NCBI GenBank assembly: GCA_021904315.1
Contig: CM038918.1
Location: forward strand, 20,149,303-20,213,302
DNA length: 64,000 bases
From: Sphagnum magellanicum
Lineage: Eukaryota; Streptophyta; Sphagnopsida; Sphagnales; Sphagnaceae
Reading direction: 5' to 3'
Shown here: positions 1-64,000 of the stretch, piece after piece
Numbering within the stretch: position 1 is the first letter of the stretch
Layout of the letters: every line of letters starts with the position of its first letter
Translations under genes and position numbers: made by a program
Notes under the pieces: model-generated
Told to the model about the DNA's origin: nothing
The model's input: the letters and a program-made list of their open reading frames with translations, nothing else
Database searches by the model: none

Positions 1-1644
1 TAGTGTCATGAACTAACCCTTAAAACACTTTGTTTTACTCCAAATTATGTGTGTTCATGTTTTCAAATTTGTTATACCAATATATAATAATATAATTATG
101 AAACTACCCCTATGGAAAGATGCTCTTTTTTGAATTTATAAAATATGTTAGTAAAAATGTTCCATATATTGGTTGTTGGGTAAAACTTATAATTTAATTA
201 GTTTTATAATAGGATTATGCCCTATATTATTAATGTAAGGTATGCATCTTAATCCCCATTATTGGAACCGGGTCAATACTACCCCTTGGTTATATCATTA
301 AAAAAAACTAGAATAAGACTTGGGGTTTGATTCCAAAACTAATTGAAAATTAGAACTGAATTGATTTTTTCAAAAAATTGTTGGTTCTAGTTCCATTTCA
401 GGCCTTTAGCAATTTAATTTTCTTTTTAATGTTTCTATTTTAATCCACAATGTTTTTTTCTTTGACTTTTTTTTTTTGTTTTTCAATCACATTACTTTCT
501 CATCTTTGTTCAAGCACATTATTCAAGTTTTCATTGTTTTCAAAAAGATTAAATTTTTTTTTTATCAAGGTCTTGTGTAATTTTCTTGAGCTCCTTGCAT
601 CAAGCAAGGCATTGGGTTGTAAGTAGGTAAGTTGTGTATTAAATGCGTTCATGGTTTTCTTGCTTGCTACTTTACTAATTTTCTTTTTGTTATTATTGTG
701 GGGGTCATTGTGGTGAATCTAGTGGTGGTCATGGTGATGGCAATCTTCGTTTGGTGAAAGTTTTCTTCCTTCTCACCACCTTGTTTATCATCTTTCTACT
801 CATCACCTTATTCATCATCTTCTTGTTCATCAACTTGCTCCATTTTTGCAAGTCCAAAAACTGGAGTTTTTTTTGTTTCTTTTCAAGGGGTCCAGTTTTT
901 GGTCTTCATGTGAACTCACAAGACCAGAAACAAGACTAGAAGAAAATCCATCTTTTGGACTTGGAAAAATGAATTTTTGTTTTGTTTCGGAAGGAGTTCA
1001 TTTTTTGGTCTTAAAATATATATTTTTTGAATTTGAAAAAAAATAATTTATTATTATTATCATGGTTTCAAGGAGTCCATTTTTCAGTCTTGCAAGACCA
1101 AAAAATGGACCTTTTTTTTGGTATGTTGCTATAGTCATTGTCCTTTTGCTTGTTACTTTGTTCATTATTTTTTACGAACAAGGCAAGATGATGAACAAGG
1201 TGATGAGTGGAAAAATAATGAGCTTGTTTTTTTTTTTTTTTTTTCATCACCTTATTCATTATTTTATTATTTTTTAAGGTTCAAGGACATGGAAGATTTT
1301 GTGGTTGCTTTAAATGCGGCAATATTTCCTTCACATTCCCTATTGGAGATGGATTTTGTGGTTTTCCTTTTGTTGAAAGTGTTACTACAACAACAACACC
1401 TACATTAATAATTTATGCAGAGAATTCTTCAACCATGGATGCTACAATTCAATGGGACTTGTTGATAAAAAATTGAGAGTTTTGGAAACCTAAATGTTGC
1501 ACGACCACAACTTGGGCAATAATTGCACCTTGTTCATCATGGTTTTCCTTGAGGGTAAGTTCTTGAGTTCAACCCAATTTGAATGACATAAATGTGTTCT
1601 TTGTTACCCAATTGCATTGATCATAGGAGTTAAAATGGGCATTG
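1..1644. other. AT-rich intergenic DNA, no gene seen
   Basis: This is low-complexity, T-rich plant intergenic sequence lying just left of the segmental duplication. Short imperfect repeats of a TCATCACCTTATTCATCATC type recur around 770-840 and 1,180-1,280. Near 1,190-1,270 they also occur in opposite orientation (ACAAGGTGATGA against TCATCACCTTATT), so the stretch could fold back. Open frames here consist of translated poly-T and these repeats, and none resembles a known protein. Confidence 0.6.
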
Positions 1645-2294
1645 TAGGAGAGGGATTCTTCTTATGCCCAGTAGATAAGAGTTGGAGGGATCTTACACCT
1701 AAAAGTAGGCATAAGATCTTTCCATTGTTACTGGGTATGCTTAAGATTCCTCTTATATGGATATAAGAAGTGTTATGCAATTTTTTGATTTTGTTAATCA
1801 CCTCCTGGAGTTACAAGTTTGAAAAAAAAAAGAAAATCAATAAACCTCTACTTCCAGTTTATTTTGAATTTTGTTAGAATCATACAACCACTAGCTTTGG
1901 TTTTTTGAGTATTTTCAGAATCAAAATAACAATTCCAGGTTTTGAAAAATTTCAAAGAAGTGACAGATTTTATGAAAGAACTGGCTAAGAATTGATGGGT
2001 AGGTTCTTTGATCCAGTAAAACGAAGAAAAAGGAACCCAGCTAACGGTCAGAACCAATTCTATGATCTTTAGAGAACTGCCAGTCAATGGTCAAAACAGT
2101 GCTTTGATTTTTGAGAACCATTGGTCCAGGTATAAATATACTTTACCCTTACCCGCTGGTTCTGGAAATAGATCTACTCCCAACATTCGATAGGTATATG
2201 GTGCGTTCCAAATTCAGGAAATCTCTGAGATTGCTTTACAACGCAAGACAAATAGTAGCCAAAAGTGGGCAGATAACAAGTTTACCTCTGAGAC

Positions 2295-2461
2295 CACTTG
2301 GCCCAAAACTCTATGGCTAGTTTGTTTTCTATTTAAATGTTTACTTTCAAAGTTCAACAGCAGTGTTAGCCAATCTTCCTAGCATGCTAACACTGCTGTT
2401 GAACTTGAAAATAAACATTTAAATGGAAAACAAACTAGGCATAGAAATTTGAGCCAAGTAA
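2295..2461. repeat. Long near-perfect foldback (hairpin), copy 1
   Basis: Two arms of about 75 bp are separated by a 15-base loop (2,371-2,385). The inner 19 bp pair perfectly (GTTCAACAGCAGTGTTAGC against GCTAACACTGCTGTTGAAC). Outer parts pair with a few mismatches, for example CTATGGCTAGTTTG against CAAACTAGGCATAG. The sequence lies about 2.8 kb beyond the 3' end of the minus-strand GTPase gene and is kept in copy 2. It could be a MITE-like foldback element or a young hairpin-RNA or microRNA-type precursor. No expression evidence can be read from sequence. Confidence 0.8.
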
Positions 2462-2530
2462 CCTGCCCTCTCATGAAAGTACCACATATAGTTAGGTGAT
2501 ACCTTCCTGAGACAGAATTAGTCTCTCCAA

Positions 2531-4560
2531 TCTTATATATAAATTCACTAAGTCCGTGGGTGATTGGGCGTTCTGCTTGCGTTTTCTACGGCAGAACCGG
2601 CCCGGCCTATAACTGACCACCGGCTAGCATTTTCTATGCCACAACCGGCCCGGACGGACGGACGGACGGACGAACGGGTTTTCTTCAGGAAAGAGGATAG
2701 GTCGGACCCTCTCCTTCCTCTGGTTTTTTGCTTTGCGCTTGGGTACCAAACAGAAGCTTGGGTTTGTTCTGGTTGTTTGCTTTGCGCTTGGGTACCAAAC
2801 AGAACATTGGGTTTGTTTTGGTTTTTTGCTTTGCGCTTGGGTACCAAACAGAACATTGGGTTTGTTGTGGAAGAGGCGAGGGGGAGAAGGCGACGAGGGC
2901 AGAAAAAGAAGAGAAGTTAGTTAGGTTATTTTCTTCTCTAGAGCTCCTTAGAAAGGGAGAGAAAAGAGACAGTAAAGAGGGCTTTCAAAGCTTAGAAGCC
3001 CTCCCGCTTTCGTGGTTGGGTGGTGTTTTCGTGCCCTTCCGCACCCTTTTTGTTTTTCTTTTCTTTGTTGTACTCGGGTATTTGTTTGTAAAGAAATACA
3101 ACGACCGGTGGGCCCGGACACTCGGACGGACGGACGTAATTTTTATTTCTTTATTTAATTGTAGTGCTATGAGCAATTTTCACTCGCATTAGTAACAGCT
3201 GCTCCTTGTGAGAGTTTTTTTTGACTCTTTCGAAAGGCTCTTTTGCTTCTAGCTCTTCAACTACAAAGGTGTTCGGTCCTCCTCTGTCACCTTTCTGAAC
3301 AGAGGTACACTGCAAAGCAGAAAATCTTTGACTCTTTGATTTTGAAGCTTTGTTTGGTTTGTACTCGGTGCCCTGATTAGACTTCACACCTTGGACCTGA
3401 CAGACTAATAAACCTAAAAGCTTGTGGAATTAACTTGAGTTGTCTGATTACTGTGAACTCGATGTTTGGAGTCATGGTGCTGTAATCACATGGTAACAGG
3501 AATGGGGTCTTGTAAGCTCATCTCAATCTGAAAGATATTCAAAAGCTTCACCAGACTAATAGCCTCATGGAATGCCTTCAAAAAGAAGTCTTGCCCTCTC
3601 CATCAGAAAGACCTGCATTACGTTGATCCTTGAATCCATTTGAAAAACTGAATTTTTATTTTGAAGCAAAAACCTTAACTTGCAGTAGAGATGAGTTGTT
3701 GCTGTATTTGAACCTGGAGTAGTCAAACCAGAAGTGTTTAACACATGCTGTTGATAATTGAGAAAGCAACTTTCTTTCTCATGCAACCCAAGCTTAACAC
3801 ATATTTACTGATAATTGAAATATTGAGAAGGTAGGTAAGGTGGGTAGTGAGAAAGTAAGAAATGAGAAAGTAGGTACAAGAGCCTGGGAGGTAGGAAAAC
3901 AAGCACATAGGTAGGTAAGTTGTGGTTTTGGAAAGGTAAGGGGTGGTTTTTGAGAGAAATAGTGAGAAGGTAGGTAAGGTGGGTAGTGAGAAAGCAGGAA
4001 ATGAGAAAGTAGGTATAAGAGCCTGGGAGGTAGGAAAAGAAGCACATAGGTAGGTAGGAAATTCGATAGGTAGGTGGGTCGGTAGATAGGTAGGTAGGTT
4101 CTCGTTTTGGGAGACAGCGGGAAAACATATAGTAAAGGGCGTCGGGATGAGAAATGAAGCCTCCCCTGAATTCGTGCGTCTCGTCATCCGTGCCGTGCCC
4201 CATGATGTAATTAATGTGAATCACACTATGACATTCCTAAGAACACCCTAGCTATTCACCTCTTTTATTAATTAGGTGAGGTGCCTCCCAATTTTGTTGT
4301 TTTTTTTTTCACAAAAGTTCCAAAACAATTGCAGGTCCGGAAACCCAGGTCCTGAGAGTGAAACCCAGTGCCCGTTTATCGAGGTCTTGAATCCCAGGTT
4401 CTCAGAGTGAAACCCAGTGTCTGTTTATCGAGGTCCTGAAACTCAGGTGCTCATAGCCAAATACCGAGGTCCTCAAACCCAATGTCCTGAGAGCCAAATG
4501 CAGCAACGCGGGCTTGCAGGCACGGGCGGATTGTGTCCGACCGACACGGGTACCCACTAG
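2531..4560 (+). mobile_element. Non-autonomous Helitron, full length (2,030 bp)
   Basis: The element begins TCTTATATATAAATTCAC and ends GGGTACCCACTAG, preceded by a short hairpin (GTGTC-CGACC-GACAC, 4,533-4,547). Helitrons characteristically begin with TC, end CTRR, carry a 3' hairpin and insert between A and T without duplicating the target. Here the flanks are ...CTCCAA and TTAAACC..., and copy 2 reads CTCCAATTAAACC uninterrupted near 29,366. No Rep/helicase is encoded, so it is non-autonomous. Inside are about three 49-bp repeats containing GGGTACCAAACAGAA (2,730-2,870), CGGA runs, TAGG-rich stretches (3,830-4,110) and about four imperfect ~55-bp repeats around CGAGGTCCTGAAACCCAGG (4,330-4,500). 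Near-identity to the element at 14,178-16,256 suggests recent activity. Confidence 0.92.
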
Positions 4561-5293
4561 TTAAACCCTAAACTCTTAACAATTAGAGATAAAATATAAC
4601 CTACAGGCTTCACTAAAGAAGGTGAAGGTACTAGGTGTTGGTTCATCCTAGGGCCTAGAGCCCAAGCAGAAGGAGTTTTGGGTTCTCTGGAGTGGTGCGG
4701 GGAGGGACTATGTCAGGATTCAGCACACCTTTTGCCCACTTTGTTGGATCATTAACCACACAAGAGAAGCAATGATGATGATGTTACACGTAACGTGCAA
4801 ACGCATGCCCACCAACCTCTCCCCATTACTTTATTTGTTGCCATATAAAATTACACAACTACTTGCAACCATACCCACTCCAAAATCTCACCCCTAACTC
4901 CACTCATACATTCACCAGCTAAATTGTCTTTAAAAAAAAAAAAAACAAAACCCTCTATTTATGTAATGTACATTTTCCCTACCCATATACCCATATATAT
5001 AGTATGGATTACATGTGCATTTGCTGACATCGTCACTTCCTCCTGCACTCTTTCATGTAATACTAGAAGATTTAACTTATATTAACTATTGACATTTTAG
5101 AGATCTGTAGCCAACTTGGAACGTACTACTATCATTCTATGATTCTGGCAACTATTGAAAACGGGACTTTAGTTTTATTTGTATCTACACCTTACATTTA
5201 TCATTTCTCTTCTGATTGCTTTTATACGCTAGTAGCATATGATTCAATAACCGGACTTTTCTGCAACAACTCTGTTGCACAAAAGGAATCATA
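4561..5293. other. 3' flank of the GTPase gene, copy 1
   Basis: This non-coding sequence is almost identical to 29,367-30,112 in copy 2. It should contain the 3' UTR and polyadenylation region of the minus-strand VLIG exon, although I cannot fix a poly(A) site. No other gene is visible. Confidence 0.55.
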
Positions 5294-8200
5294 TTAGTTT
5301 GTGGCTTCACTACTGTTCAATGCAATGTTGTTCTCAAGCTCATGACGTAGCTCGTTCAGATTATGATTTTTGTACTCAATAGGGATGTCAGGGCAGATCT
5401 TGGTCTCCGAATATTTTTGAACAAGATCCTCTTGATAATGAGCAAAGATGTATTCTCTCAACTTAACTGGTTCAGGTGAAGAAAATTCATTGGGAAGGAC
5501 CCATTCAGGAAAATGTTTTTCAAAATCTTTGTATGGCACATAAGAGTCTATCCCAAAGCGTGGGGCATTGAATCTGTGATCTCTAGGAAGTGCAACACAT
5601 TCGGTGCATGATTCAGGAACCAAGGACTTGGTATCAGTATTGTGATAACCAGCAAGACCTTTGGGTTGGTGGACTGTATCGTGCTTTCCGGAATGTCCTG
5701 AGGAATGAATACATGTGACAGTACATAAAGGACACATGTGTTCACATCGAGGTCGTGCACTTTCTGATTTGCAAATTATCATTCTCGATTTCACCTTTTT
5801 TACCAGCTCGGAAATTGATGATGTGAGATTAGGTTGGAAGTTATTGATTTCTTCACCAACCTTTTGCCCAACTGCGCTAAAATCAATGACATCTTCAACT
5901 TGAGAATATACATCCACAAGAGAGATGTTTTTAGCAAGTTCTGGAGATGTCTTGCAAAGCAATTCTTTCAAAGTGTCATGAAAGAGAATAGATTTTTGCA
6001 GAGCGTTTTGAACTCGTGCTGCAGAAGCTGAAAGCTCAACGGCACGTTTGATTTCTTCCACAAACCAAGACCAAAGCTGATTTTGTTCCAAGGTCTTGTT
6101 GAGTGCCTCCTGGATTTGTATGCCTACAACCCTTTCATGATGCAAAGTCCCATTTGCAACACATGTGAGAAGTTCATCTATGTTTCCCTCCTCGATGAGG
6201 TTGACAAGGTAGAGGTCAAGATGTGCCTTCATTACCCTCCAATTGGTTACCCATGCCTCACCTTGCAACTGGTCACAAACTCTCTTTGTTAGTAGAATCT
6301 TGAAAGACTCCAAGAGATTGTTGTTTAGAAGGTTTACAACTTCATCAGACAACACCTTTGTTCCTCCAACACGATTTGCACAATTTTGGAAAAATTGCCA
6401 AAGTCGGGCATGTTCTGTCTCCAACCTTTTTGCCACATTGTGATGCTTATCCCATTCAAGTTGAATGGCTTGCAACCTCTGGGTGAGTAAATCCTTTGCA
6501 AGATTATGCCAAGTCAGTTTCACGAATTCATCTTTGCCCGCGGTCAACCTCTCAGTGAGCTGTTTCACCTCCAAAACTAGGTGAACTGCGTATTGCTTGG
6601 TGCCTTCCAAACAAATTTCCACCTTGGTGGTCAACGCATTGCGAATATGTTCTTCCTCTTTGATAGTCAGCTCCGACATAGTCAGCTCTTGGAGCATTCG
6701 CCGCACATCGCATCGTATTGGGATTTCTGAATTGGCTTCACTTTCAATGAAAATAAGCCAACGACCAACCACCGGGTATTTTTGATATTGTTGTAACACT
6801 CTCTCATGTATTGTAGGTTCCTCAGCTGGATACTTCTCTTTAGCTTCTCGCAAAATGCGCTTGAAAATATTGTTCTCAAAATGGTCCTTCATTTTGGTTT
6901 CTCGATCCTTTGCAGTGAGATCCTCAGAATAGCGCTTAGCATCCAATTCAATCTCCACTCGGATCTTGTTGTTATAGTCTTTAACAACACTGTGAAACTT
7001 GACGACACCGTCAACACAGTCTTCAAGTCCCTTCATCCATTGTCTTTTTTGGTGAGAGCAAAAATCACCCCAGTGGCTAGTCTCCTCAACCTTCCATTTT
7101 TGGCATTGTTTCTGTTGTAGAATCTTGTCTACTTCTCTTGTCTCCTCCTTGATAGTGTCTTCCACCTTGGATTTTAATGTTTGCATCAAGCCTATGGCAG
7201 ACATTTCAAGGTTGCTTCTGATGCCACCTTGAAGTCTACCTTCCAATATCTCCAACTCCTCCAACCACTTATGTCCAACTATTTGTCGGCAACGCGCCAA
7301 TTTTGTTTGAAGCTCATGATAATGTGCGTACTCAATACGATGCAAAAACGCAAATTCAAAATTCCCATCAGCGATACATTCCCAAACCATGCAGAGGTAC
7401 TTTGTCCATGCCTTTAATCCATGACTTTCCCAACCTCCATGCAAAACACGATTGTTGATGTACTTTCGCAGCTTGACCACCTTGTTGCCGTATTCGTCAT
7501 CAGGAACATCAAATGGTGGTACGTTGCTTTTCTTCAAGTTACCAAAGAATTTCACATCACTCTTCTCCTCATCCGAATCAATCCTGAACTTTTGAAGCGC
7601 ATCCAAGGTTGAAGGAGTTCGTCGTGCTTGAGAGCCTCCCTCTTCCACTTCATTAATCCGCAGATTTGCAATTTCATGAGAAGCTTGACGCAAGTCTTCT
7701 TGGAGCTTCCGTTGGTTCATCAACAACTTCTTGGTATCATTTGTGTCAACACTTCTGTACACAAAGAACAGTTTTGCCTGCATCTGACCTCCAATCTCTT
7801 CAGCCATAGCAGATCCTTTGAATGCTAATAATACTTCTTTCAAGCCCATGTCTTCTTCATTTGCAACCGTTACTGTGCAAGCATCCACTGGAAGAACGGT
7901 AAATATTGCCAAACGGTTGTCGTGTAACTCTGCACCCTTGAGGCCAAAATATTCAGGGGCCCTTATCCCCTCTGTATCTAGTAGGAGCACGTAGTCATAG
8001 TCTGACCATTCGGACTTAACAACCTGAAGATAGACCCCACGTGTACATTGGCCTGCACTAGTCTTGAGTTGGGTGCCAAACATGAGATTCAACAAAGTGG
8101 ATTTGCCGCTGCTTTGTGCTCCTATGATGCTCAGCACAAGTAGCTTCGGATCATGCTCTCGTACAGCATGCAAGCATTTGTTTAGCTCGAGCAAGACTGT

Positions 8201-9914
8201 CTCCACCCACAGTTTGTGAAACATGGCTACCTCTCCATCTAGGATCTCTAATGGAAAGCCATCTACCAAGTGTTGAGCTGCTAGCATTGGGAGGTCCCCA
8301 TTCGTGGAAGGATCTGTAGCAAACATGTGGCTCAATTCACGCCATAGGTGCTCCAACCCTAGCATCTGATCCATTTGCTCTCCTTCAGCACAATAGTACA
8401 TTTGCTTCAACTCCAAGTTTTCTGGCTGTTGCTGAAATGCGTCAAAGGCATCATCTACCTTCTTCGCAGCTTTTTCAAGCGTGGGCCGCAGCTTCTTATT
8501 CATTGAGAGTTGGAATTGCACAATCCCAATCTTCCGTTTCAGACAATGCTTCTCCTTGAGCAATTGTATGAAGTCCGCAAGAATTGGCAGTCTCATGACA
8601 TTATCTGCAACACTTGCACGGTACTCCTTCTCTTGTTGAATTTGGTTCTGCCTCTGCTTCAAGCCTGCCCGCTCTCCTTTCAGATTCAAAAAAATTCTTT
8701 GCTTCCCTGGCAAAGCTTTTTTGCAGCAGAAAATCATCCTTAACTCTCGCAAGGTCAGTTCCATCAAGATGCGTAACATTGGATGTGGTCACCTTCGGAT
8801 TCAAGAGCTGAATTTGATGTGGGAGGCATTCTCTCAAACTTGTTGCCCCACCCTTGCTGCCTTTGAACTTCTTCTTTGAGATTGCATTCATCAAGGATTT
8901 GACTATATCTCTAGTCAAATTCTTGAATGAACCGCATATCATGTATTCGCCGTTCTTGTTGCTACTCCTCCTCCCTGTTGAGTTGATATTCCAGTAGAGG
9001 ACATGCTGATGCTCTCCAACCCATGAGAGGACTCTTGGCTCTTGAGTTGGCTCTGTTTCCACGATGACAATATCCGCAACCTTCTCCAAAAACTCTCCCA
9101 GCTGGTCATGATCCCCCCAAACACAAAGCACCAGGCACGTCATGTAATTACGTGCTTCATCTCCTGGTGTCGCCAGAAAACCAACTCCAACCTCTACTAT
9201 GGGGCCGTCTCCAGTATCGCTTTTGCTATGCTTACTTGAACTGACAATTCATTACATCACTTGCCATGTCTGGGGTCTCACGACTAGATAGGACCTTTCT
9301 GTCTGAAACGAAGACTACACGAGGCAAGTTTCTATCCTCAGATATAGACAGTATTTCTTGGTTTGCTAATTTGACTGTCACAAAGTCAAGCACATCCCCA
9401 AGATACCTCCAGCCATGGCTCAGGTGATGAATGATTTGTTCAGTTTTGAAATGTGTATAGTAGGTATTGCTGTGTGAAAGGAGAAGTGGCACAGAACATC
9501 GTTGATCAAGTAGTAACTGGAATATTGCAATTTTTGCAGGCAAGTCAGAGTTGATCAACAGCTGCACCAAAATCTCAAATGAAGAGAAATAAGGAGGACC
9601 AACATTTGGAGTATCTTCATCCGTATTGCCTTCCCTGTCATTACCAGCGGCAACTACAACAGAGAAGTCAAAGTCATCAGGGGTGTCAGTCTCCTCGATG
9701 TGGGACCAAGTTAGTTTGGTGTTGTTGTACCCGGTTGGCTTGCTCAATCCTGCTGATGCAAATGGCTCCATTCCATGTCTCAGGCAATCTAGCATCCTCC
9801 TATGTGGATCCTCAAAATTCTGTAACTGTCGATCAACCATTACGTCACCATTGAATGTGTACTTGGGTAAATGTCGTGGTACTACAAATGTTTCACAGGG
9901 ATATCCGGAAGCAT
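5294..9914 (-). pseudogene. VLIG-type very large GTPase exon, copy 1, two frameshifts
   Basis: This is the paralogue of the intact exon at 30,113-34,695. The GTPase core is visible: a P-loop reading GAQSSGKST (about 8,090-8,130), the switch Thr in QCTRGVY, and DTEG in LLLDTEGIRAPEY (about 7,970-8,000). The C-terminal Cys/His-rich tail (CEHMCPLCTVTC...H) is present. Two deletions relative to copy 2 break the frame: 2 bp near 9,237, giving a stop immediately at 9,232-9,234, and 8 bp near 8,683. The pieces 9,232-9,914, 8,684-9,235 and 5,294-8,683 are each open. It also carries about 16 extra residues near 7,045-7,090 (WKVEETSHWGDFCSH) absent from copy 2 and lacks PMVM after GLKEVL. If spliced to the upstream kinase exon it would give the kinase plus about 227 residues. 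An assembly error is the main alternative. Confidence 0.85.
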
Positions 9915-10212
9915 CTGACACAAACACATTAGTGCACACCAATGAGAACTTGATCAAAGATCCTGTAACATGGAAGAGATCAGTTGACTACATATTTGTT
10001 CAAACCAAGTAATATGGAAGGTGCTGAGCGATAGAACAATCCAGGAATTTTTAAAGACAAAATATAGGCATGCAAATCTCACAAGTATGACTGAAAGGCT
10101 TTCAAAGTTTCTTGAATGTTCAGAGTAATGTTTAATTGTTCGGAATTTAAGTGAGAGTTTTAGCATTGCAAATCGTCCCAAACTTCTACCCTCTCTTGGC
10201 CGACTATCTTAC
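9915..10212 (-). other. Predicted intron joining kinase and GTPase exons, copy 1
   Basis: On the minus strand the kinase frame runs to TTG-AGA-G followed by the donor GTAAGATA. The acceptor TTTGTGTCAG precedes ATGCTTCCGGATATCC of the GTPase frame. Both boundaries are phase 1, so splicing restores G+AT (Asp) and an open junction L-R-D-A-S-G-Y. Without splicing the kinase frame stops shortly after the donor, at 10,160. The same arrangement occurs in copy 2 with a 292-bp intron. Confidence 0.7.
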
Positions 10213-11689
10213 CTCTCAATTTTGTTGCCACATCGCTTATCATGATAACGCCTTGAAAATACCGGAGCTCTGCGCATATCTCTGAGAATGATGGCCTCCT
10301 ATTGGCTTCAGCATCCCAACACCGCTCTATCAAGGACGATAAGAACACGGGCAGGGTAACCGGCAAAACCGGCCTCTCACCTGCCTTGACCTTGCGTCTC
10401 ACCTCAGTAGTGCTCTCTGTATCTTCAAATGGTAATTTTGCAGTGAGAATCTCAAAGCACGTAATCGCATAGCTATACACGTCTGCCTTGAACGGGTAGC
10501 GACATTCGTTTGGATCCGACTCTTCAAACAGTTCAGGGGCCATCCATCGAGTTGTCCCCCTGTTGGCCGTTTGGATGGAACATGTAGCGCTAGCCTGTTT
10601 TATCTTCGAAAGCCCAAAATCTGTTACTTTGACCTGCACATAACCTGCATTCTCCATACCCAAGATTTCTAGAGGATTGATGAGAATGTTCATAGACTTG
10701 AGGTCCCGATGTGCAACCCTTTTCTCGTGTAGACATTGCATACCTTCGGCTATTTGTAGCATAATGTCCAATGCTACAGGAAGCTCCAATGACTCCCCAC
10801 ACTGCTCAATGTGCTCAGTTAGGTTTTCCTGCATGAGCTCCATGACAAGTGAACTTTTCTTGGCAATACAGTGACCAAATACTTGCACAACGTTGGGGTG
10901 AGAAAGACCTGCCAAGATCTCCACTTCATGCTCCAAGCTACGATTGCACATAAAGTCTTTTCGTGCACAACGTTCATTCTTCCAACTTACCTCATACACC
11001 GTCCCATAACCCCCACTGCCGATTTTCTTTTTCCGAGTGAGCTCTTGTGGGTCTATGCTCAACAGGTCCAATGTCTTCATCTTCCGCTCATCGTTCAGAG
11101 GAGCACTGATCTCCAACTTCGAAGTGCTTGCTACGCTGTCTTGAACCACGGCTTGTGTATTGTTTGATAGCTTGGGCTGGACCATTGTTTCGGAGCTGTC
11201 GCGATGATCTAGAGCGTGATACCACAGCAATACATTGCGAATCTCTTCCACCTTGATTTTGCACTCAACAGCTCCAAAGCCTTCGATATTCTTAGTGACA
11301 TACTGGTCAAACTTAGTTGCCATAACAGCCAATCTACAATCCAAACAGATGGCTGTACACCAATCAAGCTTAAAAAGCACCTGAGCACAAGCTTCGTTGA
11401 TGTTTGTTAGCTCCATTGTAGCCTTGGGCGTGCAACAACTGTGTATGATGGCCTCCGCATCCTTGACTGTACGATACAATTGCTGAAGAGCGGCTTTACA
11501 CCGTTGTGTGAAGGTTGTGAGTTCCTCACAAGATAGAGACTCCAAGTCCTCTCCTATACGGCTCATTGTCTGTAGAAGCTTCTCCTTCAAGAACTTGCAC
11601 TGACCCTTGTTGAGTTGCACCAACTGAGTTTTCTCAGTTTCAGCAAGCACTTTCACAACGTCCCTTGAGAGCCGGAGGTAATCTTCCAT
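10213..11689 (-). CDS. MLKL-like helical-bundle Ser/Thr protein kinase exon, copy 1
   Basis: This large exon (1,477 nt) encodes about 492 residues from MEDYLRLSRD. The first ~150 residues are all-helical and resemble the DUF1221/four-helix region of plant MLKL-type kinases (pattern V-L-N-K-x-QC near the start, ELYR-like QQLYRTVKDAE). A low-complexity linker follows, then a kinase domain with the glycine loop IGSGGYGTVYEV, Lys in CARKDF, HRDLKSMNIL, DFGLSK and GTTRWMAPE. All residues needed for phosphotransfer are present, whereas canonical plant MLKLs are mostly described as pseudokinases. The 5' edge is an acceptor (TGCATGCAG|ATGGAAG) and the 3' edge a donor (GAG|GTAAGA), so this is probably an internal exon of a kinase-GTPase gene. 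A stand-alone reading runs 10,160-11,695 (511 aa). Confidence 0.88.
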
Positions 11690-11977
11690 CTGCATGCATA
11701 AGGTGTCAAAGACTCATCAATTATATCCGAGCTGGATTCACACTATTCACAACTTGAACCCATCCTTTGCAAGATTGGACATTATTTTTTGGGAATCTAG
11801 ACATATAGCACGATATCGAAGGATTGACAAACTATCCATATGGAGACCTGGATGCCATGTAAAGCTTAACAGCTTTGCAACAATTCATGGACTTTGACAT
11901 TCTAGGGGCTTCAACAACAACGGATCTCTACCAGGCCTCACGGAGCATATGGCTGGACTTTTGGTCTTTTGCAATAC

Positions 11978-12176
11978 CTGACAGGAGCTCTGATTGGAAT
12001 CGATGGTGGAGACAGAAAGTGGGGGTGGTAGGTGAAGCCAATTTCTCCTGCAAGCTGTAACCGCCTGCATCACTGCTGCCCTCACGATTTCTGCACAGAG
12101 CAATTTGTCCTCCCTGATATAAGTAGCATCTGAATTCCGAACTCTAGGCAGCTCGTCCTCACCTTCAGAACAAAAC
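11978..12176 (-). other. Predicted 5' exon of the kinase-GTPase gene, copy 1
   Basis: A frame reading CSEGEDELPRVRNSDATY...SSCQ ends at a donor TGTCAG|GTATTG, phase 0. This matches the phase-0 acceptor of the kinase exon, adding residues directly before MEDYL. The exon appears to start after TGACTGCAG. A further upstream exon ends at 12,640 with a strong donor, GGCCCAG|GTATGTAC. It holds stops in the compatible frame and is therefore probably 5' UTR. The first in-frame Met shared with copy 2 is MQAVTACRRN, about 30 residues before MEDYL. The start choice is uncertain and MEDYL itself remains possible. Confidence 0.5.
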
Positions 12177-12640
12177 CTGCAGTCAGAATTTAAGTTGGAG
12201 TTAAGCTTCCAGGCAAACAAGATAGATCGTAGATGATTACACCGCACAATCTGGCATTGATTGACGTGTGTAAATATGCTTTAAGTCTCCACTTAATATC
12301 TGCTCATTAGCAGAATTACATATGCCATTCATGATCGTTTTGAGAAAGCATGACTTGTTGGAGATTGGAAGGATTTTGGCCCAGACTACAGCGATCCAGC
12401 AAAAGGTAACAAAACGCTATCATCTCATGACCTGCTCCTAGCCAAAGACCCATGGCCCATCTCAATGCTTAACCCACTCAATTTGTAAGGCTGTCTAGAT
12501 CTGTTGTCAGTGCTCAACAATTAATCAAGACAACAGTTTGTCGTGGGTCTGAACTTATGCTCAAGGGACTTTTTGCATCTTGCTGTTCAACGAAAAGAAC
12601 ACGTTGCAAACGTTAACGCACAAATTTGATAGTACATACC

Positions 12641-14177
12641 TGGGCCAAGTGTAGTATACTGTGTAGCAGAATCGATATCATCTGGGAGTAGAGAAACACG
12701 TATCTAGATCTAGTTGTAAAGCCTCAGAACTCTCCTCAGTCTGGTTCGCTCTCTCCACTAGCTTCTTCCATCGTTGTAGCTTGCAAGTTTTCTTTCAAGA
12801 GCAGGCAGCTGCTGGCTCTTTAACAATCATTCGCAGTCAAAGCATTACTCTTATAAGCAGTGAGCTTACAACTGAAACCTATCACTAGTTCTGCCTTTCG
12901 TTGTCCGCAAGAGACCCAACAGACCCAGTTTCCGACAGAGCATCTTGTGCTAGACAGTAGCCTTTCCTATTTATTCTCAAGGGTACCTAATTGTTACTTC
13001 TATTAATTAGATGCAGGCCACCTAAATTCTGTCCAGAAACCAGCAAAGAAACTGCCTTCTTCATCATAGAGAGGTTTGAGATTTCCAAGGGGTTAGATCA
13101 CTCTGATCTCATTCTCTTGAGCCCACTGGCCTCTCTTCTCAAAGTTTTCAAACCCACACAAATCCTGAATCACATCGGACTTCCACGGGAACTTTAGTTT
13201 CAACTTACATACAGTACTGTAAATCCCTCAGCTCACACAAATCATACGATCCAGTTTCCTTGACACCATCGCTCCATTTGACAAGACAATAGACAGGAAT
13301 AGAACATATCGACTTCCCCCAGTCACTGCTTCAAGAATCCTTACAAAGAATTACACCCATCCTGTGTATGAACGACGTTGTAGACTCAATGGACTGTTGC
13401 AATCCTTCGGAGTTCCAAAAATAGGGTACTTGCTCTTGAAAAGCAAAACAGTAATACCCAGATACAAACAAAACTCAAACATGGACTTTTGAAAAGACTT
13501 TTGAGAAAAGTTGTTGGCCGCTCTCGAGAATTACACCCATCCTGTGTATGAACGACGTTGTAAACTCAATGGACTGTTACAATCCTTCGGAGTTCCAAAA
13601 ATCAGGGTACTTGCTCTTGAAAAGCAAAACAATAAAACCCAGATACAAACAAAACTCAAACACGGACTTTTGAAAAGACTTTTGAGAAAAGTTGCTGGCC
13701 GCTCTCGAGACCTCTACAACTTCTCATCATTCTCCCTTCTCAACCATCAAACCCAGTTCTAAAATAGACACTCTTCTTTGTTGACTGCTGGGAGGTTTAA
13801 GATAGAAACTACTTTCTGTTCACACTCAAAACCCTAAAACTAGAAATTTGTTACAGTCGGTCCAGAAGCAACTTGGCACTTTTCATGTCTTCTCTTTCGC
13901 CAGAAATGAGGGGGTTGCAGTTCGTGACCACCATTCAACTTGTACCATATTGCCCCCACCACCAAGACCTTGGGATTTTTCCCAGTGGCATCACTGGATT
14001 TTGATTGATCAACAACTATCTTTTAAATGAATTGAACCAAGGCGTTGTGGTATCTGATAATACAGACAATTATCAGGATCATTTGCCTTAGTGTTAGTGG
14101 TCCATGAGTGGGGACATAGTGTGATTCATAGTAATTAGATCATGGGGGCGCTCACAACTTTTTTTTAAATTTTTAAA
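12641..14177. other. Upstream region of kinase-GTPase gene, copy 1, with 180-bp tandem duplication
   Basis: This is non-coding sequence upstream of the minus-strand gene, homologous to 37,412-38,881. It should hold the promoter, but no certain core element can be assigned. A 180-bp unit beginning GAATTACACCCATCCTG occurs twice in tandem (13,348-13,527 and 13,528-~13,709), while copy 2 has one unit. The plus-strand frames here carry no recognisable protein. Confidence 0.6.
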
Positions 14178-16256
14178 GGAGCGATACCCGTGTCGGTCGG
14201 ACACAATCCGCCCGTGCCTGCAAGCCCGCGTTGCTGCATTTGGCTCTCAGGACATTGGGTTTGAGGACCTCGGTATTTGGCTATGAGGACCTGGGTTTCA
14301 GGACCTCGATAAACGGACACTGAGTTTCACTCTGAGAACCTGAGATTCAAGACCTCGATAAACGGGCACTGGGTTTCACTCTCAGGACTTGGGTTTCAGG
14401 ACCTGCAATTGTTTTAGAACTTTTGTGAAAAAAAAAACAACAAAATTGGGAGGCACCTCACCTAATTAATAAAAGAGGTGAATAGCTAGGGTGTTCTTAG
14501 GAATGTCATAGTGTGATTCACATTAATTACATCATGGGGCACGGCAAGGATGACGGGACGCACGGATTCAGGGGAGGTTTCATTTCTCATCCCGACGCCC
14601 TTTACTATATGTTTTCCCACTGTCTCCCAAAACGAGAACCTACCTACCTATCTACCGACCCACCTACCTATCGAATTTCCTACCTACCTATGTGCTTCTT
14701 TTCCTACCTCCCAGGCTCTTGTACCTACTTTCTCATTTCCTGCTTTCTCACTACCCACCTTACCTACCTTCTCACTATTTCTCTCAAAAACCACCCCTTA
14801 CCTTTCCAAAACCACAACTTACCTACCTATCTACCGACCCACTTACCTATCAAATTTCCTACCTACCTATGTGCTTGTTTTCTTACCTCCCAGGCTCTTG
14901 TACCTACTTTCTCATTTCCTGCTTTCTCACTACCCACCTTACCTACCTTCTCAATATTTCAATTATCAGTAAATATGTGTTAAGCTTGGGTTGCATGAGA
15001 AAGAAAGCTGCTTTCTCAATTATCAACAGCATGTGTTAAACACTTCTGGTTTGACTACTCCAGGTTCAAATACAGCAACAACTCATCTCTACTGCAAGTT
15101 AAGGTTTTTGCTTCAAAATGAAGATTCAGTTTTTCAAATGGATTCAAGGATCAACGTAATGCAGGTATTTTTGATCGAGAGGGCAAGCAACAACTCATCT
15201 CTACTGCAAGTTAAGGTTTTTGCTTCAAAATAAAAATTCAGTTTTTCAAATGGATTCAAGGATCAACGTAATGCAGGTCTTTCTGATGGAGAGGACAAGA
15301 CTTCTTTTTGAAGGCATTCCATGAGGCTATTAGTCTGGTGAAGCTTTTGAATATCTTTCAGATTGAGATGAGCTTACAAGACCCCATTCCTGTTACCATG
15401 TGATTACAGCACCATGACTCCAAACATCGAGTTCACAGTAATCAGACAACTCAAGTTAATTCCACAAGCTTTTAGGTTTATTAGTCTGTCAGGTCCAAGG
15501 TGTGAAGTCTAATCAGGGCACCGAGTACAAACCAAACAAAGCTTCAAAATCAAAGAGTCAAAGATTTTCTGCTTTGCAGTGTACCTCTGTTCAGAAAGGT
15601 GACAGAGGAGGACCGAACACCTTTGTAGTTGAAGAGCTAGAAGCAAAAGAGCCTTTCGAAAGAGTCAAAAAAAACTCTCACAAGGAGCAGCTGTTACTAA
15701 TGCGAGTGAAAATTGCTCATAGCACTACAATTAAATAAAGAAATAAAAATTACGTCCGTCCGTCCGAGTGTCCGGGCCCACCGGTCGTTGTATTTCTTTA
15801 CAAACAAATACCCGAGTACAACAAAGAAAAGAAAAACAAAAAGGGTGCGGAAGGGCACGAAAACACCACCCAACCACGAAAGCGGGAGGGCTTCTAAGCT
15901 TTGAAAGCCCTCTTTACTGTCTCTTTTCTCTCCCTTTCTAAGGAGCTCTAGAGAAGAAAATAACCTAACTAACTTCTCTTCTTTTTATGCCCTTGTCGCC
16001 TTCTCCCCCTCGCCTCTTCCACAACAAACCCAATGTTCTGTTTGGTACCCAAGCGCAAAGCAAAAAACCAGAGGAAGGAGAGGGTCCAACCTCTCCTCTT
16101 TCCTGAAGAAAACCCGTTCGTCCGTCTGTCCGTCCGGGCCGGTTGTGGCATAGAAAATGTTAACCGGTGGTCAGTTATAGGCCGGGCCGGTTCTGCCGTA
16201 GAAAACGCAAGCAGAACGCCCAATCACCCACGGACTTAGTGAATTTATATATAAGA
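14178..16256 (-). mobile_element. Helitron, reverse orientation, 3' tip missing
   Basis: This is the same family as the element at 2,531-4,560, read on the minus strand. Its 5' end (TCTTATATATAAATTCAC on the minus strand) lies at 16,256. At the other end the sequence begins GATACCCGTGTCGGTCGG, so the hairpin remains but the last 8 bases including CTAG are lost. Copy 2 diverges at exactly this point (AAAGGAGC). A ~113-bp internal segment containing GCAACAACTCATCTCTACTG is tandemly duplicated (about 15,075-15,300). Only one of the 49-bp GGGTACCAAACAG repeats is present. Open frames such as the 78-residue one at 15,502-15,738 are shared with the other copy but match no protein I recognise. Confidence 0.88.
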
Positions 16257-16413
16257 TTTGAACATTACTGAATATCAATCTATGGGGTGCCAAATGTACT
16301 AAGTCCCCAAAATTCTGCCTTTGCCATTAGCCCAAGCCAAAAATGATGACCAACAATTTTGGAAATAGAAATTTCATGCAGCCAATGGGAAGGCTCAGCA
16401 TGCACTCATGAAC
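16257..16413. other. Inverted host segment between Helitron pieces
   Basis: These 157 bp are the reverse complement of 39,181-39,336 in copy 2 (GTTCATGAGTGCATGC... to ...AGTAATGTTCAAA). All surrounding non-Helitron DNA is collinear with copy 2, so this piece was flipped in copy 1. Oppositely oriented Helitron sequences abut both sides. Confidence 0.88.
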
Positions 16414-16789
16414 CATCCGTGCCGTGCCCCATGATGTAATTAATGTGAATCACACTATGACATTCCTAAGAACACCCTAGCTATTCACCTCTTTTATTAA
16501 TTAGGTGAGGTGCCTCCCAATTTTGTTGTTTTTTTTTTCACAAAAGTTCCAAAACAATTGCAGGTCCTGAAACCCAGGTCCTGAGAGTGAAACCCAGTGC
16601 CCGTTTATCGAGGTCTTGAATCCCAGGTTCTTAGAGTGAAACCCAGTGTCCGTTTATCGAGGTCCTGAAACCCAGGTCCTCATAGCCAAATACCGAGGTC
16701 CTCAAACCCAATGTCCTGAGAGCCAAATGCAGCAACGCGGGCTTGCGGGCATGGGCGAATTGTGTCCGACCGACACGGGTACCCACTAG
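16414..16789 (+). mobile_element. Helitron 3'-end fragment (376 bp)
   Basis: This matches 4,185-4,560 of the full element and ends GGGTACCCACTAG followed directly by TTTTCATAATTCC. In copy 2 the corresponding point reads TTCAAATTTTCATAATTCC, which fits an original A|T insertion site with 5' flank TTCAAA, now found inverted next to the 5' end at 16,256. Confidence 0.88.
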
Positions 16790-19700
16790 TTTTCATAATT
16801 CCATTAACCAATTACAGGATTAGGCGTGAATACTGGATGTGAACTATATGGAAATACTAGGGACACATATAACTGGAAAGTCCTAAGTTTTGAAACAATT
16901 CTCAAACTAAAATCATGTCTGAAACAGCTTTCTTTTGCCATCATTGTCCAATGGATGAATGAAGATAGAGATCATGCCAAATCGGGTCAGATAGTTGGTC
17001 TAAACTATTTGTAAACCATATTAAAGTATATTGGTGGTAAGGCCTATAACTGAGCTACTCCTCCTAGCATTATTGAGCCAGGGTGGACCAGCACATAGAC
17101 CAGTTCCTTCACCTTCTTGAGTAAGGTCTCATAGAGGCTATATTTAATTCAGTAAATGTTAAATTTGGGCTCAGAGACCCTGATTTTGTATTTTGATTTT
17201 GGAGTTAAGATCCTGCATGCGTGGCCGTGCAGTGAAAAGCCTCATTAGAATGGGGCACTCCTGAAATCGGGGCTTGCCCTTGGCTCTTGCCTTGGGCACT
17301 GGCCCTTACTTGGGGAATGCCCCATCCCTCTGGCCTTACAAACCACATAAATACCTCCTTGGATTTTTCTAGTGTATTTAATATAGATTCTCTTGCAAAG
17401 CATAAAAACTAGTGGGGCATTTTGAAAAATCAAACTTCAGGCCTTACTTACCAAGCAACCTCTTTGGATTTTTCTGGTGTATTTAGAGAGCATGTTGCAG
17501 AGCATAAAAACTTGTGGGGCATTTTGAAAAATCAAACGCCTACAAGCATGGGCATTCCAATTTCCAGCATTTCATGCTTGTTATTTGTCCCCGAGATACC
17601 CCATGGGAACCTTGCAGGTACTCCCAGGACATCATGAAATTTTTTTTTGAAAAAAATTTGACTCCAATCTATACCAGTCATTTTTTTTCAATTTATTCAT
17701 GTGACACCAAAAGTGGCGATCGGCCACCAAAAGATTTGGCCAAATCTAACTACAAGTCAAATAGGCAATTAGAAAAAATCAAGAATGTTACTGGATGTTG
17801 GTGAACCACTTTAATCTATCAGCTAAATATGGAGATTTCAAAAGAGGCAGGCTATAAATATTCTCAAATTTTCCAAATATCTTGAGGAACCCCAAACATT
17901 TTTACTAAGAATATGGCACATTTTTTTGGGGATTTTTCAAAAAATTGCATTAACCATGTTGCTAGGCACCTTTTTTTTATAGCTAAATGGCGAATTTTCG
18001 CCACACAAAAAAACGCTCATTTATAGACTCAATAAAGCCCTCAGCCACAGTCTTCACAAGAATCAGCTGTGCACTCAACTCCACCTCATGTGGGTCTGTA
18101 TAACACAAACGGGTTTAGGACTGAAACTATGTATGTTTATTACATAGTTATGAAAATTTATGTTTTTTATTGCAAAAATATCTTTTCAACCTTTTATTGT
18201 CTATGCATAACAATATGTTTCCCCATCTTCCTATCATGAATTAAACATAAACACCAACCCCTTTCAGAACAAAAATCTTTCAAAACCAAAACTTCAATTC
18301 ATACAATAACTTTGTACAAATGAATGTGTTTCTCAAGGTCACAAACACTCACTTATATACTAACCAAAAAGAAATTAGTCAAGAAACTTCCTAAAGTTTA
18401 TCCACCACATGGGTCCTCAGGTGATTTCACATAAAATAATCACAAGGAAATTATAATCACATGGGGACCATGTGATTTCACATAAAATAATCACAAGGAA
18501 ACATAATCACATGGTGTACATGAGTTCCACATAAATTAATATGTGAAAGTTAATGCATCATGACAAAATCATTAGAATCCTACCATTCAACTTACCCCTT
18601 TAAAGAATTGCCTAAGTAATTGTGTAATTACATCAAGTTACGCATCAAGTTATAGGCCCTTATTCTGGTAAAGCTTAGGGCCTTGAAGTTTACTTTACAC
18701 ATAAAGATCTTGTCATTTATTGTTCACCCACTTCCTTAGTGCACCCCAGTGGGTCCGGTGTGGGACAAACTACCACAAATGCTACAATGGGATCTAACGC
18801 AAAGTATTTATCTTTATGGCAATAGACTCTAGTTTCAACTCATTGTACAACTCTTCAATGACAAATTGTTTCACCCATATCCCACAAAGATGCAGCAGTG
18901 CATCGACCCATTTGTAAAAAGGTTTATTTTAGTTTTTGCAAATATTTGATTCAGCTTTTTGTTTTTCATATTTTGTTACACCATCGAAAAACCTAAAATC
19001 TATGTAAACACAACTCTGTAACATTTTATACATGTTACAAATTGAACAATCCATTAAACCTATAGGTGTAGAACTACATTTGTAACAATTGTAGTTCAAA
19101 GTATAGATTATTTAAGTTAAAACGTGAATTACAAATTGTGAACTACAATTTGTTGAAGAAAAAAACTTTGTAACGTGCATAGGGCTCCTCTTCTAGCATT
19201 TACCCACTACAAGACATGTTTTCAAAGAAACATTTTGTGCCATCAACAAACGTTTTAATAAAATGTTGTTTACTATAGGTGGCCGCTTCCACAAATATTT
19301 GAAGCCATCAATTTGTAACAAGTTAAAAAGCTAGCCAAAGCAACATCTTAAACTTGCAAATTTTCCTACGTTTTCATTTCGTTGCCTCCATTGCCCTCAT
19401 TGTCAAAGTTGTTACAATAATTTGACAAGGGCAAATTAAACTTTCCTATGACAACAATTTCAACATTATTGAGCGCAATTACAAAATACCTTGAAGTTGT
19501 ACAACAATGGAGATAAGCGAGAAAGTACTACACTTGCTTTAGGCTTTAAGGTTTTTAACTTTGGAAACATTATGTGGTTTCATCTCGCACAAAATGGCTA
19601 TAGCTTTTGAAATTGGTTTAGGGTTATAGGTTAGCAAAGTGATTCATGGCTTGACATGGGCCATGCTAGGACATGGCATGTGATGGTCCCATGGATGTAA

Positions 19701-22700
19701 TGGGATGGGGGGTGGACATTATGTGGGGTGGGGGTGTAACATGCCTATGTGGCAATTATGCCAACAAGTTGATGAGTTATGGGCAGGTGTAAGGTTGCTG
19801 ATGTCATGGATAAGGTGGTAGTACTTTGGTATTGAACCATTCATTTCCTTTGGCATGTTTAATGTTTGGCATGAACAAGCAATTACATGGGTATGTAGCC
19901 TAGGAGGGGGTCTAGAACTATGAGGATTAATTTTTTATCAATCCCTTTTAGCACATAGATAAATTACCAAACATATTTCAAAACAACACTTGCAATATTT
20001 ATCATTCACATGATTTCCAACATGAAATTTTACATTTTTTTGGGATAGGATCACTCACACACCTAAAGTCAAATCTTAATGTGAAAATTATACCTCAAGG
20101 AGTTCATCACACGCATCTAAACATTCTCCTTTATGGGGATCACTCACCAAAAACTATAAAATTTCCACAATGGCATTCACAATAATCTTCACATTTTATT
20201 TTTTCAAAGTTTCCTATTCACATATGATACCTCTATAAGTCTTGATCCTACTAACAATATAAAATTATTGAATGCAAATTATGAGCCAAAAACTTCAATC
20301 TCTACCCCTTAGATACTTGTAGGAGAAAAAATGAATAATCAACCACATTCATGTACATATATTCTTCATATATCAAACCAATCATCAAGTGCCACTCATA
20401 ACTTTTCATCCATCTATGGATAGGTTTTACATTATTTGGAGTCTAGGATTTGTTCAAGTCTACATACTTGACCTCCCATTATTAGTAACTTAAAATAGTT
20501 ATTTAAATTATTCATAGTCAACTTTTATGCCCCTAATCAAAAGATTCTCTTTGTAAGGCCCATGAGACTCATTATTTTATTCTTCATTTTTATCCATACT
20601 ATTATCTCAAATCAGAATACTAATATTTGCAATTACAACTCCTAGTTATTATTTTGTTGTTACACATACACTAATGAAGTGAAGATATTAGAATAAATGT
20701 TGTTTCACCCTAGCCTAAATTATCCTAATTTATCGAGGCATACATTGATGTCAGAGCTCGTCATGTACATACAGTTACAAGTATGTGGGATGGGTGGAGT
20801 CAACAACATGAGGTTATTTTTTAAGACACTTTCCAAACTCCAGAAATTGGCCTACTCAATGTTTTTATTTCCTGGCAATTTTTTGTCAGTTCTTTTCAAG
20901 ATTTCAAAAACCTCACAGAGAACAGAGCTGGAACACAAGAATTTTAAATTTCTGAAAGTAAATAAAAGGAACAAGAGGTTTTTTAGAAATTAAAGAACCC
21001 AGGTTTCTGTAATTCTGAAATTTTTCAAAAAATCAGAACCAGAAAATCTTTTATTTCTAAATTTTAAAAACTGGAATTGTAGAGCATGTGATCAAAATCA
21101 ATTGAAAATTAAATCCAAGATGTGTACAATGCTGATTTGAACTCTGAACCTTATTTTGTTGTTGGACCTCCTTAAACTAGGTAGGTTGGCAACTTGCTTC
21201 GATAACCACTTACCCAATGCTTCAAGTACACTTTTAAAGGTGCAATCACACTTATTTTTAGGGTTTATGGTGTTAAGTAATTTAACATCTAGGTAATATC
21301 ATAAAACAAAAAGTCAACTATGCTAGAGTAGCATCAACTTGAATTGTTTCTTAATTTTTTTGTTTTCCATTCACAACTATATTAGTGTTAATTTAAATTA
21401 TAATTTCTAAAAAAAATTTACCTTTTTCATGATGGATTCACACCATCAAGATCAATGTTATTGAATGTGTAGGAAAAATAGGGAGGGAAAAGAGAGAGAA
21501 ACTTGGAAAATCCATAATATTTGGGGCCTAATATGGCTATTTAAATAGGTTTTGAGGTTTTTACCTGGATCCAAATGTGAGGGTCAATTCGCCTTGGCCC
21601 CAAATGTCAAGCTCCGTGGTAGAAGGCCAGTAGTTTCACCTTCAAACCAACGACTCATTTATGATTTACAAGTGGCTGAAATGATGTGGGGGCCGAACCT
21701 GGAAAGTCCGGGGCCAGTCACCAAAGTTAAGCTCAATCAAGCTCAACGGCAGAGGGCCAGCAGCAGTTTCCCCTGCACACCACTAGGTTTGAACTAACTC
21801 AGCCAATCCTCCCAGCATCATTGGGCCAGGTGAAACCCCATAAACACGGGATTTCTGTTTTTTGCACAAATGGAAAACAATCCATTGCAAAGCAGAAAAG
21901 GTACAAAAGATAGGCCATGATTTTTATTTATTTTTGTGGAAAGCCTTCGGCAACGCCCCAAAGTCAAGCTCAATCAAGCTCAATGGCAGAGGGCCAGCAG
22001 GAGTTTTCACCTGCACACCACTGGGTTTGAAACCCAGTACCTTTTTGGAGGTTACAGTTTCCCAGAATGGGCTATATCAGTCAGTCTACATCAGCCCAGC
22101 AGTGATGATCAGCTTTTTTTTTATTGCCAAATTGCGAAGTGTGACAGTGACCCTTCAAAATTAACTAAGAAGAAATTGAAAGGACATCACGAGTGGAGCA
22201 CCTCTTTCACTGATCTTGTAGTTAATATCTTATATTAGTTAATGCTATAAATATTCTTGCAGCCATTAAGTGCACCACATTTTTTCTCTCAATCTTTCTC
22301 TCATAGCCATAAAAGCACCAGTTTTGCATTAATGAGATATTCTACATTTCCTAAAAAACCCTGGTGAGGATAGGATGTTTTGAACGTTTACAAATTACAA
22401 GTTGCATCTTGAAACCAAAAAAATTTGGGCTGTTTATGAAGGTATCAATATAGATGCTAGTTCACCCATCATCATCCATGGCAAGTTGCTATATCTGAAG
22501 CAACCCCAAGGTACTTGTCAATGTGCAAAAGGTCTACCATAGTACCTTCATCATTTTGCCGTTAATTTTTAAAAAATTCGATAAATGCCCAATTTTTTCA
22601 ACATTAACTTCTGAAAGTGCTGAATTTTTTTAAAGAAAATTGCAAGTGCCAAAAGTTGAAGGGATTAGGTTTTCTTATATTAGATGTGTGCTCTCTGTCT

Positions 22701-24724
22701 TTGTCCTGCTTCTTCTCAGCTTCTTCTCAAAACATGCATGATCCTCAATCATCTTGTCTTTTCTTCACCCAGCTACTGCTACAAAGATTCATCTAGATTT
22801 TGAACCTCTTTGCCTGCAATGTTTTCCTCTTAATCAACTTTGCAATGGGTTTCTTTGTAAACATTTTTGTCCATGGTAGACCAGTAGCTAGCTGGTGAGC
22901 ATGAAGCTCCCGCTCCTGGAACTAGAAATGTAGTTTTGCTTGGCAACTAGTAGCTAATGGATATTCATGAAACTCATGCAGCTGAGCTTTGACAATCTTC
23001 CCATTTTGTTTTGCACTTGGTGAGCCTGAAGCTGTTGATCCTACATTCTACATTGAGCATTTAATAGAGATTGAAATGGAGGAGGGGAAAGGAGGAGGAG
23101 GAAAGGGAAGAAGAGTAGTAGCTAGAAGCAAACCAAAGTGGCAATAAAAAGTTGGCAATGAATTGGGAGTAGGTAGCAACAATGTGGAAGGAGAGTGTAA
23201 TGTTGCGAGCACAAGTAGCAATGATGATGCAAGTGCAACAAGTCAAAGTAACAACAACAACAATTGGGGTCCCTACGCAATGCCTATACACTAGGTTTAA
23301 TCATGACTTTCATGACTAGGACAATAAACAACTATGTCCTTTATAATCATTTTTACTATGGAAATGGACAAGGTTAATCATGAATACAATTGTATGAACA
23401 TGAATAGTAAGTATAACCATTTTGAGTCATTTGCATGACTCCAAAACTAAGATTATGATTTCATAACTACTTAAGAATATGACTACAACACAAAATGGTC
23501 CCCCATCAATATAAAATTAATTCAAACAACATATCTAATATAAAATATTTGGGTATCAATTAATTACACCAAGAAAGTTTAAGTAGTACATAATCTTAAG
23601 GTTTAGGGTTCGAATACTGAAATTGAAAAAACCAATGACAAAATGAGAGGTTAAATATTGTAATTTGGAAGGGGGTTCATGCTTGGGGTGTGAAAAGACC
23701 AAAGGGGCATTGGAGGTTCATAATGCAAGGCTTGCTTATGTGAGCAATCCATGATTTGCTTGGATATGGACTACTTTCAAACCAAGTAACTCAGGGTTAC
23801 AAAGGATGTCCAATGTGTGGGCCAAACACAACTAGTCGTCATTCAAAAAGACTTGGAAAAACTACCTATGTCCATCACCATAGATGGTTGCAACAAAACC
23901 ACCCATATCAAGCCAATGTTCGTGATTCAATGCGAAGTTTGAAAGAAGGCCCACCCATCATGTTAGGTTTTGATGTTCTTTTGCAAGCCAATTTTTTTGA
24001 GGCATGGAAATTAAGAGGTGGGAAGGAGGAGGACAGTCCTATTCAATAGTGTGAAGGGAAACACAAAAGTAACCAGGGGCTGCGACCAACAGGCTTGCCT
24101 TGATTCCACCTCATAAGACTATAGAAACTAGTCCTAACGGTCAATAAAGTTTATTTTTGAGCCAAGGCAACAACACTTTGTGGAGTGGCTCGAGACTGCT
24201 CTGCTGTGATTGTTGTTTTTGCAGCTGATATGGTTACAGACTTCACAGTTGATTCTTTCATTGAAGGAACCAAAACCTTTGCCATTGGAGAAAATCCTTT
24301 CATTACAACAAGAGCTAGGCTGCATTGCATACTAAGATATCCAAGCTTCATTCCAGTGAAAACCTTCAATATCACAAGCTTCACAAGAGGGGATAATGGG
24401 GCTACCAACTTAGGTCTACATGATTTACCATTTGGCCCATGTTAGTTTTGTTAACCTTATTGGTTTGATTTGAATTTTTATTACGTGGATGATGTCAGAC
24501 CTACAAAATTTTGATTGGCCACTTTCAATATGTGTTATTCTATTGATTACAATGTCATTTTCTCACTTGGTAATAACTAGGATGTCTATTATCTAAAAGG
24601 AAGATAATTGCCCTTAAAGAAGAAAATCATGATTATCATCTAATGAATCCCATAATTTTAATTAAACTAAAGGATTTGAGGTACCATTGTTGGTTTGACT
24701 CATGCCAAATGCTAACATTCAAAA
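16790..24724. other. Duplicated non-coding DNA, copy 1 right part
   Basis: This region is collinear with 39,337-47,069 and AT-rich. I see no convincing gene, and its short frames (for example 98 codons at 20,697-20,993) carry no known motif. Segments absent from copy 2 are 18,097-18,658, which contains two tandem ~57-bp units with GATTTCACATAAAATAATCAC at 18,418-18,525, and about 24,071-24,412. A short dispersed repeat (GAGGGCCAGCAG...CTGCACACCACTGGGTTTGAA) occurs at about 21,740-21,795 and 21,960-22,035, and in copy 2 near 44,580 and 44,790. Confidence 0.6.
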
Positions 24725-24746
24725 ATTGGGGAAGAACACATACCCC

Positions 24747-24788
<42 letters not shown>

Positions 24789-27700
24789 ATAATTTTTTTT
24801 ACCCCATAAACAACCAAAACATGTGACCTAAACGTGAACGTGATGAAGGCCTCATAATGTGCATGAGCCAATTCCAGCTTTTCAGAAATGTTATACACAT
24901 CCAGCAAAGTGTATGAGTCTCCAAATTCTATAAAAACCCGTTGTAAAACTTATGCATGGAGGGTCGAAATATTTTCCAACATACAAAGATATTGATGGGC
25001 AGCTTCTAGGTCCGTGATGCTCTAAATATCCTTTTTAAGCTTGAAAAGCCTTCTATAAAACATCTTGAGGGTTTCATCCTTTTGCCGAGAGAAGGTGGCA
25101 AGCTGCAAAATTTTTTCAAAACTCTTCACCAAAAATTCTAGCTCAAGAACTCGAAATAATTTCCCCACTGGATTAGCAAAAGCTAGTGCATCGATGGTGG
25201 AAGGAATGTTTGCAATAACAACAATGAGTTGTTGAAGAGAAATGTTTACTGAAATAAGTACCATATTTGGATTATTGAGCAGAGTCCCATGATGTGCAAT
25301 GACAGCTTGAAGTGTAGCTTGAAAGGTAGTGGTGATGGCTGTGACATAAGCTAGATTAGGGATCTGGGTGATGCCCAAAATCCTTGGAGAATGTTGCTCA
25401 TAGACATGCAATGCCTCATAGTGCACATAACAAGCCAGTTGTTTGAATGCAAACGCTTCGATGTAATTAGTGCCATACTTGAGCTCCAATTCACAAACCA
25501 CAGTTGAGAAAGTTGCCTTGAACTCCCTCAAAGAAATGGTACCTCGCCTTTCGCTGAACTTTTCAATTTTCCTAAAAGAACTGTTGACTTCCATGGTGTA
25601 TATGGGTGTACAGGTAACGACTTGCAACGGAATATATGATGATGGTGTGAAAGTAGGTGCAATAGCAAGCGTACCCCCACTTATTAACCCTTCTAAATGA
25701 ACTCTGATGTATTGTTGATGTAGTGTAACCTGAACCTAAATTCTTGGTAGGAGTTGTACTAGCTGAGAGTGGTGCTGTAAACGTTTGATGGTACCGTTGT
25801 GAAGATTGTGAGTTCAAAAAAATCAGCTCAAATGATTGTGTGTTGTTACATAATTGATACCTTCGCTCTGGTTGAGTGGTAGTGCTTTCATCATCCAAGG
25901 ACATCGTGTTGTCCCATGCCCCAAATTTTTAAAAAAATTAAGAGCATTAGATATGGTTTTAAGAATACGGTATTGGATACGTATGTAAGTAGTACATACA
26001 TTTTGAAGTATATGGCGCATTGACGGGAATGAATGGTGATGGACAGGTGTCAAATAAAAATCAAACAAAATTCGACAAATGTCGGATGAAAATCCAACAA
26101 ATAGGGATGGCGGACACAACGCGATGGCCACAACGTTGTGAAGCGTGCATGAGCTCTGCGATGATGGCAAGTACTAATGCGACGAGCATCGCACTGCAAT
26201 TCGCAATGTTGTAACTTGCAATGGTGTAGCTCGCAACACTTCAGATTGCAACGTTGCAAAAATTTATTTATTTATTTATTTATCTTGTTTGACATTGCAC
26301 CCAGCTTCAAGAGTCTTTGAAGCAAAGGCCTCTACATGAAAGAAAAAGGGAAAGAAGGAGAAAGAAAAAAAAAAAACACCTTTCTAGGATACATCATTTC
26401 CCCGTTTGGTTTTGCTCTTCCCAGCTCCTCCAATCTAGGCTTTATTAATTGGTAGAAGTGTAACAACACAAGCTCCCTCTAGTAATAACACAAGCTCCTT
26501 CCAGTAACAACAACAACACCACTAGCAACAAAAAAACCTCAAGAATTCAAAATTAAGAAAAATCTGTTGCTTTCAACATTAAGTGATAGAGAGTAGTTTT
26601 TCTAGAATTAAATTACAAAGAAGGAAAGAAAACTTAATGTATGTAAACAGTGGCAGTGTAATAACCACTATGAGCATCTAGAATTCCAATTTAACTATGG
26701 AAGAAATTTTCTTTGACAAAGGAATTCTAGAAAAACTAACAAGAAAAGGGAAGAGCTTGGCCTTTTATACAATTGCCAACAAGCTGAAAACTTAAACAAG
26801 TCGCAACCCTAAAACACCTAATAGCGTATAGTAACCTAAGAACGTACATTGACTTTAAGAGTGTACATTAACCCTAAAAGGCATGATTGGCATGCCCGTA
26901 ATTGGCCATCACGTATGAAGCCATGCATATGGGCATGACAAACCTTCAACATTTTCAACTGGGTGTTAAGAATCTTGAAATGCTTATAAACATTCACAAA
27001 ATTGATCAAATGATGCTTGTAATTGGTGCTCATGAAACATGAAACAATTATTCATGGAAATGGAATACAACATGATGGAAGAAAATAAAGAATTAATTAA
27101 TGAACATGGGTTCCTCAAGTTAAAAGAAATGTTTTAAGTAAAATTTTTAATTCCTTGGATTGTGTCAATTTTTAAAAAAATTTGATCGATTATATTTGGT
27201 TTAAATTGTAATGTTCAAATTCTTTTTCTTTTGTTGCAAATCTTGGTGTAAGAGCAATGGGGTAATGGACATTGGTGTTTTTAAATGCTAACCCTAGGAT
27301 ATGATGAACCTTTAAAATTTGTTAAAATTCAATATGTTGGGGTACTCTTTTTTGTAATGTTGTGTTGTTTTAAAATTTTCTTACACCTTGAATTAGGGTT
27401 TTTGGGGTTTGAAATTTAGGGTTAAAATAAGGTATTTTGAAGTAAAAAAGGGTTTCTTGGGGGTTGGAATAGGGTTTTTTGGGGGTTTGGAATAAAACTT
27501 TTTTAAGGTCTGAAATAGGGTTTTTGGATTGAAGTAAGGTTTTCTTAGGGTTTAAAATAGATTTTTAAAAGGTTTAAAATCCTATGGGGGACACTTGGTG
27601 TAAAGTTTGGGATCTACGTGTGTGTCAAATGAAAATTTTAAGGGAGGTATTAGGTAATTGTCCAACCTATTTTTTATCACCTTATTATTATTTAATTATT

Positions 27701-28540
27701 TAATATATACATATTAAAACTACCTTATAGTAATTATAATCCATTATTTCAGACTATTACATATCCTATATTATAATCAAATCGATTATTTGAATAAAAT
27801 GTACCCTATTTAAAAAATTTACCCAATAATCAATATATTGCATCCTATATTTTTATTCATGTATTTTTTACTTTTTTTTTACTAGTGTCCCCCATTTTGA
27901 AATTATTATTTTTGGAGATTTAAAATAGTGTTTATGAGGATTTTAAATAATGTCTTTTTGAGATTTGAAATAGGGCAAAATCAAAGGTTTGCAAAGGTGA
28001 CAATAGGCATTCAAGGTGGTAGCTACAATTTTGAAAACTCTAGACATTAAACCAGGCAATTATGAAAAAAAAGAAGGTTTTGATCCTTGAGCTCTTGAGA
28101 CATTTAGTGTAGATTATGGTTTAGAAATAAGCTAATTTGTATTAGTTTAAGATTTTAAAAACATGTTAATCATCTTTTCTTGGATAAAAGTTTAATTTTC
28201 TTTTTTTGGCATAGTCCATTTTAATAGTTTGTATGTTGGAACTAGAACATGGGTTATGGAACCAGGAACTGAAATCGGCCTAACTTGAAAATTAAAAAAA
28301 GAAATGATATTGGAACAGACCCCTAATTAAACAACTGGAATCAGGCCCCATATTTGAAAAAGAAAGGAACCAAAATCAAACTGAAATTGATCCCTTAAAG
28401 AATGTTAAGACTTGGAATTGAGGGGTTCCCCTAGAACTAGGCAACTGGCCAACATGGGTCCCCCCACCCAGAAGCTTTAGCCATCTTAGGACACAAGGAC
28501 AACTTTCTCACAAGCCTAAACATACGTAGATCATAAGGGG
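24725..28540. other. Unique spacer between the two duplication copies
   Basis: This stretch has no counterpart elsewhere in the window. It contains a TA microsatellite (24,751-24,780), a decayed retrotransposon gag (24,840-25,904), ATTT tetramers (26,260-26,285) and T/G-rich sequence with degenerate TTTAGGG-like words (27,390-27,560). No intact gene is visible. Confidence 0.6.
24840..25904 (-). pseudogene. Decayed LTR-retrotransposon gag region
   Basis: Read on the minus strand, 25,904 to about 25,572 begins MSLDDESTTTQPERRYQ. A second frame, 25,627-25,022, contains LREFKATFSTVVCELE, YEALHVYEQHSPRILG and ETLKMFYRRLFKLKKD. The second frame continues past its stop with SITDLEAAHQYLCMLE, another stop, then VYNISEKLELAHAHYE. 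This pattern is one I associate with gag polyproteins of plant retrotransposons. The frame change plus two stops mark it as dead. No zinc knuckle, polymerase or LTR pair was found nearby, so the superfamily is undetermined. Confidence 0.6.
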
Positions 28541-29124
28541 TAGGAGAGGGATTCTTCTTATGCCCAGTAGTTAAAAGTTGGAGGGATCTTACACCTAAAA
28601 GTAGGCATATGATCTTTCCATTATTACTGGGTATGCTTAAGGTTCATCTTTTATGGATGTAAGAAGTGTTATGCAATTTTTAGATTTTGTTAATCACCTC
28701 CTGGAGTTACAAGTTTGAAAAAAGAACGAAATCAAGAAACCTCTACTTCCAGTTTATTTTGAATTTTGTTAGAATTAGAGAACCACTACCTTTGGTTTTT
28801 TGAGTATTTTCAGAATCAAAATAACAATTCCAGGTTTTTGAAAATTTTCAAAGAAGTGACAGAATTTATGAAAGAACCCAGCTAATGGTCAGAACCAATT
28901 CTATGAACGTTGGAGAACTGCCAATCAATGGTCAAAACAGTGCTTTGATTTTTGAGAACCATTGGTCAAGGGATAAATATGCTTTACCCTTACCCGCTGG
29001 TTCTAGAAATAGAGCTACTCCCAATATTGGATAGGTATATGGTGCGTTCCAAATTCAGGAAATCTCTGAGATTGCTTTACAACGCAAGACAAATAGTAGC
29101 CAGCAGAAAATAAATTTACCTCTC

Positions 29125-29299
29125 AGGCCACTTGGCCCAAAACTCTATGCCTAGTTTGTTTTCCATTTAAATGTTTATTTTCAAAGTTCAACAGCAGTGT
29201 TAGCCAATCTTCCTAGCATGCTAACACTGCTGTTGAACTTGAAAGTAAACATTCAAATGGAAAACAAACTAGGCATAGAAATTTGAGCCAAGTGACCTG
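29125..29299. repeat. Long near-perfect foldback (hairpin), copy 2
   Basis: This is the counterpart of 2,295-2,461. Arms of about 80 bp flank the same 15-base loop (29,205-29,219). The outer arms pair better here, for example CTATGCCTAGTTTGTTTTCC against GGAAAACAAACTAGGCATAG without mismatch, where copy 1 has two mismatches. Conservation of the inner stem in both copies is seen directly. Function is unknown. Confidence 0.8.
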
Positions 29300-29366
29300 C
29301 CCTCTCATGAAAGTATCACATATAGTTAGGTGACACCTTCCTGAGACAGAATTAGTCCCTCCAATT

Positions 29367-30112
29367 AAACCCTAAACCCTTAACAATTAGAGATAAAATA
29401 TAACCTACAGGCTTCACTAAAGAAGGTGAAGGTACTAGGTGTTGGTTCATCCTAGGGCCTAGAGCCCAAGCAGAAGGAGTTTTGCGTTCGCTGGAGTGGT
29501 GCGGGGAGGGACTATGTCAGGATTCAGCACACCTTTTGCCCACTTTGTTGGATCATTAACCGCACAAGAGAAGCAATGATGATGATGTTACACGTAACGT
29601 GCAAACGCATGCCCACCAACCTCTCCCCATTACTTTATTTGTTGCCATATAAAATTACACAACTACTTGAAACCATACCCACTCCAAAATCTCACCCCTA
29701 ACTCCACTCATACATTCACCAGCTAAACTGTCTTAAAAAAAAAAAAAACAAAACCCTCTATTTATGTAATGTACATTTTCCCTACCCATATACCCATATA
29801 TATAGTATGGATTACATGTGCATTTGCTGACATCGTCACTTCCTCCTGCACTCTTTCATGTAATACTAGAAGATTTAACTTATATTAACTATTGACATTT
29901 TAGAGATCTGTAGCCAACTTGGAACATACTATTATCATTCTATGATTCTGGCAACTATTGAAAACGGGACTTTAGTTTTATTTGTATCTACACCTTACAT
30001 TTATCATTCCTCTTCTGATTGCTTTTATACGCTAGTAGCATATGATTCAATAACCGGACTTTTCTGCAACAATTCTGTTGCACAAAAGGAATCATATTAG
30101 TTTGTGGCTTCA
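29367..30112. other. 3' flank of the GTPase gene, copy 2
   Basis: This is non-coding sequence nearly identical to 4,561-5,293. It is the probable 3' UTR and terminator region of the minus-strand gene. Its left edge marks the empty site for the Helitron of copy 1 (CTCCAA|TTAAACC). Confidence 0.55.
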
Positions 30113-33100
30113 CTAACTGTTCAATGCAATGTTGTTCTCAAGCTCATGACGTAGCTCGTTCAGATTATGATTTTTGTACTCAGTAGGGATGTCAGGGCAG
30201 ATCTTGGTCTCCGAATATTTTTGAACAAGATCCTCTTGATAATGAGCAAAGATGTATTCTCTCAACTTAACTGGTTCAGGTGAAGAAAATTCATTGGGAA
30301 GGACCCATTCAGGAAAATGTTTTTCAAAATCTTTGTATGGCACATAAGAGTCTATCCCAAAGCGTGGGGCATTGAATCTGTGATCTCTAGGAAGTGCAAC
30401 ACATTCGGTGCATGATTCAGGAACCAAGGACTTGGTATCAGTATTGTGATAACCAGCAAGACCTTTGGGTTGGTGGACTGTATCGTGCTTTCCGGAATGT
30501 CCTGAGGAATGAATACATGTGACAGTACATAAAGGACACATGTGTTCACATCGAGGTCGTGCACTTTCTGATTCGCAAATTATCATTCTCGATTTCACCT
30601 TTTTAACCAGCTCGGAAATTGATGATGTGAGATTAGGTTGGAAGTTATTGATTTCTTCACCAACCTTTTGCCCAACTGCACTAAAATCAATGACATCTTC
30701 AACTTGAGAATATACATCCACAAGAGAGATGTTTTTAGCAAGTTCTGGAGATGTCTTGCAAAGCAATTCTTTCAAAGTGTCATGAAAGAGAATAGATTTT
30801 TGCGGAGCGTTTTGAACTCGTGCTGCAGAAGCTGAAAGCTCAACGGCACGTTTGATTTCTTCCACAAACCAAGACCAAAGCTGATTTTGTTCCAAGGTCT
30901 TGTTGAGTGCCTCCTGGATTTGTATGCCTACAACCCTTTCATGATGCAAAGTCCCATTTGCAACACATGTGAGAAGTTCATCTATGTTTCCCTCCTCGAT
31001 GAGGTTGACAAGGTAAAGGTCAAGATGTGCCTTCATTACCCTCCAATTGGTTACCCATGCCTCACCTTGCAGCTGGTCACAAATTCTCTTTGCTAGTAGA
31101 ATCTTGAAAGACTCCAAGAGATTGCTGTTTAGAAGGTTTACAACTTCATCAGACAACACCTTTGTTCCTCCAACACGATTTGCACAATTTTGGAAAAATT
31201 GCCAAAGTCGGGCATGTTCTGTCCCCAACCTTTTTGCCACATTGTAATGCTTATCCCGTTCAAGTTGAATGGCTCGCAACCTCGGGGTGAGTACATCCTT
31301 TGCAAGATTATGACAAGTTTGTTTGAAATTTTTGCCTTTGCCCTCGGTCAACCTCTCAGTGAGCTGTATCACCTCCGAAACTAGGTGATCTGCGTATTGC
31401 TTGGCGCCTTCCAAACAACTTTCTACCTTGGTGGTCAACGCATTGTGAATATGTTCTTCCTCTGTGATAATCGGCTTTTGGCCAGGGATCATTTTCCACA
31501 TTGATTTCACTAAGGTGGTGCAGTTCTTTGTCATTGAAGAATTGGCTTCACTTTCTGTGAAACTGTGCTTAGAACCAACCACCTTGTGTTTTTGATACTG
31601 TTTTAACACTCTCTCAGGTATTGTAGGTTCGTCAGATGGATACTTCTTTTCAGCTTCTCCCAAAATGCGCTTGAAAATATTGTTCTCAAAATGGTCCTGC
31701 ATTTTGGTTTGTCGATCCTCTGCAGTGAGATCCTCAGAATAGCGCTTGGCATCCGATTCAATCTCCACTCGGATCTTGTTGTTATAGTCTTTGACAACAC
31801 TGTCAAAGTTGACGACACCGTCAACACAATCTTGAAGTCGCTTCATCCATTGTCTTTTTAGGCATTGTTTCTGTTGTAGAATCTTGTCCACTTCTCGTGT
31901 CTCCTCCTTGATAGTGTCTTCCACCTTGGATTCTAATGTCCGCATCAAGCCTATGGAAGACATTTCAAGGTTGCTTGTGATGGCACCTTGAATTGTACCT
32001 TCCAATATCTCCATCTCCTCCAACCACTTATGTCCAACTATTTGTCGGCAACGCGCCAATTTTGTTTGAAGCTCATGATAATGTGCGTACTCAATACGAT
32101 TCAAAAACCCCAATTCAAAATTCACATCAGCGATGCATTCCCAAACCATGCAGAGGTACTTTGTCCATGCCTTTAATCCATGACTTTCCCAACCTCCATG
32201 CAAAACACGATTGTTGATGTACTTTCGCAGCTTGACCACCTTGTTGCCGTATTCATCATCAGGAACGTCAAATGGTGGTTTGTTGCTTCTCTTCAAGTTA
32301 CCAAAGAATTTCACATCACTCTTCTCCTCATCCGAATCAATCCTGAACTTTTGAAGCGCATCCAAGGTTGAAGGAGGTTGTCGTACTTGAGAGCCTCTCT
32401 CTTCCACTTCATTAATCTGCAGATTTGCAATTTCATGAGAAGCTTGACGCAAGTCTTCTTGGAGCTTCCGTTGGTTCATCAACAACTTATTGGTATCATT
32501 TGTGTCAACACTTCTGTACACAAAGAACAAATTTGCCTGCATCTGACCTCCATGTTTTTCAGCCATAGCAGATTCTTTGAATGCTAACATCACCATGGGC
32601 AATACTTCTTTCAAGCCACTGTCTTCTTCATTTGCAACCATTACTATGCAAGCATCCACTGGAAGAACGGTAAATGTTGCCAAACGGTTGTCGTGTAACT
32701 CTGCACCCTTGAGGCCAAAATATTCAGGGGCCCTTATCCCCTCTGTATCTAGTAGGAGCACGTAGTCATGGTCTGACCATTCGGACTTAACAACCTGAAG
32801 ATAGACCCCACGTGTACATTGGCCTGCACGAGTCTTGAGTTGGGTGCCAAACATGAGATTCAACAAAGTGGATTTGCCGCTGCTTTGTACTCCTATGATG
32901 CTCAGCACAAGTACCTTAGGATCACGCTCTAGTACAGCATGCAAGCATTTGTTTAGCTCGAGCAAGACTGTCTCCACCCACAGTTTGTGAAACATGGCTA
33001 CATCTCCATCTAGGATCTCTAATGGGAAGCCATCTACCAAGTGTTGAGCTGCTAGCATTGGGAGGTCCCCATTCGTGGAAGGATCTGTAGCAAACATGTG

Positions 33101-34695
33101 GCTCAATTCATGCCATAGGTGCTCCAACCCTAGCATCTGATCCATGTGCTCTCTTTTAGCACGATAATACATTTTCTTCGACTCCAAATTTTCTGGCTGT
33201 TGCTGAAATGCGTCAAAGGCATCATTTTCCTTCTTCGCAGCTTTTTTAAGCGCGGGCCGCAGCTTCTCATTGATTGAGAGTTCGAAGTCCACAATCCCAA
33301 TCTTCCGTTTCAGATAATGCTTCTCCTTGAGCAATTGTATGAAGTCCGCAAGAATTGGCAGTCTCATGACATTATCTGCAACACTTGCACGGTAATCCTT
33401 CTCTTGTTGAATTTGGTTCTGCCTCTGCTTCAACTCTGCCGGCTCTCCTTTCAGTTGTAGGGATTCAAAAAAAATCTTTGCTTCACTGGCAAAGCTTTTT
33501 TGCAACAGAAACTCATCCTTAACTTTCTCAAGGTTAGTTCCATCAAAAAGAGTAACATTGGGTATGGTCACCTTCGGATTCAAGAGCTGAATTTGACGTG
33601 GGAGGCATTCTCTCAAACTTGTTGCCCCACCCTTGCTGCCTTTGAACTTCTTCTTTGAGATTGCATCCATCAAGGATTTGCCTATATCTCTAATCAAATT
33701 CTTGAATGAACCGCATATCATGTCATTGCCGTTCTTGTTGCTACTCCTCCTCCCTGTTGAGTTGATATTCCAGTAGAGGACATGCTGATGCTCTCCAGCC
33801 CATGAGAGGACTCTTGGCTCTTGAGTTGGCTCTGTTTCCACGATGACAATATCCGCAACCTTCTCCAAAAACTCTCCCAGCTGGTCATGATCCCCCCAAA
33901 CACAAAGCACCAGGCACGGCATGTACTTACGTGCCTCATCTCCTGGTCTCGCCAGAAAACCAACTCCAACCTCTACTATGGGGCCGTCTCCAGTATCGCT
34001 CTTACTATGCTTACTTATGAACTGACAATTCATTACATCACTTGCCATGTCTGGGGTCTCACGACTAGATAGGACCTTTCTGTCTGAAACGAAGACTACA
34101 CGAGGCAAGTTTCTATCCGCAGATATAGACAGCATTTCTTGGTTTGCTAATTTGACTGTCACAAAGTCAAGCACATCCCCAAGATACCTCAAGCCATGAC
34201 TCAAACGATGAATAATTTGTTCAGAATTGAAATGTGTATAGTAGGTATTGCTGTGTGAAACGAGAAGTGGCACAGAACATCGTTGATCAAGTAGTAACTG
34301 GAATATTGCAATTTTTGCAGGCAAGTCAGAGTTGATCAACAGCTGCACCAAAATCTCAAATGAAGAGAAGTAAGGAGGACCAGCATTTGGAGTATCCTCG
34401 TCTGTATTGCCTTCCCTGTCATTACCGGCTGCAATTTCAACAGAGAAGACACAGTCATCAGGGGCGTCAGTCTCCTCGATGTGGGACCAAGTTGGTTTGG
34501 TGTTGTTGTACCCTGTTGGCTTGCTCAATCCTGCTGATGCAAATGGCCCCATTCCGTGTCTCAGGAAATCTAGCATCCTCCTGTGTGGATCCTCAGAATT
34601 CTGTAACTGTCGATCAACCATTACATCACCATTGTATGTGTAATTGGGTAGATGTGGTGGTACTACAATAGTTTGACAGGGATATCCGGAAGCAT
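30113..34695 (-). CDS. VLIG-type very large GTPase exon, intact (copy 2)
   Basis: This single exon encodes about 1,527 residues and is open throughout. Numbered from the Met at 34,717, a P-loop GVQSSGKSTLLNLMFG lies near residue 610, the switch Thr in QCTRGVY soon after, and DTEG (LLLDTEGIRAPEY) near 656. Long charged helical stretches follow. The C-terminal ~200 residues carry a Cys/His cluster (CEHMCPLCTVTC then H-rich) and a block with PKGLAGYH, ESCTECV, YVPYKDFEKHFPEW. That combination is characteristic of the interferon-induced very large GTPase (VLIG/GVIN/URGCP) family, whose animal members are large cytosolic or nuclear GTPases. The exon starts after acceptor GTGTCAG, phase 1, matching the kinase donor, so the Met at 34,717 is probably not a start. 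It stops five codons earlier than copy 1 because of one extra base (AGTTAG). Confidence 0.9.
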
Positions 34696-34987
34696 CTGAC
34701 ACAACAGATTTGTGCACACTAATGAGAACTTAGTTAAGATCCTGTAAGATGGAAGAGATCGGTTGACTACATATTTGTTCAAACCAGGTAATATGGAAGG
34801 TGCTGAGCCATAGTTCTATAATGTAGAGAATTTTAAAGAAAAGATATAGGCATGGAAATGTCACAAATATGAATGAAAGGCTTTCGTCGTTGCTTGAATA
34901 TTGAAAATAATGTTTTAACTGGTTAGAAAACAGTTTCAGCATTGCAAATGTCCCAAACTTCTACCCTCTCTTGGCCGATCATCTTAC
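34696..34987 (-). other. Predicted intron joining kinase and GTPase exons, copy 2
   Basis: The donor is GAG|GTAAGATGATC and the acceptor TTGTGTCAG|ATGCTTCC, both phase 1. The length is 292 bp against 298 bp in copy 1. Both splice sites and their phase survive in the two paralogues, although the intron body differs by substitutions and small indels. Confidence 0.7.
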
Positions 34988-36464
34988 CTCTCAATTTCGT
35001 TGCCAGATCGCTTATCATAAGAACGCCTTGAAAATGCCGGAGCTCTGCACATATTTCTGAGAATGATGGCCTCCTATTGGTTTCAGCATCCCAACACCGC
35101 TCTATCAAGGACGATAAGAACGTGGGCAGGGTAACCGGCAAAACCGGCCTCTCACCTGCCTTGACCTTGTGTCTCACCTCAGTAGTGCTGGCTGTATTTC
35201 CAAATGGTAATTTTGCAGTGAGGATCTCAAAGCACGTAATCGCATAGCTATACACGTCTGCCTTGAACGGGTAGCGACATTTGTTTGGATCCGACTCTTC
35301 AAACAGTTCAGGGGCCATCCATCGAGTTGTCCCCCTGTTGGCCGTTTGGATGGAACATGTAGCGCTAGCCTGTTTTATCTTCGAAAGCCCAAAATCTGTT
35401 ACTTTGACCTGCACGTAACCTGCATTCTGCATACCCAAGATGTCTAGAGGATTGATGAGAATGTTCATAGACTTGAGGTCCCGATGTGCAACCCTTTTCT
35501 CGTGTAGATATTGCATACCTTCGGCTATTTGTAGCATAATGTCCAATGCTACAGGAAGCTCCAATGAGTTCCCACGCTGCTCAATGTGCTCAGTTAGGTT
35601 TCCCTGCATGAGCTCCATGACAAGTGAACTTTTCTCGGCAATACAGTGACCAAATACTTGCACAACGTTGGGGTGAGAAAGACCTGCCAAGATCTCCACT
35701 TCATGCTCCAAGCTACGGTTGCACATAAAGTCTTTTCGTGCACAACGTTCATTCTTCCAACTTACCTCATACACCGTCCCATAACCCCCACTGCCGATTT
35801 TCTTTTTCAGAGTGAGCTCTTGTGCGTCTATGCTCAACAGGTCCAATGTCTTCATCTTCCGCTCATCGTTCAGAGGAGCACTGATCTCCAACTTCGAAGT
35901 GCTTGCTACACTGTCTTGAGCCACGGCTTCTGTATTGTTTGATAGCTCGGGCTCGACCATTGTTTCGGAGCTGTCGCGACGATCTAGAGCGTGATACCTC
36001 AGCAATACATTGCGAATCTCTTCCACCTTAATTTTGCACTCAACAGCTCCAAAGCCTTCGATATTCTTAGTGACATACTGGTCAAGCTTACTTGCCATGA
36101 CAGCCAATCTACAATCCAAACAGATGGCTGTACACCAATCAAGCTTAAAAAGCACCTGAGCACAAGCTTCGTTGATGTTTGTTAGCTCGAATGTAGCCTT
36201 GCGCGTGCAACAACTGTGTATGATGGCCTCCGCATCCTTGACTGTACGATACAACTGCTGAAGAGCGGCTTTACACCGTTGTGTGAAGGTTGTGAGTTCT
36301 TCACAAGATAGAGACTCCAAGTCCTCTCCTATACGGCTCATTGTCTGTAGAAGCTTCTCCTTCAAGAACTTGCACTGACCCTTGTTGAGTTGCACCACCT
36401 GAGTTTTCTCAGTTTCAGCAAGCACTTTCACAACGTCCCTTGAGAGCTGGAGGTAATCTTCCAT
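34988..36464 (-). CDS. MLKL-like helical-bundle Ser/Thr protein kinase exon, copy 2
   Basis: The exon has 1,477 nt, the same length as in copy 1, and encodes about 492 residues from MEDYLQLSRD. The N-terminal ~150 residues are predicted helical and resemble the DUF1221-type bundle of plant MLKL kinases. The kinase domain has IGSGGYGTVYEV near residue 222, Lys in CARKDF, HRDLKSMNIL near 326, DFGLSK near 357 and GTTRWMAPE. The C-lobe ends with RCWDAETNRRPSFSEI, a TKL/Raf-like signature. The exon is followed by a donor in frame with the GTPase exon, so the likely product is a kinase-GTPase fusion of about 2,020 residues from MEDYL. Read without splicing, the frame ends at 34,923 (515 aa) with a tail that differs from copy 1 because of a 1-bp indel inside the intron, as expected if that tail is not coding. 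Confidence 0.88.
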
Positions 36465-36748
36465 CTGCATGCATAAGGTGTCAAAGACTCATCAATTATC
36501 TCCGAGCTGGATTCACACTATTCACAACGTGAACCCATTCTTTGCAAGGTTGGGACATTATTTTTTGGGAATCTAGACATATAACACGATATCGAAGGAT
36601 TGACAAACTATCCATATGGAGACCTGCATGCCATGTAAAGCTTAACAGCTTTGCAACAATTCATGGACTTTGACATTCTAGGAGCTTCAACAACAACGGA
36701 TCTCTACCAGGCCTCACGGAGCACAGGACTTTTGGTCTTTTGCAGTAC

Positions 36749-36947
36749 CTGACAGGAGCTCTGACTGGAATTGATGGTGGAGACAGAAAGTGGAGGTGGT
36801 AGGTGAAGCCAATTTCTGCCGCAGGCTGTAACCGCCTGCATCACTGCTGCCCACATGAGTTCTGCACAGAGCAAGTTGTCCTCCATGATATAAGTAGCAT
36901 CTGAATTCCGAACTCTAGGCAGTTCGTCTTCACCTCCAGAACAAAAC
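36749..36947 (-). other. Predicted 5' exon of the kinase-GTPase gene, copy 2
   Basis: The 199-nt exon has the same length as in copy 1, reads CSGGEDELPRVRNSDATY...SSCQ and ends at donor TGTCAG|GTACTG, phase 0, compatible with the kinase exon at 36,464. Copy 2 has extra in-frame Met codons (YIMEDN, ELMWAA) besides the shared MQAVTACGRN, so its start could lie earlier. A separate upstream exon, probably UTR, ends at 37,411 with GGCCCAG|GTATGTAC, leaving a 463-bp intron in both copies. Confidence 0.5.
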
Positions 36948-37411
36948 CTGCAGTTAGAATTTAAGTTGGAGTTAAGCTTCCAAGCAAGCAAGATAGATCG
37001 TAGATGATTACACCTCACAATCTGGCATTATTGACGTGTGTAAATATGCTTTGAAGTCTCCACTTAATATCTGCTCATTAGCAGAATTACATATGCTATT
37101 CATGATCGTTTTGAGAAAGCATGACTTGTTGGAGATTGGAAGGATTTTGGCCCAGACTACAGCGATCCAGCAAAAGGTAACACAACGCTATCATCTCATG
37201 ACCTGCTCCTAGCCAAAGACCCATGGCCCATCTCAATGCTTAACCCACTCAATTTGTAAGGCTGTCTAGATCTGTTGTCAGTGCTCAACAATTAATCAAG
37301 ACAACAGTTTGTCGTGGGTCTGAACTTATGCTCAAGGGACTTTTTGCATCTTGCTGTTCAACGAAAAGAACACGTTGCAAACGTTAACGCACAAATTTGA
37401 TAGTACATACC

Positions 37412-38881
37412 TGGGCCAAGTGTAGTATACTTTGTAGCAGAATCGATATCATCTGGGAGTAGAGAAACACGTATCTAGATCTCGTTGTAAAGCCTCAGAA
37501 ATCTCCTCAGTCTGGTTCGCTCTCTCCACTAGCTTCTTCCATCGTAGTAGCTTGCAAGTTTTCTCTCAAGAGCAGGCAGCTGCTGGCTCTTTAACAATCA
37601 TTCGCAGTCAAAGCATTACTCTTATAGGCAGTGAGCTTACAATTGAAACCTATCACTAGTTCTGCCTTTCATTGTACGCAAGAGACCCAACAGACCCAGT
37701 TTCCGACAGAGCATCTTGTGCTAGACAGTAGCCTTTCCTATTTATTCTCAAGGGTACCTAATTGTTACTTCTATTAATTAGATGCAGGCCACCTAAATTC
37801 TGTCCAGAAACCAGCAAAGAAACCGCCTTCTTCGTCACAGAGAGGTTTGAGATTTCCAAGGGGTTAGATCACTCTGATCTCATTCTCTTGAGCCCACTGG
37901 CCTCTCTTCTCAAAGTCTTCAAACCCACACAAATCCTGAATCACATCGGACTTCCACGGGAATTTTAGTTCCAACTTACATATAGTACTGTAAATCCGTC
38001 AGCTCACACAAATCATACGATCCGGTTTCCTTGACACCATCGCTCCATTTGACAAGACAATAGACAGGAATAGAACATATCGACTTCCCCCAGTTACTGC
38101 TTCAAGAATCCTTACAAAGAATTACACCCATCCTGTGTATGAACGACGTTGTAGACTCAATGGACTGTTGCAATCCTTAGGAGTTCCAAAAATCAGGGTA
38201 CTTGCTCTTGAAAAGCAAAACAATAAAACCCAGATACAAACAAAACTCAAACACGAACTTTTGAAAAGACTTTTGAGGAAAGTTGCTGGCCGCTCTCGAG
38301 ACCTCTAGAACTTCTCATCATTCTCCGTTCTCAACCATCAAACCCAGTTCTAAAATAGATACTCTTCTTTGTTCATTCTCCCTTCTCAACCATCAAACCC
38401 AGTTCTAAAATAGATACTCTTCTTTGTTCATTCTCCCTTCTCAACCATTAAACCCAGTTCTTAAATAGATACTCTTCTTTGTTGACTGCTGGGAGGTTTA
38501 AGATAAAAACTACTTTCTGTTCACACTCAAAACCCTAAAGCTAGAAATTTGTTACAGTCGGTCCAGAAGCAACTTGACACTTTTCATGTCTTCTCTTTCG
38601 CGAGAAATGAGGCGGTTGCAGTTCGTGACCACCATTCAACTTGTACCATATTCCCCCCACCACCAAGACCTTGGGATTTTTCCCAGTGACATCACTGGAT
38701 TTTGATTGATCAACAACTATCTTTTAAATGAATTGAACCAAGGCGTTGTGGTATCTGATAATACAGAGAATTATCAGGATCATTTGCCTTAGTGTTAGTG
38801 GTCCATGAGTGGGGGCACATAGTGTGATTCATAGTAATTAGATCATGGGGGCGCTCACAACTTTTTTTTAATTTTTTAAAG
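37412..38881. other. Upstream region of kinase-GTPase gene, copy 2, with 55-bp triplication
   Basis: This sequence is homologous to 12,641-14,177 and presumably contains the promoter of the minus-strand gene. A 55-bp unit reading TTCTCAACCATCAAACCCAG... is present three times in tandem at about 38,320-38,485, once in copy 1. The 180-bp unit that is doubled in copy 1 is single here (about 38,118-38,302). No confident regulatory motif can be named. Confidence 0.6.
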
Positions 38882-40891
38882 GAGCCATATTGAAAGGCCT
38901 ATCAGCAATTCTTTTGGAACATTGGGCATGCCCCCAATAGAAGCACGTTTGGACCCCCAGTTGCAAAATAGAGACAAATGTGCACCCTTGAATTTTACCT
39001 TTTTAGATTATATCCAGGGGAGTTGAACTTTGGGCAAAGCATATGGCATAAAACCTAGTTGTTATTGGGAACACTTTGGGAATTTGAGAACTGTTTCAGA
39101 ACTTTATGGAATACATTGGGAACAAAGGAACAAAACTAAAAATATCCCTGTTCCCCCCTTCAAAAGAGAAAAACTGGACCGTTCATGAGTGCATGCTGAG
39201 CCTTCCCATTGGCTGCATGAAATTTCTATTTCCAAATTTTGTTGGTCATCATTCTTGGGCTAATGGCAGAGGCAGAATTTTGGGGACTTAGTATATTTGG
39301 CACCCCATAGATTGATATTCAGTAATGTTCAAATTTTCATAATTCCATTAACCAATTACAGGATTAGGCGTGAATACTGGATGTGAACTATATGGAAATA
39401 CTAGGGACACTTTAACTGGAAAGTCCTAAGTTTTGAAACAATTCTCAAACTAAAATCATGTCTGAAACAGCTTTCTTTTGCCATCATTGTCCAATGGATG
39501 AATGAAGATAGAGATCATGCCAAATCGGGTCAGATAGTTGGTCTAAACTATTTGTAAACCATATTAAAGTATATTGGTGGTAAGGCCTATAACTGAGCTA
39601 CTCCTCCTAGCATTATTGAGCCAGGGTGGACCAGCACATAGACCAGTTCCTTCACCTTCTTGAGTAAGGTCTCATAGAGGCTATATTTAATTCAGTAAAT
39701 GTTAAATTTGGGCTCAGAGACCCTGATTTTGTATTTTGATTTTGGAGTTAAGATCCTGCATGCGTGGCCGTGCAGTGAAAAGCCTCATTAGAATGGGGCA
39801 CTCCTGAAATCGGGGCTTGCCCTTGGCTCTTGCCTTGGGCACTGGCCCTTACTTGGGGAATGCCCCATCCCTCTGGCCTTACAAACCACATAAATACCTC
39901 CTTGGATTTTATAGTGTATTTACTATAGATTGTCTTGCAAAGCATAAAAACTAGTGGGGCATTTTGAAAAATCAAACTTCAGGCCTTACTTACCAAGCAA
40001 CCTCTTTGGATTTTTCTAGTGTATTTAGAGAGCATGTTGCAGAGCATAAAACCCTGTGGGGCATTTTGAAAAATCAAACGCCTGCAAGCATGGGCATTCC
40101 AATTTCCAGCATTTCATGCTTGTCATTTGTCCCCAAGATACCCCATGGGAACCCTGCAGGTGGTCCCTGGACATCATGAAATTTTTTTTTGAAAAAAATT
40201 TGACTCCAGTCTATACCAGTCATTTTTTTTCAATTTTTTCATGTCACACCAAAAGTGAAGATCGACCTCCAGAAGGTTTGGCCAAATCTGGCTACAAGTC
40301 AAATAGGCGAGTAGAAAAATTTAAGAATATTACTGGATGTTGGTGAACCACTTTAATCTATCAGCTAAATATGGAGATTTCAAAAGAGGCAGGCTATAAA
40401 TATTCTCAGATTCTCCAAAAATCTTGACGAACCCCAAACATTTTTACTAAAAATATGGCACTTTTTTTGGGGATTTTTCAAAAAACTGCACTAACCATGT
40501 TGCTGGGCACCTTTTTTTTAATAGCTAAGTGGCGAATTTTCGCCACAAAAAAAACGCTGGTCTATAGACTCAGTAAAGCCCTCAGCCACAGTTTTCACAA
40601 GAATCAGCCTTGCACTCAGCTCCACCTCATGTGGGTCCTTATTCTGGTAAAGCTCAGGGCCTTGAAGTTTACTTTACACATAAAGATCTTGTCATTTATT
40701 GTTCACCCACTCCCTCAGTGCACCCCAGTGGGTCCGGTGTGGGACAAACTGCCACAAATGCTGCAATGGGATATAACGCAAAGTATTTATCTTTATGGCA
40801 ATAGACTCTAGTTTCAACTCATTGTACAACTCTTCAATGACAAATTGTTTCACCCATATCCCACAAAGATGCACTAAAGTATTTGTCTTTA

Positions 40892-41837
40892 CGAGTGGGT
40901 GCCCGTGACCTTCGGCCACTGTGAAGTCCCTCGGTTTTTTTAAACTTGGTTCGCATTTTAGTTTTTTTTAGAAACTTTTAACTTTTTCTTTTTTTTTTAT
41001 TTGTTTTTTATTTTTATTATTATTTTGTGATCATCCAGTCGGACGGACATTTCATCCATCCCCTTAATTGGGATGGACAGTAGCTAAAAGAAAAAAAGCT
41101 TCCCCAAAATTCGTCCCGTCATCAAGCCGGACGGACATTTCATCCATCCCCTTAATTGGGACGGACAGTAGCTAAAAGTAAAAAAAGGTAGTCTTGGTCA
41201 ATACAAAAAAAGAAAAAAATTGATTCTGGGCTGTCCAAGGCCTAAATATTTTTGTTCTGGTCTTCCCCTAAATCCGTCCCGTCATCAAGCTGGACGAACA
41301 TTTCATCCATCCCCTTAATTGGGACGGACAGTAGCTAAAAGAAAAAAAAGGTAGTCTTGGTCAATACAAAAAATAAATAAAAATTGATTCTGGGCTGTCA
41401 AGGCCTAGATATTTTTTTTCTGGTCTTCCCCTAAATCTGTCCCATCATCAAGCCGGACGGACATTTCATCCGTCCCCTTAATCGGGACGGACAGTAGCTA
41501 AAAGAAAAAAAAGGTAGTCTTGGTCAATACAAAAAAAAAAAAAAAAAGATTCTGGGCTGCCCTGCCCTGCCCTGCCCTGCCCTGCCCTGCCCTGCCCTGC
41601 CCTGTCCTGCCCCTGCCCTGCCCTGCCCTGCCCTGCCCTGCCCTGCCCTGCCCTGTCCTGCCCCTGCCCCTGCCCTGCCCTGCCCTGCCCTGCGCTGTTT
41701 GTCGTGACAGACAGACAGACAGACACCTCGGTTCAGGTCCTCGAAGGTTTTGAGGACCTCGCTCGTTTCAGGACCTCGTCTTGTTTTTGTCGCCACAGAC
41801 AGACGGACAAACACACATGTTGCTTTTATATATAAGA
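40892..41837 (-). mobile_element. Small non-autonomous Helitron (946 bp), reverse orientation
   Basis: On the minus strand it begins TCTTATATATAAAAGCAAC at 41,837 and ends GGGCACCCACTCG at 40,892. A hairpin with different sequence but the same position (GTGGCC-GAA-GGTCAC) lies just before the 13-base tail. The terminal CTCG is a variant of the expected CTAG. Flanks are ...TTTGTCTTTA and TGGTGATAG..., matching the uninterrupted TATCTTTATGGCAATAG of the neighbouring unit, so insertion was between A and T. The interior holds four repeats of a segment containing GGACATTTCATCC and GACAGTAGCTAAAAG (from about 41,032, 41,121, 41,283 and 41,446) and the CCCTG array. Confidence 0.85.
41559..41695 (+). 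repeat. (CCCTG)n pentanucleotide microsatellite
   Basis: About 27 near-uninterrupted CCCTG units with a few single-base variants (CCTGT, CCCCTG), inside the small Helitron. It is followed by GACA tetramers (41,707-41,726). It produces an artificial AGQGR-repeat open frame on the minus strand. Confidence 0.95.
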
Positions 41838-44800
41838 TGGTGATAGACTCTAGTTTCAACTCATTGTACAACTCTTCAATGACAAATTGTTTCACCCATA
41901 TCCCACAAAGATGCAGGAACGCATCGACCCACTTGTAAGAAAGTTTGTTTTAGCTTTTGCAGATATTTGATTCAGCTCTTTGTTTTTCATGTTTTGTTGC
42001 ACCATCGAAGAACCTAAAATCTATATAAACACAACTCTATAACATTAAATACATGTTACAAATTGAACAATCCATTAAACCTATAGGTGTAGAACTACAT
42101 TTGTAACAATTATAGTTCAAAGTATAGATTATTTTAAGTTAAAACTTGAATTACAAATTGTGAACTACGATTTGTTGAAGAAAAAAACTTTGTAATGTGC
42201 ATAGGGCCCCTCTTCTAACATTTACCCAGTATAAGACATTTTTTCGAAGAAACATTTTGTGCCATCAACAAACATTCTAATAAAATGTTGTCTGTTATAG
42301 GTGGCTGCTTCCACAAATATTTGACGCCATCAATTTGTAACAAGTTAAAAAGCTGGCCAAAGCAACATCTTAAACTTGCAGATTTTCCTGCATTCCCATT
42401 TCGTTGCCTCCATTGCCCTCATTGTCAAAGTTGTTACAATAATTTGACATGGGCAAATTAAACTTTCCTATGACAACAGTTTCAACATTATTGAACGCAA
42501 TTATACCTTGAAGTTGTACAACAATGGAGATAAGTGAAAAAGTATTACACTTGCTTTAGGCTTTAAGGTTTTTAACTTTGAAAACATTATGTGGTTTCAT
42601 CTCGCACACAATGGCTATAGCTTTTGAAATTGGTTTAGGGTTATATGTTAGCAAAGTGATTCATGGCTTGACATGCGCCATGCTAGGACATGGCATGTGA
42701 TGGTCCCATGAATGTAATGAGGGGGGGAGACGTTATGTGGGGTGGGGGTGTAACATGCCTATGTGGCAATTATGCCAACAAGTTGATGAGTTATGGGCAG
42801 GTGTAAGGTTGCTGATGTCATGGATAGGGTGGTAGTACTTTTGTATCGAACCATTGATTTCCTTTGGCATGTTTAATGTTTGGCATGAACAAGGAGTTAC
42901 ATGGGTATGTAGCCTAGGAGGTGGTCTAGAATTATGAGGATTAATTTTTTATTAATCCCTTTTAGCACATAGATAAATTATCAAACATATTTCAAAACAA
43001 CACTTGCAATATTTATCATTCACATGATTTCCAACATGAAATTTTACATTTTCTTGGGATAGGATCATTCACACACCTAAAGTCAAATCTTAATGTGAAA
43101 ATTATACCTCAAGGAGTTCATCACAATAGCATTCACAATAATCTTCACATTTTATTTTTTCAAAGTTTCTTATTCACATATGATATCTCTATAAGTCTTG
43201 ATCCTACTAACAATATAAATTATTGAATGCAAATTATGAGGCAAAAGCTCCAATCTCTACCCCTTAGATACTTGAAATTAAAAAATGAATGAATAATCAA
43301 CCACATTCATCTACATATATTCTTCATATATCAAACCAATCATCAAGTGTCACTCATAACTTTTCATTATCTATCGATAGGTTTTACATTATTTGGAGTC
43401 TAGGATTTGTTCAAGTCTACATACTTGATCTCCAATTATTACTAACTTAAAATAGTTATTTAAATTATTCATAATCAACCTTTATGCCCCTAATCAAAAG
43501 ATTCTCTTTGTAAGGCCCATGAGACTCATTATCTTATTCTTCATTTTTATCCATACTTATATCCCAAACCAAAATACTATTATTTGCATTTACAACTCCT
43601 AGTTATTATTTTGTTGTTACATGTACACTAATGAAATGAAGATACTAGAATAAATGTTGTTTCACCCTAGCCTAAATTATCCTAATTCATTGAGGCATAC
43701 ATTGATGTCAGAGCTCGTCATGTACATACGGTTACAAGTATGTGGGATGGGTGGGGTCAACAACATGAGGTTATTTTTTAAGACACTTTCCAAACTCCAG
43801 AAATTGGCCTACTCAATGTTTTTATTTCCTGGCAATTTTTTGTCAGTTCTTTTCAAGATTTCAAAAACCTCACAGAGAACAGAACTGGAACACAAGAATT
43901 TTAAAATTCTGAAATTAAATAAAAGGAACAAGAGGTTTTTTAGAAATTAAAAAACCCAAGGTTTTGTAATTCTGAAATTTTTCAAAAAATCAGAACCAGA
44001 AAATCTTTTATTTCTAAAATTTTAAAAACTGGAATTGTAGAGCATGTGATCAAAATCAATTGAAAATTAAATCCAAGATGTGTACAATGCTGATTTGAAC
44101 TCTGAACCTTATTTTGTTGTTGGACCTCCTTAAACTAGGTAGGTTGGCAACTTGCTTCAATAACCACTTACCCAATGCTTCAAGTACACTTTTAAAGGTG
44201 CAATCACACTTATTTCTAGGGTTTATAGTGTTAAGTAATTTAACATCTAGGTAATATCATAAAACAAAAAGTCAACTATGCTAGAGTAGCATCAACTTGA
44301 ATTGTTTCTTAACTTTTTTGTTTTCCATTCACAACTATATTAGTGTTAATTTAAATTATAATTTCTAAAAAAAAAAAAACCTTTTTCATGATGGATTCAC
44401 ACCATCAAGATCAATGTTATTGAATGTGTAGCAAAAATAGGGAGGGGAAAGAGAGAGAAACTTAGAAAATCCATAATATTTGGGGCCTAATATGGCTATT
44501 TAAATAGGTTTTGAGGTTTTTACCTTGATCCAAATGTGAGGGTCAATTCGCCCTGGCCCCAAATGTCAAGCTCCATGGTAGAAGGCCAGCAGGAGTTTCC
44601 CCTGCACACCATTGGGTTTGAACTAACTCAGGTGATCCTCCTAGTATTATTGAGCCAGGGGGAACCAGCACATACACAGTAGTTTCACCTTCAAACCAAC
44701 GACTCATTTATGACTTACAAGTGGCTGACATAATGTGGGGGCCAAACCTGGAAAGTCCGGGGGCAGTCACAAAAGTCAAGCTCAAACAAGCTCAATGGCA

Positions 44801-47317
44801 GAGGGCCAGCAGCAGTTTCCCCTGCACACCACTAGGTTAATTGAAAGGACATCACCAGTGGAGCACCTCTTTCACTGATCTTGTAGTTAATATCTTATAT
44901 TAGTTAATGCTATAAATATTCTTGCAGCCATTAAGTGCATCACAATTTTGGTCTTAATCTTTCTCTTCAAGCCATAAAAGCACCAGTTTTGCATTAATGA
45001 TTGCCATCTGTGAGATATTCTACATTTCCTGAAAAAACCCTGGTGAGGATAGGATGTTTCAAGCGTTTAAAAAATTACAAGTTGCATATTGGAACCAAAA
45101 AAATTTGGGCTGTTTATGAAGGTATCAGTATAGATGCTGGTACAACCATCATCATCCATGGCAAGTTGCTATATCTGAAGCGACCCCAAGATACTTGTCA
45201 ATGTGCAAAAGGTCTACCATAGTACCTTCATCATTTTGGCATTAATTTTTAAAAATTCGATAAATGTCCAATTTTTTCAACATTAGCTTCCCAAAGTGCT
45301 GAATTTTTTTAAAGAAAATTACAAGTGCCAAAAGTTGAAGGGATTAGGTTTTCTTATATTAGATATGTGCTCTCTGTCTTTGTCCTGCTTCTTCTAAGCT
45401 TCTTCTAAAAACATGCATGATCCTCAGTCATCTTGTCTTTTTCTTCACCTAGATACTACTACAGAAGATTCATCTAGATTTTGAACCTCTTTGCTTGCAA
45501 TGTTTTCCTCGTAATCAACTTTGCAATGGGGCTCTTTGTGAACATTTTTGTCCATGGTAGACCAGTAGCTAACTGATGAGCACGAAGCTCCTGCTCCTGG
45601 AACCACAAATGCAGTTTTAATTGGCAACTAGTAGCTAATGGATATTCATGAAACTCATGTAACTGAGCTTTGACAATCTTCCCATTTTGTTTTGCACTTG
45701 GTGAGCCTAAAGCTGTTGATCCTGCATTCTACATTGAGAATTTAATAGAGATGGAAATGGAGGAAGGGAAAGGAGGAGGAAGAAAGGGAAGAAGAGTAGT
45801 AGCTAGGAGCAAATTAAGTTGCACTAAAAAGTTGGCAATGAATCTGGAATATGTAGCAACAATGTGGAAGGATAGTGTAACACTGCAAGCACAAGTAGCA
45901 ATGATGACGCAACTGCAACAAGTCAAGGCAGCAACAATAGCAATTGGGGTCCCTAGGCAGTACCTATACACTATGTTAAATCATGACTTTTGTGACTAGG
46001 ACACTAAACGACTATGTCCACTATAATCATTTTTACTATGGACATGGACAAGGTTATCATGAATATGACTACATGAACATGAATAGTAAGTATAGCCATT
46101 TTTAGTCATTTGCATGACCTCAAAACTAAAATTATGATTTCATAACTGCCTAAGATTACAACTACAACACAAGGTGACCCCCAACAATATAAAATTAATT
46201 CAAACAATATATCTAATATAAATATTAAGGTATCAATTAATTACACCAAGAAAGTTTAAGTAGTACATAATCTTAAGATTTAGGGTTCCAATACTTAAAT
46301 TGAAAAAACCAATGACAGAAATGGGAGGTTAAATACTATAATTTGGAAGGGGGTTCATGCTTGGGGTGTGACAAGACCAAAGGGGTAGCGAAGGTTCATA
46401 ATGCAAGGATTGTTTATGTGGGCAATCCACGATTTGCTTGCATATGGACTATTTTGAAACCAAGTAACAAGATGGTTACAAAGGATGTCCAATGTGTCGG
46501 CCAAACACAATTAGTCATCATTCAAAATGACTTAGAAAAACTACCTATGTCCATCACCATAGGTGGTTGCGACGAAACCACCCATATCAAACCAATGTTC
46601 GTGATTTCAATGGGAAGTCTGGAAGAAGTCCACCCCCACCTATCATGTTAGGTTTTGATGTTCTTTTGCAAGCCAATTTGTTTGAAACTTGGAAACTAAA
46701 AGGTGGGAAGGAGGAGGACAATCCTTCTCAACAAAGTGGAGTGAAATGCAAAAGTTGTCTACATGATTTATCACTTTGGCATGTTAGTTTTGTTAACCTC
46801 ATTGGTCTAATTTGAATTTTTACCACATGGATGATGTTAGACCTACAAAATTTTGATTGGTCACTTCAGTATGTTTTACTCTCTTGATTACAATGTCCTT
46901 TTCTCACTTGGTATTGAGGATGTCTATTATTTGAAGGGAAGATAATTGCCCCTAAAGAAGAAAATCATGATTACCATATGATGAATTCCATAATTCTAAT
47001 TGACCTAAAGGATTTGAAGTACCATTGTTGGTTTGACTTATGCCTTATGCCAAATGCTAACATTCAAAATTTCATCAACTTTCTTACATTGCACATAACT
47101 TAGTAGTATGGAATATTCAATCTAAAACTTACAATAGGAGTTTCTATATGACGGATTCAGATGTCTTCCTGCTAAGGAACTGCCTCTGCAACTATCAAGG
47201 TTTTTCATAATGTCATATCTAAGTAAAATCAACTTAAAATTTGTAGCTCTAGAAACAAAGTCCATGCCAGGCTCCAAGAAAACTTTCTAATTATTCAGAT
47301 GAATTGTGAGGACTATT

Positions 47318-49167
47318 TCAGACATCAGATTTCAGCCCAGTTAGGAAAGAGATGAGCTCATGATTGAATCTCTGAGGCTGTTCCTCTTGTATGAAATGTG
47401 AACCATCAAGAATTATGACCTCCTGTAGGTTGGGCACTGCTTCTCTAAAAGCTGGACCTGTCACATATGCCATGTTACCAGGGAGATCTAACAATAGATC
47501 ATCTTTTCCTGCAATGTACAACACCTTTGTGTGAATTGGCGTGTTTGTCCATGGAGCAGTCAGCTCCCAGTTTCTGCATAAGGAAAACCCATCAGTCCTG
47601 CATGATCTTATAACCAACATCTGCCTTTCCTTTTCTCTACAATAATTCTCTACCCTAAATTACAACATAATACCCATACGATGCACACTGTACATCTTAC
47701 ACTGTGGAGCTCCATGCCCTGCAATACTGTATTCATACTCATTACCAACACTGGCATTTTCTCATTTATTCCATAACCACATTTAATCTTGTACCCCTCC
47801 TTGAATTCAAAGAGGAGAATGTATGACTATTATTCTTTTGTTCATTATCTGAAGGTTAAAGTCCAAAGCCCTATCCATACCTTTGCATGTTGCGGAAGTA
47901 ATTTATAGGACCAGTGAAGCCTGTTTTATCAAAGTGCTTGGTATAGTACTTGATGTCGTCTTCAGTAAGCCAGGGGGGGAGCTTCTCAACAACTGGAAAT
48001 GCAGCAGACAGTTCCTTTCCTTTGGGTGCAATCAGTTGATTAAGCTTCAAATTTGCACCACCACCAATGATCTTCTTAAGAGTTGATGTTGTTCCTATAC
48101 TTGCAAAATCACGTTCTGCTCTTCCAGGTTCCTGCAGAAGTCCATCACATCATCAGCTCAAGTGCCCAGAAAGAAAGAATGAACTTCGCTTAAATCAAGC
48201 TGTACAAAAAGCTCATAACTCTAGATGTGCAATGTATGGTTTGCAAAAAAACTTGAAATAAAGTCTGGCTATTGACCTGGAATCTGTTCCAGTAAAATCC
48301 TTCCCCCAAAAGTTTAGTCAACTTTTGGATGGTACTGCCGTTTTGCTCTCGAATACGGAATGGGACACTAACAGCCACATAGGCTATCACTCGGTCTGGC
48401 CGCAACCGGCAAACCTCCCATCCAATAGTTGCACCCCAGTCATGACACACCAAGAACACCTGACATAGTGACAGTCAAAACCAGACAACCAAAGATGACA
48501 GTAAGCATCCCATCCACAACTTCACCACATGGAAAACAAAAAAAAAGATCTTTAAAGCTGATGAATGAATATGATGATGGGAGGTTCTCCCAACATTGTC
48601 ACAACTCTCAAGAGCATGGAAACAATTTGCACAGTGGTAGCAACAAAGAAGAATATTCATTTTTTTAGTCTGATCTTGGGAGAAAGAACTTTGGGTTTGG
48701 AGTGTGTATCAGATATGAAGGTACCTGTTTCTCGCCAAGAGCATCAAGGACACCAACGATATCACCCACCAGATGAAATGAAGTGTAGTTCTCAATGCCA
48801 ACAGGAGCTTCAGACTCACCATACCCCCGCATATCCAGAGCTATGGCATGAAAACCTGCTTCAGCCAAAGCAGGCATCTGGTGTCGCCATGAGTACCAGA
48901 GCTCTGGAAACCCATGGAGAAGTACAACAGCTGGTCCTGCAGCCCAAACAACAAAACCATTGTGAACCATCTAATGGATTTCCTCCCCCCCCAAATTGGA
49001 AATTAGCAACAACAATAGACGGATAGATCTCCAATCTGAATTTCTTTTCCTAAGAGCAAGGTGATGTGAAGTTACTAACTATGTCAAAATCACATACCAG
49101 ATCCTTGTTCAGCAATATGGATAGTGATCCCATTTGTCTTGATGAGACGGTGAGTGATTTCCCCCAT
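47318..49167 (-). CDS. Soluble epoxide hydrolase (alpha/beta hydrolase), five exons, complete
   Basis: Exons on the minus strand are 49,167-49,098, 48,936-48,725, 48,459-48,277, 48,131-47,881 and 47,573-47,318. All introns are GT-AG and phases agree, giving 323 residues, the usual length for plant enzymes. It should hydrolyse epoxides, such as fatty-acid epoxides, to vicinal diols. HGFP at 31-34 forms the oxyanion hole, Asp101 in CHDWGA is the nucleophile, Asp264 in AGKDD the probable acid, and His298 in GSHF the base. Lid tyrosines are probably Tyr150 (FYWNRFQ) and Tyr233 (INYFRN). There is no signal peptide, so it is likely cytosolic. The start MGEITHRLIKTNG fits the family, and an in-frame stop lies upstream with no earlier Met. 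It lies just outside the segmental duplication and is present once. Confidence 0.95.
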
Positions 49168-49199
49168 GTTTTTGTTCTCCGCCACTTCCACTTGTTGCC

Positions 49200-50680
49200 C
49201 GCAAGACACAGTGACCTATGAGGGGTATCACCTCAGTTGCTTGTGGTCAAGAAACTGATTGTAGCCTCGTGAGGTGAGCTGGGAATAGCGAATTCCTGAA
49301 ACTTTCCAAGACCAAACCTTGAGAGACAAGAGATGTAGCTGAAGGCTCCTTAAAATTGTTGAGCTTCCAAGACCAAACTTTAAGCGACACGAGATATTAT
49401 AGAAAGGGTTCCTTGAAATTCTTCAGCTTCCAAGACCAAAGAACGTCCTTGAGAGACACGAGATGTAGCTAGGAGTGGGGGGATTCTTAAAATTCTTGAA
49501 CTCCAAGACAAAATCTTGAGGGATCCAAGGTATGGGTGACCTTGGATTTTTTGAGCACCAAGACCAAATCTGGAGGGATCGGAGGGATGGAGGTGAGGGC
49601 TTGATCCGGAAATCAGACAGCTTCAGGTTACCACAGCTATCAAGGTAACCTGAATATGCTCAGCACGTGAACAGAGCCCAAGGGCCAGAGTCAACCATCA
49701 CCCACCGGTGCACTAACGTGGATGGATGGTGCACTGATGGGTGCACCTTTTTCATCCCTCCCTGTCCTGGGTTAACCAAGGTGGCGAACTCAAGTTAACC
49801 TTTTTTTTTTGTCCTTTCCTCAGCCCAAGTTGGTTTTTTTTTTGCGAACCTTTTTTTCCTCACCTCCCACGCCTGCCCACGTCACATCTACCTACCTACA
49901 TTTAGACTGCTTGCCTATGCACCCTGGCCTCTTCCCTACCTACCTGCTCACCTACCCACCCATCTTCACCAAGGCAAGGACTATGCATGTTGATGAAGGT
50001 ATTGCAATATACCAAGTAGGTTGTTTCATTCTCCTTTTCACCTACCTCCCTACTAGACCCTATAACTTTTCGACTATTGAAAACAAGGTTGCTATGACCC
50101 AATTGAGAGTATCCCAACTAAATTAGATTTCTTTTATGTTATCCTATAAAACTCAACAATTAAATCCCATATGAAGGTATTGTATATGAATTTGATATCT
50201 TTACTCAAGCCACATCAATTCATCGATGTAACCATTCTTGCAATACCCTCATTGAACTTCCTCACAATTATTAGATTTCAAATTCATGCCATACCCTTAG
50301 CACAACTTGCAAAAATATATAAATGAATTAATGGTCACATTGCTCTCATAAAAGTAATGCACACCCACTGGATGGTTTTATTGAAATGTGATACTGATAG
50401 GGCAAATATCATATTGCACTTGCTTTATTTTTTCAATACCTTCATTAAATTAATGCATGAACATAACAAATTTATTATAATGCAATACTTTCAACCCTAT
50501 TAAATTAATTTCATCTCAACTAATTCAACAATGCAATACCCCAAGGACACATTGGAAATAACATATCCAACCTAATGCCCATATACTAATTACCCTCATA
50601 AAGATAATACAAATGCATTGGATCATTTTATTATTTTGCAATACCCAACTAGGCTTAATTGTAACTATTTTATTTCATTT
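49200..50680. other. Region upstream of the epoxide hydrolase gene
   Basis: This is the probable promoter side of the epoxide hydrolase gene. The 49,295-49,580 part is a degenerate tandem repeat and 49,860-50,060 has CCTACC-rich stretches. From there to 50,680 it is AT-rich with no gene seen. Confidence 0.5.
49295..49580 (+). repeat. Degenerate tandem repeat, ~70-80-bp unit, about four copies
   Basis: Each unit contains variants of CCAAGACCAAA, CTTGAGAGACACGAGATGT and a TTCTTAAAATTCTTGA-like block. Units drift in length and sequence. The array starts about 130 bp upstream of the predicted start codon of the epoxide hydrolase. Confidence 0.75.
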
Positions 50681-50689
50681 AAACGGAAA

Positions 50690-51215
50690 AAATCTAGAAA
50701 AATACAGGAAAACAAAAAAAAATTAACTCCAAAAACAAAACCAAAACAAAAAAAGCCAGCAATTTTTTTTAATTACAGAAAATGAAAACGAAAAATATAA
50801 AACCAAGATTTTAAATAAGTATAGAAAGAAAAAAAACAGGGAAAAAAAAAAAAAAACAAGAGGGAAATAATCTAAGAAAAACCAAGGAAACAAAAAATTT
50901 AAAACCCCACAAAAACCAATACTAAGAAAACCAACCAAAAAATAGAAATAAACCAGAAACTTTTTTTAAAAATAGCAATAAAATTTTTAAACAATTCAGT
51001 TTTTAAAATATATATATATATGTAACCAGAATTTAAAAATTACTGAAAATAAAATATTAAAAACAGGAAAAAAAGAAAAAAATCAGAAAAAAATGAAATG
51101 CCAAAAAATGGTGTAAAAAAATCAGCAAAAAAACAGGAAAGAAAAAATTGAAAGCAAAAAAGAAAGAAGAGAAATAAATAAAAGCAATTTTTTTTTAAAA
51201 AAGAAATCAAAACAT
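50690..51215 (+). repeat. A-rich low-complexity tract
   Basis: About 0.5 kb of AAAAACC/GAAAAA-type sequence with a short TATATATA run (51,008-51,021). No gene. Frames on the complementary strand are runs of Phe and Leu. Confidence 0.85.
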
Positions 51216-51984
51216 CGATATGAAAGCACTAAACCTTTACTACAATGAAGAGCTCATGGCAATGGCGACAAACCTCTACTACCATTATTGGTTTACAAAG
51301 GTTGGATTGCAAGATACTCACCTTTCAAATTACCTCTTATGTTGTTTTTCCTCTTCATCTTTCTCCTCTTTTTTTTATTGTTCTTATTCTCCTTTTCCTC
51401 TTCATCTTTCTCCTCCCTTATTTGTTGTTCATGTTTTCCTTTTCTCACTACTACAATTCATGGTTTTTTCGACTAGGTTTTTTAATCAAAAAATATTTAA
51501 AAGTGACAAGCATCAAAAACCCACCCTGTCAATCAAAACAAATCATTTTGGCCATGTCCTATGTGACTGGGCAATCAAATTGAACCTTGACATTTTGACT
51601 AGCAAAGTGATTCACAAAATTCTTATTTACTTGACTTGTAAATAGTAAACCATTTGATTAGATTAATTTTATACCTAAATTAAAATCATTTTTTGGATTA
51701 TTATTTTTAAAATTAATAGGTAGGTAGGTAGTAAATAAGTTTAGGTAAGTTGAGAAAAAGCACTTAGGTATGTACGTATGTGCTAGCCTAGCCTAGCCTT
51801 GTCTACTTAACCTAACCTAACCTAACATCACTAAGCTACCTTAATCTAACCTACCTACCCTTGCCTTGTAAGCATGCACATAGGTTGTAAATATAAAGAA
51901 TTAAACCCCAAACCTTCACAATGATAAACCAAGTGTTCAACTTTTTTATTTCACATGTTTATTTCACTTTGTTAAACATAATGG
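51216..51984. other. Intergenic, TAGG and CCTAA short repeats
   Basis: No recognisable gene. The plus-strand frames near 51,220-51,645 translate TTC/CTCTTC-rich sequence with an internal repeat (TTTTCCTCTTCATCTTTCTCC twice). TAGG tetramers (51,716-51,730) and CCTAGCC/CTAACCTAACC words (51,786-51,860) lie before the minisatellite. Confidence 0.5.
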
Positions 51985-53575
51985 CTAAATCTAGGTGACA
52001 ACTAATGGCTAAATTTAAACTAATGATTAAACCTAATGGCTAAACTCACCAATTTAAACTAATGGTTAAACTTAAAGACTAAATTTAAGGATTTAAATTA
52101 ATGGTTAAACCTAGTGGCTAAATTCAACAATTTAAACTAATGATTAAAATTAATAGTTAAATTCAACGACTTTAAACTAATGGTTAAACCTAATGGCTAA
52201 ACTCACCAACTTAAATTGGTTTAGCAACTAAACTCACCGACTTAAATTAAAGGTTAAACCTAGTGGCTAAATTCAATGACTTAAATTAAAAACTAAACCT
52301 AATGGCTAAATTCAACGACTTAAATTAATGGCTAAACTTAATGGCTAAATTCAACATTTGAAATTAATGGTTAAACCTAGTGGTTAACCTCAACGATTTA
52401 AACAATGGTTAAACTCAATAACTTAAACTAATGGTTAAACCTAGTGGTTAACCTTAACGACTTAAAATAATGGCTAAACCTAATGGTTAAATTCAACAAC
52501 TTAAATTAATGATTAATCCTAATGGTTAAACTCAACAACTTAAACTAATGGTTAAACATAATGGTTAACTTTAACAATTTAAAATAATGGCTAATCCTAG
52601 TGGTTAAACTCAACAAGTTAAACTAATGACTAATTTTAGTTGCTAAATTTAATGATTTAAATTAATGGTCAAACCTAGTGGTTAAACTCACTAACTTAAA
52701 TTAATGGTTAAACCTAATGATTAAACTCACTAACTTAAATTAATGGCTAAACATAGTGTCTAAATTCAACAACTTAAACTAATGGCTAATCCTTGTGGTT
52801 AAACTCAACAATTTAAACTAATGGTTAATCTTAATGGTTAAACTAAATGATTTAAACTAATGGTTAAACCTAGTGGTTAAACTCACTAACTTAAATTAAT
52901 GGCTAAACATAGTGTCTAAACTCAACAACTTAAACTAATAACTAAACCTAGTGGTTAAACTCATCAACTCAAACTAATGGCTAAACCTAATGGCTAAATT
53001 TGTTGACTTAAACTAATGGCTAAACCTAGTGGTTAAACTCAACAATTTAAGTTAATGGTTAAACATAATGATTAAACTTTGACTAAATCTAATGATTAAA
53101 CATAATGGTTAAACCTTATTAATAAACCTAATGACTAAATTTCATGGCTAAACATAGTGGCTAAACTTAATCAATAAACATAATGGTTAAACATATTTCA
53201 TGGCTAAACCTAGGCTAAACCTTGTGACAAAATCTAGTGGATTAACATAATGATTAAATCTTAGCTAAACATAGTGCCTAAAGTTATGTTAAACCTAGTG
53301 GTTAAACATAATGGCTAAATTTAAATTAAACTTAATGGGTAACTTTAATGGTTAAACATATTGGATAAACTTAAACTATATCTAATGGTTATACTTAGGT
53401 AAATTTAAGCTATAACTATTGCCAAAATTTAATGACTCAACTTAGGTTAAATTTAGTGGCAAATTTAGTGGCTAAACATAATGGTTAAATTTTAAATAAA
53501 TTTAATGGCTAAATTTTGGGAATCCTAATGGCTAAATTTAATAGCTAAACATAATGGTTACACATAGTGGCTAAA
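51985..53575 (+). repeat. 1.6-kb minisatellite of ~39-bp units (three 13-mers)
   Basis: About 40 units of the type TAATGGTTAAACC-TAGTGGTTAAACT-CAACAACTTAAAC, each divisible into three related 13-mers. Towards the right end the 39-bp order breaks down into simpler 13-bp alternation. TAGG-rich sequence flanks both ends (51,716-51,730 and 53,580-53,720). No open coding frame is sustained. Confidence 0.9.
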
Positions 53576-55807
53576 ATTAGATAGGTAGGTAGATGGATTA
53601 ATAAATAAATAATATGTTGGTAGGTGGGTAGGTAAGTAAGTAGGTTTTACAAAAATGAAAAATATAGGTAGGTATGTATGTAGGTAGGTAAATAAAAGGT
53701 GGGTGGGTGGGTGGGTACTAGGTAGGTAAGTAATTATTAAATAAATAAGTGGATGAGTATGTAGGAGGTAGATTCATAAGGTAGTAAACCATGTCGTATT
53801 TGACAAAAAATCATTAACCATCTTGACTAAATGTTCAATTTGATTAAAGACCATTAGTGATTTTTACTAAAGATCATTGGCCATTTTGACTAAGGTTGTA
53901 CAACTTGATTATGTGTATCTAGTCAAATGAACCATTATAGTCAAGGTGATTAGTCAACAAATACATGTGTCATTCAAACCCTTGGCCTTTAATCAAAATG
54001 ACAAGTTAATCAATTTGAACCGTTTTTAAAAGTATGAATTGTAGTAATGAACCTTAAGCGAATTTATATTCTTCATGAGAAAAATTTACACATTGAGTGG
54101 ATTGGCTCATTTACCACCTAATTTGTGATGTCCTTACTCACTATTAATATGGTCATGTGTAGTGTAAGATTTTTGGGTACATAAAGAACGAAAAATGTGA
54201 AAGAATTGTCGTTAGTGTTGTGCCTCGGGCTTGTGACATCTTGTTGACCAACGTTTTGTTATACCTAGATGGGGATGACATTGCTTTCATGGTGTCTTGC
54301 AATCATCCACTCAAGGTTTAGACCATGCATGCCTTGGGTTTTGAATGTTCCAATGCAACTGTCCACTTGCAACACAAAAGGATTATTTGCAAGCATGTTA
54401 TAAAAAATTACAATATGTTCCATCCAACCATTCCTAATGGTGCATTGTTCAAGAAACAAGTTTTTTTCATGGGGTGCAAAGGGGATCCCTAATAACAGGA
54501 TTGTCAATTATTGAAGACTTGCTTCCTAAAAAACAACACAACCTTCCATAGATCAAAGACTTTCCCACCTCTTAGGATACAAAACATCATGATCTCCAAT
54601 AGAGAAACAACATTAGTAACCTTATTGAATTAATGTGGCTTGAAATACTAAACACAACAATGGAAATTTCAACCTTGCAATAACATTTGTTCTTTTCGTT
54701 GAAAGTTGTTAGAGGCAAACAATAGGACATGTTTGCACAAGGTTTGGTTGGGTTGGAGCATTCAAATGACTAACATTTGTTCCCAATGAATCCTAGTGAT
54801 AATAATATGAAAAGGCGCAAAGGTGTGCTTGAACCTAAAGGTGTTAATTTTCAAAATCTAAAAGATAAAACAACCAAGTTTATTCACATTTAATTGGATG
54901 TTTGCACTTGTAGAAATCTACTTTGTTAATAACAGATATCAATTGTTTAAACCTTACCATGCACTTGTTGGTGACAAATGTGCATTTCTTAATAACTATT
55001 TATACGAAGGCCCCCAACAAAAAATGTATGCCTCCTTTCTCAAACTTTGAATTATTATGTATCAAATTCTTAGCATATACTCCCATCAATAGCCTGACAT
55101 TGTTTTGAACTTGCAACTATGGAACCTACTTTGTCCATTTAAAACACACAGACCACCATATTACAATGATGTTCTCTAGTTCATGATGTTTTTATTACTT
55201 TGGTAGTTTCTATAATGGCTGCCTACTTAAAAAAGTTCAATGATGCCAAACTTATCTACATATTAAAACAACTAGTTGGTTTACATTTATGCATTATGTT
55301 CTCAGATAATGCAATACCTAATCACCTAATTCATAGTTCAAGTCAAGGGCAAACATGTGTACTTTCATGTCTATGGAGCACAAATGTTAAATGTTCTGAA
55401 ATCAAAAAAGGATTAAAAGGTATATGATTCAGGGAAAATATCATAACATTACATAAATTACAAATGATTTTGTACATATGTTTGCTACATATGGAGTCTT
55501 AGAAACATAGTGAAAAGCCATATAACCAATGGTCAAATGGATGACAAATTACAACAAATGCCAAAGGCACTTATAGACATGGACAACATGTAGACTAAAA
55601 AATGTTTGAGGACTCTAAAACATATGGATGTGCTTTCAAGTTTTGCCACTTCTTCAAATTGCAACACCACTCCCAAATGCTTTAGAGGTCGACTTAGTGC
55701 CTTCATGTTGTTCTTCCAAATCAACAACCCACTTTATAGATCTATTTTCAGAACCTTGTATAGTTTACATTAGTGTTTTGATTGATGTGGTTCGAGTTGC
55801 CAATGCA
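53576..55807. other. Repeat-rich intergenic DNA, no gene recognised
   Basis: TAGG/TGGG tetramers occupy 53,577-53,770. Imperfect repeats of a CATTTTGACTAA kind follow to about 54,000. The rest is AT-rich with short frames (for example minus 54,507-54,265) that match nothing I know. Confidence 0.5.
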
Positions 55808-56284
55808 TCATGCCTCAAAAACCATGTAGGGGTCATATGTAGCAAAACATGTATAATGACATAAATTTGTGTTTAGTACATTTGCAAAAAAACTTGCACA
55901 TGGAGAGAAAGTAGTTTTGCCACTTAAGGGTTTAAATGCACATACCTTAATGGATGATTCTAGGTCTTCTACCATGTAATCGTAGAACTTTTGTATGGAT
56001 TTCATAACATAAAAGCCACATTCCCAATTTGATTGTTGTTGTGGACCATCAAGCCACACCCAATTGAATTTTGAAAATGTTCATTTCTATGCACGTGACC
56101 TTGAAAATTTTCCTTCTGTAATTGTGCATACTTTTGCAAAATAACATAACAAGATGGCATTGTGAAAGAGGTTTGTAAATCTGAGAGGATCATAATGAAA
56201 CAAATGTTCTACACTCAAGATCAGAAAACTCCAGTGACTAGCATCTTTGATTGGGATAAATATTGCTTTCACTATTGTAGGCAA
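55808..56284 (-). pseudogene. Ulp1-like (C48) cysteine protease remnant
   Basis: One minus-strand frame (56,284-56,087) reads FIPIKDASHWSFLIL then FHYDPL. Another (56,059-55,808) reads GPQQQSNWECGFYVMKS. Together these give the His, Asp, Gln and Cys of a Ulp1/SUMO-protease-type catalytic core in the correct order, but a frameshift near 56,090-56,060 separates them. Plant Mutator- and CACTA-like transposons often carry such a domain, so a transposon origin is likely. No transposase or terminal repeats were identified nearby. Confidence 0.6.
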
Positions 56285-58700
56285 CTAAATTTTTTTGTGG
56301 ACGAACTAAATGACATTATGTTTAGACTCCCCCTTTTCTTTTTTCCAGTTCTTAACAATGTCCCACATATGGGGGTGTGTGATGTATAAATCACAAAATG
56401 AAAGATGTTTGTGCATAAACCACAACTTAAAGAAATCCATAATGTTAGTGGAAAGGCGGCTTTCACTGCAGTTGAGGAAGGTAATGTTTGCATCGATTCT
56501 CAATTTCAAATAATCACCTAAATGACAAAAGAAATTGTAGAATCTTTTGTCCCACCTCTGGAGTCAATGAATTTTTCCACCACTATCACGAACTTATTTC
56601 ACAATTATAGTTTAAGCTATAAGTGTCAATGATGGTTCTATTTGAAGATTAAGAAACAAAATTCAATATTGTAGCCTGTTGACAACTGACATACACAACC
56701 TAATGTCTATGCTTGAAGGTCAAAAATATTTTCAATGACAAACAAACCTTTCCAAAAAAAAACAAAAAAAAATGTCCAAAAAACTTGCATTACAAACTTA
56801 AAATTTTGATACATAACCGCATTGTATATGTTGTTGATGAATTGTTAATTAGTTGGGCTTGTCTATGTGGGAAAAGGTATATAATCCTATAGAGACTCAA
56901 TACATTTTGAAGCAAATAAACCTTAAGTCCTTAACACATAATTGTTACTTACTTCTGCTCTACAAGAATTGTGGCAACTATAATGTCCAATTGTTCAATG
57001 TTGTGTTTTCTTCATGTTTTATAACAAAAATGGGGGAAGACAAATGATCAGGGTCACTATCTTTAATTATGCCTTGCATGTCTAAGGTTAGCTATAATTA
57101 TGCTATTCTTTGGTTTGACACTTCATAGTTCATTTTTAAATCTTAAAAGGTACCTACTTTCCTCCCCCTTATTTGCACTTCTTATTATAGTTGAATCTTA
57201 TACACTTGTTCCAACTAATTTTTTTTTCATTGCAGCAATGTTGTGGGTATTGATCCAATTTCCCTTCAAACTAGTAATTGTAGTAGCCTTTGTCGATGTG
57301 GTAGTAGTCCATTATGCCCATGATCCTTATAGTCGATAATGAAGAGCCAATCTCTGCAAGAAAAAACAAATAAGCACATGTAAAACCCAACCCAATTGTT
57401 TGATTAGTGTGAGATTGAAGTGACTACATGTTATGATGGAGTTCAATTAGGATGTCCAAGATAATGGAAAATAATCAAACACATCTTCTACTAGCCTTCA
57501 AGCTATGTGAGCCATAAAAGAAAGTTGCAAGTTTTAAGAAATTAAAACAAGACGTTTGGAATTACATTTTAGTAGTTATGTGGGTATTGAGATGTGTTGT
57601 ACTTGTGATGAGATTTGTGTTTCATTGCTTCATGTTTCAATATCGTGTTGTTGCAATTGTAGATGTGATGGTTGTTTTGTTGAGTTATGCCTTAAGTATT
57701 GTGTGTGTTGTTGTGTCAAATACATGGTTGTTGATGTAGTGGGAAATGACAACTAATGATCTTGCCATCATAGGTATTTGGAGGTCCACAAAAGAAGAAC
57801 AAGATTTATAAATCCACAATGCAATAGAGTAGATATCATTATGTCATCTTGTACTTTGAAGACAAGTATGAGTAATTGGCCTTGGAAGCATATTTTGACA
57901 TTTGATGCGTTGTTGTGCTTATAGGTAATAGGCCATCATTTGAATGCAAGTTTTGTGGCAATTTGTTCAAAGACAAAAATATTTTGTCTTACCGCAAAAT
58001 GATGAATTTGTGCCTTGATTACACGAGCGGTGAACTACTCAAAATGTATCCAATGATGACAAAAGTTGAAGTTAAGGAGTTTCATATGTTAGGGGAGTTC
58101 AAGTTTGGGAAAACATTCCCAAACCAAAGCAAATGAACAATTGATGATGTGTTAGAGCAAACCAAAAAAAGGGTTACACCACCAAAATTACAGAAGTAAC
58201 CATTTGGTATGTCGCCTCTAAGACCCATACATTTAAAGGAGAAAGATGTATATGAACTAAGTAGTGATGAAGACTTCTTCTTAAGTCATAGTGTGAAAGC
58301 AAGTATAATTTTTCATCTATCTTACATTTTATTTCATGGTTGCAAATTGACATTTGTAATGGTAAGTATTGGCATGTTTCTTCTTAATAGTGGTATTTTG
58401 GAGCTTTCTAGGTTCTACTGCAAATAATCAAAGAAAAAAAGTTAATATTCCTATGAAACAATCATTAGAGCATGTGAAACCTAATAAACTATCTACTAGG
58501 TAAAACAAAATAGCCCCCCCTATAATTATTCCCATCTATGTTTATGCCACCAAGGAATGCAATGCATTTCACAAGAATTAATGTAGAAGCAAAGTCGAAA
58601 GCAATTGCAAAAAGTTTCATAATTGAAAGTTCTTGTGAACTACCTCCTCCCCTGACAAAAGTGAAAATCAATGGACTTTATGTTCTTCTATTAGAAACAA
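56285..58700. other. AT-rich DNA with scattered short frames
   Basis: No gene is recognised. A plus-strand frame at 57,915-58,136 contains FECKFCGNLFKDKN, which looks like half of a zinc finger but lacks the histidines. The minus-strand sequence just above 56,285 may continue the protease remnant. Confidence 0.4.
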
Positions 58701-58718
58701 ACATTGTGATGGATAGGA

Positions 58719-59061
58719 AGATCTTGGAAAAGCCTAAAGAGAGACTATGGTGCTTTTGATGAAAATGGAAACAAAAGTTATTTTGGGAAACATGTTGATT
58801 TTTACATTTGGCTAGTCATGGTACCTTTATTTGCTTGTAAGTATTATAAGGTTTGTAATATTTAATTTTCTTTGGTTCTTGCTTTTAAATAATGTTCTTT
58901 TACCCTTTTCTTTTTCCATGCAAGTTGGTGGAAGGATTGAAAGGACAAGCCACATTAGTGACATTGTCAAACAAACTTTCAATGCATGGACATTTGGAGG
59001 GGGTGGAAAGAACACAATGAACAAGTTTAATCAAATGACATGCCTATGGGAATATTTGTAG
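58719..59061 (+). pseudogene. Unrecognised spliced coding fragment
   Basis: An open frame ...KSLKRDYGAFDENGNKSYF... to ...VMVPLFA meets a donor GTAAGTAT at 58,837. After an intron of 88 bp with a pyrimidine-rich acceptor (TTTTTCCATGCAAG, ending 58,924) the frame continues in matching phase as GGRIERTSHISDIVKQTF...CLWEYL and stops at 59,061. The two sides look like continuous protein sequence, but I do not recognise the family. Upstream the frame meets a stop near 58,705, so the 5' part is missing or in another exon or frame. Confidence 0.35.
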
Positions 59062-62000
59062 TACCTGCAATTGAGAAAGGAATATGATGAAAAGAAAGTA
59101 GGAGCTATAGAATAGAAACTAAACTTGCACAAACTTCTAAACATGATTCTTTGCTTAAAAAAGGTGAGATCTTTCTTTCAACTCATGTGATTGAATTATT
59201 TATCCAAATGCAACCAAGAAATTTTGTTCAAACAAAAAATGAAGAAAAAATCATAAGAAACTATTACCTACATTGAGTTCCTCATGTATCAAAAACAAAA
59301 CACCAAAATCCTAGATAGTAGGCAAAGTTCTACTATGCTTAAAATTGAACTTCAACTAGGATTCTACTGAAATCAACAATGTTGTTGAGAACATAATTTA
59401 ACCTTAATATGATTAGACATGCTTGAAAAAAGCTCAAGAATGGTTTTGCCGCTACAACTATCAATTATGGTAGAAAGCACCATGTGCCTTTATGAATTAA
59501 AAAATTATAAACACAGTTGACTTGCAAAAAACATTTATAGCAATAGATAGTAACTACTAGTCATGCTCCATAATTCAAAACCAAACATCTCACTCATCAC
59601 ATATTCTAGACATGGCAATCAACAATTTACAACACAACTTACACAAAAAGGATAACAAAAACATGTACTAAACAGGAGAGAAAGCAAGCACCCGTTGATT
59701 CTTGGTCACTCAATATTTCTAGATTTTAGATGGGTTGTTGGTGAATTAGGGTTTTTAAGTATGTTATGTGATTGGACTTTCCCAACAACGATACAACAGC
59801 TCCAAGTGACTACATTCCAACACACACAATGAAAGGGGGAAAAAATGAAATGGGAGACTCACCCCTTCTAGCCATCCTTTTGTTGCCAACTTTACAATAT
59901 TGATGTATTTCTATTGACCAAAGAGGTGAATCATGTAGGGGTCTTCTTCAACTATTATCGGCAAAATATTTGAAAGAAAATGCTTGCATTCTCTTTCTTT
60001 GTTTGTTGCCATTGCCAGGAATTCAAGGTTGTCAAGCTTTAAGATGTTTTTGGTCCCCAATATGACGAACTCAATGGCATGGTAATTGTCCATAACTATG
60101 ATATTTTGCTCAATTTGTGCAAAGTCTGTAGTGATTTCGAAAGGCATTAAATTGTGTTGTTTAGCAAAGCTTCCAATTGTAGACTCCATGTTCTTTCCAA
60201 GAAAAGCTCCTTCCATGATTGGCCAAACCCAATAATGCAACGCAAGTAAATGCAACACAAGCTCGTTGTGTGCTTTAGTATTGAATTTGTTAAACTCATC
60301 ACTTCACCAATAAATGCAACATTCACAATACTAAATGTACATGACGAATATGTTGCAACTCAACCGTAAACCCTAAACCTTCATATTTTGCTCGTGAGAT
60401 GTAGACATGGAGCTTATCCTTTTGCATCTAAAAAAAGGGAAATTTCAAACATGATCTATGAGTGTAATTTTTTGTAGAATGCATACCTTGTTTTGCAAAA
60501 CATAGATCATGTTGTAGATCATGTCGATGGTGTTGCAGTTGACAATGATCGACAAAGTGAGGTTCGACAACAAATGTGAAATGAATGTCGACAATCATCT
60601 ACAGGGGTGGATGGAGGACGGAAACTCGTGGGTCCGTCTGATGACATGGAGAAGGTGAAGGTGGGGTCACTGGATGACATGGACATTGAAACAATAGGGC
60701 CCAGTGGCAGGGCCTGCAGTAGGCATGGAAGGCATGAAAGTGGGGTCAGGTGGTGGGGCACTAATGCTAAAACAGCTCCAAACAGAGCTTGTTAGGGGGT
60801 ATTTAGCACCTCACCACAGGGACAGGGACTGTGGCATTGGATCCAACTTTTGGGAGTTTTCCCTTATTAGAACCGCTTTCATATTAGATGAACCGTTTTT
60901 TTGGTGAAAGTGTTTAGACTGTTGAGATTGGAATGGATTTTTTTGCGGTTCAGAGTGTGGACACAGTACGTAGATGTGCAACACCTTTGTCTATTGGCAG
61001 GGCCAGCGTGCTTGTGATGCCTTGTTTTTTGTTTTCTGAGCAAATGGAAAATCCATTAAAAGGAGAGGAGCCCAAACAACAAGGACCAAGGCGGCCAGAC
61101 CTGGGGTTCCTCTCATCTTTTGGATGCCTCTTGATTTGCATTTTGCTCCCATTTTAGCAATCTCATTGGCCAGAGACTTTAGGTATATAATCAGCCTCGT
61201 CCACAGATCCTATGTATTTTGTGTAACTACTTTCTACACTAATATTATAACCCTTGTCTGTATAGGTACCAACTTTTCCAATAGAATTTGCATGCAGCCA
61301 AATCAGATAGCTGAGCATGCTCTCAAGACCCGGATCATTTTTTTCAGTGGGGGAGGGGGGTGGTGTGTGCATAGAAATTTTCTTTTTGGTGTCACCACCG
61401 TGTTCCCAATGTGTTCCTCACATGTTTCCAATGACGTTTTGCAAGTTCCCAATGAGTTCCCAATAGCAGCACAGTTTTATCCCATATGGATTGCTCATAA
61501 TGCTCATAGTCTCCCTTCTCACCTATGTAGTTGGCCCAAAAGGGATCTTCAAATAGAAACTTTTATTTTGAGGGAGGCTCCAAAATTTCAGTTTATTTTT
61601 CTTAATGTTTCCTTGTGTGTTGGGCCAATCAAAATGGCTTATAGCAACCCAAGAAAAAACAAACAAACCTTGAGAGGCACGACCATCTAATTAATACAAT
61701 TAACAATAGGTCCCACTAAGATTATATTCATAGTTCATGCCCCGACCATTAGCCTAGGCCAAAAATGGTGAAGAAGAGAGGTGAGCCAGCATTCACCCAA
61801 GGGACCCAGTTTTTTTTTCTTTTGTTGAGGGCTGTTGGATGTTTTGGGATTTTTTGTTGTTCTCAATAAAATAAATACCCCCAGTTTATAATGGGGGTAT
61901 TAGACAAGGCCAAAAATGGTGACAAACAGTTTTGGAACATAGAAATTTCATGCAGCCAATGGGAAGGCTCAGCATGCACTCAAAGTGCCTTGATTTTTTT

Positions 62001-64000
62001 AATTTTAAGTTTTGTGTGGGTGGGGGAAGGATTTTTTTTCATTTTTCCTTTGTTCCCAACGTGTTCCCTTCAAGTTCCCAATGGGTTCCCATCAGGCTCC
62101 CATGGGGTTCCCAATATGTTCCCTGGGTTCTCAATGTGTTTCTCAATATGTCCCCCAAATAGCACATCACATTATCCGAGATCCTTTGCCTTTTTAACCC
62201 TAAACCAGCCCAAAAGTAGGATACCACAATATAAATATTTTGGGACTGTGCAAAGCTTGATTTTTTATTTTTATTTTCCAATGGGCTGATCACAGATGCC
62301 CATCATACATACTTTGGGGGTCCCGAAAATGAATTAATGCAAATCACAGGGTTCACAACCAGAAATGGTGGCCTTCTTTTTAACACGAAATCACTCAAGA
62401 TTTTGGGTCCTAACACATGCCCAAGCCAAACATTGAACATGTGCAACAAATTAAATGGGGCTCTATCCTCAACGCAATTGTGGGCCAATGCATAGTAGAA
62501 AAAATATTTGATTTAAAAAATTATTTTAACTATGATTAATTTTTTAATTATTTTTCTTACATAATATTTTTAAAAATAAGATGATATAGTGGTTAGAATC
62601 CCATGTTCCACCCAAAGGTTTAATGGATTGGGTTCTCAAATTATTATTATTTTCCATGGACCATTCACTTGAAACAAAAACAAAATAAACATCAAGTGAT
62701 TTCTTCAAGGAGAATGGGATAAAGTGGTAGCCCAAACCAAGTTCCCCAAGGAACATTTTCCTCGCAGGAAAATGAATTAAGTTGTAGCCCCAATCAAGTA
62801 TGAACTAAGTTGTAACCCCAATTAAGTTTCACATGAAGCAACTTTTCGAAGGAGAAATATATTTTCCTTGAGGAGCAACTTTTTCAAGGAGATATATACT
62901 TTCCTTAAGGAGCAACTTCCTGGAGGAGAAATGGATCAAGCTGTCCCATGTAAAAAGGGACTTGGAATGCCTTAAATTTTTGGGACAAAAATACAAGGGT
63001 TAAACTTTGTCAAAATCAAAATTTATTTATTTTATTGGAGAGCTTTCAAGGTGTACATGATGAAAGTGAACGTGGATTCTTCATTTGAAACTATGAAATA
63101 AGAATTATAGTGGAAAAAATGATTGAAAATTAAATTGGCAATTTGATTCCCAACCACTAAAACTCAAAAACTAAATGTCAAATGGGCTTCAATATAAAAG
63201 ACATGTGAACACAATGTTGAAAAAATCTTGTCAAGGGCTACAACTTTGTAATTAAAAACTTCCCAATCAAAACCCATATGAAAAAACTATGAACTCACAA
63301 AATTATAGGAACCATATGTTTCTTAGGGAACTTAGCTCAAAACATGATTCTTGGGGCAATTTGGTTTGGTTTGGTTTTTCCATTTCCTTTAGCCCTAACT
63401 TTTAACTCATGATTTTTTAAAAACAAAATGCATTTTTGATATCCACATGTTGAAAGTTTTCTGATGATATAAAAACATTTGATTTAAACAAGGTTTACCC
63501 TTATGTTTTTGTCCCAAACATGCAAGATAGTTCAAGTACCTTTTTCTTGAAGGTAACTTAAAATTTCCTTTCTCCCCTATTCTTTCAAAAACTTGGTTGG
63601 GGCTATCACTTAATTCCCATGTCCCTAGGGAAAGTTATTTTTTCATTAATGAAATCATTCTCACAAGAGTTGGTTGGTGTTGCAACTCTAGTCTTGGGTT
63701 TGTGACCAAGGCAAGGGTTTACAAAGGTGCGAGCCAAAACTGAGCTCGAGAGTCACATTTCATGTTCCCGGGAATGCAAAAGATTGTGAAGGAATGAACC
63801 CTCACACTCCTAAATGAATTCCCATTTTGGGAGTTGGAGCCCCAATGGATTTTCGAATTTTTAAAAGGCAATTGTAGGGGTCAAAATTCATTGGATTAAA
63901 ATGTTCTTTATGTCATTAAGAATCTCTTGAAACGTAGATGTCTAAAATGGGCTCGCATGACCCATTTGGACACCTGAAGCATAAATTATGGCCAAAAGAA
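59062..64000. other. Repeat-rich intergenic DNA to the window end
   Basis: No convincing gene. The minus frame 60,258-59,911 (115 codons) has no known motif. GTTCCCAATGTG-type ~12-bp repeats occur at 61,395-61,470 and 62,045-62,155. A segment AAATTTCATGCAGCCAATGG... (61,945-61,982) matches 16,370-16,405. Short repeats of an AAGTTGTAGCCCCAA kind lie at 62,720-62,830. Confidence 0.5.
62578..62645 (+). repeat. Possible tRNA-derived SINE head
   Basis: The sequence GATATAGTGGTTAGAATCCC resembles an A-box region of a tRNA, and GGATTGGGTTCTCAAAT about 45 bases later resembles a decayed B-box. The arms do not pair well enough for a functional tRNA. No poly-A tail or target duplication was established. 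Confidence 0.25.

Follow-up and report, generated by a model that had tools for sequence, protein, structure and literature searches.

Do two long open reading frames that lie side by side on the minus strand in Sphagnum magellanicum encode two proteins, or the two parts of one? The window analysed here, a stretch of 64,000 nt from contig CM038918.1 (assembly GCA_021904315.1, positions 20,149,303–20,213,302 of the forward strand), carries a GTPase frame at 30113–34729 (1538 codons) and a kinase frame at 34923–36488 (521 codons), both of which an earlier note had described. That note proposed that splicing fuses an MLKL-like kinase to a VLIG-type giant GTPase, giving a single protein some 2,020 residues long. 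We call this locus (30113..36464) copy 2; a tandem copy, copy 1, lies in the same window, and a third kinase and VLIG locus, C8, is found on another contig of the same assembly.

Gene structure of the locus

Joining 36464–34988 to 34695–30113 on the minus strand gives copy 2 a single open frame of 2,019 codons, or 2,021 residues from a possible alternative ATG at 36470 (MQMEDY; orthologues start with MQTE). In copy 1 the joined frame meets a stop at residue 719 and does not reach the G domain. Four junctions were tested for copy 2 and only 34988/34695 leaves the frame open; the acceptors tried at 34739 and at 34717, like a donor displaced by one base, interrupt it and were rejected. The exons and introns of the two window copies are as follows.

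34988..36464, minus strand: copy 2 exon 1 (head exon), bundle then kinase (open frame, PF07714/PF00069, structure model with mean pLDDT 82.3)
34696..34987, minus strand: copy 2 predicted phase-1 intron, 292 nt, GTAAGA...GTGTCAG (joined frame, copy comparison, P0008 with the same junction)
30113..34695, minus strand: copy 2 exon 2 (giant exon, 4,583 nt including the stop), linker, VLIG/URGCP large GTPase and C-terminal part (open frame, Pfam, motifs)
10213..11689, minus strand: copy 1 exon 1, open (frame reading, copy comparison)
9915..10212, minus strand: copy 1 intron, homologous, with the same donor and acceptor (copy comparison)
5294..9914, minus strand: copy 1 exon 2, its frame shifted by deletions near 9238 and 8684 (frame reading)

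The donor reads GAG/GTAAGA and the acceptor TTGTGTCAG/AT (slashes mark the cut), both in phase 1 and both present in the two window copies, and comparison of the copies confirms what had been claimed of these sites. Counting both strands, the window has 18 copies of the string AGGTAAG against 7.2 expected, and a donor at most about 17 codons from the Pfam end of the kinase is therefore unlikely to be there by chance. After the acceptor 4,583 nt stay open as a single coding exon, as in the VLIG/URGCP GTPases. The GTPase frame has its first in-frame ATG about 25 codons after the acceptor; these codons are retained in P0008 and P0003, and their dN/dS is 0.48 against copy 1 and 0.28 against C8 (n = 25 codons). 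A plant protein with a kinase followed by a VLIG G domain, which the earlier note had advised looking for, was found in P0008, a predicted protein of Sphagnum jensenii whose kinase and GTPase are joined at exactly the residues of the copy 2 junction. The Rfam scan of window positions 29000–38000 gave no match. The identical junction of P0008, the conservation of donor and acceptor in their own families and the retained codons ahead of the ATG support the fusion, and a two-exon gene placing a kinase head and a VLIG GTPase in one predicted protein is very probable on these sequence grounds.

Read through unspliced after the kinase, the first ~50 intron nt would encode a tail, GK..GQERVEVWDDLQC-stop, and there could then be two separate genes, a kinase ending in this tail (GKMIGQERVEV...) and, with its own start further downstream, a gene for the GTPase only. 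The Sphagnum balticum protein P0006 is annotated as GTPase-only, and the tail occurs in all six matches of at least 73% identity (P0179–P0183 and P0185) and also in copy 1 and C8. However, the tail frame is lost in copy 2, the unspliced tails of copies 1 and 2 differing in frame by 1 nt as had been noticed earlier, the tail stop is lost in P0179, and in five relatives a similar stretch is located beyond an in-frame stop, so that its conservation does not require translation. The conserved tail was accordingly rejected as a sign of a separate kinase protein, an intron element being judged the better explanation. The codons kept ahead of the first GTPase-frame ATG and the recurrence of donor and acceptor, each within its own gene family, also count against two genes, which we regard as very improbable. 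A locus making both the fusion and a kinase-only retained-intron form, perhaps regulated by the conserved start of the intron, is an unlikely arrangement as well. In its favor, the alignment of copy 2 with C8 shows no substitution and one 1-nt deletion over the first ~50 intron nt, which is unusually conserved against a dS of 0.16–0.19 in long segments; yet copy 2 does not retain the tail frame, and tail-like stretches past stops are as expected of a splicing element or of one acting at the DNA level.

Head exon: helical bundle and kinase

The first exon of the predicted two-exon gene encodes two regions.

35958..36464, minus strand: N-terminal helical bundle, DUF1221/MLKL-NTD-like, model helices 4–169 (DUF1221 below cut-off, model helices, profile alignment)
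35040..35816, minus strand: protein kinase domain (Pfam extent) with GSGGYGTV, ARK, HRDLKSMN, DFG and APE (Pfam, motif reading)

The kinase domain (PF07714, 182 bits against a cut-off of 23.1) comes after the bundle in both Pfam and the structure model, as in plant MLKL, and with HRDLKSMN and DFG intact it is active-looking, as the earlier note had put it. DUF1221 matches in the bundle (21.8 and 23.1 bits) stay below the Pfam cut-off of 25, which is passed by one relative (P0065, 27.1 bits) and missed by another (P0199, 14.4 bits); RPW8 gives a sub-threshold Pfam match in the bundle (E 0.086). A head profile of 72 sequences aligns with chains 6lba and 6ka4 from the bundle through the kinase end. 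Foldseek and VIA-align with the head model returned kinases only and are uninformative on the fold of the bundle. In two chain searches 6ka4 ranked first and second and 6lba third in both; we take these chains to be Arabidopsis MLKLs. They share the order of helical bundle then kinase and carry HGEL/HGDL and GFG, whereas the Sphagnum head has HRDL and DFG, so the term MLKL-like stands for the sequence relationship and not for the pseudokinase feature. According to portions of the article on Pm13, an MLKL protein of a wheat relative, that protein retains its kinase residues, as the Sphagnum head does, and confers disease resistance (PMC10951266); because Pm13-type members keep HRD/DFG-type residues, the pseudokinase state is not treated here as defining plant MLKL. 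The closest relatives of the predicted head are the plant MLKL-type kinases, here with HRD and DFG intact, and it differs from these and other DUF1221 kinases in preceding a predicted VLIG GTPase of 1,527 residues.

The giant GTPase exon

Two features were located in the second exon.

32417..33439, minus strand: URGCP-type GTPase region, ORF residues 431–771 by Pfam (PF25683, motifs, structure model of 32030–33532)
30467..30553, minus strand: Cys/His cluster, RCEHMCPLCTVTC...H...H...HQP (motif reading, alignment of relatives)

The URGCP_GTPase domain (PF25683) scores 166.9 bits against a Pfam cut-off of 55, a P-loop GVQSSGKS starts at 32893 and DTEG lies at 32749, and the model of 32030–33532 resembles the GBP and atlastin large GTPases with modest TM-scores. 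Such a domain above cut-off, the giant open exon and the GBP/atlastin-like model are shared with the VLIG/GVIN/URGCP giant GTPases, from which the Sphagnum protein differs in having a kinase as its head. A second family, PF25496 (URGCP), matched the three animal- or MAG-derived VLIGs scanned (P0032, P0043, P0046) and gave no match at E 0.1 in the Sphagnum frames, which is weak evidence in so distant a relative. Human GVIN1 is predicted to have two large-GTPase domains in portions of its description (PMC11974893). No locus related to the GTPase was found in the viral or genome contigs searched, and the predicted product of the exon is closest to the VLIG/GVIN GTPases. Most positions of the Cys/His cluster are invariant in nine aligned relatives.

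Probable exchange of head exons

In the kinase-exon family 18 of the 20 loci read (the best 20 of 94 matches) carry an in-frame phase-1 G/GTA donor in the same position as here; once the three fusion loci are set aside, 15 of 17 do. In the genome's two other VLIG genes (L030 and L031) another 5′ exon is followed by a ~200-nt phase-1 intron, a TCAG/A acceptor and the giant GTPase exon. Since the donor recurs in the kinase family and the other VLIGs place another 5′ exon before their phase-1 intron and acceptor, an exon swap seems to have shaped the locus: a head exon with a phase-1 donor at its end would have come to sit before the giant exon, which opens with a phase-1 acceptor in this genome's VLIG genes, and replaced its usual 5′ exon. 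The points at which longer and shorter VLIG proteins part fall at one homologous place. That an assembly artefact set the kinase beside the VLIG exon is hardly credible; the tandem duplication is all that was found in its favor, and three loci, spread over two contigs of the assembly, show the same order, as does the predicted protein of S. jensenii. The longest contig is 35,874 for both P0003 and P0180, which suggests one common contig.

Three types of VLIG head were seen: the MLKL-type bundle-kinase (this locus, C8, P0008), a possibly MACPF-like head (P0015, P0022–P0024, L030, L031) and a class-3 lipase (P0030). The plant VLIGs P0015 and P0012 share the giant exon and phase-1 acceptor with L030 and L031, and the 5′ exon of all four encodes a different head from that of copy 2; the head of P0015 matches L030 at 89% and L031 at 54%. 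Calling these heads MACPF-like is weak: Pfam found MACPF in one of nine VLIG members (P0024, E 0.0071) and none in exon 1 of L030 or L031 or in P0032, P0043 and P0046, a PDB profile search with nine VLIGs returned GTPase-type chains and one portal protein (E 0.96) and no MACPF chain, and the pattern YxSH...GG, presumably the MACPF signature, occurs in 6 of 59 VLIG-search proteins, in P0026 outside its aligned head. All three kinds of head, MACPF and lipase included, have counterparts among immune or cell-death proteins. The VLIGs of mosses and other eukaryotes might form a receptor class parallel to the NLRs, a constant giant GTPase exon receiving heads by phase-1 exon swapping, a generalization that we offer tentatively and consider doubtful on balance.

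State of the three copies

Of the three kinase and VLIG loci only copy 2 is open throughout. Copy 1 retains both splice sites, but two deletions, of 2 and 8 nt, shift the frame of its GTPase exon, and its linker shows 80% amino acid conservation against 88–89% in the remainder of that exon. C8 lacks 747 nt spanning the P-loop, and with them the G domain, and has a further 5-nt deletion; copy 2 has a 51-nt in-frame deletion that takes out 17 codons present in copy 1, C8 and P0003. With dN/dS of 0.48–0.91 over long segments, these lesions indicate that some or all copies may be decaying. A genuine ancestral fusion gene that is non-functional in the present genome is nevertheless rather improbable, as copy 2 keeps its open frame with kinase and P-loop motifs, each of the three copies has an open kinase exon and no segment counted reaches a dN/dS of 1. 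The introns of the tandem copies diverge by 0.156, compared with 0.032 and 0.053 for the exons. This excess was dropped as proof of a non-coding segment, since the copy 1–C8 introns diverge by only 0.068; this is less than their exons and points to conversion or recombination.

Possible function and related immune systems

VLIG/GVIN proteins have been studied as interferon-induced GTPases of vertebrates. Portions of the GVIN1 paper state that no GVIN function had been reported earlier (PMC11974893), and GVIN1 coats bacteria (PMC12133148). The open-access literature gave nothing combining MLKL, VLIG and plants, and titles and abstract starts among the open-access matches listed named neither plant VLIGs nor a kinase-VLIG fusion. 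The predicted Sphagnum fusion looks like a candidate new kind of immune receptor arising from exon swapping. A plant VLIG with an MLKL-type kinase would unite two defence-type modules in one chain by way of whole exons of matching phase, and it suggests that plants may use a dynamin-like GTPase, besides NB-ARC, as an intracellular receptor switch.

We infer an immune or cell-death role, for which a clustering mechanism can be drawn by analogy. The dynamin-like GTPase would bind GTP, dimerise and assemble on a target surface, like animal GVIN1 and GBP1; the gathered kinase heads would phosphorylate one another or their partners, and the bundle would then signal or harm the membrane, with defence or the death of cells locally as the outcome, comparable to the way an NLR drives its head domain through NB-ARC assembly. 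We put this mechanism at slightly short of an even chance, while a two-exon gene of exon-swap origin acting by clustering is, as the best explanation overall, reasonably probable. Neither Sphagnum frame matched NB-ARC or LRR at E 0.1 in Pfam, and the protein is not classed as an NLR. According to portions of the report on moss Pkn-NLRs, a kinase of the same module is fused there to an immune nucleotide-binding protein, and in Nicotiana the response to the kinase head was modest and variable (PMC11218826). The TIR-NB-ARC-LRR-kinase proteins P0086 and P0087 share such a fusion of the same-module kinase, which is C-terminal in them, whereas in the predicted Sphagnum protein it is the head and the GTPase is of the VLIG type.

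Predicted Splice Joins Kinase and GTPase Frames

In the searched assembly (439 Mb, 31 contigs) the window corresponds to C12:20149303-20213302, and ORF reading together with Pfam places two long frames head to tail on its minus strand, one for a helical bundle and kinase and the other for a VLIG-type GTPase. The earlier note had predicted that the two are spliced together through phase 1 sites, and joining the donor to the acceptor does yield a single uninterrupted frame 2,019 codons long; counted from the ATG at 36470 it has 2,021.

Predicted splice sites of the fusion locus (copy 2), and its tandem copy
34988/34987, minus strand, donor of copy 2, phase 1
34696/34695, minus strand, acceptor of copy 2, phase 1, sequence TTGTGTCAG|AT
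~4700-12330, tandem copy (copy 1), 95% identical over 7.6 kb, inside a longer duplication

The finding is real and its interpretation as a predicted kinase-VLIG fusion is largely correct; known modules stand here in a new combination. P0008, a predicted protein of Sphagnum jensenii, carries a kinase and a VLIG-type GTPase domain (PK_Tyr_Ser-Thr 215-477, URGCP_GTPase 907-1252) and reads ...MISDLATKLR|DASGYPCQT..., with residues at the junction identical to those of the window. No second protein with this pair of domains turned up among the 59 matches listed in one search or the 120 of 1,023 listed in another, both searches having scored only the ~8,000 candidates with most words in common. Shorter and longer VLIG proteins diverge at one place, which matches the junction (P0011, P0014, and P0016 vs. 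P0015; likewise P0010 vs. P0012, P0020 vs. P0022, and P0003 vs. P0008), and we infer that the shorter ones are ORFs called without introns. The GTPase frame has its first in-frame ATG approximately 25 codons past the acceptor, and P0008 and P0003 share this stretch; its dN/dS is 0.48 against copy 1, which retains just 80% of the residues there, and 0.28 against the related locus on contig C8. The annotation of P0006 from S. balticum, which has no kinase, counts against the fusion.

Donor and Acceptor in Their Own Families

The kinase-head family is large, with 94 matches in the same genome, some being fragments of a single gene. Among the 20 best-scoring of these loci, 18 show an in-frame G|GTA directly past the kinase domain (GTAAG 7, GTATG 4, GTAAA 1, GTACA 2, GTAGC 4), the others being L015, with GGAAAG instead, and L029, with none. 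We take the recurrent GGTA as a donor because a conserved glycine alone would hardly yield it each time. URGCP_GTPase scores above cut-off at four places in the genome, of which two are outside the window, both on contig C6. Each C6 gene has a single 5′ exon encoding a different protein, followed by a phase 1 donor (CCTGAAG|GTACTT or CAAAAG|GTATTT), an intron whose length we place at 204 or 191 nt, and, ahead of the giant exon, the sequence TTATCAG|AG or TTGTCAG|AT as acceptor, to which TTGTGTCAG|AT in the window corresponds.

The Start of the Intron

A kinase-only product may also arise by intron retention. The unspliced kinase tail GK..GQERVEVWDDLQC counts against the fusion as well: it occurs in all six matches with at least 73% identity in a further protein search, with P0179 reading beyond the stop, and also in copy 1 and the C8 copy. 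Its frame is kept in copy 1 and lost in copy 2, which bears out the earlier claim that the unspliced tails are out of step between paralogues. The opening ~50 nt of the intron differ between copy 2 and C8 by a single 1-nt deletion and no substitution, against a dS of 0.16-0.19, and are thus more conserved than drift would give. Since a similar stretch follows an in-frame stop in five relatives (L014, L015, L017, L022, L023), we read it as an intronic element, not protein. A G-rich stretch of 21 nt, GAGAGGGTAGAAGTTTGGGAC or a variant differing from it at 4-6 positions, is seen at window 34987-34930 and in the introns of L010-L015, L017, L022, and L023. Of the 20 kinase-module loci read, 9 have it ~17-55 nt into the intron and 11 lack it; it beats 100 of 100 shuffles in each of the nine, and sits past an in-frame stop in five.

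Other Copies

Only one of the three kinase-VLIG loci, copy 2, is open throughout. The joined frame of copy 1 has a stop at residue 719. On C8 a kinase relative with 82% identity was found, and the 20 kb inspected there contain kinase and VLIG frames in the same order (DNA 86% identical), with a 5-nt deletion and with the 747 nt containing the P-loop missing. In the C6 gene L031 the reading frame shifts along the giant exon. Over long segments the tandem copies give a dN/dS of 0.71-0.91, and the comparison of copy 2 with C8 gives 0.48-0.62, a level due in part to the contribution of broken copies. The copy 1 intron diverges by 0.068 from the C8 copy and by 0.156 from its tandem twin, whereas exons show the reverse, which suggests conversion or recombination across loci.

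Head and GTPase Models

The head model (491 residues, mean pLDDT 82.3) has predicted helices within residues 4-169, followed by a kinase fold. Chains 6ka4 and 6lba, which we take to be Arabidopsis MLKLs although their database names say no more than "F22L4.1 protein" and "Protein kinase family protein", are among the top three in searches of solved structures. Both also align with a 72-sequence profile from the bundle through to the kinase end. The DUF1221 score of the head is narrowly below the Pfam cut-off. The catalytic loops differ, HGEL/HGDL with GFG in these chains but HRDL with DFG in the window head, which thereby resembles Pm13, described as an MLKL-type resistance protein that retains its catalytic residues (PMC10951266). 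P0065 of S. fallax is a bundle-kinase protein extended at its C-terminus by ~470 residues. Inspected by eye, this extension looks like a degenerate G domain, but its Pfam matches are all sub-threshold.

For the modelled piece of the GTPase, 501 residues long at a mean pLDDT of 84.2, the structural matches include an SMG1-8-9 complex chain, GBPs, Sey1p, and atlastins over part of the model, with query TM-scores mostly ~0.33-0.39, at which the predicted fold class is clear but fine detail is not.

Possible Origin and Working

An exon swap within the intron would have placed the head exon before the giant exon, and would preserve the frame because both are phase-1 bounded in their own families. 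The usual plant VLIG 5′ exon may, on weak evidence, be MACPF-like: Pfam MACPF appears in P0024 alone, under the cut-off (E 0.0071), and a YxSH...GG stretch, presumably the MACPF motif, occurs in P0015, P0022, P0023, P0032, and P0043. Pfam gave no MACPF in exon 1 of the C6 VLIG genes L030 and L031, nor in P0032, P0043, or P0046. P0030 carries Lipase_3 (231-325) before a VLIG-type GTPase, and P0086 and P0087, from S. compactum and S. troendelagicum, are TIR-NB-ARC-LRR proteins with the kinase module of the window head at the C-terminus. Together with the phase 1 boundaries and the possible MACPF-like exon, these suggest, without proving, a modular receptor family.

GVIN1 and GBP1 form coats on bacteria (PMC12133148), and GVIN1 is predicted to dimerise via its GTPase domains (PMC11974893). 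Two further sources assign plant MLKLs a role in TNL immunity (PMC9950082) and report a modest, variable response to a moss NLR kinase head in leaves vs. a reliable one to the wheat Tsn1 kinase (PMC11218826). By analogy, we infer that the GTPase would assemble on a target and thereby cluster the kinase/bundle heads, which would fit both halves of the protein.

Repeats Around the Loci

Window 1644-24724 and 28540-47069 form a tandem duplication (spacing ~23-25 kb, blocks 87-97% identical). Inverted repeats at 2532-4560 and 14187-16789 flank copy 1 (885 nt at 99.7%, 646 nt at 97.8%) and look like opposite insertions of one element; beside copy 2 no repeat block of that size was found. A tandem array with a 39-nt unit occupies 51973-53195.
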